64,000 bases of DNA from Meghimatium bilineatum (Eukaryota > Mollusca > Gastropoda > Stylommatophora > Philomycidae). Shown piece after piece: positions 1 through 64,000 of this stretch (within the stretch, counting starts at the first letter, position 1; every line of letters starts with the position of its first letter). Under the pieces are notes generated by a model that worked only from the letters and a program-made list of their open reading frames with translations, made no database searches and had not been told where the DNA came from. The translations under genes were made by a program, and so were the position numbers. The stretch is taken from positions 8,247,501 to 8,311,500 of the forward strand of contig CM067314.1 in assembly GCA_034231615.1 (NCBI GenBank), written 5' to 3'.

Positions 1-37
1 ATTAGTATTTCTTCATTGAGATCCACAAGTACACAAA

Positions 38-94
38 GAAACCACCGGATCTTATTGAAACCACCGGATCTTATTGAAACCACCGGATCTTATT
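38..94. repeat. 19-bp tandem repeat, 3 copies
   Basis: Three head-to-tail, essentially identical copies of a 19-bp unit (gaaaccaccggatcttatt). No coding potential. Confidence 0.9.
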
Positions 95-605
95 ATGTAA
101 ACCATTACCGGCTCATTAATTGCTGACGCCCTACTACTTGTCACGAATTGTAATAAGTAACACATGTTGTTTCACACACACACATCTTAGATAAACAATA
201 TGGCTATAGTTATTCTCTTCTAATAAGTACAAGCTCACCAAAATTTACAGAAATGCAGGGCTTACATGATTGTGGTATGGTGTGGGGAGTCTACTTCATT
301 AGCGTGTCTTTCATCAGTAAAATGGAAATATCGTACAAAAGACGCTATAACAATGAGCGTTGTGTGACACTGTGACAGTTTCAGTAATCGATGTTAACAT
401 CCTTGATTCTAATTATTTTCTCTTCTCCATTTTCTGTCCTCCAGATGTTTCAAAAAACCATTTTTGCCTAATGTAAAAACAATCACAGCTGGCAGCAGGC
501 AAAACCTATGTCGACTGTGCTTCACAGTCTTTAAGGCCCCTGTGACATGTTCCTATATTCCAACCGTTGATATATCTAGTGTCCGTAAATGTAGTCTGTT
601 ATCTA
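95..605. other. unannotated intergenic sequence
   Basis: AT-rich sequence in which I see no gene, recognisable repeat or RNA, apart from a short (AC)n run near 174. Confidence 0.5.
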
Positions 606-828
606 CCATGTATGTCGTAATAGGAGACTAAGGTGGTTTCGGGGACGGAATTTGCTGTCCCATCTCATATATGATGGAAGCCATGCTGAAGTCAGATGTG
701 TAAGGCCGAAAGGAACAGATATTTCAGCGTTTCAGTAAACTTTGACACGACGTTTTCTGTTCTCGAGACTACATCCTGCTAATCTGCAAGATTCTAAGAA
801 TGAATGCGGGAGAAGAATTAAATTTAAC
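606..828 (+). repeat. dispersed repeat R1, plus-strand copy
   Basis: Degenerate copy of a dispersed element seen at least four more times here (38882-39118 plus; 9828-9970, 44130-44403 and 63590-63865 minus). Shared blocks in order are a 'gtcgtaa.aggcgactaagg' segment, a 'gctgtcccatc' segment, 'catgctgaagtc.gatgtg', 'ggccgaaaggcgcagatat', and 'gactacatcctgctaatctg' followed by a tail related to (GAA)n. The GAA-rich end suggests a retroposed, SINE-like or LINE-derived origin; no coding sequence is visible. Confidence 0.65.
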
Positions 829-1864
829 CCAAATATTATTCTGAAGTGCATTTAGCGATTCATCTCCGCAATATGTTGAGAGTTGAACCGTGACTAACGA
901 CTGTACTTACAAGAATTCCAAATAAAACGTAAACATGACCTAGAGGACCAATTTCCGTGTGATCTATTGGTTGGTCGTAGCTATTTTTGGCATGTGCCTC
1001 CAAGCATGTAAATAGGGTTCAATCAAAAGCACAAAAATATTCAAAAACCTAACGATCTGGGCCCTAATTAATTCTGTTAGAAGGCTTTTACTGTCAATAG
1101 ACACGGTTGAACATTCGGGAAATTTCCGTTCATCAGCTCGTTGTAATAGCGTTACTTTGGTAACACAAGATCAGCAGTAAACAGGATGCGATTGTATTCA
1201 TTGCGACTTCCTTTACATCTTTCATGGTGTGTCACACTCATTTTGTTTGGTGACAGCCACCGCACAAATATGGTGTTTCTCTGTGCTAGCTATTTATAAT
1301 CATTTGAATTGTGATTTGTTATGATTTTATTTCTTATACTAAACTGACATAGTGTTTGTGTGTATGTTATTTTTAATGTATTTTTAAAGCGATGTCACAA
1401 TACAGACTCACTGTGAGACAGACTAATACTCTAAACGTGGTTGCCAGATATTTACATCAGTTTTATGGCCAAAATGTATGTATAAATATTCGATATCAAA
1501 TCACCAAGAAAAACCAAATCTATAAATAAATGGAAGTGAGCAGATGAGAAACATATCAATCAAACTTGACAAGCGATTCAACTGGAAGTCACACCTGACA
1601 GTTGCTGAACAAAGAACAACTACAAAACTGTTTCGTGAGAAAGAAACATGCGGGCACAAGCTAAGGATCAAATATAAGCATTCTCCGAAAAGTTTATATC
1701 GGTATAGTCAGACCTGTAGAGGAATATGGAATGATAGCAAGGACATCAGCATCCAAAACGAAAACTGATGGTCTATCTGCAATACAAAATGCAGGTTTTC
1801 TACTAATATCAGGAAGGATGAAGGAAGCTCAAATCCATTAAAAAAACGAACAATCTGCATTGTT
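829..1864. other. intergenic sequence with a fragment of repeat M
   Basis: No gene is supported. About 925-1030 contains 'ctatttttggcatgtg.ctccaag', the hallmark of repeat M seen again near 18110-18200, 36895-37095, 37425-37570 and 46900-47030. The 74-codon frame near 1544 resembles nothing I know and has no splice or family support. Confidence 0.4.
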
Positions 1865-1990
1865 CCAGTTAGGGAGTTCAGGGAGCTTCGATTGGCTTGT
1901 GTGATACAAGCCGCATGCACTTACTGTCTCCACGTTATGGAGTTACAGGGAGGCTCCGAGTGGCTAGTGTGATAAAATCCACATACCCTT
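1865..1990. repeat. diverged ~70-bp duplication
   Basis: Two diverged, adjacent copies of a segment containing 'agttcagggagcttcgattggc' or 'agttacagggaggctccgag' and then 'gtgtgata.aa.ccgcat', lying just before a SINE copy. Confidence 0.45.
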
Positions 1991-2011
1991 GCTGTCCACG
2001 CTATGTTCAGG

Positions 2012-2114
2012 GTGTATTTTTACACTCCGACAGAAAATCCAGTCTTTACCCGGATCGAATCCTGGATGTCACGGGTGTAAAATCAAAGCTCTAACCTCTC
2101 GGCCATGCACCACT
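2012..2114 (-). mobile_element. tRNA-derived SINE, family 2 (partial)
   Basis: Read on the minus strand it begins with a Leu/Ser-tRNA-like head: a box A (tggccgagaggttagagc, complement of 2088-2105) followed by a box B (ccaggattcgatcc, complement of 2052-2065). The same arrangement occurs on the minus strand at 36630-36726. Split pol III promoter boxes within a dispersed repeat define tRNA-derived SINEs. Target-site duplications were not identified, and the 3' part is short or eroded. Confidence 0.65.
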
Positions 2115-2300
2115 CCAGTTCATTGCAATGGAAAAAACATTCAAACATTCGCCCAGTGTACGACAGAAGAGAAGAATGAGTGTTTGTCCAAAGGAAAAAA
2201 AAGTATGCGCGTGTCAAACCATCTGATGCAAACCCAAATCTCTAGATCAATTACAGGCAGATTGAAGAGAGCCAACTTCTGCCACATCTCCAGTCACTTC

Positions 2301-3160
2301 TACCAACAACACAAAGATATCCTCACAAACCTAACAACAACACAAGACATCCTCACAAACCTAACAACAACACAAAGATATCCTCACAAACCTAACAACA
2401 ACACAAAGATATCCTCACAAACCTACCAACAACACAAAGATATCCTCACAATCCTAACAACAACACAAAGATATCCTCACAAACCTAACAACAACACAAA
2501 GATATCCTCACAAACCTAACAACAACACAAAGATATCCTCACAAATCTACAAACAACACAAAGATATCCTCACAAATCTACCAACAACACAAAGATATCC
2601 TCACAAATCTACAAACAACACAAAGATATCCTCACAAATCTACCAACAACACAAAGATATCCTCACAAACCTAACAACAACACAAAGACATACTCACAAA
2701 CCTACCAACAACACAAAGACACAAAGATATCCTCACAAATCTACAAACAACACAAAGATATCCTCACAAACCTACCAACAACACAAAGATATCCTCACAA
2801 ATCTACCAACAACACAAATATATCCTCACAAATCTACCAACAACACAAAGATATCCTCACAAACCTACCAACACACACAGATATCCTCGCAAATCTACCA
2901 ACAACACAAATATATCCTCACAAACCTACCAACAACACAAAGATATCCTCACAAACCTAACAACAACACAAAGACATACTCACAAACCTACCAACAACAC
3001 AAAGACACAAAGATATCCTCACAAACCTACCAACAACACAAAGATATCCTCACAAATCTACCAACAACACAAAGATATCCTCACAAACCTACCAACAACA
3101 CAAAGACATCTTCACAATCCTACCAACAACACCACGATATCCTCACAAACCTACCAACAA
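2301..3160. repeat. 31-bp minisatellite, ~28 copies
   Basis: Tandem array with a 31-bp period, core 'aacacaaagatatcctcaca', with variants (aacctac, aatctac, cctaaca) and occasional short insertions (acaaagac). A 176-codon frame overlapping its left end is only the translated repeat. Confidence 0.95.
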
Positions 3161-4310
3161 AATTTTTATAAAATAAATAACTTTAATGGGTTAGAAAACA
3201 GCCCCCCAAAACGTCTCCATAATAACAAAGGTTACTGGTATAATTAAAAAAAGAACAACAGCCTGTTCCAAGAAAAACATTTTTTTGCAATGTATTTTGT
3301 GGCTTCTAATTTTGTACATGCATACACCCCTGTGGTTGGTAGGGAGCCAGAGATGTACAGCGCAGCATTGGGGAAGAGGAAACTGACAGGGGCATAGTGA
3401 CTAAGGACGTGACGATCCTTGTGACTTGAACATTTGGTTGCCTACCTGGAACAACAGAAAAGTCCGGTTTAACCAGTAGTCAATTGGTGGCGGGGAATGC
3501 GCCCAGTGAACCCTATCTTGGCTGCAGTGTCTCGGAACAGTGCATAGGTTGAAACCTACCATCCTAGTGTTGTGATAGTTATTCTCTGGCTCTGGCCCGG
3601 GGTGGGTAGAAAATCCACAGACTTCCCAGCAATATAATGCCAGTTAGAGCTAGGATTATGATATTTTTGTTTTACATAACTAACCCTAACCCTAAATAAC
3701 TAAATATTTCAATTATTAAATGATGAACATGAAATTTACAAACACAGACAAGGGAAATAATTAAACATGTGGTGGCGTCTACATGTACTGTACCACAATT
3801 TGTGTAGAGAACTTGTAAAACATAATGAAACGAACTTTAATTCAGAGCAAGCTTTACGTCTAATAACTGCAGAGATAAGATTACGTTTTATTCTATTTGT
3901 TGGGCTAAATTTGAGAGAGAAACAGTTATGCCAAAAAAATTGCTTCTATGACCAGACATTATCATTTATCAACTTACACAAGAAAATATGTACGAATTTA
4001 TACATTTTTAAGTTGCCATTTTTTTTAAAAAAGCAAGCCAAAACATGAAGTTCATGGTCAAGAAGAAATAAAAATGGTCATATTTGTAATATTTGACTGT
4101 GAAATTGGCAACCAAAGCACCAACTTGCCCGTGCCCGTATTCCACGAATTATTACTTGATGTATAATTTATGTATGATGTTGTTTACTCACCCATCACGC
4201 ACATCTGTTGCGATGCACCATTAGTTTGAGTTATGAGTGAAAGGTATCATGCATTTTTTCAAGCAGTTCGTTTTTGATATACCAGTTTCCGTATTTCTAT
4301 AATATGTGAT
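3161..4310. other. intergenic sequence, no gene seen
   Basis: Contains two telomere-like units (taaccctaaccctaa near 3681) in otherwise unremarkable AT-rich sequence. The 93-codon frame at 3767-4048 is low complexity at its end and has no recognisable domain. Confidence 0.45.
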
Positions 4311-4577
4311 GTGGGACGCGTAGCGCAGTGGTTAGCGCATGACTTCGCATATAAATGGTTCTAGGTTCATTCCCCAGTTGAGGCGGAAATGTGTTTCAAA
4401 ACCGCAGTGGTTCCCAGGTCGACTCAACCAACAATTTGTTACCGAACCAGTTCGGGAAGTAAATACTGCGCGGGAGAGGAGATTGCTATAGCCCTCATAT
4501 AGCAGAGCCTCTGAAATGTAAGATCACTAATATCTCGCAACGCTACGGTAATTAAATGCTATGGGTTAACTTTATTG
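4311..4577 (+). mobile_element. tRNA-derived SINE, family 1 (copy a)
   Basis: The tRNA-like head has a box A (tagcgcagtggttagcgc at 4321-4338) and a box B (ggttcattcc at 4364-4373). It is followed by a conserved body (ccagttgaggcggaaat; cccaggtcgac; gggaagtaaa; cctctgaaatgtaagatc) and the end 'aaatgctatgggttaacttta'. The whole ~265 bp aligns collinearly with the copy at 59203-59470, so this is a full-length SINE. No clear target-site duplication is visible here. Confidence 0.88.
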
Positions 4578-5460
4578 AGGCTGATGGTAATTAAACCAAG
4601 TCCGTTCTAGCTGCACCGAATCGCCTTGAAACTCAAGTTAAAGTTAACGGGGTTTTCGATACTTGATTAACCACAACCAGATGTGGCTTTCCTGGCAGTT
4701 TTAAACCTGTATTATATACTTCAGTCTCGAGAGCGACATTGACTCACACATCTAAACATTATGTGAAAGCAACTTTTCTTCCCCCCTCCCCTCCACCATA
4801 TTGCTGAACTAGTGATTTGATCACATGGAAGGTTTCATTCATGGGAGATACTGCTCAACTAGTGACTTAGTACCTACTACAAAATACTACAAAATAGTCA
4901 CTCTACGTCCCCACTCTAAAAATTCGTGATACGCCACTGACAAACACATAAATTCTTTAACAATCCAAGCAGACGTGGTCAAATAAATTACGAATTTAAA
5001 ATTCCACTAAGTATAAAAAATATAATTAACTCAGATTTTAAATGGCCAAATTTACATGATACGAACCATTGTTTATCAAATGTAATCAGGAAAAAAACTA
5101 TTGAACACATGTTAATTAAATGTTAAAAATACAACAAACACTGGATGAGATTTTAAACCATTTTAAGAGCAAGCATATTCCAATAAATTTAGTAAAAATG
5201 TTAGTCTAAAGTAGAAAAATGAAACATAAAATAATGAGACACTTCCTTGATGTTATCAATTCAGGATTTTCTCTATCACCTCACCTCCACATACCCTCAA
5301 CTGTTTCCTGCAAAATAATTTTAGTGAGAGAGTCGTGTCTCGTTATGAGAGAGACATGTCCAAACCAAGCAAGTTTATTCCGTTTCACCACTGTCAAAAT
5401 TGGTTCTTGATAACCTGCACATTTCTTTATTTGCAGCCAGACAAATATATTTGTCTTGTG

Positions 5461-5500
<40 letters not shown>
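4578..5500. other. intergenic sequence with (TA)n microsatellite
   Basis: No gene supported. A short (TA)n/(TATG) tract at about 5466-5505 immediately precedes the LINE remnant that follows. Confidence 0.45.
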
Positions 5501-5503
<3 letters not shown>

Positions 5504-5548
5504 ACGCAACTACTACAGCTGTTGGCAGAGCGATGGATCAATTTGAAC

Positions 5549-5720
5549 ATGTTTGGTGCTCATAGGTGCCATAGAGTCCATCGTTGTTAAGTTGTTTTAT
5601 GTTTCATTTTGGTAACACACCTACCTATTTTTGTATTTCTTGACATTTTGCCCTGTGTTACCCCAGCCACCTACTTCCTGTTTAGGGTTGTTACCCTACA
5701 CTGGTTGATTTATCCCTAGA
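5549..5720. mobile_element. 172-bp insertion with 10-bp target duplication
   Basis: It sits between two copies of caatttgaac (5539-5548 and 5721-5730) inside the RNase H-LINE fragment; the paralogue at 35772 has no such insertion. The insert has no recognised tRNA boxes, inverted ends or coding sequence, so its family is unknown. Confidence 0.7.
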
Positions 5721-5786
5721 CAATTTGAACGCCTTACGGGAAAATGTACGAACAAGTGACTGTATAAGTGAAGATGACTTGTTCTT

Positions 5787-6301
5787 AGGAATTCTAAGAC
5801 AGATCACGCTATTTTCAAGAACAAAAATGTAAACATGGACGCTATAGTTGCATTATACAAGACCATTATTATACCATCACTGTGATACCAGTACCAAACC
5901 TGGATAATGACAGAACAAGACAAAAGAAAAATAGTGACAGCAGAAATGACATGTCTACGAAGAATACTCGAAGTGTCATTAAGAGATAGAATTAGAAGCG
6001 ATAACATCAGACAAATAACCAAAACAATACCAGTATTGGAACACATCAAAAGACAACAGATCAATTTGTTTTCACACGCTTCCAGACTACCAACAGGCAA
6101 CATATCACAGATGGTCATGACACACAGACATCACGGCTATAAAGCTAGAGGCTTTATAATATAAAAGATGAACCACAGAAATCAAATAGACCACAGGAAC
6201 AAGCTTACAAATAGCACACAAGAAGATCGTATCTAGCGAACTCTTCTACCTATGATGCCACAAGACAAACAAGAGCTACAGCGTGTAGATAGAGATAGAT
6301 A
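5787..6301 (+). mobile_element. nested LINE (RT C-terminal tail) fragment
   Basis: The frame at about 5895-6160 encodes the post-RT tail of a LINE-B element: the polypeptide with 'EMTCLRRILEVSLRDRIRSD' and 'EHIKRQQINLFSHASRLP' parallels the tails at 41332-41709 and 9985-10150. The fragment ends in a (gata)n-type tail (gatagagatagataga, about 6287-6301). The flanks 'gacttgttct' (5776) and 'gacttgattc' (6302) look like an imperfect target-site duplication. It is a 5'-truncated, inactive insertion. Confidence 0.75.
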
Positions 6302-6520
6302 GACTTGATTCCTGACTAGAATAAAGGAGCTTGTATGGAAATGTGGTGTCGCTAGAAAAGAGCGGTTTCGTGATCAAGGAAGAATGATGGCCATCAACGA
6401 CGTACTGGAACCGTCAGTCAACGTGTAATGACGGATACACTCAAGGAGAGATCTGAGCACCTATGGACTTGTCCGGAGTTCAGTGACGATGATCCAACGA
6501 CTAACTAACTAACTAATTTC

Positions 6521-7375
6521 GGAATATAAAAACATGTTGAAGATGTGATTGGAAGAGAAACCTGAAAGACACCACGGAAGTAGAACACGGTTAGCCGGTT
6601 TTATTCTATGTATCCCCTTTGTTCTCTGCAAAAACCGGGTCGGCGTTGTTTTTTTTACACAAATTAGAATTGTGTTTACTTTTAATAACTACAATCAACA
6701 CTGCTCCATTCCTTCCCCTGATTCTCATTCATCGCCCCATCCTGTCTACATCAAAGTTGAATTGTCTCGTGTCTTTATTCGTGCCAACTTGTTCTGTGTT
6801 TTTAATTGTCTCCTAAATTTGACTGGCAATTTATTATGCAATGTTTTCACACATGATTTTTAATGCTGCTTCTGCCCTTTGATACGTCCTTCTTCAACGC
6901 TTTAGGTTGACTAATGAGTTCTGTAGAGAATGTTTGCTTAGTTGTCTGGCCACGGAAAGTCTTAAGCAATGTTTTTTTGTACTTTTTGCACCTTCGTTTA
7001 TCCTGCTTTTAATGAAAAATATTATTCTGTTATTTATGATTTATGTAATTTCGTCTACAAGGGCATTGTTGTACTTAACTAGATTTCTGTAACTTTCTTT
7101 ACTAGGTCATTTTTGTACTTAACTAGATTTCTGTAACTTTTTCTACTAGGTCAGTGTTGTACTTACTTGATATTATGCTGAAATTTAAGAATTGGAATTG
7201 TTTAAGGTCAATCTTGATAATATTGAAAAACCAGAATTATGTTTAAAGCAAATAATTATATTTGTTGGAGCAGTGATTTTTCCGCCTCATTTGTTGGTAT
7301 CACTTCTGTCTTATTGTTGTAAGCAACATCATTTTTGTCAAGTTGTGAAGTTACTGTAGATTACTATCTTACAAA
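6521..7375. other. intergenic sequence, no gene seen
   Basis: AT-rich. A short duplication (ctttactaggtca.t.ttgtacttaactagatttctgtaac) occurs at about 7069-7160. The 104-codon frame at 6549 shows no domain or splice support. Confidence 0.4.
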
Positions 7376-7380
7376 ATAGA

Positions 7381-8325
7381 GAATTATTTTTTCAGAAGTC
7401 CTAATTGTTTAACAAGTTAATTTTCTCAGAAGTCCTAATTGTTTAACAAGTTAATTTTCTCAGAAGTCCTAATTGTTTAACAAGTGAATTTTTTCAGAAG
7501 TCCTAATTGTTTAACAAGTGAATTTTCACAGAAGACCTAATTGTTTAACAAGTGAATTTTCTCAGAAGTCATAATTGTTTAACAAAAGAATTTTCCCAGA
7601 AGTCCTAATTGTTTAACAAGTGAATTTTCCCAGAAGTCCTAATTGTTAAACAAGTGAATTTTCCCAGAAGTCCTATTTGTTTAATAAGTGAATTTTCTCA
7701 GAAGTCCTAATTGTTTAACAAGTGAATTTTCTCAGGAGTCCTAATTGTTTAACAAGTGAATTTTCCCAGAAGTCCTAATTGTTAAACAAGTGAATTTTCC
7801 AAGAAGTCCTAATTGTTAAACAAGTGAATTTTCTCAGGAGTCCTAATTGTTTAACAAGTTAATTTTCTCAGAAGTCCTAATTGTTTAACAAGTGAATTTT
7901 CTCAGAAGTCCTAATTGTTTAACAAGTGAATTTTTTCAGAAGTCCTAATTGTTTAACAAGTGAATTTTCACAGAAGACCTAATTGTTTAACAAGTGAATT
8001 TTCTCAGAAGTCATAATTGTTTAACAAAAGAATTTTCCCAGAAGTCCTAATTGTTTAACAAGTGAATTTTCCCAGAAGTCCTAATTGTTAAACAAGTGAA
8101 TTTTCCCAGAAGTCCTATTTGTTTAATAAGTGAATTTTCTCAGAAGTCCTAATTGTTTAACAAGTGAATTTTCTCAGGAGTCCTAATTGTTTAACAAGTG
8201 AATTTTCCCAGAAGTCCTAATTGTTAAACAAGTGAATTTTCCAAGAAGTCCTAATTGTTAAACAAGTGAATTTTCTCAGGAGTCCTAATTGTTTAACAAG
8301 TGAATTTTCTCAGAAGTGAATTTTT
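7381..8325. repeat. 34-bp minisatellite with 442-bp higher-order unit
   Basis: About 28 copies of a 34-bp unit with the core 'gtcctaattgtttaacaag'. Diagnostic variants (gtgaattttttcag, cacagaagacc, cataattgtttaacaaaag, tttgtttaataag) recur in the same order with an offset of 442 bp (7484 to 7926), exactly 13 units, so a 13-mer block was duplicated. Confidence 0.95.
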
Positions 8326-8599
8326 AACTGTGAACTGACTTTGTCCAACTTCGTATTCTATATTGTCTGCTTCGTGTTATCAGCAAGTCTGTGGATACAG
8401 TTGACATAATCACGAGACACTCTTTGATTGTGTTTGTTGTGTACATTGAATAATTCGTGTCTTGTACCCAGTTAATAATTGCATATGCCTTACTACGAAT
8501 TCTTCAGTTGGCTCCAATTATCTCTGAATATTCTTCTGCATTATTTTATTAACATCTGTGATAAAAAGACTATTTTAGACCATTAACTTTAAATATTTT

Positions 8600-9060
8600 T
8601 CTCTGTCGTTCTGGAGTATCTGTTCTTCTTCTTCTTCTCGTTCGCAGTTTGACATGTCTACACAGCAAGTCCTGTTTTCTTAATAAATGCTGCTGTATTT
8701 GAAAGCTCATCAGTGCTCCCATGCATCTTTCTGTGGATATCCATCTCTGTGAGCCAGTGTTCTTCCCTTAACTGGTTTAGTGTATAGCAGTCTTGCAAGA
8801 TATGTTCAGCTGTCTGTGCTGCCTGCCCACATGGGCACAGTGGTTATGGTACCAATCTTAGTCTATTTAAGTAGCTGTTTAATCTGTTGTGTCCTGTTCT
8901 GAGGTGGAAAATAATAACCTGCTCTGCTCTGGTGAGATAGTTGTAATTGTATTTTGGGTGGTCAACTTTCCTGATGGCTTTGATGAGGATCTTCTTTTCT
9001 TGGGAGGTGATTTCTTGGTCTTTTTGTTCCTAAGTATCTGTTAACATCCGTATTTGTTTA
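8600..9060 (-). pseudogene. LINE-A1 C-terminal remnant (RNase H LINE tail)
   Basis: On the minus strand this encodes the same post-RNase H tail as the near-complete element at 10.7-14.8 kb: an RTGHNRL motif, then a Cys-rich segment (CPCGQAAQTAEHILQDC) and an AFIKKTGL ending. It finishes in a (GAA)n tail, seen as cttcttcttcttctcg near 8623. Stop codons interrupt the frame. A 5'-truncated dead copy of the same LINE family, in opposite orientation. Confidence 0.8.
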
Positions 9061-9282
9061 TCTCTGTGACATAAGCTTCTTGTGTGGCCTGCATCCAATA
9101 TCCATTGTCTATTTGTGCAATCATCTACATTCTGGATATATCCATTGGTGATATACATTCTAAACATATCAAATGTAGGTCCAACTTCTAAACATATATA
9201 ATTTTGTTAACCTATATTCTAAATATATTTATTGTAGGTCTACGTATAAACATATACATGGTTGTTCTACATTCTAAATATA

Positions 9283-9827
<545 letters not shown>

Positions 9828-9970
9828 TTCTTCTTCTGCTTCTTCTTCTTTTACCGCGTTCATTCTAAAACTCCTGCAGATTATCAGGATGCAGTCCCGA
9901 GACGGGAATGTGTTGTGTCATGGTTTACAGCATTGCTGCGAGATCTGCGACTTTCATCAGCCAATGAATG
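9828..9970 (-). repeat. dispersed repeat R1, partial minus-strand copy
   Basis: Begins with (TTC)n, then 'ctcctgcagattatcaggatgcagtc' and 'tcatggtttacagcattgctgcgagatctgcg', matching R1 copies at 44130 and 63590. It is truncated beyond that point and abuts the tail of a LINE on the same strand. Confidence 0.7.
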
Positions 9971-9984
9971 AAAGATAAGACTAA

Positions 9985-10600
9985 CAAACTGTCCCATGAT
10001 TGTCGTGATACATTCTCATAATGTGGTCAAACCACTTGATCTGCTGCCATTCTATGTATTCTGTGCAAAGTGTTATACCTATTTTCCCCCCTGATGTCTT
10101 CAGTTCGTACTCTGTCAATCCTTGTAATCCTTGCGGCTTTCTATAATATTATCTTTCTGTAATGTGAAGATGAGAGAGACCAGGTTTGGCACTGGTAACA
10201 CAGTGTTGGTAGGAATATACTGTAGATCATTTGTGTTTTAACTTTCATCTCGATCTTGGGATGAAGAAGTAGTGGTGACAGTTGATATGTTACTGCATTT
10301 GCCTTTTGACATATCGTCTCTATCTCTCTATCAAGACTTCCATTTTCTGTAAAAATACAACCGAGATATTTGAACTCTGTTACTTGTTTTACTCCTATAT
10401 TGTCTATCTGTATGTTTAGTGGGCTCGGTGTTCTGCAAATTTGTATAGTTTCTATCTTTTGTGTATTGATTTTCATGTTGAATTTTCTACATGTTACTGA
10501 TAGTGAGTTAACATGATTTTGTAGTTGTTCTTCATTTTCGTGTACGAGGTTCTGGTCGCCTGCGAAAAGCAATTCATTTAGTTCATTTTTTTAGTTGTTC
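9985..10600 (-). pseudogene. LINE-B reverse-transcriptase C-terminal fragment
   Basis: The open minus-strand stretch 10141-10572 encodes the region from the RT catalytic box to the thumb: LLFA-D-Q (here 'MLFAGDQNLV', where the usual YADD/FADD aspartate pair has become A-G-D), then 'KYLGCIFTENGSLDREIE', 'CQKANAVTYQLSPLL' and 'LPTLCYQCQTWSL'. Beyond a stop it continues with 'QQIKWFDHIMRM'. This is a 5'-truncated non-LTR retrotransposon remnant; the altered catalytic box and stops make it inactive. Confidence 0.85.
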
Positions 10601-10638
10601 TGAGTTATCTTGTTCTGAGTCGGTGATGTTGCCCTCTG

Positions 10639-10683
10639 CACTTTTTTTTTTTTGTTTTTTTTTTTTTGTTTTTGTTTTTTTTG
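10639..10683. repeat. poly-T tract
   Basis: About 45 bp of T with scattered G, directly upstream of the 5' end of the large LINE. Confidence 0.9.
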
Positions 10684-10888
10684 GGTCTCAAATGTGTCTT
10701 TAATATCATCAGATGTTCCCCCCATCGAGGCCAGAACCTTGAAGTGGTGATGGGGCTTAGTTCAGCCATCAGAGGCTGGAAACTAAGACTGGTCGGGCAC
10801 TCCCACTCGAGCAGGACCATAGTCCGGCCCTAGTAAGCAGAGTGCTGAAGACGGAGGCAACCAGCCAAAAGGCGCACAGATAATCAGG

Positions 10889-12055
10889 TTGCCACGCATA
10901 AAACACAATGGAAACATGTCTGCATCTAATAAATGTTATGGTGCCTGCCCTGTGGCGGACGTTCAGGCAGGGACGGTGCCGGGCCCTATACCTCGAAAGG
11001 GCCCAACCTCAGTTACTGGAAGTCCTTCTCAATTGCCCCGAGGAGCCAGGAGGCAAGGGAATAGAGCTACTGGCCAAACAAACAGACGACCAATAAAAAT
11101 AATGCACTGGAATGCTGAGGGTGTCAACAGTAAAAGAGATGGATACAGCAAAAAATTGGAACTTGAAAATGTCCTCAGTGAAGAACAAGTTAATATTTGC
11201 TGTATCCAAGAAACACACCTCAGCAGCGACATAGCCTTCAAAATCAGAGGCTACCAGTGCTACCGATCTGACCGAAAAGACAGGCGAAAGGGTGGAATTC
11301 TGACACTAGTTAAAAACAATATCAGCGCATGTCAGCTGGAAGTATACATGGACGGGGCAGAATACCAGATGCTCCACATAAAAACAGACAGTGCAGAATT
11401 CCATCTCCTGAACTACTACTGCCCAAATGATAAACCATTGGCACTAGACACAATTCCAGATAAAGAAAGGCTTATGGTGTGTGGTGACTTCAACAGCCAC
11501 TCTCAGAGCTGGGGCTACGATCATATCGACAAGAGAGGTGAGGAACTTGAGAGCTGGCTGGATGAAAATAATCTCATTCTTATTAACCAGCCAGCTGACT
11601 CACCAACCTTCTACTCGAGAGCATGGCACACCACCTCTACACCAGACCTGGCATTCTACTCACCAGGCCTGGAATGGAACATCACACGTGTCGTTGGAAA
11701 GCAGCTTGGGGGTAGTGACCACAGACCAGTATTTCTGGAAATTCACAATGAATATACCAAGGACAGCAGCACGCTCACTAGGTGGAACTATAAGAGGGCA
11801 GACTGGAAAATGTACCAGCATTTAACCAGTGTTCTAGCTAAGGACATGAACTTGGACATCAATAGAGCAGTGAGTGAATTTAATAGATGTATACTACATG
11901 CTGCTAGTAAAACCATACCCAGGGGGGCACGCAAAAACTACAAACCCTACTGGAATGATGAACTGGAAAAGCTGCAAAATGAGATGGAAACATCTAGAAA
12001 GCAGGCTGAGAACAGACCTAGCCAAGAACATCACAACAAATATCAGCAAACATAG
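10889..12055 (+). CDS. LINE-A1 apurinic/apyrimidinic-type endonuclease domain
   Basis: 388 codons ending at a TAG (12053-12055). The first ~70 residues are basic and unremarkable. The endonuclease/exonuclease/phosphatase fold follows: HWNAEGV (catalytic-region Asn), IQETHL (Glu), RKGGILTLV, GDFNSHSQSWG (Asp-Phe-Asn), TPDLAF (Asp) and the terminal GGSDHRPV (Ser-Asp-His). All expected active-site motifs are present, so the nuclease, which nicks the genomic target for target-primed reverse transcription, looks intact. The TAG is not a natural end: reading on in the same frame from 12056 there is no further stop until 14734, so it is probably a single nonsense change splitting one polyprotein. 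Confidence 0.9.
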   Translation: MPRIKHNGNMSASNKCYGACPVADVQAGTVPGPIPRKGPTSVTGSPSQLPRGARRQGNRATGQTNRRPIKIMHWNAEGVNSKRDGYSKKLELENVLSEEQVNICCIQETHLSSDIAFKIRGYQCYRSDRKDRRKGGILTLVKNNISACQLEVYMDGAEYQMLHIKTDSAEFHLLNYYCPNDKPLALDTIPDKERLMVCGDFNSHSQSWGYDHIDKRGEELESWLDENNLILINQPADSPTFYSRAWHTTSTPDLAFYSPGLEWNITRVVGKQLGGSDHRPVFLEIHNEYTKDSSTLTRWNYKRADWKMYQHLTSVLAKDMNLDINRAVSEFNRCILHAASKTIPRGARKNYKPYWNDELEKLQNEMETSRKQAENRPSQEHHNKYQQT

Positions 12056-14734
12056 GCTAAATTTCAAAGAGCCAAGTTACAAGCCAGACGGAACAGCTGG
12101 AAAGAAAAAACAGAGTCGCTGAACCTAGAAAGAGATACTAGGAAATTATGGAAACTTGTAAAACAACTAAATGATGAAGGTACAGGGAGAAATACCAGGA
12201 TCACACTTTATAAAGATAAAAACATTTTAACAGGTAAACATGCAGCTGATTACTTTGCAGATTCCTTTGCAGAAGACAATAACGTCAATGTCAGCCCAGA
12301 CAAACAACAGGAGGTTCGAGCGAACCAGCAAAACATTGGACAAGACGAACCTATACCTGAAGTCATGGAGGCACCAATCACAATGAGAGAACTGGAGCAT
12401 GCAATATCCAAATTGAAAATGAAAAAGTCCCCTGGAGCTGATGGAGTGTCCAATGAAATGATTAGAAACCTGGGAATTGCAGCAAGAGCAAAGCTGCTGC
12501 AAATCTTTAACACAAGCTGGTCCACAGGTAATGTACCACAGGCGTGGAGAGAAGCAATAATGATACCACTCCTCAAATCAGGAAAAGATGGCAACACAGT
12601 CTCCAACTACAGGCCCATCAGCCTCACATGCTGTTTATGCAAAACAATGGAACGCATTATCAATCTTAGGATGCAGTGGTACCTTGAAAGTGAAAACCTT
12701 CTGGTATCACAGCAAGCAGGTTTCAGACAGTGCTACTCTACTGAAGATCAGGCAACCTACCTCTCCCAAGAGATTGAGGATGCCTTCCAAGATAAGAAAC
12801 TGGTACTAGCAGCATGGGTAGACCTTAGGAAAGCATTTGATAAGGTCTGGAAAGAAGGGCTCCTAAAGAAATTGCGAAATTGCAGGGTTAGCTCAAGAAT
12901 GTACAAATGGGTAAAAGCATACCTGCATAATAGAAGAGCCAGGGTACAATTAGATGGTCGCAAAAGCAAGAAAGTCCTACTGCGTCATGGAGTCCCCCAG
13001 GGAGGAGTCCTGTCACCCACACTTTTCTTGGTTTACATCAATGACCTAGTTGCTGAACTACCACACGGGATCAAAGTGGCAATGTATGCTGACGACCTGG
13101 TGATCTGGTGCACGGAAGAACATGCAACAGTGGCCACTAAACAAATACAAAGAGCTATCGATGCCCTAACCTTATGGGCAAATAGATGGTGTGTCAGCAT
13201 TAACACAGATAAGTGCAGCACTACACTCTTTACCCTCTCACCAAAACAAAAAGCCGGTCATATCAAGATAGACGGAGAGCTCTTGAAGGAAGACAAACAA
13301 CCAACATACCTCGGAGTTACTTTTGATGATAAGCTGACATGGAAGCAGCACATAAACAAAGCAACAACAAAAGCCAGGAGGAAGTTAGCTATCCTGAGAA
13401 AACTAAGTGGAACCACATGGGGAGCCAGTGGGAATATACTCAGTAAAGTTTACCAGCAAGGCATAAGACCACACCTGGAATATGGTTCAGCTGCGTGGTG
13501 TCCTGCATCAAACACCACATTACAAGATCTAGATAAAGTGCAAAACCAGGCACTTAGAATAATGTTGGGAGCAATGAAATCAACACCCATAGCAGAGATG
13601 CAGAAAATGGGAAGAATGCAAACACTTGGCGAACGCAGAGACACAAAAGTACTAATTCAAGCGGAAAAGTTTCAGTGTATGCCAAGTCATCCAATGAAGG
13701 AAAGATTCAAAAACCTAGCAATGGGGCGACTGAAAAGAAGCAGCTTTATCCATCAAGCTAAACGACTCCGTAGACAACTTACAGACCTACCTGAAGTTGA
13801 CAGCCCCTTAAGGTCTGTACCAGAACAAACCCCATGGAGTGAAAGGCATGGAATGCCAATATACATTCAGACCCATGTGAAAGGAATACTAAGCGAGGAC
13901 GAACAGAACAGTGTGCAGCGGAGGACAGTCACCCTCAGTTTCCTGGACGAGGAATATCCACAAGATATATGGGTCAGAGTATACACAGATGGGTCAGCAC
14001 AGAATGCTGTGAGGAATGGAGGTGCAGGTGTATATATAGAATATCCACACAAGCCTAGAGATACAATCAGAACACCGACAGGAAAATTCTGCAATAATTA
14101 TGATGCAGAAATCCAGGCAATTACTGTGGCAGCTAAAAAACTGCTGAACTCCAACTCTGACCTACAGCCTGTGGTATTCCTGACAGATGCAAGGTCAGTG
14201 CTTCAAGCTCTCCAGTCTGGAAAACTAACAGACTTGAAAAAACTACTTAGCGAATTGTCTTACCAGTATAGGGTAACCATGCAGTGGATACCCTCTCACT
14301 GTGGAATACCAGGAAATGAAAAAGCAGACCAACTGGCTAAGGAAGGTGCTGCCGAAGATCAACCAGATATACCAATCACCTACCATCAGAAAAAACAGAT
14401 GATCAAGTCAATAAGAAAGCCACAAACACCAACACAAGATGACTATCACATTATGAACAGATCAGAACAAGTTATAATTCTACGTCTCAGAACAGGACAC
14501 AACCGACTCCGCAGTCACATGTATACAAAGTTCAAGATTGGCAACACGGCCATGTGTACATGTGGACAGGCAGTACAGAGTGCCAAACATATACTTCAAG
14601 AGTGTTCTGAGCATGAAACGCTGAGGCAGACATATTGGCCAGAGGAAACAACACTGGAATCAAAGCTCTATGGGACACTGTATGAACTACAAAAGACAGT
14701 GAGTTTTATTAAGGAGACAGAATTACAGATATAG
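12056..14734 (+). CDS. LINE-A1 reverse transcriptase-RNase H region
   Basis: The same frame as the endonuclease, open from 12056 to the stop at 14734; the first internal ATG is at 12365. RT motifs in order are KSPGADGVSNEM, NYRPISLTCCLCKTMERII, AWVDLRKAFDKVW, HGVPQGGVLSPTLFLVYINDL, the catalytic AMYADDLVIW (about 13079-13108) and TYLGVTFD. The RNase H domain follows with its acidic residues: YTDGSAQN (about 13983), EIQAITVAA, FLTDARSVL and WIPSHCGIPGNEKADQLA (about 14286). The C-terminus carries a Cys/His cluster (CTCGQAVQSAKHILQEC). All catalytic residues are present. It would be active only if the upstream stop were absent or read through. Confidence 0.92.
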   Translation, partial: AKFQRAKLQARRNSWKEKTESLNLERDTRKLWKLVKQLNDEGTGRNTRITLYKDKNILTGKHAADYFADSFAEDNNVNVSPDKQQEVRANQQNIGQDEPIPEVMEAPITMRELEHAISKLKMKKSPGADGVSNEMIRNLGIAARAKLLQIFNTSWSTGNVPQAWREAIMIPLLKSGKDGNTVSNYRPISLTCCLCKTMERIINLRMQWYLESENLLVSQQAGFRQCYSTEDQATYLSQEIEDAFQDKKLVLAAWVDLRKAFDKVWKEGLLKKLRNCRVSSRMYKWVKAYLHNRRARVQLDGRKSKKVLLRHGVPQGGVLSPTLFLVYINDLVAELPHGIKVAMYADDLVIWCTEEHATVATKQIQRAIDALTLWANRWCVSINTDKCSTTLFTLSPKQKAGHIKIDGELLKEDKQPTYLGVTFDDKLTWKQHINKATTKARRKLAILRKLSGTTWGASGNILSKVYQQGIRPHLEYGSAAWCPASNTTLQDLDKVQNQALRIMLGAMKSTPIAEMQKMGRMQTLGERRDTKVLIQAEKFQCMPSHPMKERFKNLAMGRLKRSSFIHQAKRLRRQLTDLPEVDSPLRSVPEQTPWSERHGMPIYIQTHVKGILSEDEQNSVQRRTVTLSFLDEEYPQDIWVRVYTDGSAQNAVRNGGAGVYIEYPHKPRDTIRTPTGKFCNNYDAEIQAITVAAKKLLNSNSDLQPVVFLTDARSVLQALQSGKLTDLKKLLSELSYQYRVTMQWIPSHCGIPGNEKADQLAKEGAAEDQPDIPITYHQKKQMIKSIRKPQTPTQDDYHIMNRSEQVIILRLRTGHNRLRSHMYTKFKIGNTAMCTCGQAVQSAKHILQECSEHETLRQTYWPEETTLESKLYGTLYELQKTVSFIKETELQI

Positions 14735-14774
14735 ACATGTTTCAAGTGAACGAAAGAAGAAGAAGAAGTCTCAG

Positions 14775-15600
14775 TGTGAACTAGGCGACTGCGCATTGTA
14801 TGTTTATCCAATAGTAATGTGGAAATTGTATGCTTATACAGGAGAAAACGTGGAAATTGCAATGAAAGAAAAGATTGTAATTTTTCTTGTTTGTGTACTA
14901 ATGTATGAAATAGATAATGCAATGAATATCTTTTCTGAAGAAATTCGTGTTAATCTTCATTCACTCTTTAACTGGTTTGAAGATAATTTATACAAGGTGT
15001 TCCCCTTACAGAAGGCACTTTTACGGCACTGTCTTGTCTTGTCCTATCCATGTGTGCCACTAGCGCTTCACGGGAAGTCAGTCTTCTTTCTTTAGCTAAC
15101 TGCGATGTTCCGGTAAAGGTGTTCCGCTTACAGAAGGCATATTTACGACCCTGTACTTATACAAAAATGTATCAATTATTCACATTTTTGAAGACTGAGC
15201 TCCGACGCACACTGCTTACCACTGGTTATATTGTTTATTGTTCGCCCATCACATGATGATGATGACTATTTGTTACACCCACTTTTGAAATTCAATTAGA
15301 GTTATGTCCTTGATTATGCGTTCATAGATGGCTAATAAACCCTATTCTTGCCGCAAATCTCATTGGACCTAGTCATGACCTAGTGCATGGGATGACAACT
15401 ACAGATGCTTTTTTTTTTGTTTACCCGTGACTTTCTAGCTACTTTCGCTGTTGAGCTGCTTCATTTCCACTCTTTTCACATTTCTTTACTGTAGATCACC
15501 ATGCAACTCTATGTTGTGCAAGTACTTTCCATGTATCTTGGTTTATTTCAAAGGCATTCAGTGAGTCCTTGTATCGATTTATTTGTCCACCTTGAGAACG
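14775..15600. other. intergenic sequence, no gene seen
   Basis: Contains a short duplicated segment (aaggtgttcc.cttacagaaggca) near 14994 and 15117. The 99- and 68-codon frames have no recognisable domains. Confidence 0.4.
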
Positions 15601-15603
15601 TAT

Positions 15604-16315
15604 GCCCTTCTGCAAATCACTATAAAAAAGTACAATCATTGCAAGAATTAACATCAAAGTTAGAAAAAGTTACCAGCAAGTACGGAATGGAAATAAATTC
15701 AGATAAGAGCAAAATCTTGGTAAACAGCAGAGACACAGAAAACCAGACTAATATCATGATGAATGGACACAAGCTTGAAGAGGTGAATACCTTCAAATAC
15801 CTCGGATCCAGTATATGCAGCGATGGTAAATGCAAAGCAGAATTAAAAATAAGGCTGGGGATGGCTTTAGCATCCTTGTCAAGGCTAACTGTGATTTGGA
15901 AAAGTAACATCAGTGTTGGAGTGAAAATCAAACTGTATAGGTCGCTGGTGCTTTCCGTTGTGTCGTATGGTTGTGAGAGTTGGACACTCACTGCGGACAT
16001 GGAGAGAAGATTACAGGCTTTCGAGTATAAATGCTACAGAAGAATTCTACGAATTTCCTATAGGGAACATAAGACCAATGTGTACGTAAGAAATAAAGTA
16101 GAGATGTGTGCAGGTGTCCAGGAGCCATTGCTTTCAATAGTGAAACGACGAAAACTAGCATGGTTCGGACATGTATGCAGGCACGATTCCTTGTCAAAAA
16201 CAATACTGCAGGGAACTGTCGAGGGTGGAAGAAGCAGGACAAATAAAGACATGGACAGACAACATCAAGGAATGGACAGGGCTAGATATTTCCACACTCA
16301 TCCGCATCGCTGAGG
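15604..16315 (+). pseudogene. LINE-C reverse-transcriptase thumb and tail
   Basis: An open stretch encoding the C-terminal part of a LINE RT: 'LEKVTSKYGMEINSDKSKIL', 'TFKYLGSSICSDGKCKAE', 'SYGCESWTLTADMERRLQAF', 'RRILRISYREHKTN', then 'RKLAWFGHVCRHDSLSKTIL' and 'GTVEGGRSRTN'. The palm domain with YADD is missing, so the copy is 5'-truncated. A frameshift near 16235 is likely, since the usual 'GRxxxxWxDNIKEW' ending appears out of frame. Confidence 0.85.
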
Positions 16316-16379
16316 ATAGAATTCGCTAGAGTACTCTGTGTGCTGAAGCTTCCAATGTGGTACCCCTACGACCCTGAAG

Positions 16380-16520
16380 GGTTATGAGTTTTATTGATAA
16401 TGATTGATAAAGAAGTATCTTTGGCAAGCGATGATCTGGTATACGTACCAGATAATCTGCCCAACGAATCAGTGTCTGGATCAGAATAGTGTCAATGCTA
16501 TGGATGGATACCAGATCGGT
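16380..16520 (-). pseudogene. LINE-G tail fragment
   Basis: On the minus strand, 'LIRWADYLVRIPDHRLPKIL' matches the tail motif 'IRWAGHLVRMPDYRLPK' at 45440. A very short remnant with no other domains. Confidence 0.6.
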
Positions 16521-16839
16521 CAAAGACGATTGAATCAAGAATCCTGCCTTGCCATCTGATGTTCATAACTTCTCACAGATAAGTTGTGTGGATGCGATTG
16601 AGCTTCCCCTACGTGTCGCTTATACACAGTCCATTTTTCACCATGCTTCATCACTGGAAGTATCACCTCTTTGTTAACTTTCACCTTAGTCTTTAGGATA
16701 ATACCATTTTTCTATACATTTGAGTACAATCTACTGAAAAGTTATGCTTGCCTTGGCGATCCTTTCCGCCGAAGGCGCAAATAACTTGCGCAATTGGAAC
16801 GTTGGTGTAAATAAAATGACGACACAACAAATTTTCATG

Positions 16840-16945
16840 GTCTAAATTGCATCCTACTTGAAATCTAGTAGGACCATTGTTCTGCTACAAGAGATATCAA
16901 GTGGGAGTTTGAGAACGAACACTGAAGCAGAACAAGAAGTATACA
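16840..16945 (+). repeat. short dispersed repeat (R1-tail type)
   Basis: 'gaaatctagtaggaccattg', 'ttctgctacaagagatatc' and 'gtttgagaacgaac' match the two tandem segments inside the insertion at 34056-34442, ending in a GAA-rich tail. Non-coding. Confidence 0.55.
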
Positions 16946-17500
16946 CTTCATCATCAACGGTGGTATTTTCTTCAGCAATGGTGATTGTGTATCACCTCAT
17001 TATGTGAATCTATACTAAACTTTTAGTGTTACGCCATTTACCTTTAAACAGGGCTCGTGATTATATAAGGGAATATATACAACCTTTCCGCTCTTTATGT
17101 AGTTTTAGCAGCCTTTTGTGAACATTCATTTCTGGGAAGGTGGGCCAAATTGTGCTTTGTTCGTCTGGTAAGATGCCAGAAAGTTTTTTTTAATTAGTTC
17201 TTTGGAGCTGCAAATTGTGTTTTTTCTTATCTCTGTGGGTCAACGCATATCAGTACTTTTATTTCAGCCTGCGGGTCAGTAAAAATAATAGCTTGGAGGA
17301 CCGGATCTGGTCCACAAGCCCATATTTTACCCATCACTGATCTAGAGTCACTGTTTATGTCTGTAGAGATAGTTGTCGTATGGATAACAGTGACTGTTTC
17401 TTTTAAGTGATAATTGATTTTCGTTTGTATCGTTTGTGTTTTAGCATGTCCTTCAGAAGTGTTTTAAAGGCCTCTGTTTCTCTGTGCAATACTGCTGTTT
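16946..17500. other. intergenic sequence, no gene seen
   Basis: No gene, known repeat or RNA recognised. Confidence 0.4.
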
Positions 17501-17712
17501 GTGCACCACAGTATGCCCTAACATCACAGGCTGTTAGTGCACCGCATGCTGCCCGTGCATCACAGGCTGTTCGTGCATCACAGGCTGTTCGTGTATCACA
17601 GACTGTTCGTGTATCACAGACTGTTCGTGTATCACAGGCTGTCCGTGCACCATATGCTTTCCAAGCTTTACAGGCTGTTTGTGCATTACAGGTTGTTCGT
17701 GCATCACAGTAC
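17500..17712. repeat. 18-bp minisatellite
   Basis: About ten copies of an 18-bp unit (gctgttcgtgcatcacag with variants). Because 18 is a multiple of 3, three frames remain open on both strands (up to 107 codons), which I regard as artefacts of the repeat. Confidence 0.9.
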
Positions 17713-17811
17713 ATTATATACCAAATTTAGCTAAACAGCTCAAGTGGTCTGCCTTTAACACATTTCCCGTCCGATAATTCTCCAAACAATCTGCAGTAGG
17801 ATACAATTGTT

Positions 17812-18009
17812 GTTCATTCACATGGCATAGTCATCGTTACATTCACATGGCCTAGTCATCGTTACATTCACATGGCCTAGTCATCGTTACATTCACATGA
17901 CCTAGTCATCGTTACATTCACATGGCCTAGTCATCGTTACATTCACATGACCTAGTCATCGTTACATTCACATGGCCTAGTCATCGTTACATTCACATGA
18001 TCTAGTCAT
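17812..18009 (-). repeat. 25-bp minisatellite, inverted copy (8 units)
   Basis: Eight units of a 25-bp repeat with the core 'cacatggcctagtcatcgtt'. It is the reverse complement of the 27-unit array at 24366-25040, and the unique flank at 18010-18110 is likewise inverted relative to 24262-24362. Confidence 0.95.
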
Positions 18010-18200
18010 ATTTATCGTCTACTACTGAGTATTGCAAATGTTGATAGTAGCCACGACCGGTCTCAAGTCACGACCTGTGTACTGATGACCTAGAAGACCC
18101 GTTGTGATTATTGCTCTGAGTTTCATTGGTCAACCTTGGTTATTTTTGGCGGGCGAGTCCAATGATATAAATAGTGTCCAATGAATAGCCAGACAATAAT
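18010..18200. repeat. satellite flank and repeat M fragment
   Basis: 18010-18110 matches the complement of 24262-24362 (shared 'ccacgaccggtctcaagtca' and 'cgacctgtg.actgat.acctagaaga'). The next ~90 bp contain 'tcattggtcaac.ttggttatttttggc' and 'aaatagtgtccaatgaa', typical of repeat M. Confidence 0.75.
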
Positions 18201-18520
18201 CAGAAACGTACCGAATAAAGTGCTTACGTTTAGCAGTTGTGTCTTCAATATCTTTCGACGGTCACTTAGTAACTTTGCCCGTTGGGGTTTGGGAACCTCT
18301 GTGTTTGTTATTGTGTTCAACTACTGAACTACCTTTTAATGTTCATGTTCTTAACGAAATCTGCGAAAGTAAAAAATATCGAGCCTTCTTTCATGTCTGG
18401 GGTACAATGTCCATGTTTCTGAGACGTATAACGAAGTAATGGGAACACAGATGTGCTAAATGTGTCTTCGTCTGTATTGTGAATGTTATGATCTTTTCCG
18501 GCGCTGTCTTTACTAATCTA

Positions 18521-19690
18521 CGAGGGGGAGTCAATAAGTAAGTCACAAATGGCTCTTTAGAAAAAAACTGAAGACGATAAAAACCTGAAAACTGTTTATT
18601 TTTACACATACATTATCCCTTTACTTCTCAACATAATTTCCACCAACATTGATGCATTTATCCCATCGTTTTATGAGTCCTCCCAAACCTGCTGCGTAGA
18701 ACTGCGTGCTCTGCTTTTTAAGCCACATTTTCACTTCACATTCAACTTCTGCGTCAGTCGCGAAATGCTTCCCGCCAAGGTGGGTTTTTAGTGGACCAAA
18801 AAGGTGAAAATCACTAGGGGCTAAATCGGGGCTGTAAGGAGGATGTTCCAGAATTTTCCAACCAAGATTTTTTATTTTCTCCTGAGTTAATCGAGCTGTA
18901 TGTGGTCTAGCATTGTCATGAAGGAGTAGCACTCCTCTAGTCAGCAGCCCTGGACGTTTTCTTCGAATTGCATCCCGAAGCACTGATAGAACTTCACAGT
19001 ATGATTCAGAATTCACATTGTCACCTTTCTTTTTGAAATTGGTTAAAAGCACTCCTTGACAATCCCAGAACACTGTCAGCATAACCTTCCCTGCTGATGG
19101 TGTAACCTTGAATTTTTGGACACAAGGCGAAGAAGGATGTTTCCATTGCATTGAAGCACGCTTTGATTCAGGCTGGTAGTGATGCACCCATGATTCGTCC
19201 CCAGTAATAATCCTGTTCATCATGTCTTCTCCTTCATTTGCGTATTGACAGAGATGCTCCAATGACAAGCCTAATCGGTTCATTTTGTGTTCGTCCGTCA
19301 ATTGTCTGGGCACCCACCTTGAACACACTTTCTTAAATTTCAATCGGTCATGCATGATGCTGTATGCTGAACCATGTGAGCACCCTATTGCAGCTGCTAC
19401 AGCGTCTATCGTTACTCGTCTGTCCCCTCGAATCATCTCCTCAACCCGCTGCACAGATGCGTCTGTTGCAATTTCAACAGCACGACCAGATCGGATTTCG
19501 TCAACAATTTTAGAGCGTCCTTGAGAAAATTTTTTTACCCAGCTGTGCACCGCTTTACGGGACAAACAATTGTCAGCATAAACAGGAAGCATTTCTTTAT
19601 GAATGTCTTTTGCAGGCAGTCCTTTTATATACATGCGGTTGTGTCTGTGGGTCTCACCAATTACTACTAGACAAACCACCCATGCGACAG
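18521..19690 (-). mobile_element. mariner transposon
   Basis: The transposase gene (18621-19679) is followed on its 3' side by an end 'cgagggggagtcaataagta' starting at 18521, directly preceded by TA, the expected target dinucleotide. I cannot find a convincing inverted copy of that end to the right: the sequence after 19690 is a different short hairpin repeat also present at 21886. The element may therefore have lost its 5' terminal repeat, leaving an intact gene in an immobile copy. Confidence 0.85.
18621..19679 (-). CDS. mariner transposase (DD34D), uninterrupted frame
   Basis: 352 codons without a stop, about the usual length for mariner transposases. The N-terminal part holds two helix-turn-helix regions for terminal-repeat binding (about 'KDIHKEMLPVY' to 'VHSWVKKFSQGR', and 'TIDAVAAAIGCSHGSAYSIM'), joined to the conserved linker 'SRWVPRQLTDEHK'. 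The catalytic domain has ITGDESWVHHY (first Asp), LLHDNARPHTA (second Asp) and YSPDLAPSDFHLF (third Asp). I count 34 residues between the second and third Asp, which defines mariner rather than Tc1. The start is chosen as the first Met of the open frame; the first ~12 residues look atypical, so the true start may differ. Confidence 0.92.
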   Translation of the reverse strand: MVCLVVIGETHRHNRMYIKGLPAKDIHKEMLPVYADNCLSRKAVHSWVKKFSQGRSKIVDEIRSGRAVEIATDASVQRVEEMIRGDRRVTIDAVAAAIGCSHGSAYSIMHDRLKFKKVCSRWVPRQLTDEHKMNRLGLSLEHLCQYANEGEDMMNRIITGDESWVHHYQPESKRASMQWKHPSSPCVQKFKVTPSAGKVMLTVFWDCQGVLLTNFKKKGDNVNSESYCEVLSVLRDAIRRKRPGLLTRGVLLLHDNARPHTARLTQEKIKNLGWKILEHPPYSPDLAPSDFHLFGPLKTHLGGKHFATDAEVECEVKMWLKKQSTQFYAAGLGGLIKRWDKCINVGGNYVEK

Positions 19691-19765
19691 AAAATCTTAG
19701 TAGATGACATGCCGGCTTATTGAGGCTCTCCTATGGAAGCTTTTTAGCATGTCATTTATACAATT
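19689..19765. repeat. short hairpin repeat H (copy a)
   Basis: The arms 'agatgacatgcc' (19702-19713) and 'agcatgtcattt' (19746-19757) are near-complementary around a ~32-nt loop. It is collinear with copy b at 21886-21965 (cagaaaa.cttag.agatgacatgcc ... gaagctt...ca). A small MITE or other structured dispersed repeat. Confidence 0.6.
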
Positions 19766-20270
19766 ATAGACCCCCTCTGAGTAGAAGGCTCTTTCAATAG
19801 ACATTACACTAAGCCGAAAGTTGAAGTCTGTTGGGAATGAAAGAAAGCTCATAAAAACCACCCCACTGCACATATGAAGTAAGAACTAATCGCTCGCAAT
19901 TCATGGGGTTCTCAAACAAACAAGCAAACAAACAAACAACAAACATCATAACAGGAAACACAAACCTAGGTTGTGTGAAAATGACGTATGTTGGAGGTCG
20001 CTGTTAGGTAATCCTGTCACAAGAACATCAAAATATAACATACTCGATGTTCGTTCTCAAACATCTGTAGGTCAGCAAATATTGACAGGGCAAGGATTGC
20101 ATTATGCCATGCTTTACTGCATAACTGGCGATATCTGCGCCTTTCTTTAGGGTATATCGCACTTCAAAATGGCTCCTGGGTTGCAATGACCGTGACATTT
20201 GTCAGACATGCTTATGAGCAGAGTCAGTACCTTCGGTCACTCCATCTATTGTTGTGTGTTTCATCGGCTG
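19766..20270. other. intergenic sequence with weak R1 fragment
   Basis: About 20090-20200 contains 'gatatctgcgcctttc' and nearby words typical of repeat R1 on the minus strand, but strongly diverged. (AAAC)n near 19912. No gene. Confidence 0.45.
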
Positions 20271-20900
20271 GCGAAAATATAAATAATAAAGGTATACATA
20301 GCAAAGTATAAATAGTAAAGTATATATAGAAACATATGAATAACTAACAACGTATACATAACAACGTATAAATAGTAAAGGTATAGATAGTAAAGTATAT
20401 ATAGAAAAATATGAATAACTAACAATGTATACATAGCAACGTATAAATAGTAAAGGTATACAAAACAAATTATAAATAGTAACGATATAAATAGTAAAGT
20501 ATATAAGGTAGGTAGGTTAATGAGTTTCCTTTGGAGAGGCGTGCCCTTTCAACCAGCGGACAAAATCCAATTAGGTTATATCAGGACACACTACCATAAA
20601 ATATTAGAGGTAACAAAGACCCCAAGTATAACTAATATGCAAAACACTGTTATAAAAAAAGTATATATAAAAGTAAAGTATATATAGCAACATAGCAAAG
20701 TATAAATAGTAAAGATATAAAAAATAAAACATATAGCAATATAAATAGTAAAGAAATAAAACATATAGCAACATAAATAGTAAAGATATACAAAATAAAA
20801 CATATAGCAACATAAATAGTAAATAGTTATAAATAGTAAAGTAGGCCTATATATAGCAACGTATAATTAACAAATTATATAGTTTCAATAGTCGGAGTGG
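20270..20900. repeat. AT-rich degenerate tandem repeats
   Basis: Irregular repeats of 'gtataaatagtaaag', 'atatatagcaacgtataaat' and 'aaataaaacatatagcaaca', interrupted at about 20503-20635 by unrelated sequence. Frames across this region encode only Tyr/Ile/Phe-rich low-complexity peptides. Confidence 0.85.
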
Positions 20901-21470
20901 CCTAATGTAATGATGCTACACATATGCCTCACTAGCGACGGTCCTGCTATGACCATCTACCTGATGAGCAGCCGACACTAGTTCCAAAACCACCTTAGTC
21001 GCCTCTTACGATGATGATTATGTTCTTCCTTCGCAAGCAAGCAAAGATGAACATAGCATTGGGGGATAAACGATACGCATGACATGTCACGAAGTTGCTT
21101 TTCTCTGATCCCCTTTCTGCAGTGGTAACACTATAAAAATCTTGACATACCTTGTTTGTGAATAAACTAGGTCAAAAAATACAGTAGCGACATTCGTGGA
21201 CTTACACCGGATATTCTTTATAGAAACAGGTTACGCGGATATGCCCGGGCGATAGTGCGTGCGGTGAAAGGTGAAATCTCTGTCGGCCTGTTTAGTTAAT
21301 AACATTATTGTAAGCTTTGGAGACTAGTGTATTGAGAAAACTTTTCTTGTACTGTCAGGCGAGTGTGTTTCAGACCTGGTCAGGGTATCCTTATACAAGA
21401 CACGTGAGCAGGAAATATATAGACAACACTAAATTCAAGTAGGTAGATATTCATTATACTTGCGCTGAGA
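20901..21470. other. intergenic sequence, no gene seen
   Basis: No supported features. Confidence 0.4.
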
Positions 21471-21473
21471 TTA

Positions 21474-21872
21474 ACAGAGTTTAAGTTTTCTCTGACTGAC
21501 GTTAACAGTGATTTAATTACACTGTTTTAAATTTAAATGTGTATTCACTTTCTGTGAAGTTAACAGTGTTTAAGTTTCTCTGACTGAAGTTAACCGTGTT
21601 TACATTTTCTGTTACTGAAATTAAAAGGGTTTACGCTTTCTCTGGCTGAAGTTAACAGTGCTTAAGATTTCTCTGAAACATTATTTACATTTTCTCTTAC
21701 TGAAGTTAACAGTGTTTACATTTTCTCTGACTGAATTTAACTGTTTTAGCTTTATCTGAATGAAGTTAACAGTGTTTACAATTTCCCTGACTGAAATTAA
21801 CAGTGTTTAAGCTTTCTCTGGCTGAAGTTAATGATGTCTGTACTTTCTGTGACTGAAATTAACAGTGTTTAC
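21474..21872. repeat. 31-bp minisatellite, diverged part
   Basis: Diverged copies of a ~31-bp unit (ttctctgactgaagttaaca; gtgttta). The array continues in a much more homogeneous state at 22239-22612, after a ~365-bp interruption. Confidence 0.9.
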
Positions 21873-21885
21873 ACTTTACATATAA

Positions 21886-21965
21886 CAGAAAACCTTAGCA
21901 GATGACATGCCTTAATATTGAGTTTATCTTCTTATAGAAGCTTCATGGCACATCATCTATACAAT
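21886..21965. repeat. short hairpin repeat H (copy b)
   Basis: The arms 'gatgacatgcc' (21901-21911) and 'ggcacatcatc' (21947-21957) form an imperfect inverted repeat. Same family as 19689-19765. It lies inside the interruption of the 31-bp satellite. Confidence 0.6.
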
Positions 21966-22069
21966 TCCGTAGTCATAACCTTCGATAACAGTTGCCATGT
22001 TGTTCCGGCAGGCAGATGTTGTGCTTGAACTAGTTACGGGCACAGCGTGGGTGGGTGGAACAACAAAGA

Positions 22070-22245
22070 AACCTGTATCAAGGGCCAGAGTTGTGCCCTG
22101 ATGTCGATGTCTGTTTACCGTAAACAGCATTACGCGGCATTAGACTCGACACACCATCGGGTCGGATGGCTGCTGGAATAGAGGGCGGAGCACTTATGGG
22201 AATGCCCCGCGTGCTGTGAGGTCAATTTCTAATCAAGAATTACAC
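22070..22245 (+). mobile_element. LINE-A3 3' terminal fragment
   Basis: 'ggctgctggaatagagggcggagcacttatgggaatgcc', 'gcgtgctgtgaggtcaat' and 'tctaatcaagaa' match the complement of 29880-29970, just 3' of the RNase H pseudogene there. It is the extreme 3' end of that LINE family, inserted in the 31-bp satellite. Confidence 0.65.
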
Positions 22246-22612
22246 TTTCTCTGACTGAAATTAGCAGTGTTTACACGTTCTCTGGCTGAAATTAGCAGTG
22301 TTTACACTTTCTCTGACTGAAATTAGCAGTTTTTACACTTTCTCTGACTGAAATTAGCAGTGTTTACACTTTCTCTGACTGAAATTAGCAGTGTTTACAC
22401 TTTCTCTGACTGAAATTAGCAGTGTTTACACTTTATCTGACTGAAATTAGCAGTATTTACACTTTATCTGACTGAAATTAGCAGTGTTTATACTTTCTCT
22501 GACTGAAATTAGCAGTGTTTACACTTTCTCTAACTGAAGTTAACAGTGTTTACACTTTCTCTGACTGAAATTAGCAGTGTTTACACTTTTCTCTAGCTGA
22601 AAACATCAATGT
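22239..22612. repeat. 31-bp minisatellite, homogeneous part
   Basis: About 12 nearly identical units with the core 'tctctgactgaaattagcag' and a 31-bp period. Confidence 0.95.
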
Positions 22613-23060
22613 TTTCAATTTCTCTGGATGAAGATAATAGTATTTGAACTGTATCTATCGCTTACTCACAATCAATAATTATATTTCATGATTACTCAAT
22701 GTACAATAATCATGTTTTGTATCACAAAATCGCTTAGGCCTATTTGTTTTGTTACTACGACACTCCCCATTTTGTCGGTACATTCTATTACACTTTGGTT
22801 ATTCTTAATCTTTGATAAGTAAATTACTAACAGCTCCAGCAGTATGCAACTTGTATAAATTAATGTGCTGCATATAGCGGCTCATGTTAGTGGCTAAGTT
22901 TATATTCGAGCTGACCTTCAGATGATACAAATAATTAGAATCGGAATACCTCAGTGGGTGGCAAGATGAACACGGGACGGAGTTCCATAGAATGAAATTC
23001 TTTAGCCGCCTTATTATTCAAACATTTTAATATTAATAATTGAATCTGGCCGTTTTTTTA
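22613..23060. other. intergenic sequence, no gene seen
   Basis: No supported features. Confidence 0.4.
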
Positions 23061-23470
23061 GATATTGTTGGTCAAGTTTAACATGTTTAAGATATGATAT
23101 TGTTAGTCAAATTTATGTTTGAGATATTGTTGGTCAAGTTTATCATGTTTAAGATATTGTTGGTCAAGTTTATCATGTTTAAGATATTGCTGGTCAAGTT
23201 TATCATGTTTAAGATATTGCTTGTCAAGTTTATCATGTTTAAAATATTGCTGGTCAAGTTTATCATGTTTAAGATATTGCTAGTCAAGTTTATGTTTGAG
23301 ATATTGTTGGTCAAGTATATTATGTTTAAGATATTGCTAGTAAAGTTGATCATGTTTAAGATATTGCTAGTCAAGTTTATGATGTTTAAGATATTGCTGG
23401 TCAAGTTTATCATGTTAAAGATTTTGCTGGTCAAGTTTATTATGTTTAAAAAGATATTGCTAGTCAAGAA
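23061..23470. repeat. 30-bp minisatellite, ~14 copies
   Basis: Unit core 'gatattgctggtcaagttta' plus 'tcatgttta'. The 30-bp period is divisible by 3, so frames stay open on both strands (part of spurious 261- and 279-codon frames). Confidence 0.95.
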
Positions 23471-23582
23471 TATGTTGGAGGCACCACTAACACATACGAT
23501 CGGATTGCCAGTACAATGTGGACTTAACAATGTAGAACTAACTACAAGTGAATTCAATCGAGTTGTGTATGGTAAAATGAGC

Positions 23583-23874
23583 TTTTTATCCACTGTACCA
23601 CTGAGCTTTCTATCCAATGTACCACTGAGCTTTCTATCCACTGTACCACTGAGCTTTCTATCCACTGTACCACTGAGCTTTCTATCCACTGTACCACTGA
23701 GCTTTCTATACACTGTACCACTGAGCTTTCTATACACTGTACCACTGAGCTTTCTATCCACTGTACCACTGAGCTTTCTATCCACTGTACCACTGAGCTT
23801 CCTATCCACTGTACCACTGAGCTGTCTATCCAATGTACCACTGAGCTTTCTATCCACTGTACCACTGAGCCGAC
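23583..23874. repeat. 24-bp minisatellite, ~12 copies
   Basis: Unit 'ctatccactgtaccactgag' plus 'cttt', very homogeneous. A ~110-bp unique stretch separates it from the preceding 30-bp array. Translated frames (e.g. repeated KLSGTVDR) are repeat artefacts. Confidence 0.95.
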
Positions 23875-24154
23875 ACTGAAATATTTGAACAACTAGTAGT
23901 TTTTTCTGGAAAGTCAACGTCAACAAAGTAGTTTCAGCGTGAGTGCTCTGCCTGTGTCACTTTGAGAGTAAAATATAAATACATGAGTACACCAGTTGTT
24001 TTACAAATCACAAATCGACGTGTTTATACAAAGAACTTTATCAGAGTTCAAAACAGGACAGTATCGATGGTACACTTCATTTCTGTGATGATATTTGTAG
24101 TATTCATTCCACTCTTCTTTATTCTAAATTCGTTGCGATCCTTTTTCTCAGTTT

Positions 24155-24235
24155 TCTAATTATCTATTTTCATTAGTTTTAAATTTTGAACGTTATTTAC
24201 GTATTAGTTTTCTGTTCTCCAGTTAAAAAATAATC
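24155..24235. repeat. flank repeat of the 25-bp satellite
   Basis: 'atctattttcatta', 'ttttgaacgttatttacgta' and 'ctgttctccagtt' are repeated in the same orientation at 25048-25115, so diverged ~70-bp direct repeats bracket the satellite block. Confidence 0.65.
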
Positions 24236-24365
24236 AACGCGGACTAATGAAAATCAGGGCGATAATCACAACCTGTCTTCTAGGTAATCAGTCCACAGGT
24301 CGTGACTTGAGACCGGTCGTGGATACTATCAATATTGGCAATATTCAGTACTAGACGATAAATAT

Positions 24366-25040
24366 GACTAGGTTATGTGAATGTAACAGTGACTAGGTCA
24401 TGTGAATGTAACTGTTACTAGGTCATGTGAATGTAACAATGACTAGGTCATGTGAATGTAGCGATGACTAGGTTATGTGAATGTAACGTTGACTAGGTCA
24501 TGTGAATGTAACGATGACTAGGTCAGTGAATGTAATGTCGACTAGGTCATGTGAATGTAACGGTGACTAGGTCATGTGAATGTAACGTTGACTAGGTCAT
24601 GTGAATGTAACGATGACTAGGTCATGTGAATGTAACGATGACTATGTCGTGTGAATGTAACGTCGACTAGGTCATGTGAATGTAACGTCGACTAGGTCAT
24701 GTGAATGTAACGTCGACTAGGTCATGTGAATGTAACGTCGACTAGGTCATGTGAATGTAACGATGACTAGGTCATGTGAATGTAACGATGACTAGGTCAT
24801 GTGAATGTAACGATGACTAGGTCATGTGAATGTAACGATGACTAGGTCATGTGAATGTAACGATGACTAGGTCATGTGAATGTAACGATGACTAGGTCAT
24901 GTCAATGTAACGATGACTAGGTCATGTGAATGTAACGATGACTAGGTCATGTCAATGTAACGATGACTAGGTCATGTGAATGTAACGATGACTAGGTCAT
25001 GTCAATGTAACAATGACTAGGTCATGTGAATGTAACGATG
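24366..25040 (+). repeat. 25-bp minisatellite, direct copy (~27 units)
   Basis: Unit core 'gactaggtcatgtgaatgta' plus 'acgat'. Together with 17812-18009 it forms a large inverted pair. Variants (acgtcg, acgttg, caatgt) are clustered, showing local spreading of mutations. Confidence 0.97.
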
Positions 25041-25115
25041 ATTATGTCATCTATTTTCGTTCGCTTTGAATTTTTAACGTTATCTATGTATTATGTTCTG
25101 TTCTCTAGTTTTTTT

Positions 25116-25559
25116 TTAATGCCCTATATTGCGGCTGAAGAAATTGGACAGGGACAAAAATAGAATATATTGTTTATTGAACCTTCGGAATAAATATAGC
25201 GACGGAATTGATTAACAGTTGTTGAGATATAAAATATGCCAAAGTCTGCTTACACGGACTTGTGTTTATGTTTAAGATTATCAGCGAGTTGCCCTTTATA
25301 CGATCAATTTATTGAGAGTCGGGATATTTGAAGGGCTACTTCCTACATCGCGAGGGCAGAAACTATGGTCATAATCGTTCTAGCCGTACTACTGATCATT
25401 GAGTGGCGTCTCCGCATCCAAGGTTGGGTGCTACGGAACTTCAGTATTCTATGTCTCTTGCGTCCGACCATCTTTTGTTTGTGGGTTTGTTTTTGTTCTG
25501 TTTTTTGTGCGACTTGACGAGGTATATGACCCATGACCTTCTGAGTATAGAAGACCTCT
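25116..25559. other. intergenic sequence, no gene seen
   Basis: No supported features. Confidence 0.4.
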
Positions 25560-27885
25560 GCACATACCTCAGAGATTGAGAGAAGTATGAGTTTTAAGAG
25601 AATTAAATGAGTTTCAAGAGAGAATATTGAGGTTTAATAGAGTAAAATGAGTAGCGTGAGTTGTAGAGAGAAGAATGAGAGTAGAGTTGTAAGAGAGAAG
25701 AATGAGAGAAGTATGAGAAGAATGAGAGAAGTATGAGTTGTAAGAGAGACGAATGAGAGATGTATGAGTTGTAAGAGAGACGAATGAGAGAAGTATGAGT
25801 TGTAAGAGAGAAGAATGAGAGAAGTATGAGTTGTAAGAGAGACGAATGAGAGATGTAAGAGTTGTAAGAGAGACGAATGAGAGATGTATGAGTTGTAAGA
25901 GAGACGAATGAGAGAAGTATGAGTTGTAAGAGAGAAGTATGAGTTGTAAGAGAGAAGTATGAGTTGTAAGAGAGAAGTATTAGTTGTAAGAGAGAAGTAT
26001 GAGTTGTAAGATAGAAGTATCAGTTGTAAGAGAGAAGAATGAGAGAAGTATGAGTTGTAAGAGAGACGAATGAGAGATGTATGAGTTGTAAGAGAGACGA
26101 ATGAGAGAAGTATGAGTTGTAAGAGAGAAGAATGAGAGAAGTATGAGTTGTAAGAGAGAAGAATGAGAGAAGTATGAGTTGTAAGAGAGACGAATGAGAG
26201 ATGTATGAGTTGTAAGAGAGACGAATGAGAGATGTATGAGTTGTAAGAGAGACGAATGAGAGAAGTATGAGTTGTAAGAGAGAAGTATGAGTTGTAAGAG
26301 AGAAGAATGAGAGAAGTATGAGTTGTAAGAGAGAAGTATTAGTTGTAAGAGAGAAGTATGAGTTGTAAGATAGAAGTATGAGTTGTAAGAGAGAAGAATG
26401 AGAGAAGTATGAGTTGTAAGAGAGACGAATGAGAGATGTATGAGTTGTACGAGAGACGAATGAGAGAAGTATGAGTTGTAAGAGAGAAGAATGAGAGAAG
26501 TATGAGTTGTAAGAGAGAAGAATGAGAGAAGTATGTGTTGTACGAGAGAAGAATTATAGAAGTATGAGTTGTAAGAGAGAAGTATGAGTTGTAAGAGAGA
26601 AGAATGAGAGAAGTATGAGTTGTAAGAGAGAAGAATGAGCGAAGTATGTGTTGTACGAGAGAAGAATTATAGAAGTATGAGTTGTAAGAGAGAAGAATGA
26701 GAGAAGTATGAGTTGTAAGAGAGAAGAATGAGAGAAGTATGAGTTGTAAGAGAGACGAATGAGAGATGTATGAGTTGTAAGAGAGACGAATGAGAGATGT
26801 ATGAGTTGTAAGAGAGACGAATGAGAGAAGTATGAGTTGTAAGAGAGAAGTATGAGTTGTAAGAGAGAAGAATGAGAGAAGTATGAGTTGTAAGAGAGAA
26901 GTATTAGTTGTAAGAGAGAAGTATGAGTTGTAAGATAGAAGTATGAGTTGTAAGAGAGAAGAATGAGAGAAGTATGAGTTGTAAGAGAGACGAATGAGAG
27001 ATGTATGAGTTGTACGAGAGACGAATGAGAAAAGTATGAGTTGTAAGAGAGAAGAATGAGAGAAGTATGAGTTGTAAGAGAGAAGAATGAGAGAAGTATG
27101 TGTTGTACGAGAGAAGAATTATAGAAGTATGAGTTGTAAGAGAGAAGTATGAGTTGTAAGAGAGAAGAATGAGAGAAGTATGAGTTGTAAGAGAGAAGAA
27201 TGAGCGAAGTATGAGTTGTAAGAGAGAAGTATGAGTTGTAAGAGAGACGAATGAGAGAAGTATGAGTTGTAAGAGAGAAGAATGAGAGAAGTATGTGTTG
27301 TACGAGAGAAGAATTATAGAAGTATGAGTTGTAAGAGAGAAGTATGAGTTGTAAGAGAGAAGAATGAGAGAAGTATGAGTTGTAAGAGAGAAGAATGAGC
27401 GAAGTATGAGTTGTAAGAGAGAAGAATGAGAGAAGTATGAGTTGTAAGAGAGAAGTATGAGTTGTAAGAGAGAAGAATGAGAGAAGTATGAGTTGTAAGA
27501 GAGAAGAATGAGAGAAGTATGAGTTGTAAGAGAGAAGAATGAGAGAAGTATGAGTTGTAAGAGAGAAGAATGAGAGAAGTATGAATTGTAAGAGAGAAAA
27601 ATGAGAGAAGTATGAGCTGTAGGAGAGAAGAATGAGAGAAGTATGAGTTGTAAGAGAGAAGAATGAGAGAAGTATGAATTGTAAGAGAGAAGAATGAGAG
27701 AAGTATGAGTTGTAGGAGAGAAGAATGAGAGAAGTATGAGTTGTAAGAGAGAAGAATGAGAGAAGTATGAGTTGTAGGAGAGAAGAATGAGAGAAGTATG
27801 AGTTGTAAGAGAGAAGTATGAGTTGTAAGAGAGAAGTATGAGTTGTAAGAGAGAAGAATGAGAGAAGTATGAGTTGTATGGCGGA
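25560..27885. repeat. 2.3-kb GA-rich composite minisatellite
   Basis: Built from two interleaved modules, 'agagagaagtatgagttgta' and 'agagaagaatg', in varying order. The rare variant 'gtatgtgttgtacgagagaa' recurs near 26532, 26647, 27098 and 27292, showing duplication of larger blocks. The + strand is strongly purine-rich. The 457- and 208-codon minus-strand frames (repeated LILLSFFSLTTHTS) are artefacts. Confidence 0.97.
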
Positions 27886-28200
27886 ATGAGTATTTTGTGT
27901 GATAAGAAATTGCGGTCTCAACTTCATTCTCTACCCTCACAACTAAAGTATGGAGATCTTAACATTACACTTTAATCTAATTATAACATATTTGATTAAA
28001 TCACTCAAACGAAACTAAACAAAACAATCAAGAAAGAAAGGTTAATATTGGAAATAAACAGCATGCGGCATGGGCTGACCTCCTCGTTCTATATTGACAC
28101 CATCACATGTTTTGATAGTGACTTTTAAAATAGACCCATCAGTATGAACATGAATCCAATTGTCTAGATAATGTCTGTTGTTTTATGCATTGCTTTCATA
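27886..28200. other. intergenic sequence, no gene seen
   Basis: No supported features. Confidence 0.4.
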
Positions 28201-28204
28201 CGAC

Positions 28205-28650
28205 TTTATCATCATCATCAGGTGCCGTGCCGGGTGGCGTAGGCGGTCATGGCTCTCCACAGCTCTCTGTCCACAGTATTATGTATCAAAGTCGTTGTTG
28301 TTTCTTATCCGTGCCAGGTTGTCAAACTGTCTAATATTTTCTCACGTTGTCGCCCTCTGTCTCTGGTGCCTTCAATCTTGCCTGTTGTGATTACGTTCTC
28401 TAAACCTGCCTGTCTCATGAAGTGGCCAAAAAAAGAAGATTGCCTTTTTCTTATACTGTTCATACGACTTACTAGTCGTAATATTTCATTGTACACTTTA
28501 AATTGTGTATTGATTTCTGGCAGTCTAAAAAGTGTGTGTGGTGGTGAAAACTTTACTATTATTTGTAGTTCTTTGATCTTGTCTGTGAGATAGTAGCTGT
28601 ATTTTATTTCATTAGGGTCTGATTTGTGTCCTATTTCCTATTTTAGTTAC
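28205..28650 (-). pseudogene. LINE-F reverse-transcriptase tail
   Basis: The minus-strand frame 28305-28496 encodes 'EILRLVSRMNSIRKRQSSFF', 'GHFMRQAGLENVITTGKIEG' and 'TRDRGRQREKILDSL', the C-terminal region following RT in several LINE families. The RT core is absent. 5'-truncated and inactive. Confidence 0.75.
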
Positions 28651-29084
28651 CAATGTTCGACGTGATGTGTATTTGGGTGTTTTTTTGCTCATTCTTTTTT
28701 CTTTCATAAGCTTCCATCGCAGATATATCATTCCATATCTCAAGGGGTTCTGCGTGTTTGTATGTGTGGAGTTCACATGCAGCCGTTTGTATAAAAATCA
28801 GTCAGTCTTAGGCCAATGTTCAAATATAATCTACTTGTGACACAATTGCCAGACAGTCTCACGCGAGTCTTCAATTATAATGTACGATGAAACAACAGTC
28901 AATTTTAATAGTTATTCAAATCTGAAAAGTCAGCCTGTTCATTATTTGTCAAGTCTGTTGTGCAGGCCTATATAATTGTTCAGTTTTTTTAAACACCCCC
29001 CCCCCGACCTTTTCCGTAGTTTTAACAATTTCCGTCTTTGAATATTTTTCAGAGCCATAATAACAACCAATCCCAGCAGTCTAT

Positions 29085-29420
29085 CTGTCTCTCTCTATCT
29101 CTCTCTATTTCTCTCTATCTCTCTTTATCTCTCTCTATTTCTCTCTCCCTCTCTATCTCTCTATCTCTCTATTTCTCTCTCTCTATATCTCTCTCTATTT
29201 CTCTCTCTCTTTATTTCTATCTCTCTCTATATCTCTCTCTATCTTTCGTTATCTATCTCTATCTCTGTCTCTCTCTATTTCTCTCTATTTATATATCTCT
29301 ATTTCTCTCTCTATTTCTCTCTCTATTTCTCTCTCTATTTCTCTCTATCTCTCTATCTATTTCTCTCTATATCTCTCTATCTCTCTTTATCTCTCTATCT
29401 CTATCTCTCTTTCTCTCTAA
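29085..29420. repeat. (CTCTCTAT)n / (CT)n microsatellite
   Basis: Pyrimidine-rich simple repeat of ctctctatctctctattt types. The 129-codon Leu/Ser frame is an artefact. Confidence 0.95.
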
Positions 29421-29604
29421 GTCTTAACATGTCACATATTTCCTTGCCCTTTCTGGTGACTGCGACATATTCAGACTTGTCAGCACAGACCATATAAACT
29501 TTGACTCTCTACGTATAAATGTATCCATTGTCTCTTAATCTCAACAGAGGATCACTGCATTAGTTCTTTTAGTTGTACTTGGTAATTCCATCATATACGT
29601 CTAG

Positions 29605-29862
29605 ATGCCATCTCTACAGCTTCTCATCTTTACAGCTTCTCTTCTCTACAGCTTCTCATCTCTACAGCTTCTCATCTCTACAGCTTCTCATCTCTATAGA
29701 CTTCCATCTCTGCAATCTCTCATTTCTACAGCCTCTCATCTCTACAATCTCTCATCTCTACAATCTCTAATCTCTACAATCTCTCATCTCTACAATCTCT
29801 CATCTCTACAATCTCTCATCTACAATCTCTCATCTTTACAATCTCTCATCTCTACAGTATCT
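29605..29862. repeat. 16-bp minisatellite
   Basis: About 15 copies of 'catctctacaatctct' or 'catctctacagcttct'. Two sub-types occupy the left and right halves. Confidence 0.93.
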
Positions 29863-29869
29863 CGTTCGC

Positions 29870-30830
29870 TTTGGTTCTTCTTGATTCTTGATTAGAAACT
29901 GGCTTCACAGCACGCGGGCCATTCCCATAAGTGCTCCTCCCTCCGTTCCAGCAGTCATCCCAGTGTATATAGACTCAGAGTCTCAGTCAGGGGTTGATTG
30001 TGTGATCTTCGGGACTTTCCAAAACATTTACTTTTCCTTCCCTCACCTCTAGATACTCCCATTTCTAACATTCTCTGTATGTGTACGTTCTCGGCCTCAT
30101 TGACATCATCTTCAGCTTGAAATGAATTTATTCCTGCCGTGGTCAAGTCGTCTGCTTTATCTCTTCTCAGCATTGTGCCGTCTATCGCGCATTGCCTGCC
30201 TTAAGTCGGCTCAATCGTTTCCTCTGACCCCAGCATGTCCAGGGCATTATATCCATGTAATGCTCTGGACAACTGAGTCGTTCAATAAGTCCTACCATTT
30301 TTTTTTCATCATGAACTGTTCTATCTTGCGCAGCATGCTTTGAGAGTCTGTGAATATTACCGAGTGTGTTGATGTATCAGTTAACAACCAATTAAGTGCT
30401 GCTGTAACTCACTCTGTCTCCATCCTCATGCTCGATGTGACAGTGGAATATGCCGAAGATTTCTCAACCAACCTCACGCCGTTTATGTAGGTAACAAAAC
30501 CCCAACCACTTTTATTTGTGATTTTGTGAACGGGGCCATCTGTGTATATATTTATGTCTTGTTGTTTCAAGTGTAGCAGGGCGAGTTGATGCTCTGTAAC
30601 CTGGGCCCTGACACCCGTCCAGCTTTATCTAGTTGTTTTACTTTAGTCAATGATTTCTTCTCAGTGTCTATCCCCACCTATTATGTGCCCTTTCCTATTT
30701 CTTCCAATTCACATATTCTTCGCAGTGTGTCTTCAGCCTCTGCCATCCATGATCTGCCACGCTTGATTCGTTTTCCCTTTGACTCATCTAGACATTAGTG
30801 TAATTGGTGATGGTTGTATTCTGTCACTTT
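29870..30830 (-). pseudogene. LINE-A3 RNase H domain pseudogene
   Basis: On the minus strand, broken by several stops, this encodes an RNase H fold: 'INIYTDGPVHKITNKSGWGF' (Asp), 'SSMRMETE' (Glu), 'FTDSQSMLRKI' (Asp) and 'CPGHAGVRGND.AD' (His, Asp). It then continues into the open stretch 29955-30173 and a 3' end shared with 22070-22245 and 34290-34440. Upstream, 'KRIKRGRSWMAEAEDTLRRI' is the linker before RNase H. A remnant of an RNase H-bearing LINE; RT is not present. Confidence 0.8.
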
Positions 30831-31029
30831 AAGGTACTACCTAACTGAATTTTTATACCAGCTCTCCTCTTAATTCTTCATTTTTTGTTTTATCTAGTTT
30901 AGTAACCATTAGTAAAGTGAACTCGCTTTGAACTTTCTTAGACATAAAAACAATGAAGGTACTAAAACGTAAGCATAGTCAAGTATGCATCTTACTGATC
31001 AAGTATAATTTATTGTGACAATTTACGGT

Positions 31030-31420
31030 GTACTCGTTGTGCTATCCTTATGGTGACTGACGCACCGATTCTTAATATTTCTCATAACATCTGCCCACTT
31101 CCTAACATCTGCATTGGTGGCCCCTCCAATGCCTCTACCGTACTGACTAGCTTCACTGTGTGTCGACAGTGCTGCTGCGTATGTTGGCGCAAAGGTGTCG
31201 GAGTTATTGCCTGTCTTTTTCTGCAGTCATATCTCATTACATTTGCTACCGCCACATTCACGGACACGATTCCCAAAAGTTTTGGTCAGAATCAGCACGA
31301 ACCGCTGTATTTCTGTTTCCACTATGCACCGCATGGAGGTAATTTTGGGATCTTGGTTATCTGCTAACCCTGGGTCCCCTTTGCACCCCATCGTGCTGCG
31401 AGATTTGGTAAACATCACGA
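31030..31420 (+). repeat. dispersed repeat R2 (copy a)
   Basis: Aligns loosely with 56110-56430: 'caatgcctctac', 'gtcg.cagtgc', a 'catatctcattac' or 'attatcattatat' block, 'ccacattcac', 'ggacacgattccaaaa', 'ttgg.c.gaa.cagcacga' and 'gctaac'. Non-coding dispersed sequence of unknown class; the 105-codon frames here are not conserved between the copies. Confidence 0.5.
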
Positions 31421-31502
31421 ATGGTATTCAGACAAAGGAACAAATGGTTCCAGAAAGTTGGATGGATGCACCTCACAGAAGACACACAACATCACGTGAT
31501 GT

Positions 31503-31838
31503 GGCCATGTGATTCCTTGCACACTGTAGAAGACGGTGTGATTTAGATGTGATTCCTTGCACACACTGTAGAAGTCTGTGTGATTTAGATGTGATTCTTT
31601 GCACACACTGTAGAAGACGGTGTGATTTAGATGTGATTCTTTGCACACACTGTAGAAGACTGTGTGATTTAGATGTGATTCCTTGCATACACTGTAGATG
31701 ACTGTGTGATTTAGATGTGATTCCTTGCATACACTGTAGATGACTGTGTGATTTAGATGTGATTCTTTGCACACACTGTAGAAGACTGTGTGATTTAGAT
31801 GTGATTCCTTGCATACACTGTAGATGACTGTGTGATTT
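31503..31838. repeat. 42-bp minisatellite, 8 copies
   Basis: Unit core 'gtgtgatttagatgtgattc' plus a 'cttgcatacactgtagatgact' segment. 42 is a multiple of 3, leaving spurious open frames on the minus strand. Confidence 0.95.
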
Positions 31839-32045
31839 AGATTAGTCTTTATCCCATCTATTATCGCAATGTATTGTAGCAGCGGCGTAGCCTCCGTGAA
31901 TAAAGCATGCATGCTTTATAATTTTGAAATGCAAACAATAATTCAATATTTTAAAATCAATTAATACCAAACTATTTTTATAAACATTTATCACGAGTCT
32001 TTATCATGCAGCACAATAATTATTCAATAATCACAAAGTAATGCT

Positions 32046-32046
32046 C

Positions 32047-32093
<47 letters not shown>

Positions 32094-32099
32094 TTCTCC
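32046..32099. repeat. (CT)n microsatellite
   Basis: About 54 bp of CT with a few TTT interruptions. Confidence 0.95.
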
Positions 32100-32445
32100 T
32101 CGATTGATGTCTATTAATTTATAGAAGGCAATCGTATTGAATCAATAATTGATACTTTCTGAAGTTTTAGGTATGGTGATTGGAAAGTATCGCCAATGTA
32201 TTATTGATTATTTATTGATATAATATTTAGATCAATTAACCACAAAATACGAAGGTAGGCACTAATGGGAAACAGGAACGAAAACGGTTCAGGCGAGAAG
32301 TTTACACGCTACACAAGGGATATTATTTTACTTATGTTATGAAGGGACACAATCTATCTATATACATGATAATACACAGATGTTTGTATATGTATACATG
32401 TCTATGATAGTCTGCCCGTATACATCCAGTTAAACAATATCCTGC
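32100..32445. other. intergenic sequence, no gene seen
   Basis: AT-rich; no supported features. Confidence 0.4.
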
Positions 32446-32447
32446 CT

Positions 32448-32611
32448 CTGTTTACGTAATGGAAAATCACTCTAACAATGGAACAACACTCTTACATGTT
32501 GCGAATGTAATCTTACACTGCTTTAATCTGCTGTTTACGTAATGGAAAAGCACTCTAACAATTGAACAACACTCTTACATGTTGCGAATGTAATCTCACA
32601 CTGCTTTAACC
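32448..32611. repeat. ~80-bp tandem duplication
   Basis: Two adjacent copies sharing 'tgtttacgtaatggaaaa', 'cactctaacaat.gaacaaca' and 'cttacatgttgcgaatgtaa'. Confidence 0.9.
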
Positions 32612-32624
32612 TGCTGGATTATGT

Positions 32625-32785
32625 AATTGTTCTATAAGAAATTCCCATAATCTGTTTTTTAATTGTTCTAAAATATATGCCCATAATCTGTTTATGTAAT
32701 TGTTCTATAATGTATGCCCAGAATATGCTTATGTTATAGTTCCATAATATAGGCCTATGCCCACAATCTGTTTATCTAATAGTTG
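32625..32785. repeat. ~37-bp minisatellite, left part
   Basis: Units of 'cccataatctgtttatgtaa' plus 'ttgttctataatatatg'. The same array resumes at 33410-33690. Confidence 0.85.
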
Positions 32786-33267
32786 CATTGTTAATTTAAC
32801 CATATAAAAATTAACCATTGTAAGATCACGTGTTTTCTCTGTGGCAACACATGAATGCGAGATGGACTTTAATATTCAAAAACTTTAATAACAAGACAAT
32901 ATACAAAAGAATAAATTAATTTGAAATGAAGTGCTAAATAAAGATCCTACGAATATCATGGACAGAAAAAAAAGAAGAACATTGAAGTTTTGAAATTACT
33001 GAGACTAAACGAAGGGTGGCTTCTAAAGACCATCATAAGAAGGAAGCTACAGTATTTTGGACACTTAAAACGACATGATGGTATCGAAAGACTGATTCTA
33101 GAGGGAAGAGTGCCGGGGAAGAGAAGAAGAGGAAGACCAATAAGACGATGGACTAGCGACAGCGAAGAATGTATGCACAGGTCTTTATCCAATGCAGGCC
33201 TGCCTGCCCTGAACAGAGAGGCGTTCAGAGTATCCACGACGAATACAACGTTCTGGAAAGATTATGT

Positions 33268-33311
<44 letters not shown>

Positions 33312-33396
33312 GAGGTAAATACAGATAAAGTAAATAGGTTACTATGTCAATATAAAATAATAAAATATAGAAAATAATAAATAAAAGGAACAAACA
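32786..33396 (+). mobile_element. LINE-D 3' fragment inserted in a minisatellite
   Basis: Contains an RT tail at 32985-33275 ('LNEGWLLKTIIRRKLQYFGH', 'EGRVPGKRRRGRPIRRW', 'TTNTTFWKDYVT', stop), closely related to the minus-strand copy at 50880-51240. A (TA)n tail follows at 33277-33308. The minisatellite on the two sides has the same unit, and 'taatagttg' at 32777 and 33397 is a candidate target duplication, though other sequence is also included. Confidence 0.75.
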
Positions 33397-33409
33397 TAAT
33401 AGTTGTATA

Positions 33410-33690
33410 TATACCTAGAATCTGTTAATGTAATAGTTCTGTAATATAGGCATATGCCCATAATCTGTTTATGTAATTTTTCTATAATATATGTACATAA
33501 TCTGTTTATGTAATGTTTCTATAATATATGTACATAATCTGTTTATGTAATTTTTCTATAATATATGCCCTTTAATTTTGTTATGTAATATTTCGTAACG
33601 AATGACCATTATCAGTTTACGTAATATTTTTATAACATATACGCCAAATCTACTCGTGGGATATTTCTATAACAAAGACCCTTGATTTGT
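33410..33690. repeat. ~37-bp minisatellite, right part
   Basis: Continuation of the array at 32625, with units 'tgtttatgtaatttttctat' and 'aatatatgtacataatc', more diverged toward 33690. Confidence 0.85.
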
Positions 33691-33879
33691 TTATGTTGTG
33701 ATAACCTTCTTTCTAGGTAAAACATTCATCACGTGAGAGATATTTATATCCGGGTGTGATGTGTGCACACAGAAAGTATATGTTTAACGGAATGATAGAT
33801 ATATGTGTGTACAAGTAAGTATGATGTAAACGTCACATGTTGGGTGGTTAGACTAGGAAAATAACATTCCTGCAAAAAT

Positions 33880-36045
33880 TTTTTAACATCGTTAAAAAAA
33901 CGAGCATATAAGGCTAAGTCTCACCTAGTCTAGTGAATATATATTTGACAGCTGGTTCTTAAGTATGGGGTTGGTCATCGGTACCAACAGTAATACGCCC
34001 AGGACTACCACAAGGGTCAACACTGTCCTCAGTATTATTTAATGTGTATACAGTTTCTTGATTCTTGAATAGGATACTTCCGCTGAAGACGGATGTGTTG
34101 AGCCATTGGTGCTAATAAAACTGCGACTCAGCGCATTTCCATTTTCTGGACTATACCCTGCTGGAAATCTAGTAGGGCGATTGTTCTGCTGCAAGAGAGA
34201 TCTCTGGACTATATCCTGCTGGAAATCTAGTAGGGCGATTGTTCTGCTGCAAGAGAGATCCAATTGGAGTTTAAGAATGAACGCCGAAGAAGATTAGAAA
34301 CTAGCATAATAGCACGTGGGAAACTTCCATAAGTGTTCTGTTCCAGCAGCCTCCCAAGTGTATGTAGACTCAGAGTCCCGATCAGGTGTTGACTGTGTGA
34401 TCATCGGAACTTCCCAAAAAAATTACTTTGTGTATTAATAAAAATGTGTATACAGTTCAAATTACAAGCTGTCAGATTGCAAGACAGGGAAGAACTACGT
34501 CCTATAATGATGACATCTTGGTATATAGGCAGGGCAGAGATAGAGAAACGAGCGACAGGAATTCGCAGTTGGGAGCTTGATCGTATAGGGAGAGTGGTGC
34601 TGTGATTCTGTGGCTTTTGTTAATCCATCAAAGGCATCGATAACATGGTTTTCCTTGAATAATCGCATAGTAAACACTTCCACGCCGTCGGTTACCTTGA
34701 GCGGGGATGTTCTTGAGAGAACCGGCACCATGAGGTACTTCGGAGTTACGCTGGACCGAAGTCTGAGTTTCATTCAAAGATCATGTTGACCACATCATTT
34801 GTAGAAGCTTACAAAGATCTTCCGGCGATGAAAGTTATGGCTGCTGCTCAATGTGAATAGCGGCTGCTATTTCTGCTGTACCAGGGATTGGTGGTGGCGG
34901 TGGTAGAGTATGCGCTGGCGATTCTGACACTGAGTCAAACTCAGACAGAAATATTGGATATAATCCAGAATGAGGCAATGTGAATCATACTATGGTGTAC
35001 AAGAAATACGTCCGAAAGGGCTATGCGATACTTACTTGATTGCCCAACTGCAGAGCAAAGAATACAATAGTGCACGGCGCAGGCATGCCTACACAGCACT
35101 GCTGATAAAGAGCATACACACCCTAAAATTCTTAAAGTTAAATACAGTCGACTGACGAGAGAAAAGTTGTGGATGGGAGGAGCTCAGAGGACTTTATACA
35201 AAGTGTGTGCAGGTTATAGGATGTGCTATCTGGTGTGCGGAATAGAGTCGGGCGCCCGTAGAGTGTCCGACAGCCTTCAAAGTAATAATAACACTCAATA
35301 GAGAATGCAAGGAATGGTGTCCGAAGTCGGAGGTAAAGGCTCTGATCTGCGAGAACTCCAGGGAAGGTGATATGATTGTATATACAGATGGATCGGTTGT
35401 GAGACAAATCAGGAATGCCTAGGCCTTCACAGCTCAAAGGTGGGGGAAGACCATCAGAGAGAAATGTGGTATTTTAGCTCAGAAGACAAGCAGCATGGCA
35501 ATGGAGATTTTGGCGGTAACCAAAGCTTTGAAACGAATGTGCTCGCAGACTGCGACAAGTGCATGTATACTCAGTGTCTTGATGCGCATGATTGTAAAAG
35601 TGCAAGTGGGTTGCATTTGGGAAACAGTGGCTAAATATGGTTAAGAATTCCCGTGTGCGGAAAGTGACTATTATTTTTGTGGCGGGACATGCGGGAGTTC
35701 GGGGTAATTAGAAAGAAGATCGTTTGGCCGCACACGCAGCAATACGGCTGTTGGCGAAGCGATTGATTGGGCAGACATTTTGAACGCCCTACGGGAAAAC
35801 GCACGGACAAATGACTGTATAAGTGACGATGACTCTTGTTCTATGACTAGAATAAGGGTACTTGATTTGAAATGTGGTGTCGCTAGAAAGGAGCGCTTTC
35901 GTGGAGAAAGAATGATGGTCAATCAACGGCGTACTTGGGGCAGTCAGTCAACGTTAAATTGCGGCTACACTCAATGAGAGATCTTAGCATCTATGTACTT
36001 GTTCGGAGTGCAGGGAAAAAGATCGAACGACTAACTAACTAGTGG
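33880..36045 (+). pseudogene. LINE-A2 RT-RNase H pseudogene, interrupted
   Basis: In order: the RT motif 'PGLPQGSTLSSVLFNVYT' (33998-34051), a 387-bp insertion (34056-34442), the RT thumb (YFGVTLDRSLSF near 34735; LTLSQTQTEILDIIQNEAM near 34925), then RNase H: 'DMIVYTDGSVVRQI' (35370), 'TSSMAMEILAVTKAL' (35487), and 'FVAGHAGVRGN' (35678, with a stop following). It ends in the (taac)n tail at 36030-36043. Many frameshifts and stops. Same family as 58023-58744 and 5503-6520. Confidence 0.85.
34056..34442. mobile_element. 387-bp insertion with 15-bp target duplication
   Basis: Flanked by perfect copies of aatgtgtatacagtt (34041-34055 and 34443-34457) inside the RT domain of the LINE. The insert is composite. 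It has two tandem copies of a ~67-bp segment (tggactata.cctgctggaa; gggcgattgttctgctgcaa) and a GAA-rich stretch also seen at 16840-16945. A segment at 34290-34440 matches the complement of the LINE-A3 3' end at 29880-30010. The left end reads tcttgattcttgaa; no inverted ends were found. Confidence 0.8.
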
Positions 36046-36629
36046 AGGCTAATGGTGTAGTTCATAGAGTGCATGTAAGAGGACTTAATTAATTCTGTGC
36101 ATATGTCAGCTATGGAGACAGTTACGTTAGGACTATCGCTGGGAAAGATCTTGAAGTAAAATAACAAAGCACGCATTTATTGAACCGTGACGTCATCAAG
36201 GAAATCCCCCTTCTACAACCACATTCGGGGAAATCCTTACTATATTTACATAAGTGGTTCTCAATATGTTTTCGCACTGTGCTCCCTTATGTGTTAAGGA
36301 GGCTGTCCATAGATCACGTCAATAGTTTTTTGCTGTTTGTTTTTTTTTTGCCAATTTTGACCCATTCCCCCCTCCCCTCCCCTGTAAACAGACTCTCAAG
36401 AATTAAAAATTCCTGATTAAGTATGTAAAAACATTGTTTACCCATGCCACTTTTCAACAACAAAAGTTTATAGAAATTACGATAAAACAATATAATTTAT
36501 TTCTGATTTTTCAGCCAAAAAAAAAATCGAATTCACATTAAATTATAGTATTGAATTGATATATACAACTTTATTGTTGGCGTCAACTTTCTTTAACCCC
36601 TGCCTCCATCCCTTTTTCAACAACTCTAA
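36046..36629. other. intergenic sequence, no gene seen
   Basis: AT-rich; short homopolymers only. Confidence 0.4.
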
Positions 36630-36726
36630 ATTTTTTCTAACCCACACCCAATTCTAATGGGGATCGAATTCTGGACCTCACGGGTGTGAAATCGAAGCTT
36701 TAACCTCTCGGCATGCGCGACACGCC
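36630..36726 (-). mobile_element. tRNA-derived SINE, family 2 (partial)
   Basis: Minus-strand head 'atgccgagaggttaaagc' (box A) and 'ccagaattcgatcc' (box B), with the intervening 'cacccgtgaggt' conserved with the copy at 2012-2114. Followed on the + strand by a (ATT)n/(GTT)n microsatellite at 36730-36781. Confidence 0.65.
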
Positions 36727-36894
36727 TTGCTATTACTGTTATTATTATTACTATTATTAGCATTGCTATTGTTGTTGTTGTTAGACGGGTGTGCCCCATC
36801 CTCGATGTCAAATTGTTCCTTCGAGGTCCTACTGAAAATTGTTGTAAACCCAAAGCGCCAAGTCGCCAGGTTGAAAACCATTTATTTACGTGAT

Positions 36895-37229
36895 CGACTT
36901 TTGTGTGTGACCGGGCTCCAGTAAAGGCCTGTGTATAGAAAGTAAACATGACATGAAAGGCTGATTAGTTATTATATCCGTGAATTTCGTTGCTCGGCTA
37001 TGGCTATTTTTGGCATGTGACTCCAAGTAATAAATAGTGATCAACGAAAATCACGACAATCGTCAAAACATAACGAATGAAGGCTTGTTTACTTTCTGTA
37101 CAGAGGTCTTTTCCTTCGGCCGGTCTCGCTTTTGTCAGTAAGGAGAATATTATTTATACATCTTCATCCCGGTTACTGTGACTCTCGGCGGTACAGGCCT
37201 CCTAGCTGAATTAATTTGGACCCCATTCG
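36895..37229 (+). repeat. repeat M, plus-strand copy, left of the MITE
   Basis: Carries the M core (ctatggctatttttggcatg; gactccaagtaataaatagt; caacgaaaatcacgac). Continues to 'gaccccattcg' at 37229, where a MITE is inserted. Confidence 0.6.
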
Positions 37230-37416
37230 CAGTGCTAGATTTACCTATAAGCTAAACAAGCTATAGCTTAGGGCCCCACTTTTTTGGAGCCCCCAAAAAT
37301 GTTTTTTATTTCACTATCTATACATTTTTAATCGTTAAAGGGCCTCATATCTCAAATAGCTTAGGGTCTCATTTCTCAAATAGCTTAGGGCCCTATCAAG
37401 TCTAAATCCAGCCCTG
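37230..37416. mobile_element. hAT-type MITE, 187 bp
   Basis: The terminal inverted repeats CAGTGCTAGATTTA (37230-37243) and TAAATCCAGCCCTG (37403-37416) match as CAG.GCT.GATTTA. The element is flanked by a perfect 8-bp duplication cccattcg (37222-37229 and 37417-37424). Ends beginning CAG and 8-bp duplications are the signature of hAT transposons. There is no coding capacity. An internal duplication (catttctcaaatagcttagg) is present. A paralogue of the empty site exists at 46186-46215. Confidence 0.88.
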
Positions 37417-37575
37417 CCCATTCGTTACGTTTTTGATTAATTTTTGAATTTTAATTGGTCGCTATTTACATACTTGGAATCGCATGCCAAACATAACCAC
37501 GGCCAACCAATAAATTTCCGTAAATCGGAAACTAGTTCATGTTTACGTTTTAGTTGACATCTCCTAAACTACCGA
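37417..37575 (-). repeat. repeat M, minus-strand copy, right of the MITE
   Basis: 'aattttaattggtcgctatttac', 'catgccaaacataaccacgg', 'ccaaccaataaatttccgta' and 'gttcatgtttacgttttagt' match 46225-46270 plus 46915-47010. Confidence 0.65.
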
Positions 37576-37990
37576 CTTCCGCGGCAGTTACCATGCACAC
37601 GTAAGTTTCCAGCCTGGCACATTCACCGGTTTGTTAATCTGACACCTGGGAAAGCACCCTGAATAACCGTGAATCGTAATTTGTCATCATTTTTCCAGAA
37701 TCATGTATCGTTATGACTGTAATATATGATAGCATTGCTTGATATAGAATCTGAGAATCCCCGTTGGCATATTTCTGCTAAAGATAAGCGGAGTCTGGAG
37801 GTTAAATAACATAGGAGATGTATCCGGTATGCGGAGTTGTTATAAGGCTCTGTCTTATCTTCAGGTTGTCTGTTGGTTATGTGATCTGTGCGAGGATTGT
37901 TTGGAGTGCCAGTCAACAAGGTAATCTGCGGTGTGAGCAGGCTGTGTTTACTTTACGTCTTAGCGTGTGCGGAGGAGAGACAGAGAGGGT
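37576..37990. other. intergenic sequence, no gene seen
   Basis: No supported gene. 'ctgtgtttactttacgtcttagcgtgtg' near 37941 recurs at 38431 on the other side of the GTGA array. Confidence 0.4.
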
Positions 37991-38009
37991 TTGAAGGCTG
38001 TATGAGGGA

Positions 38010-38425
38010 ATATGTGAGTGAGTGAACTTGTGGGTGCGAGTTAGTGAGTGTGTGTGATTGAATAAATGAGTGAGTGGTGGAGGGAGTGAGCTAGTGTGTG
38101 TGTGAGAAATGTACGAGTGAATTAATGAGTGATTGTGTGAAGGAATGAGTGAGTGAGTTAATGAATAAATGAGTGAGTATGAGAAGGAATGAGTGAATGA
38201 AATAGTGAGATAATGAATGAATGAGTGAATGAATGAGTGAATTAATGAGTGAGTGAGTGAATTAATGAGTGAATTAATGTATGATTGAGAGAGTTAATGA
38301 ATTAGTGAGTAAGTGAATTAATGAGTGGATGAATGTATGAGTGAGTGAGTTAATGAGTGAGTGAGTGAGTGAGTGAGTGAGTGAGTGAGTGAGTGAGTGA
38401 GTGAGTGAGTGAGTGAGTGAGTGAG
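38010..38425. repeat. (GTGA/ATGA)n microsatellite
   Basis: Tetranucleotide array: imperfect at the left (gtgaattaatga), perfect (gtga)n at about 38340-38425. Confidence 0.96.
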
Positions 38426-38880
38426 TAGACTGTGCTTACTTTACCTGTCAGCGTGTGGGGATGGATGAAATTGACTGGGTTGTGAGGTTGAGTGAGTGTA
38501 AGTGTGACCAAGCTGTGTGTAGTTTACGAGGTAGCGAGTATGCAAGGATAATCTAAGCAGTCGCGATGGACAGTGACTATAGGTAAATGAGAAGGACAAT
38601 GAAGGATATGGTTATTCATCTGTCTTGTGGGAGTGTAAAGGTTAGTTATATTTACTGTATATATTTTAGTAACATTTGAAATCTATATTTTATTTGTTTA
38701 ATCTATTATTATTATTGCATCTTTATTGTTTTTGACGAAGATTTTAGATCGAAACGTAAACTTGTAATGTCCTTTTTATCTTCCTACTCGGTAGTTCATA
38801 GAGCACATTCACCATAATTATCATCGCTTGTGTGCTGTCTGGGCTGAAAGGGGAGCAAATAAATTGCGATACTGTTTCCT
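38426..38880. other. intergenic sequence, no gene seen
   Basis: No supported features. Confidence 0.4.
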
Positions 38881-38881
38881 G

Positions 38882-39118
38882 CCAAGTATGTTGTATGAGC
38901 CGACTAAAGAGAGTTTGGTGCTGGAGTTGACTGTCCGAAATCATGTAGGGCAAAGGTGACTCAAAAGTCATGTTGAAGTCGGATGTGTCAGGCCTAAAGT
39001 AGCAGATATCGCAACTAGGCTGTAAACCATTACACAACGTTTTTCTCACACAACTCATATATCTCTGGACTACATCCTGATGATCTGGCTGTAGTTTGAG
39101 AACAAACCAAATAGAAGA
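38882..39118 (+). repeat. dispersed repeat R1, plus-strand copy
   Basis: 'gtcatgttgaagtcggatgt', 'gtcaggcctaaagtagcaga', 'ctgtaaaccattacacaacg', 'tctggactacatcctgatga' and 'gtttgagaac' follow the R1 order, ending 'aatagaagaat'. Confidence 0.7.
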
Positions 39119-39139
39119 ATGGTGAATGTTTTAGTAAGT

Positions 39140-39557
39140 TAGAGGGTGTGGTTACAAGTGTTACTGATTTGAGAGTGTGAATCTATTGTCTATTGTCTGT
39201 CCCATGTTACTGATTTGATTTCAGAGTGTGAATCTATTGTCTATTGTCTGTCCCATGTTACTGATTTGAGAGTGTGAATCTATTGTCTATTGTCTGTCCC
39301 ATGTTACTGATTTGATTTCAGAGTGTGAATCTATTGTCTATTGTCTGTCCCATGTTACTGATTTGATTTCAGAGTGTGAATCTATTGTCTATTGTCTGTC
39401 CCATGTTACTGATTTGATTTCAGAGTGTGAATCTATTGTCTATTGTCTGTCCCATGTTACTGATTTGATTTCAGAGTGTGAATCTATTGTCTATTGTCTG
39501 TCCCATGTTACTGATTTGATTTCAGAGTGTGAATCTATTGTCTATTGTCTGTCCCAG
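39140..39557. repeat. 51-bp minisatellite, ~8 copies
   Basis: Unit contains 'ttactgatttgatttcagag' and 'tctattgtctattgtctgtc'. 51 is a multiple of 3, giving a spurious 91-codon frame. It directly abuts the 3' end of the minus-strand LINE-B; the LINE 3' end at 41310-41345 has the related words 'tttgtctattgtctactgtc'. Confidence 0.93.
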
Positions 39558-41331
39558 GTGGATGATGATGAGAATATAAACACTTAATGCTAAGGGTAGG
39601 GGTAGTGACTGGGGACTTTAGTTGTCTATCCAAAATCAGATGTGTCGCTTTGACTGCGTTGAGTCCGTATTTGTTCTGGGTTGTCTTGATGTTTTCTATC
39701 CACCTTTTTTTCTAGCCCCTCCTTTTGCCTTGTATCACGATCTTTTTATGTTATGTGTTCTTGTCAGTAGTTGGTTATGGTTTATTCTCATAAGGTGTCC
39801 AAACCATTTTATTTGTTGTTTCTCAGTGTATTCCGGCATTATTTCATACCGATTCTTCCTCTGATTTCATCATTTCTTAATGTGTCTAGTTTGGTTACTC
39901 TTTCGGCTTTTCTCAGGCATTTCATCTCACATTTTGTAAGCTGTCTCTGTTGCGCTGCTGTCAGCGCCCATGTTTGGCATTAATAGCAGAGTGTTGGCAT
40001 AAAAATACTGCTTATCATCTGTCTTTTGACTTCCATCTTGATCTTTGTTTTGATCAGTAATGGTGATAGCTGGTATGTCACTATGTTTGTTTTCTGACAT
40101 CGTGTCTCAATCTCTCTGTCTAGTTTTACGTTGTCTGTGAATATACACCCCAGGTATTTACATTCAGAGTTTTGTTTCACTTTAGTTTTGTTTATTGTTA
40201 TGTTCACTGGATCTGGTGACTTGCTGATTTTCATTACTTCATTTTCTGCGTATTTATTTTCATGTTATACTTTGTGCATGTTATCGTGAGTGCTATAATT
40301 GTGCTATAACTGCTGCTCGTCTTCGTAGATACGGAATTGATCATCAGCAAATAGCAATTCGTTGATTGCGCTATTTACTTCCGCTTCATATTCTTCTCTT
40401 ATTATTGAACTGTTTGCTTTATTATTTTGGGATTTAAAAAAAAAAATTTCTGTCCATGTATATGTTAAAAAGTATAAGTGATAGCACACATCCTTGTCTT
40501 ACTCCTGATTTTGTTTCGAAAGGTGAAGTCATTCCGTCTGTAGTTCTTACTGAGCTTTGGCAGTTCTGGTAAAGAGCTTTTATATTTTATAATAACTGAC
40601 CTTTGATTCTGTAGATTTCTAGTGTTTCCCATAAAGCATTTCTATAGACTCTATCGAAAGCTTTTTCCAGGTCTATGAATATTGTGTTTAGTTCTTGATC
40701 ATATCCTAGTGCATTTTTACTTAGTTATCTTAAGGAAAAAAGAACATCTGTACAACTTACTCCTTTCCTGGATCCAAACATGGAGGAGCTCAATTGTGGA
40801 TCTGTGATGTATGTTAGATCTATTTCTAATATTTTGGCATATATTTTTTCTGCGTAACTTAGTAGGGAGATACCTCTGTATGATTCTCATTCTCTCTTGT
40901 TTCCTTTGTTCTTCCATATTGGTGCTATTATTGAGTTTTGGCAGTCTTCTGGTACTCTTCTTTCTCCCCATGTTATTTTGAATAGTCTTGCAATTCATTT
41001 CACCCGTGTTTCTTTGTGTGCTATTATCGCTCCGTTAGTTATACCGTCTACTCCTGGTCATTTGTTATTGGGGCTAGATTTTAATACTGCTTCTATTTCT
41101 TGGACTATTTCTGTTTATAAGCAGTCCTATTTGTCCTTATAGTTCGAATACGGATGTTGCATGTTTGTGTTCCCGAGGATGTTTCAATACTTGTATTGGA
41201 TATTCGTTGTTGTAATAGTCATTGTCTTGATCGGTCCGTTCTCAGCGTATTGAGTACACAGGTTGAATGTCTTGACGAGATCACATTTTATTTTTATTTT
41301 GGGGGGTGGTGGAATATGGTTTGTCTATTGT

Positions 41332-41995
41332 CTACTGTCTTTCCCTAGGTGAATGATTGTTGATCGCATTCACACTTGCCGTTAAGCGTTCTGGTGGGAG
41401 CTTAAGCTGTCGTTCCATGGCCAGATGTGTCACCGAGATTGCATGTAGTCCATGTTTGTTCAAGGCTATCTTGATGTTTTCTATCCACCGTTTTCTTGGT
41501 CTACCTTTGACTTTACGCTTGGATATTCTTGTGTTATATGCTCTTATTGGTATTTGGTTTGGCTTCATTCTCATAAGGTGACCGAACCATTTTACTTGCT
41601 GTCTCTCAATATGTTCGATACATGATATTATACCAACTCTTTTCCTAGTTTCTTCATTTCTTATTTCATCTAGTTTGGTAACCATTGCAGCTTTTCTCAG
41701 ACACTTCATTTCACATGTGACGTTTTCTTTGCTGCGAAGTTGTTAAAGACCATGTTTGACATTGGTAGCATAGTGTTGTTATAAAAATTATAGATATTAT
41801 TTGTTTTTAATTTCCATCTTGATCTTTGGATGAAGAAGTAATGGTGAAAGTTGGTAAGTCACTGTGTTTGCTTTCTGGCATCTTGTTTCTATTTCTCTGT
41901 CTAGTCTTCCATCTTTGGAAAAAATGCTGCCTATATATTTAAATACAATGTGGTTGGTCAAGTACGAAAAACCTGTTTACTTGAGTTGCAAGGTG
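41332..41995 (-). pseudogene. second LINE-B 3' fragment within the first
   Basis: The open stretch 41332-41709 encodes the complete tail: 'MKCLRKAAMVTKLDEIRNEE', 'IEHIERQQVKWFGHLMRM', 'KVKGRPRKRWIENIKIALNK' and 'ATHLAM'-like 'VTHLAMERQLKLPPERL'. 41710-41995 holds the degraded thumb. It lies between the linker and RT core of the longer copy, in the same orientation, so it is a nested insertion or a rearrangement. The tail is nearly identical to 47380-47600. Confidence 0.85.
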
Positions 41996-42070
41996 ATTCG
42001 GTCCGCTAGAAATGACCTAGTTCACTACTCCTCGGTCTTAAGAATTATTTATATCCATCCTCGTGTTTCC

Positions 42071-42163
42071 ATCCTCAGACCTGGCAACACAAAAACAGAA
42101 ATGGAAAGCTATGGTTTCTGCCCTATGCGCCGCTTATGGTCCTGGAGGAACATAACATAACAT
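42071..42163. mobile_element. 93-bp insertion with (ACATA)n tail
   Basis: Between two copies of ctcgtgtttcc (42060-42070 and 42164-42174). The insert ends in 'aacataacataacata', resembling the microsatellite tail of a 5'-truncated retroposon. 'gccgcttatggtcctggagg' precedes the tail. Family unknown. Confidence 0.7.
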
Positions 42164-42944
42164 ACTCGTGTTTCCTACTTGAATTTATTTATTGGTTTGG
42201 TATGTCAAGCTCCATGATGTCCTGGTTTGTTGGAATATAATTATACTCTGTGTTGTTATGTTGTGATTGTATAACTTGAAAATATTCTTTCCATCTTTCT
42301 TTCCTTTATAGGTTGTTCAGTATATGATTGTCTTTTAAAAAATCATTTATGAGTATGGTTGGGGTTGTAGCTTTCATCTCTTACTCTCAATGATTTGATG
42401 CTGTTGAAAAATTGTCGAGGTCTTGTCTGGTAGATTTCTGTTAGATGTCTGCATATTCATTTCAGGAGTTGGATTGTGCTTCTTTTATTATGCGTTTAGC
42501 GTTAATCCTCGCTTGTCTATATTGTAAGTAGAGGTGGTGTTTAGATTTTAACCCTGTTTTTTAAACAGTTTCTTCGTTTGAAGAACCCTCATTATTTCAT
42601 AGTTCCATCGTGCAGATTTGTGTGTGTATTTTGTGTGTTTCTTTTCACCTCATATATTTTGTAAGTTACTCAACATTGCAACTTTTAATAAAAGCGTCCC
42701 ATTATTTTGAGATGTTTTCAGTCTCTTTTGGTAATGTTAGAAACGATTGTGTCATTTTTGAATATATCCCATTACTTTTTTGTTGCATCTTCTAGTATTT
42801 TGAAATTTAGGACATGTTCTTTCATGTGTCTTTTTTCCCGAATGTTACTATTGTTTTCATGGCTTTGGGACTTTTCTCTGTTAGTAGAAGTATCTAGCCC
42901 TCGTTTTCTTCTACCACTGTCCCTCATTGCATTTACTATTCTCA

Positions 42945-43386
42945 CTAATCTTTCTATTTACTATTCTTACTATTTACTATTCTTTCTATTTACTAATCTT
43001 TCTATTTACTATTCTTACTATTTACTATTCTTTCTATTTACTAATCTTTCTATTTACTATTCTTACTATTTACTATTCTTTCTATTTACTATTCTTTCTA
43101 TTTACTATTCTTACTATTTACTATTCTTTCTATTTACTATTCTTTCTATTTACTATTCTTTCTATTTACTATTCTTACTATTCTTTCTATTTACTATTCT
43201 TACTATTTACTATTCTTACTATTCTTACTATTTACTATTCTTACTATTTACTATTCTTACTATTCTTACTATTTACTATTCTTTCTATTTACTATTCTTT
43301 CTATTTACTATTCTTTCTATTTACTATTCTTACTATTTACTATTCTTTCTATTTACTATTCTTTCTATTTACTATTCTTACTTTTC
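42945..43386. repeat. 14-16-bp 'tactattctttctattt' minisatellite
   Basis: Irregular array of 'tactattcttactattt' and 'tactattctttctattt'; the 230- and 155-codon Tyr/Leu/Phe frames over it are artefacts. Confidence 0.95.
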
Positions 43387-44040
43387 TCCGTTAGTATAAT
43401 AGGTATATGATCTGTATCTATGTAAATGTGTGAGTGAGTGAGTGCTTGAGTTAAATTATCTCTGTACAACAATGCATATATAAATGTGTCATCACGTTAG
43501 ACAAGAACCCATCCCTTCATTTTTCACCTATTCAAAACACTTATATTTATACAGAAGCATATCTCAACTGCGAAAGACATACCGAATCTGTAAACTGGCA
43601 TGGGCTGGCCAAGAGTGAAAACTCACAAATCTGGATAGATAAAGCATTTACTTATCAACTAATAAATCGTACAAGCCTAGTCTGTTCTGTAAGCCCACTC
43701 CTCCAAGATTACGCGAAACACGTTTTAACAAATATACATTATTTGACAAGTTTCCTCATTTATACAACCCTGACAGCTTCGGCCAGTAAATCTCAACCAT
43801 GACTCACAAAAGAACGTTGGAGGATTACCCTGACCTAAGATATTAAAATTCCATGTTGAAGTACCTCCCCTAGGCTTAAATAAACCAGTGCCTGACTTGA
43901 ACCGGTGCATCTTAGTCTGACTTAAATTGTTTCTGGAAAATGTGATCGGCTTTTGTGTTTCCTGACCTTACAATTGTCCTGGCTTTTATTGATACCGAAA
44001 ACTGACCAGGATAATAAATGCCTACCTGTACGAACGGTTA
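43387..44040. other. intergenic sequence, no gene seen
   Basis: No supported features. Confidence 0.4.
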
Positions 44041-44043
44041 CTG

Positions 44044-44130
44044 TGTTCAAACTATTACCGTGGTTAAATGTTTCTAATATTGTACTAGCTAATTCCGTTG
44101 TTGTTTTTTTCTTCTCGTTCTTCATCTTCT
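44044..44130. repeat. ~85-bp direct repeat, left copy
   Basis: 'ttcaaactattaccgtggtt', 'aaatgtttct.atatt.tac' and 'tagctaattccgttg' recur at 44404-44490, flanking repeat R1. Confidence 0.85.
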
Positions 44131-44403
44131 TCTTCTGCGTTCGTTCTCAAACTCCTGCAGATTAGCAGGATGTAGTCCGGAGAACGGAATGCGCTGTGTC
44201 ATGGTTTACAGCATTGATGCGATATCTGCGCCTTTCGGCCTGACACATCCGACTTCAGCATGGCTTTGGGTCACTGACCCTATATGGGATGCGACAGCCA
44301 ACTCCATCCCATAACCTCCTTAGCCGCCTTTTACGACATGCGTGGAAGGTAAACAGTGTTGCTATTCTTTACTCCCCTTTCGGGCCCCGGCAACACAGGG
44401 GCG
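44130..44403 (-). repeat. dispersed repeat R1, longest copy
   Basis: Minus-strand copy starting with (TTC)n and 'gcgttcgttctcaaactcct', then 'gattagcaggatgtagtcc', 'tcatggtttacagcattgat', 'gatatctgcgcctttcggcc', 'gacttcagcatggctttggg', 'ccgccttttacgacatgcgt', and a final G/C-rich part 'ctttcgggccccggcaacac' not seen in the other copies. Confidence 0.75.
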
Positions 44404-44490
44404 GTTCAAACTATTACCGTGGTTAAATGTTTCTCATATTTTACTAGCTAATTCCGTTGGTTTTTTCCCCCTACTCGTTCTTCATCTAAT
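44404..44490. repeat. ~85-bp direct repeat, right copy
   Basis: Second copy of 44044-44130, more than 85 percent identical by eye. Too long for a normal target-site duplication. Confidence 0.85.
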
Positions 44491-44499
44491 CTGTTACAA

Positions 44500-44630
44500 C
44501 CGCCTTCTTTGTCTTCCTTATTTTTGTGTTAAAATTATGTTTTGTTTAGTTTCTCTCCATCATTCTTCAGACGTTGAAGTGTCTAGCCCTCGTTTTCTTC
44601 TACCACTGTTCCTCGTTGCATCTTGTGTGG
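44500..44630 (-). pseudogene. LINE-B linker fragment
   Basis: 'gtctagccctcgttttcttc' and 'taccactg.tcctc.ttgcat' repeat 42886-42935, at the N-terminal side of the long LINE-B copy; a small additional remnant. Confidence 0.5.
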
Positions 44631-44989
44631 ATGTGCTTATGTGTGTGGGCGCGTGTGTAAATAAATATCTGAGTGTGAGTATATGTGTGTCGATGTATGT
44701 ATGTATATTAATGTCTGTCTGAGAATGTCTCTATGACAATGTATGTTAATGAAATGTTTGTCTGTGACTGTGTAAATGTCTGTATGAATGAACGTCTGTG
44801 AATGTCAGAATGTAAATGTATGTGTGTAAATGTATATAGCTGAATGTTCGTATATAAATATATGTGTGTTAATGCCTCTATGTAAATGCATGTCTGCCAA
44901 TCGGTGTGAGTAGGTGAATGTCTATCAGTGAATCTACGTGTGTAAGCGTTTGTCTCTGTGTGAATACATGTGTCCGAATGTCTGTCTGC

Positions 44990-45205
44990 GAATGTCTGTT
45001 TTTGAATATTTCTATGTGAATGTCTGTTTTTGAATATTTCTATGTGAATATCTGTTTTTGAATATTTCTATGTGAATGTCTGTTTTTGAATATTTCTATG
45101 TGAATGTCTGTTTTTGAATATTTCTATGTGAATGTCTGTTTTTGAATATTTCTATGTGAATGTCTGTTTTTGAATATTTCTATGTGAATGTCTGTTTTTT
45201 AAAGG
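44990..45205. repeat. 29-bp minisatellite, ~7 copies
   Basis: Unit 'tgaatatttctatgtgaatg' plus 'tctgttttt'. It grows out of a longer stretch (44650-45420) of loosely repeated 'tgtctgtgtgaatgt' words. Confidence 0.93.
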
Positions 45206-45434
45206 TTTCTATGGGAATGTTTTTGAGTGTTTCTATGTGAATGTATATGCGTCAATATCTTTCCATGGGTGTCTCTATGTGTAACTTCTAATCTATAGTG
45301 TGTCAATGTCTGTCCATGTGTGTTCCTGTGTGTACTCTCTCATCTGTAGTGTGTGAATGTTTCTATTTGTTAGTGTGTGTCTATATGTGTACCATCTCAT
45401 CTGTAATGTGTCAATGTACAAAATACTATCCTGA

Positions 45435-45897
45435 TGTAAACACAAATTCGTTGGGCAGGTCATTTGGTGCGTATGCCAGACTATCGCCTGCCAAAGATAC
45501 TTCTCTGTGGTGACCTAGAGAAGGCTAAAAATCTCAAGGTGGCCAAAATAAGCGCTACAATGACTCATTAAAAACCTCACTGAAAGCGTTTGAAATAGAC
45601 CAAGACACATGGGAAGAACTTGCACAAAATAGATCTACATGGCGCTCTACAGTCAAGAAGAGCGCATCATCTTGTGAAAAGAGGAGAAATGCTGCAGCTC
45701 AGCAGCGGAGAGTACCTAGAAAGTCACGGATAGACCAAAATCCGTCTACTGTCGTCATTCCATGTCCGAACTGTCCAAGAACATTTACAGCTCGAATAGG
45801 GCTCATTAGCCATCTACGAACTATTGCGCAAGATCGTAATTCTAACAGAATTTTCAAAAGTGGATGTAAAAATATGGTCATCATTACTTGTGATGAC
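45435..45897 (+). pseudogene. LINE-G RT tail with zinc-finger-like end
   Basis: Encodes, with stops near 45568-45585, a LINE tail: 'IRWAGHLVRMPDYRLPK' (with a frame change), 'IDQDTWEELAQNRSTWRSTV', 'KRRNAAAQQRRVPRKSR' and a terminal C2H2-like segment 'CPNCPRTFTARIGLISHLRT', in which the two Cys and first His are present but the second His is not at its expected place. This tail is usual for one LINE group and should not be read as a host zinc-finger gene. Confidence 0.75.
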
Positions 45898-45900
45898 CGA

Positions 45901-45962
45901 ACACACACACATACATATAATATACATACATATAATATACATACATATAATATACATATAAT
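45901..45962. repeat. (ACATACATATAAT)n microsatellite tail
   Basis: Short AC/ATA repeats directly after the LINE-G tail, probably its 3' microsatellite end. Confidence 0.85.
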
Positions 45963-46159
45963 ATGCGACTATGGGGTAGTAGATACATCATTGGGGGCTT
46001 ACATGATGAGAAACCACTATCCCACCATCACCCGTTTTCAAGAAGAAAATATAACCATATTGTCATTACAAACCTGTATGTTAAGGGTAAGGGAGGGTCA
46101 ACAGCGCTTCCCTCCTCACCCGGCACCATACACGCACGCTCAATGGTTTTCCCATGACC

Positions 46160-46267
46160 GGCTTCTGTCGAAGACCTGTTCGCTAAATTAAGTTCGACCC
46201 CATTCGTGATGATTTTTTAAAATTATTCTCGTGTTTTCATTGGTCAGTATTTACGAGACATAAACAT
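46160..46267 (-). repeat. repeat M, left piece (split copy)
   Basis: 'ttcgaccccattcgtgatga', 'aaattattctcgtgttttca' and 'ttggtcagtatttac' correspond to 37217-37470 without the MITE. The remainder of this M copy is at 46905-47030. Confidence 0.6.
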
Positions 46268-46905
46268 AAACATACAGGGAGAGAAACTACAACAAGTAAA
46301 ACAGTATCAATATCTTGGACACATAGTCACAAATGATGGCAGACATGAAACAGAAGTTAAAAGGAGAATAGGAATGGCTAAAAGTACCTTCAATGACATG
46401 AGGAAAATATTAATATCTAAACAAATTAATATTACAAACAAGTTATAAATGAGAATTATAAAATGCTACATCTATTCTGTATTAATGTATGGCTCAGAAA
46501 CATGGACACTAAATAAACAATTAGAAGACATAATTGATGCCTTTGAGATGTGGGTATATAGTAGAATAGGGAGAACATCATGGAAAGAGAGGAAAACAAA
46601 TAAAGAGGTGCTAAAGACACTTAATATGAAGAAAGAACTACTAAGAGAAATAAAGATCAGGCAAATAAAATATTTAGGACACATTAAAAGACCTTACGGA
46701 AGACCTTATTGAAGACCTTACTTGAGGGTAAAGCCAAAGGGAAGCGAGCAAGAGGTAGGCAGAGATACAAGTGGGAGAGTAACATCACACGATGGACAGG
46801 TTACAGTTTAGCAGAGTGCACCACCAAGACAAGAGACAGGGGATGTTGAAGATACGTTGCAACCAACCTTCGTTGCGGAGACGGCACTTAATGATGATGA
46901 TTCTC
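46268..46905 (+). pseudogene. LINE-D/H RT thumb and tail inserted in repeat M
   Basis: Encodes 'QVKQYQYLGHIVTNDGRHET', 'LMYGSETWTLNKQLEDIIDA', 'YSRIGRTSWKERKTNKEVLK' and 'IKYLGHIKR', then in another frame '[20 protein letters not shown]' and 'TKTRDRGCW', ending in (gat)n at about 46893. 5'-truncated, with frameshifts near 46448 and 46700. The final ~150 bp match 56450-56600. Confidence 0.82.
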
Positions 46906-47030
46906 CTTTTAACTTGGAGTTGAATGTCAAAACATAGCCACGACCGACCAATAGATTGGACGGAATTCGGAAACTAGTTCATGTTTACGTTTTAGTTGAC
47001 AGGTCTTCTATACCGTTTACCGGTCACGGT
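46905..47030 (-). repeat. repeat M, right piece (split copy)
   Basis: 'catagccacgaccgaccaat', 'gaattcggaaactagttcat' and 'gtttacgttttagttgacag' match 37480-37560. Confidence 0.65.
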
Positions 47031-47377
47031 TTTCCTCGTACAGAAAGGGAGATAATTCACTTCAAGTTTTGAAGTTTTATCAGCTACCGTGTTTACTCAT
47101 ATAATGAGAGTGAGTTCCCCGGAGCTTTCAGCGCTTGTCTTCAAAGCAGGTACGTTTATTTAGTGATTTCCCCTTAATTCTGTACAGTTTGAAAATTAAT
47201 GCCAGTGGTCATGATATTTGTTGTGATATTTTGCATGTAAATAGAAATAGTATATCTGGCCAACATGGCCGGCGTGATGGTGTAAACCTTTGCTCTCCTG
47301 CCGCGTCAGCTTCTATGACAGATCTAACAAATCGATAGAAGAACCCGTGTGCTAATATTTATACAATGAGCGAAGTT

Positions 47378-47600
47378 TTATGATATCCTATCTATAAGAA
47401 CATATAACAAAAGAATATCCGGGCGTGAAATCAAAGATAGACCAAGAAAACGGTGGATAGAAAACATCAAGATAGCCTTGAACAGACATGAACTAAATGC
47501 AATCACGGCAACACATCTGGCCTTAGAACAACAACTTAAGCTCCCAGCCCTTCGCTTAATGGGAAGGGCGAATGCGATCAACCATCATTCACCCGTGTGA
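47378..47600 (+). pseudogene. LINE-B 3' tail fragment
   Basis: The + strand encodes 'RPRKRWIENIKIALNRHELN', 'ITATHLALEQQLKLP' and ends 'NAINHHSPV' then stop, the same C-terminus as 41332-41709 in reverse orientation. A short 5'-truncated copy. Confidence 0.8.
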
Positions 47601-47819
47601 AGACAATATAAATAGTTGTATGCGTTTATTGATCAAAGTTTTTAATTAGATAAATATAAGAAACAACAAAGACAGTTTTTGACAAATATGTTCAATACAT
47701 AGATAAATCTAGATACAAAGGGGAGATTAGTAACTAAATTTAACTGCTGTGAGAAGTACCGAGTTGTATAATGTACACAGAAGGTTTCAACTCTCTGCAT
47801 GAAACCAAGTAGAAGTCTT
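47601..47819. other. intergenic sequence
   Basis: No supported features; it leads into the 46-bp satellite. Confidence 0.4.
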
Positions 47820-49825
47820 CTACTCAGAGAGTATAGTTATAGACCTAATTGTAGCACAAGGTATTTCACACTGAGTTGGTCTACTATAAGTGAGCTGTAG
47901 CAGAAGGTATTTCACACTGAGTTGGTCTAATGCGTCTGTGCTGTAGAACGAGATATTTCACACTGAGTTGGTCTACTGTGCCTGAGCTGTAGCACAAGGT
48001 ATTTCACACTGAGCTGGTCTATGTCTGAGCTGTAGCAGAAGGTATTTCACACTGAGTTGGTCTACTGTGTCTGAGCTGTAGCACAAGGTATTTCACACTG
48101 AGCTGGTCTATGTCTGAGCTGTAGCAGTAGGTATTTCACACTGAGCTGGTCTACTATGTCTGAGCTGTAGCAGAAGGTATTTCACACTGAGTTGGTCTAC
48201 TGTGTCTGATCTGTAGCAGAAGGTATTTCACACTGAGTTGGTCTACTGTGTCTGTGCTGTAGAACGAGGTATTTCACACTGAGTTGGTCTACTGTGTCTG
48301 TGCTGTAGAACGAGGTATTTCACACTGAGTTGGTCTACTGTGTCTGATCTGTAGAACGAGGTATTTCACACTGAGTTGGTCTACTGTGTCTGAGCTGTAG
48401 AACGAGGTATTTCACACTGAGTTGGTCTACTGCGTCTGTGCTGTAGAACGAGATATTTCACACTGAGTTGGTCTACTGTGCCTGAGCTGTAGCACAAGGT
48501 ATTTCACACTGAGCTGGTCTATGTCTGAGCTGTAGCAGAAGGTATTTCACACTGAGTTGGTCTACTGTGTCTGAGCTGTAGCACAAGGTATTTCACACTG
48601 AGCTGGTCTATGTCTGAGCTGTAGCAGAAGGTATTTCACACTGAGCTGGTCTACTATGTCTGAGCTGTAGCAGAAGGTATTTCACACTGAGTTGGTCTAC
48701 TGTGTCTGATCTGTAGCAGAAGGTATTTCACACTGAGTTGGTCTACTGTGTCTGTGCTGTAGAACGAGGTATTTCACACTGAGTTGGTCTACTGTGTCTG
48801 TGCTGTAGAACGAGGTATTTCACACTGAGTTGGTCTACTGTGTCTGATCTGTAGAACGAGGTATTTCACACTGAGTTGGTCTACTGTGTCTGAGCTGTAG
48901 AACGAGGTATTTCACACTGAGTTGGTCTACTGTGTCTGTGCTGTAGAACGAGGTATTTCACACTGAGTTGGTCTACTGTGTCTGTGCTGTAGAACGAGGT
49001 ATTTCACTCTGAGTTGGTCTACTGTGTCTGATCTGTAGAACGAGGTATTTCACACTGAGTTGATCTACTATGTCTGAGCTGTAGCAGAAGGTATTTCACA
49101 CTGAGTTGATCAACTATGTTTGAGCTGTAGCAGAAGGTATTTCACACTGAGTTGGTCTACTGTGTCTGAGCTGTAGCACAAGGTATTCCACACTGAGTTG
49201 ATCAACTATGTTTGAGCTGTAGCAGAAGGTATTTCACACTGAGTTGGTCTACTGTGTCTGAGCTGTAGCAGAAGGTATTTCATACTAAGCTGGTCTACTA
49301 TGTCTGAGCTGTAGCAGAAGGTATTTCACACTGAGTTGATCTACTATGTCTGAGCTGTAGCAGAAGGTATTTCACACTGAGTTGGTCTACTGTGTCTGAG
49401 TGAGCTGTAGCAGAAGGTATTTCACACTGAGTTGGTCTACTGTGTCTGAGCTGTAGCAGAAAGTATTTCACACTGAGTTGGTCTACTGTGTCTGAGCTGT
49501 ATTACAAGGTATTTCACACTGAGTTGGTCTACTATATCTGAGCTGTAGCAGAAGGTATTTCACACTGAGCTGGTCTACTATGTCTGAGCTGTAGCAGAAG
49601 GTATTTCACACTGAGTTGGTGTACTATGTCTGAGCTGTAGCAGAAGGTATTTCACACTGATCTGGTCTACTATGTCTGAGCTGTAGCAGAAGGTATTTCA
49701 CACTGATCTGGTCTACTATGTCTGAGCTGTAGCAGAAGGTATTTCACACTGATCTGGTCTACTATGTCTGAGCTGTAGCAGAAGGTATTTCACACTGAGT
49801 TGGTGTACTATAAGTGAGATGTTAG
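47820..49825. repeat. 46-bp minisatellite, ~43 copies, with higher-order structure
   Basis: Unit core 'ggtatttcacactgagttgg' plus 'tctactgtgtctgagctgtagcaga'. Occasional 42-bp units lack 'tact'. The variant string beginning 'cctgagctgtagcacaaggt' appears at 47981 and 48481 followed by the same succession of variants, so a ~500-bp block was duplicated. Confidence 0.97.
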
Positions 49826-49841
49826 TTAGTTTGAACCTTTC

Positions 49842-50510
49842 GTGCCGCAAGCGACACATAGGGCAGAGGATTTGGTTCTTCATATGATGCGGTCCGCTGC
49901 CTGCAGCTTTAGTTCCTGGATGGTATTACGGCATATTAATTCCCCTTCTTTAAGAATGGTGTTTTTAATGGTTGTTTTAGGTTTTCCTCTTTTTCTTTTA
50001 CCCTCAGGTGACCCCATAATGGCTTGTTGGTTTATTCTGTTTACATCTAGTCGTAAAACGTGACCATGTATTTCCATCTTCGTTTTCTTATGATGTTTGA
50101 AACATACTCTTGGTGTGTTATGTCTCTTAGATCACTATTTGTGACGAAGTCGCTCCATTTTATGTTCATCAGTTTGTGAAGACATTTGTTTTCGAAGCTG
50201 TTTAGGTTTGTTGTCTGTTGCTTGAGTTGATTTCCAGCTTTCACTACCATATGTTAACACTGAGACAATACATGAGTTAAATAGCTTTAGTTTGGTGTTT
50301 GTCCCTAGATCTTCTGATTTCCAGATATTAGTTAATTTAGCAAATGTGCTAGTTGCCACTGCTATACTTGTGTTTATTTCTGTCATTGAGTCTCCTTCAA
50401 CAAACATTCGGCTACCGAAGTAGTTAAAGCTGTAGATTTTTTCCAGTATTTGGTTATTTACTAAGATGACATTTGTTGATCTCGTGAGATGTAGCGGGAG
50501 GTATTTCATA
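49842..50510 (-). pseudogene. LINE-E RT thumb and tail
   Basis: The minus strand encodes, in three frames, 'EKIYSFNYFGSRMFVEGDSM', 'TNIWKSEDLGTNTKLKLFNS', 'CIVSVLTYGSESW', 'TNSDLRDITHQEYVSNIIRK', 'RRWKYM', 'GHVLRLDVNRINQQAIMGSP' and 'EGKRKRGKPKTTIKNTI'. RT thumb and tail of a LINE, 5'-truncated, at least two frameshifts. Confidence 0.85.
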
Positions 50511-50879
50511 CTCAGTCTATCTACTTAATCTGAGCTCGTTTTTACTGGCAGTTAATTTCTTATTGAATCATTGCCTCGCTCATTACGACTGATATTTTTT
50601 TTAAATTTGCAAATTTCGCTGTGATCGTCGTGCCGATGTGATTTAGTCTTTGTTTTGGTAGAAAACATCAACTTTGGAAGTCTTTCGGTGTTGTTTGTGA
50701 CTATAATCGGTAGTGCATCTTCGTGAACGTTTCCTCTTGTGTGGGTATGCCGCACTCATAGCAGCATATACATAATGTAAGAAAATGTGAATAACATAAT
50801 TACAAATTATAACGTCCAAACGTCATGGAAAATGTAAGACTATGCGAAAAACCATTTAATACAAGAAGCATTGAGGTGT
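50511..50879. other. intergenic sequence, no gene seen
   Basis: No supported features. Confidence 0.4.
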
Positions 50880-51240
50880 GTCATGTGACGTATTCCTTCC
50901 AGAACGTTGTCTTCCCAATGAACTCTCTGAACCTCTCTCTGTCTTGGGCGATGTGGCTTGCATTTTCTAGCGATGTATTCATGTTATCTTTAATGTCGTC
51001 AGTCCATCGTCTTCTTGGTCTGCCCCTTCTCCTCTTCCCAGGTACTCTTCCCTCCATTATTTGTCTTTCTAAACAGTTATGTCTCTTTATATGACCAAAC
51101 AGGCGTAGTTTTCTTTTTGTTATTGTTTTTAGTAACCAACACTCTGGAATATTCAGTGTGTTTATAATATCTCCTAGAGAAAAAGTTCGGTTAATCCATT
51201 GGAAATTTCTAGGCACAATATTCCCGTAGGTTGCCATTAC
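50880..51240 (-). pseudogene. LINE-D 3' tail fragment
   Basis: The minus strand encodes 'ECWLLKTITKRKLRLFGHIK', 'RHNCLERQIMEGRVPGKRRR', 'GRPRRRWTDDIKDNM' and 'GKTTFWKEYVT' then stop. Paralogue of 32985-33275. The open frame continues upstream to 51345, but I recognise only the tail. Confidence 0.85.
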
Positions 51241-51349
51241 TTTCGGGAAGGAACAACCGTTAATCGAGCACCGTAAAGAGAACACATTCGTTCTAGTCGG
51301 CCATTTTGGCGGAAGACCAAATACAAATTGAGGTACTTGATACAATTAG

Positions 51350-51784
51350 ACTTTATAGGTTTTACAACGCACAATATCAGGTTTTAAGTTTTTGTAGAAT
51401 TATTTTGCTAATATAAGCCACCATTACCTGATGTCAATAATGTACCGTCGTAGAATGAAAGAGCAGAGAAACTCTAAATTAATAATGAACAGATAACATG
51501 AAAGACTTGACCGCTCAAGATGTGTCCACACTCATCCGTATCGTTGGGGGATAGAAATCGATGAATGCCTGTTTGTGCGTTGATGCGTCCAATTACCCCA
51601 CTGACCTTACCGAGTTATGGGTATTACTCGCACGTATGTGTATGTGTGACTGAATATGGTGTCACTGTATGTGTGTGTCTTCGTGCGCGTGTGTATGTGT
51701 ATGTATGTATGGTGGAATATATTTATATTACAAGGTGGCCGTATAATTGCTATTTTTGAAAGCGAGCTATTTCTAAAAATAGTA
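51350..51784. other. intergenic sequence with (GTGTAT)n
   Basis: Short GT-rich microsatellite stretches near 51630-51710; nothing else supported. Confidence 0.4.
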
Positions 51785-52425
51785 ATCATGTGATAAAGCT
51801 AATGTTGTGATCATGTGACATAGTTAACGTTGTGAGCATGTGACATAGTTAACGTTGTGATCATGTGACATAGTTAATGTGACGATAAGATGACAATGTT
51901 CGTATTATAACATGATGGCAGTGTTACGATCAGGTGACACTGTTAGTGTTATGGTCAGGTGACACTGTTAGTGTTTATGTCAGGTGACACTGTTAGTGTT
52001 ATGGTCAGGTGACACTGTTAGTGTTATAGTCAGGTGACACTGTTAGTGTTATGATGAGGTGACACTGTTGGTGTTATGATCAGATGACACTGTTAGTGTT
52101 ATGATGAGATGACACTGTTGGTGTTATGATCAGATGACACTGATAGTGTTATGATGAGATGACACTGGTGGTGTTATGATGAGATGACACTGTTAGTGTT
52201 ATGATCAGATCACAATGTTAGTGTTATGTTATGGTAAGATAACACTGTTAGTGTTATGATCAGATGATACTGTTAGTGTTATGATCAGATGACAATGTTA
52301 ATGTTGTAATCAGATGACACTGTTAATATTATGATAAGATGACACTGTTAATGTTATGATAAGATGGCACTGTTAATGTTATGATCAGATGACAATGTTA
52401 GTGCTATAACTTTATGATTAGATAC
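51785..52425. repeat. 25-bp minisatellite, ~25 copies
   Basis: Unit core 'gacactgttagtgttatgat' plus 'cagat', diverging at both ends. Unrelated in sequence to the other 25-bp satellite in this window. Confidence 0.95.
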
Positions 52426-52869
52426 CTAATTATTTTTTTAATGTGATTACAAATTTAAATATACACTATTCTTGATATTCTTCATCAACAGATTTTTGGA
52501 AAACTTCGACAACAAAACACGTATTTCGTATCTGTAGGGACGGTTCAGACTTGTCCCCATTACTCATTGAATCATGCATCTACTTAAAGCTGAACATATC
52601 TGCTGCAACTGACCGCAGGGATGTTTACTTTGAACGAGCCAAATAAATAACAACAAATTCCACACTAATGTCAGTTCCACACTATCAGTCTCTTCAAATT
52701 TGATCTGTATTTTCAAGAAATCTGGCTACATTGTTTCACAATATTGACTGTCGTCGATACCATCTGATGTACCCATCATGATTGAGCTACAGCGTTGGGG
52801 ATTCGTTATGTTTGGAGACATGTTATTCGCTACTATCATACTGACCACGCCTCCACGAAGGATTACGTG
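52426..52869. other. upstream region of the G-alpha gene
   Basis: No TATA box or initiator that I can support. The frame of exon 1 stays open upstream to an ATG at 52795, but those 25 codons do not resemble any G-alpha N-terminus. Transcription may start here or in a farther upstream non-coding exon. Confidence 0.4.
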
Positions 52870-53029
52870 ATGGCCTGCTTTAGTGGGTGTATCCCCGAGA
52901 GAGATGGTGGAGGCCCATACTCTAGTCACGAGGAGGCCAAACAAGCAAGACTGAGGGACAAAGAACTCACCAAATTACTTAATAAACAACACAAAGAGGA
53001 TCTTAAAAGACTAAAGCTTCTTTTATTAG
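52870..53029 (+). CDS. G-alpha exon 1 (N-terminal helix)
   Basis: Encodes [16 protein letters not shown]... followed by a charged helix ([17 protein letters not shown]...HKEDLKRL) and strand beta-1 KLLLLG, with the final Gly codon split (G|GT) across the intron. The ATG at 52870 is chosen because G-alpha chains start M-x-C for lipidation and it has G at -3 and +4. Residue 2 is Ala, so N-myristoylation is not expected; Cys3 and perhaps Cys7 could be palmitoylated. Donor AG|GTAAGA. About 54 residues, with a Gly/Pro-rich insertion after residue 7 relative to common G-alphas. Confidence 0.9.
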
Positions 53030-56000
53030 GTAAGACATGTCAAATCTTACACAGCTAATGTCTCCCTCATTCTTTTACATGTACGCATATACATACTGCT
53101 CAAAAAACAAACGCAACATTATTTCAAACAAGCGCCAAAATTTTATTTTGCGGTTTAATGTTTCAACCTTGGCATGAAGAAACTTTCAGACTTGAACTAA
53201 ACCAAACCAGTCTCCACTCATTCCCAAACTGTCCATTCTGGCGATGCGGGTACGTAAGAACAGGATCTCAGTAGGGTCTTCTAGCGCAAAGGCCAGTGTC
53301 GTACAGCCGGTTTCTGACTGACGATATGAAATTCTACGAGCTGCTGGCATTGACTGGACTAGAAAACTCAGATAAAAATCGATTCCCGAGATTACGAAAC
53401 CGTGTGAAGCGATCTTCGACAGGAGCTGTGACTCTGGGTCTTCCACTACGCGACGTGTCTGCCACTGAGCGGTTTGTTGAAATCGCCTCCAAAGGTGACT
53501 AATGATGCTTCTAACCACATTAAATTGTCTGGTCACTACATTTGTGATTCTCCAGTATGTAAGCGTCCAATGATGATGTATAATTGTTCTGTAGTAAGAC
53601 GAACCATACTTACAGATTGAAATTTCAATTGAATATATTCGACGACGGTCAATCTTTTATAGGCATTCAGTAATATGGTCAGAGGGTTTTGTATTGAGTA
53701 AGTTTCACGGAGTTCTTATGAACCTGTCACGAGTTATTGCCATAAATGTTGTTTTGACCGTGACCTCTTTCATGACCTCACGAATCTTGAGGTGAGTACA
53801 ATTCAGGTAACCACGAGACGAGAAGTTAATGACTGGGTGAACAAAGTCGATAGGTTGAATGAGGCCCAATCAACGAATATCTTTTATAGAAGTAACTCCA
53901 AACATGTTCCATTTCTTTTTTAACAGTATATTACTGAGTTATTCATCCCTCTGTGTCTACTGTCACGCATATCCGCTGAAATTGCCCTGTTGACTTTAGC
54001 AGTGCCTTCTTTGAGATGGGCCTAGCTATTTCTGCTTGTTTCTGATCTACCACTTGCAGCATGAATGAAAATCATGTAATGTGTCCTTGCCATTAATGTT
54101 ACATTTTACATCACAGACATGCCCAAGACCTATTTTCTTGTTAAGTACTGCCTTATCGACAGCTTCCACAATCAAAATTATACCTGAGATCTGCACTTTC
54201 CAGGTGAACATTCTTCACGTATTGGTCAAGATCCAACCCTCATTTCTTAGTACATCGGTGCACTATAATCCGACTAATACCTATAACTTTCTTCTTCATA
54301 ATTCTGTCCACTCACACTCCTGCCGCGATTCCCTACCACCATCCACACTCCTGCCGCGATTCCCTACCACCATCCACACTCCTGCCGCGATTCCCTACCA
54401 CCATCCACACTCCTGCCGCGATTCCCTACCATTATCTGTACTATGTAGTGCGGAAGACGACTTTCTTGATCCATAATTGACTTCTACCTCCGTCTTGGAC
54501 ACGTGAATTTTTCAAAGTCCCTCTATGGTAGCTTACAGATGTGGAGTCAATATTATTTGGTAATAACTGCATCACCAACAGGCCAAACTTGGAAAATGAC
54601 ATGAAGTTTAGCTATTCACTTGTACCACACATGATATGAACTATGAGAGATTAATATATGAACGTGGACAGTACCGTTTCTTAGTCGTCGTGTGTTATAT
54701 TGTCTTGCTGATACATGCCTTTTAACCGAAACGTCAATTTCTATGTGATATTATATGCGTTACCGGTGATTAACAAAACATCATTAATCTTTTCCAAGAA
54801 TATTAGGAATATATTTGGCCACAATCTTATGCTATCTTACTTGATGTAATTGTTCTATCTTACTTGATGTAATTGTTCTATCTTACTTGATGTAATTGTT
54901 CTATCTTACTTGATGTAATTGTTCTATCTTACTTGATGTAATTGTTCTATCTTACTTGATGTAATTGTTCTATCTTACTTGATGTAATTGTTCTATCTTA
55001 CTTGATGTAATTGTTCTATCTTACTTGATGTAATTGTTCTATCTTACTTGATGTAATTGTTCTATCTTACTTGATGTTAATGTGCTATCTTACTTTATGT
55101 ATATGTATTATCGTATTTAGTGCATATGTGATATATTACGTGATGTATAAGTGTCATCTTACGTGACGTATTAGTGCTATTTTACTGCATGTATGAATGA
55201 CATCTTACTTGATGTAAAAGTGTCATCTTACTTGATGTATACGTGCTATCATATCTGATATATAACTGCTATCTTACTTGACGTATGATTGTTGTTTTAC
55301 TGGGTGTATGATTGCTATCTTATTTGGTAAACAAATGTTATTTTACTTGATCCTCGAGTGCTAACGTTCTTGCTATGTAAATGCGGTGTTTTGTTGTTGG
55401 TTGTTTGTGTTTACTTTTTCATAACCAACAAGACACTTCGTGTGATTCCCGCAGGGGAGCGTGAAGTACGTTTTTCTGTCGCTTGTAGCTAAGCTGCGTT
55501 GTTTGCGCCTTCCTGCCCAACACATCCATTTTCAGCATGTCTTTAATTCTGGCGGGCTTCCCTAGTCTGTGACATCATCCTTCTTATCTTTCGCTAGGCG
55601 ATGTGTATCGACTCCACGGCGTGACGGTTTATCACCCATCGGACTTGGACTTTTCACATCAAAACATGCCCCTGAAAGGCAGTCTCCGAGGAGGCGGTAT
55701 TCAGGGATTTGGGCTAGGGTTGACTACGTTTATCTCCTACGAGGTATTCCGCTGCCAGTTAAATGTGTTTCGAGTAATTAGACTATTGTGCCAGTGCCCA
55801 TCTGGCAATTATTCATCTACATGCATGATTCCGGTGTAGGAAAATATTCGACAGTAGAGTAGGTCCAGCTTCGTTCGCCTCTTAGTCGAGGTGTCATACA
55901 CCGACATCGTGAACCTCCTCGTCTAAGCCTGAGTCTTTACACATATTAGAAACACCGGGTACCAGAAGCCTGTTCTCGAGCTGAACAATATTTTACTTCC

Positions 56001-59000
56001 GATTTCCATCTGCGTATCCCTGTTTTATTTGCCTCTGACGCTGTGTTGCCCTTTCATTGTATTTAGTATGTTATCCTTACGAAGACCAGGGCACGACTCT
56101 CGAGATTCATGAAGACATGACATATTTCGAAGCGTTTGTATTAGCCGTCCTCCCAATGCCTCTACGTTTCTGCTTTCCGAGCCAGAATGCTATGTGTCTG
56201 AACAGTGCCTCTGTGTTGGAGCAGATGTGCCGGAGATATTGTCTTCTTATAGTAAATTATCATTATATCTACAGCCTCCACATTTACAGAAAGTACGGAC
56301 AGGATATCCAAAAATATTGGCCTGAAACAGCACGAGTCGTTGTATAGCTGATTCCAGGGTGCACTACGAAGAGGTACACTTAGGTTCTTGATTTTCTGCT
56401 AACAGTAACAATGCACGAGAGCAATGCAGGGCCCTCTGCGCCCGAGTACTATCTTATTAAGTGGGAGAGTAAAATCACAAGATGGACAGGTTACAGTATA
56501 ACAGAGTGCACCACCAAAACAAGAGACAGGGGATGTTGGAGGTCTATTGCATCCAACCTTCATTGCGGAAAACGGCACTTGACGATGATGACTATCTTAT
56601 TTGATTATCTTATTTGAAATACCTTATTTGATTGCTCACTCATTATTAGTACTTTAAAATAAAATTACTCAGGTATTTCATCCATTCACAAGGCAGTTGA
56701 GTACCAGTACTCAAGCTTCGGGAAAGTCGAGGAATGTGGCATATCTCCGCTGAAAGTGCGGTATGGAACACTAAACATGCAGTTTCTGGTCAGCCACTGA
56801 CTTTGCAGCTCATATGGGAAAGTTGTGTATTAAGAAATCGGATAATAAATCAGCATATCTTTACCTTTATCTGCTAATGTAAAACTATCTGTACCTTTAT
56901 CTGCTAAAGTATAACTATCTTTACCGTTATCTGCCAATGTATAACTAGGGGTATCTTTGTCCACAATCTTGTGGCATCTTACTTGTTGTATATATGATAT
57001 CTTATTTGATGTATATGTGTTATCTTACTTTATCTGCCAATGTATAACTATCTTTACCTCGATCTGCTCATGTATAACTAGCTTTACCTTTATCTGCTAA
57101 AGTATAACTATCTGTACCTTTATCTGCTAAAGTATAACTATTTTCATTTCTTCTCATTGGTCGCTTCCTTGATGTCTGTTTTCTTGTGCAGGTACTGGAG
57201 AGTCTGGTAAAAGTACTATAACGAAGCAGATGAAGATTATTCACATCAATGGCTACTCGTTAGCGTAAGTCATTTCATCACTATTATTGTCAGCTAAACC
57301 ATACAGAAATCCCATTATTGACATTTCTATTATCATCCAATAAAATAGTCATCATTATTGTCATCATTATTGTCATCATTATTGTCATCATTAGTATAAG
57401 CAGGTCCATGTAATGTATCATCTATATTAATGTCTTCAGGTTACGAATCGAAAATATGGCCGAAAACTGAGCATGTTCACGTAGAATGAGTTGGGACTAC
57501 GATAAACTGTGTTGGGACTTCGATAAACTGAGTTGGGACTTCGATAAACTGTGTTGGGACTTCGATAAACTGTGTTGGGACTTCGATAAACTGTGTTGGG
57601 ACTTCGATAAACTGTGTTGGGACTTCGATAAACTGAGTTGGAACTTCGATAAACTGTGTTGGGACTTCGATAAACTGAGTTGGAACTTCGATAAACTGAG
57701 TTGGAACTTCGATAAACTGAGTTGGAACTTCGATAAACTGTGTTGGAACTTCGATAAACTGTTTTGGAACTTCGCTAAACTTAGTTGGGACTTCGATAAA
57801 CTGAGTAGGAACTTCGATAAACTGAGTTGGAACTTCGATAAACTGAGTTGGAACTTCGATAAACTGAGTTGGAACTTCGATAAATCACTGCTGACCAGAA
57901 GGGATGGCTTATCTTCAACCTGTGATCAAATACACCAGGGTAATATCGATGAGCACAAGACTGTGCTGACAACTCTGTCATCTCTGGTAGTAAGTGATGA
58001 TGAAGAGAAACTAGTATCTTTACTATGAAGTGCAGGCTTTAATCAGTGAGAATACCAAAGAGGGGGATGTGATTATATACACTGATGGATCTGTAATTAG
58101 GCATGCTCGCAGTGCTTGGGCCTTTACAGCTCAGTGCGCAGGTAAAACGATCAAGGAGGAAAGTGGTGCCTTTGCGGTCACTACGAGTAGTATGACCATG
58201 GAGACTATGGCGGTGACCAAGGCATTTGAGTGGCTACGCACACAGAAAGTAACGCAGGTCTGCATCTTGAGTGACTCTATGAGTATGATTAAGAAGGTAC
58301 AAGTGGGTCTCGTTCGCGAACAGTGGATTGAGGCCTTGAGAAATGCGAGCTTGAAGGCGGTTACATTTATTTTCATGCCGGGACATGTGGGCGTTCGAGG
58401 CAATGAAAGAGCGGATCAACTGGCATCGTGTGCGATTGTGGCAAAGGGCGATGGGGCAATGGATCGCGCTGACGTTTTGAACTCCTTAAGAGATATAACA
58501 CGCGAGAGTGAGACGAATGTGGATGATGATTCCTTTTCAATGGCTAGGATTAAAGATCAGGGATTGAGATGCGGTGTTGCTAGAGGTGAACATTTTGGAG
58601 GGCGCAGAAGAATGATGGTCAACCAGCATAGGATCGGTACTGTCAGCAGAAGTGTGATGGCGGATACACTCAAGGAGAGATCGGAGCAACTATGGATGTG
58701 TCCAGTTTGCAGTGATGATGATCCGACGACTAACTAACTAACTAACTAGTATCTTTAAACGATGCAAGGCAGACCATACAGAAGACTTCAGATAGTGCAA
58801 CTGACATAGCGCTGATACATTACTTCCTCGTTCTCCAGTCAGTCAGACACTAGTATACATTACTTTCTCATTCTCCAGTCAGTCAGACACTATTATACAT
58901 TACTTTCTCGTTCTCCAGTCAGTCAGATACTATTATACATTACTTTCTCGTTCTCCAGTCAGTCAGACACTATTATACATTACTTTCTCATTCTCTAGTC

Positions 59001-62000
59001 AGTCAGACACTATTATACATTACTTTCTCGTTCTCCAGTCAGTCAGACACTATTATACATTACTTTCTCATTCTCTAGTCAGTCAGACACTATTATACAT
59101 TACTTTCTCATTCTCCAGTCAGTCAGACACTATTATACATTACGTTCTCGTTCTCCAGTAAGGGTCGGACGCTGATATTTTCAATGAACTGTACTGCTGT
59201 CAAGGGAGCCGAGTTAGCGCAGTTAGGCACTGGCTTCGCATATGAGTGGTCCTGGGTTCATTCCCCAGTTGAGGCGGAAATATTTTTCAGATCGCAACGA
59301 CTCCCAGGTCGACCCAGCCTTAAATGGGTACCGGGTTAATCCCGGAAGTAAAGACTGTGAGGGAGAGAGGAGATGGCTACCGCCCTCATTTGCAGAACCT
59401 CTGAAATGTGAGATCGCTAACATCTCACAAGCCTACGGCATTAATAAATGCTATGGGTTACTTTACTTTTACTGATGTCAACACCCTCGTGACGGAATTG
59501 TAGGACTTGCACGTCAGAACTTTTTGAAATAGCCATAGTTATCTTCTCGTGGTGTGGTATACTGGGCAGTTCTATTAAATATGTTATGTGTTTTCGGCAC
59601 ATTGGTTATAGGGGTACATATCGGCACCGCCAACTCTATATCTCCTATTGATATGGGTTTTTTTTAAAGTCTGCGGTGACCTGATCTCAATCGAAAAACG
59701 ATTGGTAATTACTTCTTTAGGTTTGTTGTTTAATTGAGATAGAAGTCATTTCATGGCATTCGGGTGAAATTTGTTTTGTTTCTTGAGGACTTGCAATGTT
59801 CTACACCTTTCTATGTGTTACAGAGCGCAATGTAACTCTGTTTCATGCACCATATTCCAATTTGTCATGGATTAAGTCAAAGGCTTTCAGTGAACACTTT
59901 AAGGAGTTCTTGTAATGCTTTCTTTGAATATCTTGAAAGGGCAGGGTCGTACAATGATGCAGAGAGGCGGTCGCATCAGGTGGCGACAATCAAAATACAT
60001 TTAAGGGGCGGCATTTCGAAGAAAAACTTTTAAAAGAGGCGAAATTTCGAAGAAAAACATTGAAAAGGGGCGGAATTTGGAAGAATTGCATCATACTGAG
60101 AAAATCTACCGCACGGTCCCTATGAGATGGCATTCCTATTTGGGTCTTAATAGACAACTATTATAGGAGACAGTGTACTTGCATACGTAGCACATAACCT
60201 CAACAAGACAAGGTAACGAATACAATAATACGGCATGCATTACACGATCCGAGTACCTCGGTAATACAGTTCTGTGCACACATCAGGTTCTTTTAATGTG
60301 ATCCCATTTGACACTTTCCGTGATTTTCATTGGCTGTGAGCACAAATTGACCAATAAAAATCACGAGAAAAGTAAAACAACGATACTTTAGAAGGATGAT
60401 TCCAATGAATTCACAGAACTGTATTGTCGATTGACTCTCATAGCTTCAACAAGACAAAGTAACCAATATGATACGATATGGGTCACATGACACCAGAGAG
60501 AACTCTGATGAAGAAAATAAGTTCTCTTCATTTGTACAATATCTGCATGTGAATCTTAATTTAAGACATTTCTTTTCTTTTTCCCCTAGAGAGAGGCTTG
60601 AAAAGAAATCAGATATAATAAGAAATGTGAGAGAGTCAATGCTGGTAAGTGCTGAGAGAAGTGTAATCAACCATGAGAGAATCGAATAAACCATGAGAGT
60701 CGATGTGTGTAAGTGCTGAGAGAAGTGTAATCAACCATGAGAGTCGATATGTGTGTTTAGAGAAATCAAATAAACCATGAGAGTTGATGTGTGTAAGTGC
60801 TTGAATAAAACCCCCAAAAAATGTTAAAGTCGATGGTTGGAAGAGCTTGGGGAGACTGAATGAATGTGAGTGAGTCAATGTTTGTGAATGATTGCAGGAA
60901 ACGGATCGAGTGAGAATAAATGTTAATGGCTTTGATAAGCAAAATAACACATGCACGTTTTATGAATCCTGTGATACATATAGAAATGATAATGTTAACA
61001 CATGTAGTATTGATAAACCAACACTGTTGTCATTTATTTTACATTAGATAAGAACACTGATAATATATGCTAGATAATATTAAAGAGATTTCTACTATTT
61101 ATTCTTCATTATTCATTTCTACTTCATCATTTCCAACCATCATGAACTTCCAACCATCATGAACTTCTAACCATCATAAACTTCTAACCATCATGAACAT
61201 CCAACCATCATGAGCTTCCAACCATCATGAACTTGTAACCATCATAAGCTTCCAACCAACATGAACTTCCAACCAACATAAACTTCCAACCATCATGAAC
61301 TTCTAACCATCATGAACTTTCAATCATCATGAATAATAAAATAAAATGTTGTAGAAAGAACTGTATCTTGCTTCGTCTTTCAAATGTAATTTTTCTATGG
61401 TCTTCCTTCCAGTCGATTCTGGTAGCAATGCAACAACTGTGTATACCCCTTGAGAATGAGGCTAACAGGAAGGGAGTTGAATTCATCCTGCAGGAAGCAG
61501 CAGAGAATAAAACAGAGGCTTCAACCGTAGGTCATTGCTATATTATAGATTGTATGATATATTGTAGGTCATTGATGTATTCTAGATTGTATGATATATG
61601 GTAGGTCATTGATGTATTCTAGATTGTATGATATATGGTAGGTCAATGATGTATTCTAGATTGTATGATATAATGTAGCTTGTAGATGTATTTTAGATTG
61701 TATGATATATGGTAGGTCATTGATGTATTCTAGATTGTATGATATATTGTAGGTCATTGATTGTATGATATATGGTAGGTCATTGATGTATTCTAGATTG
61801 TATGATATATGGTAGGTCATTGATTGTATGATATATGGTAGGTCATTGATGTATTCTAGATTGTATGATATATGGTAGGTCATTGATGTATTCTAGATTG
61901 TATGATATATGGTAGGTCATTGATGTATTTTAGATTGTATGATATATGGTAGGTCATAGATGTATTCTAGATTGTATGATATATTGTAGGTCATTGATGT

Positions 62001-62719
62001 ATTCTAGATTGTATGATATATGGTAGGTCATTGATTGTATGATATATTGTAGGTCATTGATGTATTCTAGATTGTATGATATATTGTAGGTCATTGATGT
62101 ATTCTAGATTGTATGATATATGGTAGGTCATTGATTTATTCTAGATTGTATGATATATGGTAGGTCATTGATCTTTAAAATAGGTCATTCATACATTTTC
62201 ATGCTCCATTTCTGCCTATTAATGAAAAACTTATGGCCTTTCTGCAAAAAAAGGTGAGGGATTTTTTTGACTTGTCACCCGCCTAATGGTTCCTAGTACT
62301 AATAGTAATGTTACGTTTTGCTAGGGGAGGGTGATTTAAACTCCCCAAACCCTACTCCCCTTTATCTACGGGCCTGATCTTCAATTAAACTTTCCAAGGT
62401 TCAAGTTAATAAATGCACTGTCTGAATTTCGTGATGAAGTTGCTAAATGAAGTGACCAGTTTTCGAGTATCACCTATCGGCTCATCTTTGTAAACAATAC
62501 TCATCCCTCCTAGCTTCATACTTATTAGACATTGTTGTAATGTATCTTATATTCTAATTTTAGTCATATTAACTTCACCGTTATTTGGGTCACTCACTCG
62601 CCTATGTTGACTTTTTCATAGGAATTATGGGACCACTGTGAAAAACTCTGGGCAGATCAAGGAGTGCAGCAATGTTACTTCAGGTCTCATGAGTACCAGC
62701 TGATCGACTGCGCGAAATA
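52870..62719 (+). CDS. G-protein alpha subunit, Gs-like (5' part, five exons)
   Basis: join(52870..53029, 57192..57264, 60590..60644, 61413..61526, 62622..62719); continues beyond the window. The exons total 500 nt (166 codons plus 2 nt), join in frame, and every internal border is GT/AG. The product is a membrane-anchored GTPase subunit that couples receptors to effectors. Seen: a palmitoylatable Cys3, the amphipathic N-terminal helix, the P-loop GTGESGKST, and most of the helical domain, ending [11 protein letters not shown]. Class assignment: the 73-nt P-loop exon and the 98-nt exon beginning 'EL..' and ending CAK-Y, with the same length and phase as I recall for the vertebrate Gs gene, argue for Gs rather than Gq or Gi. 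The sequence is much more diverged than typical invertebrate Gs, so it is probably a lineage-specific paralogue. The switch regions and the C-terminal receptor-contact tail lie outside the window. Confidence 0.9.
53092..53930 (-). mobile_element. Tc1-like transposon remnant in intron 1
   Basis: Left end 'atactgctcaaaaaacaaac' (53093) and right end '...catttcttttttaacagtat' (to 53929) are imperfect inverted copies. The minus-strand frame 53186-53536 begins with a helix-turn-helix resembling Tc1 transposase ([20 protein letters not shown]), but the catalytic DDE domain is missing, and the next residues are short low-similarity sequence. An internally deleted, non-autonomous ~840-bp copy. Confidence 0.75.
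54300..54437. repeat. 31-bp minisatellite, 4 copies
   Basis: Core 'ctgccgcgattccctaccac' plus 'catccacactc'. The only GC-rich minisatellite in the window. Confidence 0.93.
54826..55380. repeat. 23-bp minisatellite with diverged tail
   Basis: Eleven nearly perfect copies of 'ttgttctatcttacttgatg' plus 'taa' (54826-55075), then increasingly diverged copies (atcttacttgatgtataagtg) to about 55380. Homology gradient from one edge. Confidence 0.93.
55381..56109. other. intron 1 sequence without recognised features
   Basis: Weak R1-like words (ttgcgccttcctgcccaaca) near 55500. The 70- and 78-codon frames near 55569 have no recognised domains. Confidence 0.35.
56110..56430 (+). repeat. dispersed repeat R2 (copy b)
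   Basis: Loose alignment with 31100-31420, same strand (caatgcctctacgtttctgc; tggcctgaaacagcacgagt; gattttctgctaac). Confidence 0.5.
56450..56600 (+). mobile_element. LINE 3' fragment
   Basis: 'aagtgggagagtaaaatcac', 'agatggacaggttacagtat' and 'aagagacaggggatgttgga' match 46765-46905; encodes the same '[20 protein letters not shown]' tail and ends in (gat)n. Confidence 0.8.
56860..57150. repeat. 30-bp minisatellite before exon 2
   Basis: 'tatctgctaaagtataacta' plus 'tctgtacctt', with an interruption at 56950-57030 resembling the 23-bp array (cttacttgttgtatatatga). Ends about 40 bp before the exon-2 acceptor. Confidence 0.85.
57192..57264 (+). CDS. G-alpha exon 2 (P-loop)
   Basis: 73 bp. 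Completes the split Gly codon and encodes [20 protein letters not shown] then YSL-A, the guanine-nucleotide phosphate-binding loop (GxGESGKS/T) and helix alpha-1. Acceptor TTGTGCAG|, donor GC|GTAAGT (phase 2). All residues needed for phosphate and Mg contact in the loop are present. Confidence 0.95.
57486..57890. repeat. 21-bp minisatellite, ~19 copies
   Basis: Unit 'ttcgataaactgagttgga' plus 'ac'; encodes [14 protein letters not shown] heptapeptides because 21 is divisible by 3. Lies in an intron of the opposite-phase host gene, so coding use is unlikely. Confidence 0.95.
58023..58744 (+). mobile_element. 5'-truncated LINE-A2 insertion with 13-bp duplication
   Basis: Bounded by perfect copies of actagtatcttta (58010-58022 and 58745-58757) and ending in the (taac)n tail. 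Only the RNase H end of the LINE was copied, the usual outcome of incomplete target-primed reverse transcription. The perfect duplication and open frame indicate a recent event. Confidence 0.92.
58030..58737 (+). CDS. LINE-A2 RNase H domain (open fragment)
   Basis: 235 codons without a stop. RNase H motifs in order: '[20 protein letters not shown]' (Asp), '[19 protein letters not shown]' (Glu), '[15 protein letters not shown]' (Asp) and '[20 protein letters not shown]' (His, Asp), then a tail ending '[12 protein letters not shown]'. The four acidic residues expected for hydrolysis of RNA in RNA/DNA hybrids are all present. The start Met is probably internal to the original polyprotein; there is no sign that it is a host gene. 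Confidence 0.88.
   Translation: MQALISENTKEGDVIIYTDGSVIRHARSAWAFTAQCAGKTIKEESGAFAVTTSSMTMETMAVTKAFEWLRTQKVTQVCILSDSMSMIKKVQVGLVREQWIEALRNASLKAVTFIFMPGHVGVRGNERADQLASCAIVAKGDGAMDRADVLNSLRDITRESETNVDDDSFSMARIKDQGLRCGVARGEHFGGRRRMMVNQHRIGTVSRSVMADTLKERSEQLWMCPVCSDDDPTTN
58812..59160. repeat. 40-bp minisatellite, ~9 copies
   Basis: Unit 'cactattatacattactttc' plus 'tcgttctccagtcagtcaga', very homogeneous. Confidence 0.95.
59203..59470 (+). mobile_element. tRNA-derived SINE, family 1 (copy b)
   Basis: Box A 'gagttagcgcagttaggcac' and box B 'gggttcattcc', then the conserved body and the end 'aaatgctatgggttacttta'. The flanking actgctgtca (59193-59202) and actgatgtca (59471-59480) are a 10-bp target duplication with one mismatch. 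Confidence 0.9.
59481..60589. other. intron 2 right part
   Basis: Besides the ~30-bp triplicate near 60000-60090, the words 'aacctcaacaagacaaggtaac' (60197) and 'gcttcaacaagacaaagtaac' (60442) form a diverged direct repeat. 'attttcattggctgtgagcac' and 'ttgaccaataaaaatcacga' near 60334 recall repeat M. No gene. Confidence 0.45.
60590..60644 (+). CDS. G-alpha exon 3 (helical domain, alpha-A start)
   Basis: 55 bp. Acceptor TTCCCCTAG|; completes the Ala codon and encodes [18 protein letters not shown], matching the Gs helix that precedes the 'I.AM..L' segment. Donor ATGCTG|GTAAGT, phase 0. The last 14 nt of the exon (gagagtcaatgctg) resemble 'gagagtcgatgtgt', which precedes each internal donor-like copy in the following array. 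Confidence 0.93.
60645..60832. repeat. donor-containing tandem array at the start of intron 3
   Basis: Begins exactly at the splice donor. The word 'gtaagtgctgagagaagtgt' at 60645 recurs at 60709; 'gtaagtgctt' occurs again at about 60793; related units carry 'aaccatgagagtcgatgtgt'. Unit length is variable (about 43-66 bp), with three or four diverged copies. Confidence 0.85.
61135..61330. repeat. 17-bp minisatellite in intron 3
   Basis: About 12 copies of 'aacttctaaccatcatg' with cca variants, ending about 80 bp before the exon-4 acceptor. Confidence 0.93.
61413..61526 (+). CDS. G-alpha exon 4 (helical domain)
   Basis: 114 bp, 38 codons, phase 0 at both ends. Acceptor TTCCTTCCAG|. Encodes [20 protein letters not shown] then [18 protein letters not shown], corresponding to the Gs segment between the alpha-A helix and the 'P-EFYEH' exon. 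Donor ACC|GTAGGT. Position and phase of both introns agree with Gs-class genes. Confidence 0.93.
61527..62172. repeat. 37-bp donor-containing array at the start of intron 4
   Basis: About 17 units of 37 bp (some 26-bp deletion variants) beginning exactly at the donor. Each unit starts gtaggtcattgatgtattct and continues agattgtatgatatatg, so GTAGGT is repeated with every unit. The array fills about 60 percent of the 1095-bp intron. Confidence 0.96.
62622..62719 (+). CDS. G-alpha exon 5 (end of helical domain)
   Basis: 98 bp. Acceptor TTTTTCATAG|. Encodes [20 protein letters not shown] then [12 protein letters not shown] and the first two bases of a Tyr codon (TA). It aligns without gaps with the Gs segment that ends in CAQ-Y. 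The donor is TA|GTAGGT; reading through instead gives an immediate in-frame TAG, so splicing here is required to continue the protein. Confidence 0.93.
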
Positions 62720-63300
62720 GTAGGTTGGCAGTGTTTGTTACAGTTAAATCCCATAATAGTAGGCTGGCAGTGTTTTCTACAGTTAAGGTTGATAGTGTTT
62801 GTTACAGTTAAATCCCATAATAGTAGGTTGTCAGTGTTTGTTACAGTTAAATCCCATAATAGTAGGTTGTCAGTGTTTGTTACAGTTAAATCCCATAATA
62901 GTAGGTTGTCAGTGTTTGTTACAGTTAAATCCCATAATAGTAGGTTGGCAGTGTTTTCTACAGTTAAATTGTAGGTTGATAGTGTTTCTTACAGTTAAAT
63001 CCCATAATAGTAGGTTGGCAGTGTTTGTTACAGTTAAATCCCATAATAGTAGGTTGGCAGTGTTTTCTACAGTTAAATTGTAGGTTGATAGTGTTTGTTA
63101 CAGTTAAATCCCATAATAGTAGGTTGTCAGTGTTTGTTACAGTTAAATCCCATAATAGTAGGTTGCCCATGTTTGTTACAATTAAATCCCATAATTGTAG
63201 GTTGACAGTGTTTGTTACAGTTAAATCCCATAATAGTAGGCTGGCAGTGTTTTCTACAGTTAAGGTTGATAGTGTTTGTTACAGTTAAATCCCATAATAA
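62713..63300. repeat. 39-bp donor-containing array at the start of intron 5
   Basis: About 14 units of 39 bp (some shortened to 25-30 bp), e.g. ttaaatcccataatagtagg then ttggcagtgtttgttacag. The first copy of 'aatagtaggttggcagtg' spans the end of exon 5 and its donor (62716-62733), so the exon's last bases and the GTAGGT donor are reproduced in each unit. Confidence 0.95.
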
Positions 63301-63589
63301 CAACTGGATCCGGACTGGAGAAATTTCTATGAAATAACATAAAGTCGCTATATACAGTACACACAATAAAGAATAAATATACTTGGAGATTAGGATAACT
63401 TGTTAAATATGGAAATTTGTTATAAACATATGCGCTGTAGTGGAATTTTACAGTATTTGTATAGAGCAGTGAATCCCAAACCTTTTTGCTCCATACACCA
63501 CTTGCTGATTATTTTTGTTCTTCATAGATATGGAAATGTTTTTCATTGGTCAGCCTGCCTGCCTGCCTAATGTTGAATTTTCCTAAACA

Positions 63590-63865
63590 TATTCTTCTTC
63601 TTCTGCGTTCGTTCTCAAACTCCTGTAGATTAGCAGGATGTAGTCCGGAGAAAAGAATGTGTTGTGTCATAATTTACAGCAAAAGAATGTGTTGTGTCAT
63701 AATTTACAGCATTGCTGTGATATCTGCGCCTTTTGGCCTGACACATCCCACTTCAGCATGGCTTTGGGTCACTGGCCCTATATGGGATGGGACAGCCAAC
63801 TCCATCCCATAACCTTCTTAGTTGCCTTTTACGACATGCGTGGAAGGCAACACGCGGGTGCCTAA
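63590..63865 (-). repeat. dispersed repeat R1, minus-strand copy in intron 5
   Basis: Starts with (TTC)n, 'gcgttcgttctcaaactcct', 'gattagcaggatgtagtcc'; contains a local 31-bp duplication (aaaagaatgtgttgtgtcat); continues 'gatatctgcgccttttggcc', 'cttcagcatggctttgggtc', 'ttgccttttacgacatgcgt'. No coding value. Confidence 0.75.
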
Positions 63866-64000
63866 ACATATTAACTTCAAATGTGTTTTTGACATCTTGC
63901 TCATTTGATAGGTTTTTTACAAAATATAGCGCACAATTGTAAAAATTAAGAAAATGTACAACTTTCATTTATACCTTTATTGAAAAAAAGTCCACCCCCA

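Follow-up and report, generated by a model that had tools for sequence, protein, structure and literature searches.

Tandem arrays at the 5' splice sites of three consecutive introns in a gastropod G-alpha gene

The 5' splice sites (donors) of introns 3, 4, and 5 of a G-alpha gene of Meghimatium bilineatum lie inside tandem arrays that repeat the donor motif into the intron, with 3, 18, and 14 donor copies, respectively. The copies keep the splice signals GTAAGT in intron 3, GTAGGTC in intron 4, and GTAGG(T/C)TG in intron 5, and they are putative donors as read from the letters of the DNA. We favor, with moderate confidence, the reading that these arrays are intronic minisatellites of the type called mirages in amphioxus, and that they arose when local sequence that begins at the donor or crosses it was duplicated in tandem. 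The features of the window, i.e., the whole stretch of 64,000 nucleotides that was analysed, are collected in Table 1.

Gene model and sequence context

The window contains the first five coding exons of the G-alpha gene, which are open over 500 nt in total and place the donors of introns 1–5 at 53030, 57265, 60645, 61527, and 62720. With the first 166 residues as the query, the exons match Pfam family PF00503 at E 1.9e-31. The top PDB match is Golf (E 1.3e-31), Gs matches start at 1.2e-29, and a PDB chain labelled G(q) also matches the same query at E 2.1e-29; these PDB matches of the first 166 residues make it likely that the gene belongs to the Gs/Golf class. In the Golf alignment the query runs without a gap through the junctions of exon 3 with exon 4 and of exon 4 with exon 5, so that, besides sequence, protein conservation also backs the donors of introns 3 and 4 (60645 and 61527). 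The intron 5 donor (62720) comes right after the conserved EYQLIDCAK, and the matching acceptor is outside the window. The exon borders presumably agree with those of human GNAS. We claim no new intron, because on this assumption the introns appear to occupy old Gs positions. The excerpted text of a study of G-alpha exon structure (PMC5896119) contains nothing on arrays.

Minisatellites are very dense throughout the window and come in many unit lengths, for example at about 25.7–27.9 kb, 47850–49809, and 7386–8317. Arrays were defined by a uniform self-match scan (per-offset and ungapped, offsets 8–300, thresholds 14 to 20), which returned 51–54 arrays. Together these take up 17.0 to 17.8 kb, or about 27% of the window, and arrays occupy 32% of the G-alpha intron sequence. 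A BLAST self-comparison was dropped as a definition, as it missed the intron 3 copies and its result varied with the offset limit: with offsets of at most 100, 0/5 donors had a left edge closer than or at 25 nt, and with offsets of at most 250 or 700, 2/5 had one within 5 nt.

The non-LTR retrotransposon of Table 1 consists of two same-frame open stretches with a stop codon (12053–12055) between them, and the DDE_3 and HTH_48 matches of the transposase frame are slightly below the Pfam cut-offs. After removal of low-complexity ORFs and of ORFs lying mostly in arrays or in three transposon ORFs, 414 stop-to-stop ORFs of at least 42 aa were left; 259 were at least 52 aa long, and 216 of those were aligned and scanned against Pfam. 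The matches were RVT_1 (two ORFs), RNase_H (one), DUF6451 (one, 50138–50524), and five weak ones. With regard to other genes as a source of donors, there is no second donor set among the 216 scanned ORFs, a screen that shorter exons escape. A Pex2_Pex12 match (E 7e-5) seen in one short ORF within 36–64 kb was absent from 20 rescanned ORFs, and scans with Rfam (gathering cut-off) and for tRNAs gave 0 matches.

Table 1. Positions of the G-alpha exons, their arrays and other features in the window
Feature	Position	Strand	Remarks
G-alpha exon 1	52870..53029	+	From ATG; gene closest to Golf/Gs
G-alpha exon 2	57192..57264	+	Contains P-loop GTGESGKST
G-alpha exon 3	60590..60644	+	Final 14-21 nt part of the repeat running on into intron 3
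G-alpha exon 4	61413..61526	+	
G-alpha exon 5	62622..62719	+	Final 4-5 nt (AATA/AAATA) common to the intron 5 repeat unit
Intron 3 boundary-spanning repeat cluster	60624..60905	+	Right limit set by eye
Intron 4 array	61527..62172	+	Starts exactly at +1; 18 GTAGGTC copies
Intron 5 array	62715..63300	+	14 GTAGG(T/C)TG copies from 62720
Non-LTR retrotransposon	10823-14731	+	Endonuclease, then reverse transcriptase and RNase H domains
Long open frame with mariner/Mos1-type transposase domains	18624-19730	-	Transposase_1, DDE_3, HTH_48
RNase H domain in G-alpha intron 2, probably a retroelement fragment	58015-58734	+	

Repeat structure of introns 3, 4, and 5

Intron 3 carries a short irregular cluster rather than a regular array. 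GTAAGT had been predicted at about 60645, 60709, and 60793, and we found all three sites, the one at 60645 being the authentic donor and the donor spacings being 64 and 84 nt; decayed donor copies are at 60753 and 60884 (GTGAAT at 60884). The left edge of the repeat is inside exon 3, at 60631 (-14) or, at the lowest threshold, at 60624 (-21). Positions 60631–60679 and 60695–60743 (offset 64) are identical at 45/49 bases, with 14 of these bases being exonic. The exon 3 stretch 60624–60641 is copied at 60863–60880 with 17/18 bases identical; the decayed GTGAAT adjoins this copy at the original spacing, and 17/20 of the bases upstream of it match the exon 3 tail. The repeat unit of intron 3 thus includes exonic sequence and spans the boundary. 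Because the exon 3 tail is copied within the intron, the birth of one array or more took place across an exon/intron junction, in line with what is described for amphioxus mirages (PMC3087553) and lancelet PGBD5 (PMC3902484); as far as the DNA sequence can tell, the exon-tail copies establish such a birth for intron 3 alone.

The array of intron 4 is the only one that starts exactly at the first intron base, with its left edge in the self-match scan at 61527 (+1). It repeats GTAGGT in units of about 37 bp over 61527–62172, as the original prediction had it, and additionally contains three units of 26 nt that are short of the 37-nt unit by an identical 11 nt. Homology ends at +1: the unit has no exonic homology, the best copy having 1/5 and 2/10 exonic bases identical, and a boundary-spanning repeat is not found here. 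We would regard it as a donor-anchored array, mirage-like in its working without being a demonstrated boundary-spanning mirage. The first unit diverges more than most other units, and the edge units of minisatellites are often more divergent.

The left edge in intron 5 is at 62715 (-5), 4–5 nt into exon 5, and the exonic part of the unit is alike at 4/5 nt (P 0.05 for a random stretch). The predicted GTAGGT in units of about 39 bp over 62720–63300 corresponds to 12 GTAGGT and 2 GTAGGC copies, with two further units being without GT; most units are 39 nt (11/16 pieces), and units of 31 nt and 26 nt also occur. Blocks of 104–150 nt repeat inside arrays with at most 2 mismatches, one of them beginning at the authentic intron 5 donor. 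The first 104 nt from this donor recur at the far end of the array with at most 2 mismatches (offset 477), a sign that the unit bearing the working donor may participate in exchange. The recurring short units (26 nt in intron 4; 31 nt and 26 nt in intron 5) and the repeated 104–150 nt blocks together suggest exchange within the arrays.

The full-length units of introns 4 and 5 also have, 15 nt ahead of the following donor copy, an acceptor-like string (TTCTAG and TTACAG). These two arrays could in principle supply 15-nt mini-exons, and this is likely a coincidence.

The units of the three introns are otherwise unrelated, as had been proposed: their pairwise local scores were matched by 84%, 62%, and 35% of 500 shuffles. 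The spread of one satellite is therefore rejected. We also aligned 50 nt around each junction to at most 700 nt of the neighbouring intron and compared the scores with 200 dinucleotide shuffles. The donors of introns 3, 4, and 5 scored 61, 35, and 58, and 0/200 shuffles were as high for each of them. The donors of introns 1 and 2 scored 17 and 18, with 88/200 and 41/200 shuffles as high and no donor copy, and a whole-intron scan of introns 1 and 2 likewise revealed no donor copy; the 41/200 shuffles leave a donor array in intron 2 tied to the 12-nt repeat at 57348–57393 unsupported. These two introns had been put forward as internal controls; neither has a donor array, as stated, but a control would need more than two introns. 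Array homology was found at 0/4 of the acceptors in the window, where 141 to 195 of 200 shuffles were as high.

Splicing at any of the downstream donor copies gives a premature stop in 32/32 cases (2/2, 17/17, and 13/13 in introns 3, 4, and 5, with exons up to exon 5 only), so the exon-proximal donor presumably must be the one normally used. For pairing with the 5' end of U1, duplex energies are predicted at -10.2 kcal/mol for donor 3 vs -6.5 kcal/mol for its two GTAAGT copies, and at -5.3 kcal/mol for donor 5 vs -5.3 to -4.2 kcal/mol over its 13 copies. Donor 4 is predicted at -5.4 kcal/mol vs -8.8 kcal/mol for 12/17 copies and -5.1 kcal/mol for the other 5, and the 12 copies that outpair the authentic donor read ATG/GTAGGTCA. 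If these energies are a fair guide, the choice of the first donor in intron 4 would need a cue other than the strength of U1 pairing, exon definition for example. The copies do not fit recursive splice sites (YAG/GT), as ATG, ATT, or ATA precedes the GTAGG copies in introns 4 and 5.

Array edges and the origin of the arrays

Donors 1–5 have their nearest left edges at -1245, +83, -14, 0, and -5, the third of these moving to -21 when the lowest threshold is used. The original prediction that the arrays start at the first base of the intron therefore holds for intron 4 (+1), but not for intron 5 (-5) or intron 3 (-14/-21). The right edges nearest to three of the acceptors are 50, 79, and 449 nt upstream, and for the acceptor at 60590 the closest right edge falls in the next intron. 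A random position has a left edge within 5 nt with p 0.009. At threshold 16, a left edge occurs within 2 nt for 1/5 donors (P 0.02), within 5 nt for 2/5 (P 8e-4), within 10 nt for 2/5 (P 3e-3), and within 20 nt for 3/5 (P 4e-4; 2/5 with P 0.01 at threshold 14). When arrays are placed randomly in the introns with exons barred, 2/5 donors within 5 nt has P 2e-3; spans picked post hoc give P 1.4e-4 for 3/5 donors in the span 0 to -21 and 7e-4 for the span of the whole unit. If arrays were placed at random, edges at the donors would be unlikely, with P about 2e-3 to 1e-4 depending on the test, and the coincidence of edges and junctions is probably real, though it comes from the five donors of a single gene that was picked after inspection. 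That 3/5 donors are merely inside arrays is unsurprising (P 0.20), because arrays fill 32% of the introns.

According to the reading that we favor, a short segment from the exon/intron junction, or from just 5' of it, would have been tandemly duplicated in each of the three introns, which is backed by the exon-tail copies for intron 3 and would apply by extension to introns 4 and 5. The extra copies would land in the intron and carry no cost while the first, exon-proximal donor serves. They could then multiply and homogenise by slippage or unequal exchange, as the common short units and block repeats suggest, with the left edge being held in place by the exon, whose bases would be under selection. 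Such arrays would not have to serve any function, and an unusually minisatellite-prone genome would suffice to produce them without a mechanism that targets splice sites. The symmetric form of this duplication model does not predict arrays at donors only, and the 3/5 donors vs 0/4 acceptors are too few to count. Lariat-derived rolling copies are rejected by reasoning, as the intron 3 repeat includes exon sequence.

A junction-directed mutational process, in which 5' splice sites repeatedly seed arrays at donors, seems to us improbable as the alternative. It might work through transcription- or splicing-linked breaks or slippage, e.g., at co-transcriptional R-loops, or through microhomology of the donor hexamer with a donor-like hexamer downstream. 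The left edges at 0 and -5 (P 8e-4, or 2e-3 with exons barred), the 3/5 donors as against 0/4 acceptors, and the unrelated units would all be expected from it. However, the five donors are from one gene picked after inspection, only 1/5 is within ±2 nt (P 0.02), and coverage alone gives P 0.20 for 3/5 donors inside arrays. The contrast of 3/5 with 0/4 is not significant (Fisher two-sided about 0.17, by hand), and donor hexamers, which are at 4/106 array edges vs a 1.7% chance per edge, are not clearly enriched, two of the four being from the G-alpha arrays discussed here. The original prediction had taken unrelated units at one shared position as a sign of a repeated process at junctions rather than of the spread of one satellite. 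The argument against a single spreading satellite stands, but much of the pattern is accounted for by ordinary random duplication together with selection, without a process directed to junctions, because arrays are abundant (27% of the window and 32% of the introns) and a duplication crossing the donor is tolerable to coding selection; a single gene cannot separate the two. The broader claim that 5' splice sites are genome-wide hot spots of minisatellite birth, through duplication coupled to transcription or splicing in intron after intron independently, is similarly doubtful. If it were true, many genes would bear extended series of spare donors, often stronger ones, which the spliceosome has to ignore.

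The donors could instead have been captured, by a deletion of the sequence between the old donor and the first unit of an intronic array that already existed, so that the hexamer of the unit became the donor. This would fit intron 4, where homology ends at +1 and none is exonic, and could fit intron 5, but it leaves intron 3 unexplained, as that intron carries exon-tail copies. It also needs donor-like hexamers beforehand, and at least three GTRRGT (on either strand) are present in 5/53 arrays, three of these being the arrays in question; we think such a capture has a small chance of being correct. Least credible is that the arrays are retained for a function as extra U1 snRNP sites, in protection from premature polyadenylation or in splicing regulation, which we hold to be very improbable. 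The 12/17 intron 4 copies predicted to outpair the authentic donor (-8.8 vs -5.4 kcal/mol) would speak for it, as would the slightly better conservation of the donor columns in intron 4 (identity 0.989 vs 0.963 elsewhere in the unit, 15 full units). The donor columns of intron 5 are, however, not better conserved (0.944 vs 0.960 elsewhere in the unit, 12 full units), two intron 5 units have lost or lack the GT, and the intron 3 copies at 60753 and 60884 are decayed.

Should such arrays be common in the genome, they would amount to a natural experiment on donor choice by the spliceosome where many donors are identical or stronger, and new exons and introns could draw on them as raw material. 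Intron 4 lends itself especially well to a test in this respect, with 12/17 decoy donors predicted to outpair the authentic donor on U1. A genome-wide start of arrays at +1 beyond chance would point to a link of transcription or splicing with DNA duplication.

Relation to known systems

The amphioxus mirages that the original prediction mentioned are real: the excerpted text of PMC3087553 describes minisatellite-like tandem duplications of exon/intron boundaries in the globin genes BflGb6 and BflGb9 and in Adh3, where the repeats span the boundary, regular splicing is kept, and the repeats turn over by concerted evolution. Minisatellite-like tandem copies at the boundary, with splice signals in them, are common to these mirages and the G-alpha gene. 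The Adh3 units of 10–72 bp bracket the G-alpha unit sizes, and in BflGb9 it is a donor, at the 3' boundary of an exon, that is duplicated, as in the G-alpha gene (PMC3087553). In contrast, the globin mirages have units of 150–160 bp as against about 37–44 nt in the G-alpha gene, and BflGb6 duplicates the acceptor, whereas the G-alpha arrays are at donors only (PMC3087553). Unlike what that text describes, the G-alpha arrays occur in three consecutive introns with up to 18 copies, and exonic sequence is part of the repeat in intron 3 but hardly or not at all in introns 4 and 5. Regular splicing in amphioxus is backed by RT-PCR (PMC3087553), while that of the G-alpha gene is a reading of its sequence.

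Donor arrays in animals outside the cephalochordates did not appear in the titles and abstract openings among the matches listed, a set that mostly leaves subscription journals uncovered, and we do not claim their absence. A second cephalochordate case is lancelet PGBD5, where the excerpts of PMC3902484 describe 60-bp and 108-bp repeats in two places of the gene, the first repeat directly abutting the 5' splice site. These have 2–7 copies and larger, imperfect units (PMC3902484), unlike the G-alpha arrays.

Intron gain by duplication, as covered in the excerpted part of PMC4974935, also involves the copying of splice signals, as in the G-alpha gene. That text cites fission yeast genes with a 24-bp AGGT repeat and introns across it, and the GTAGGT of the G-alpha arrays contains AGGT. 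Unlike the new introns of PMC4974935, those of the G-alpha gene appear old, on our own assumption about the GNAS borders.
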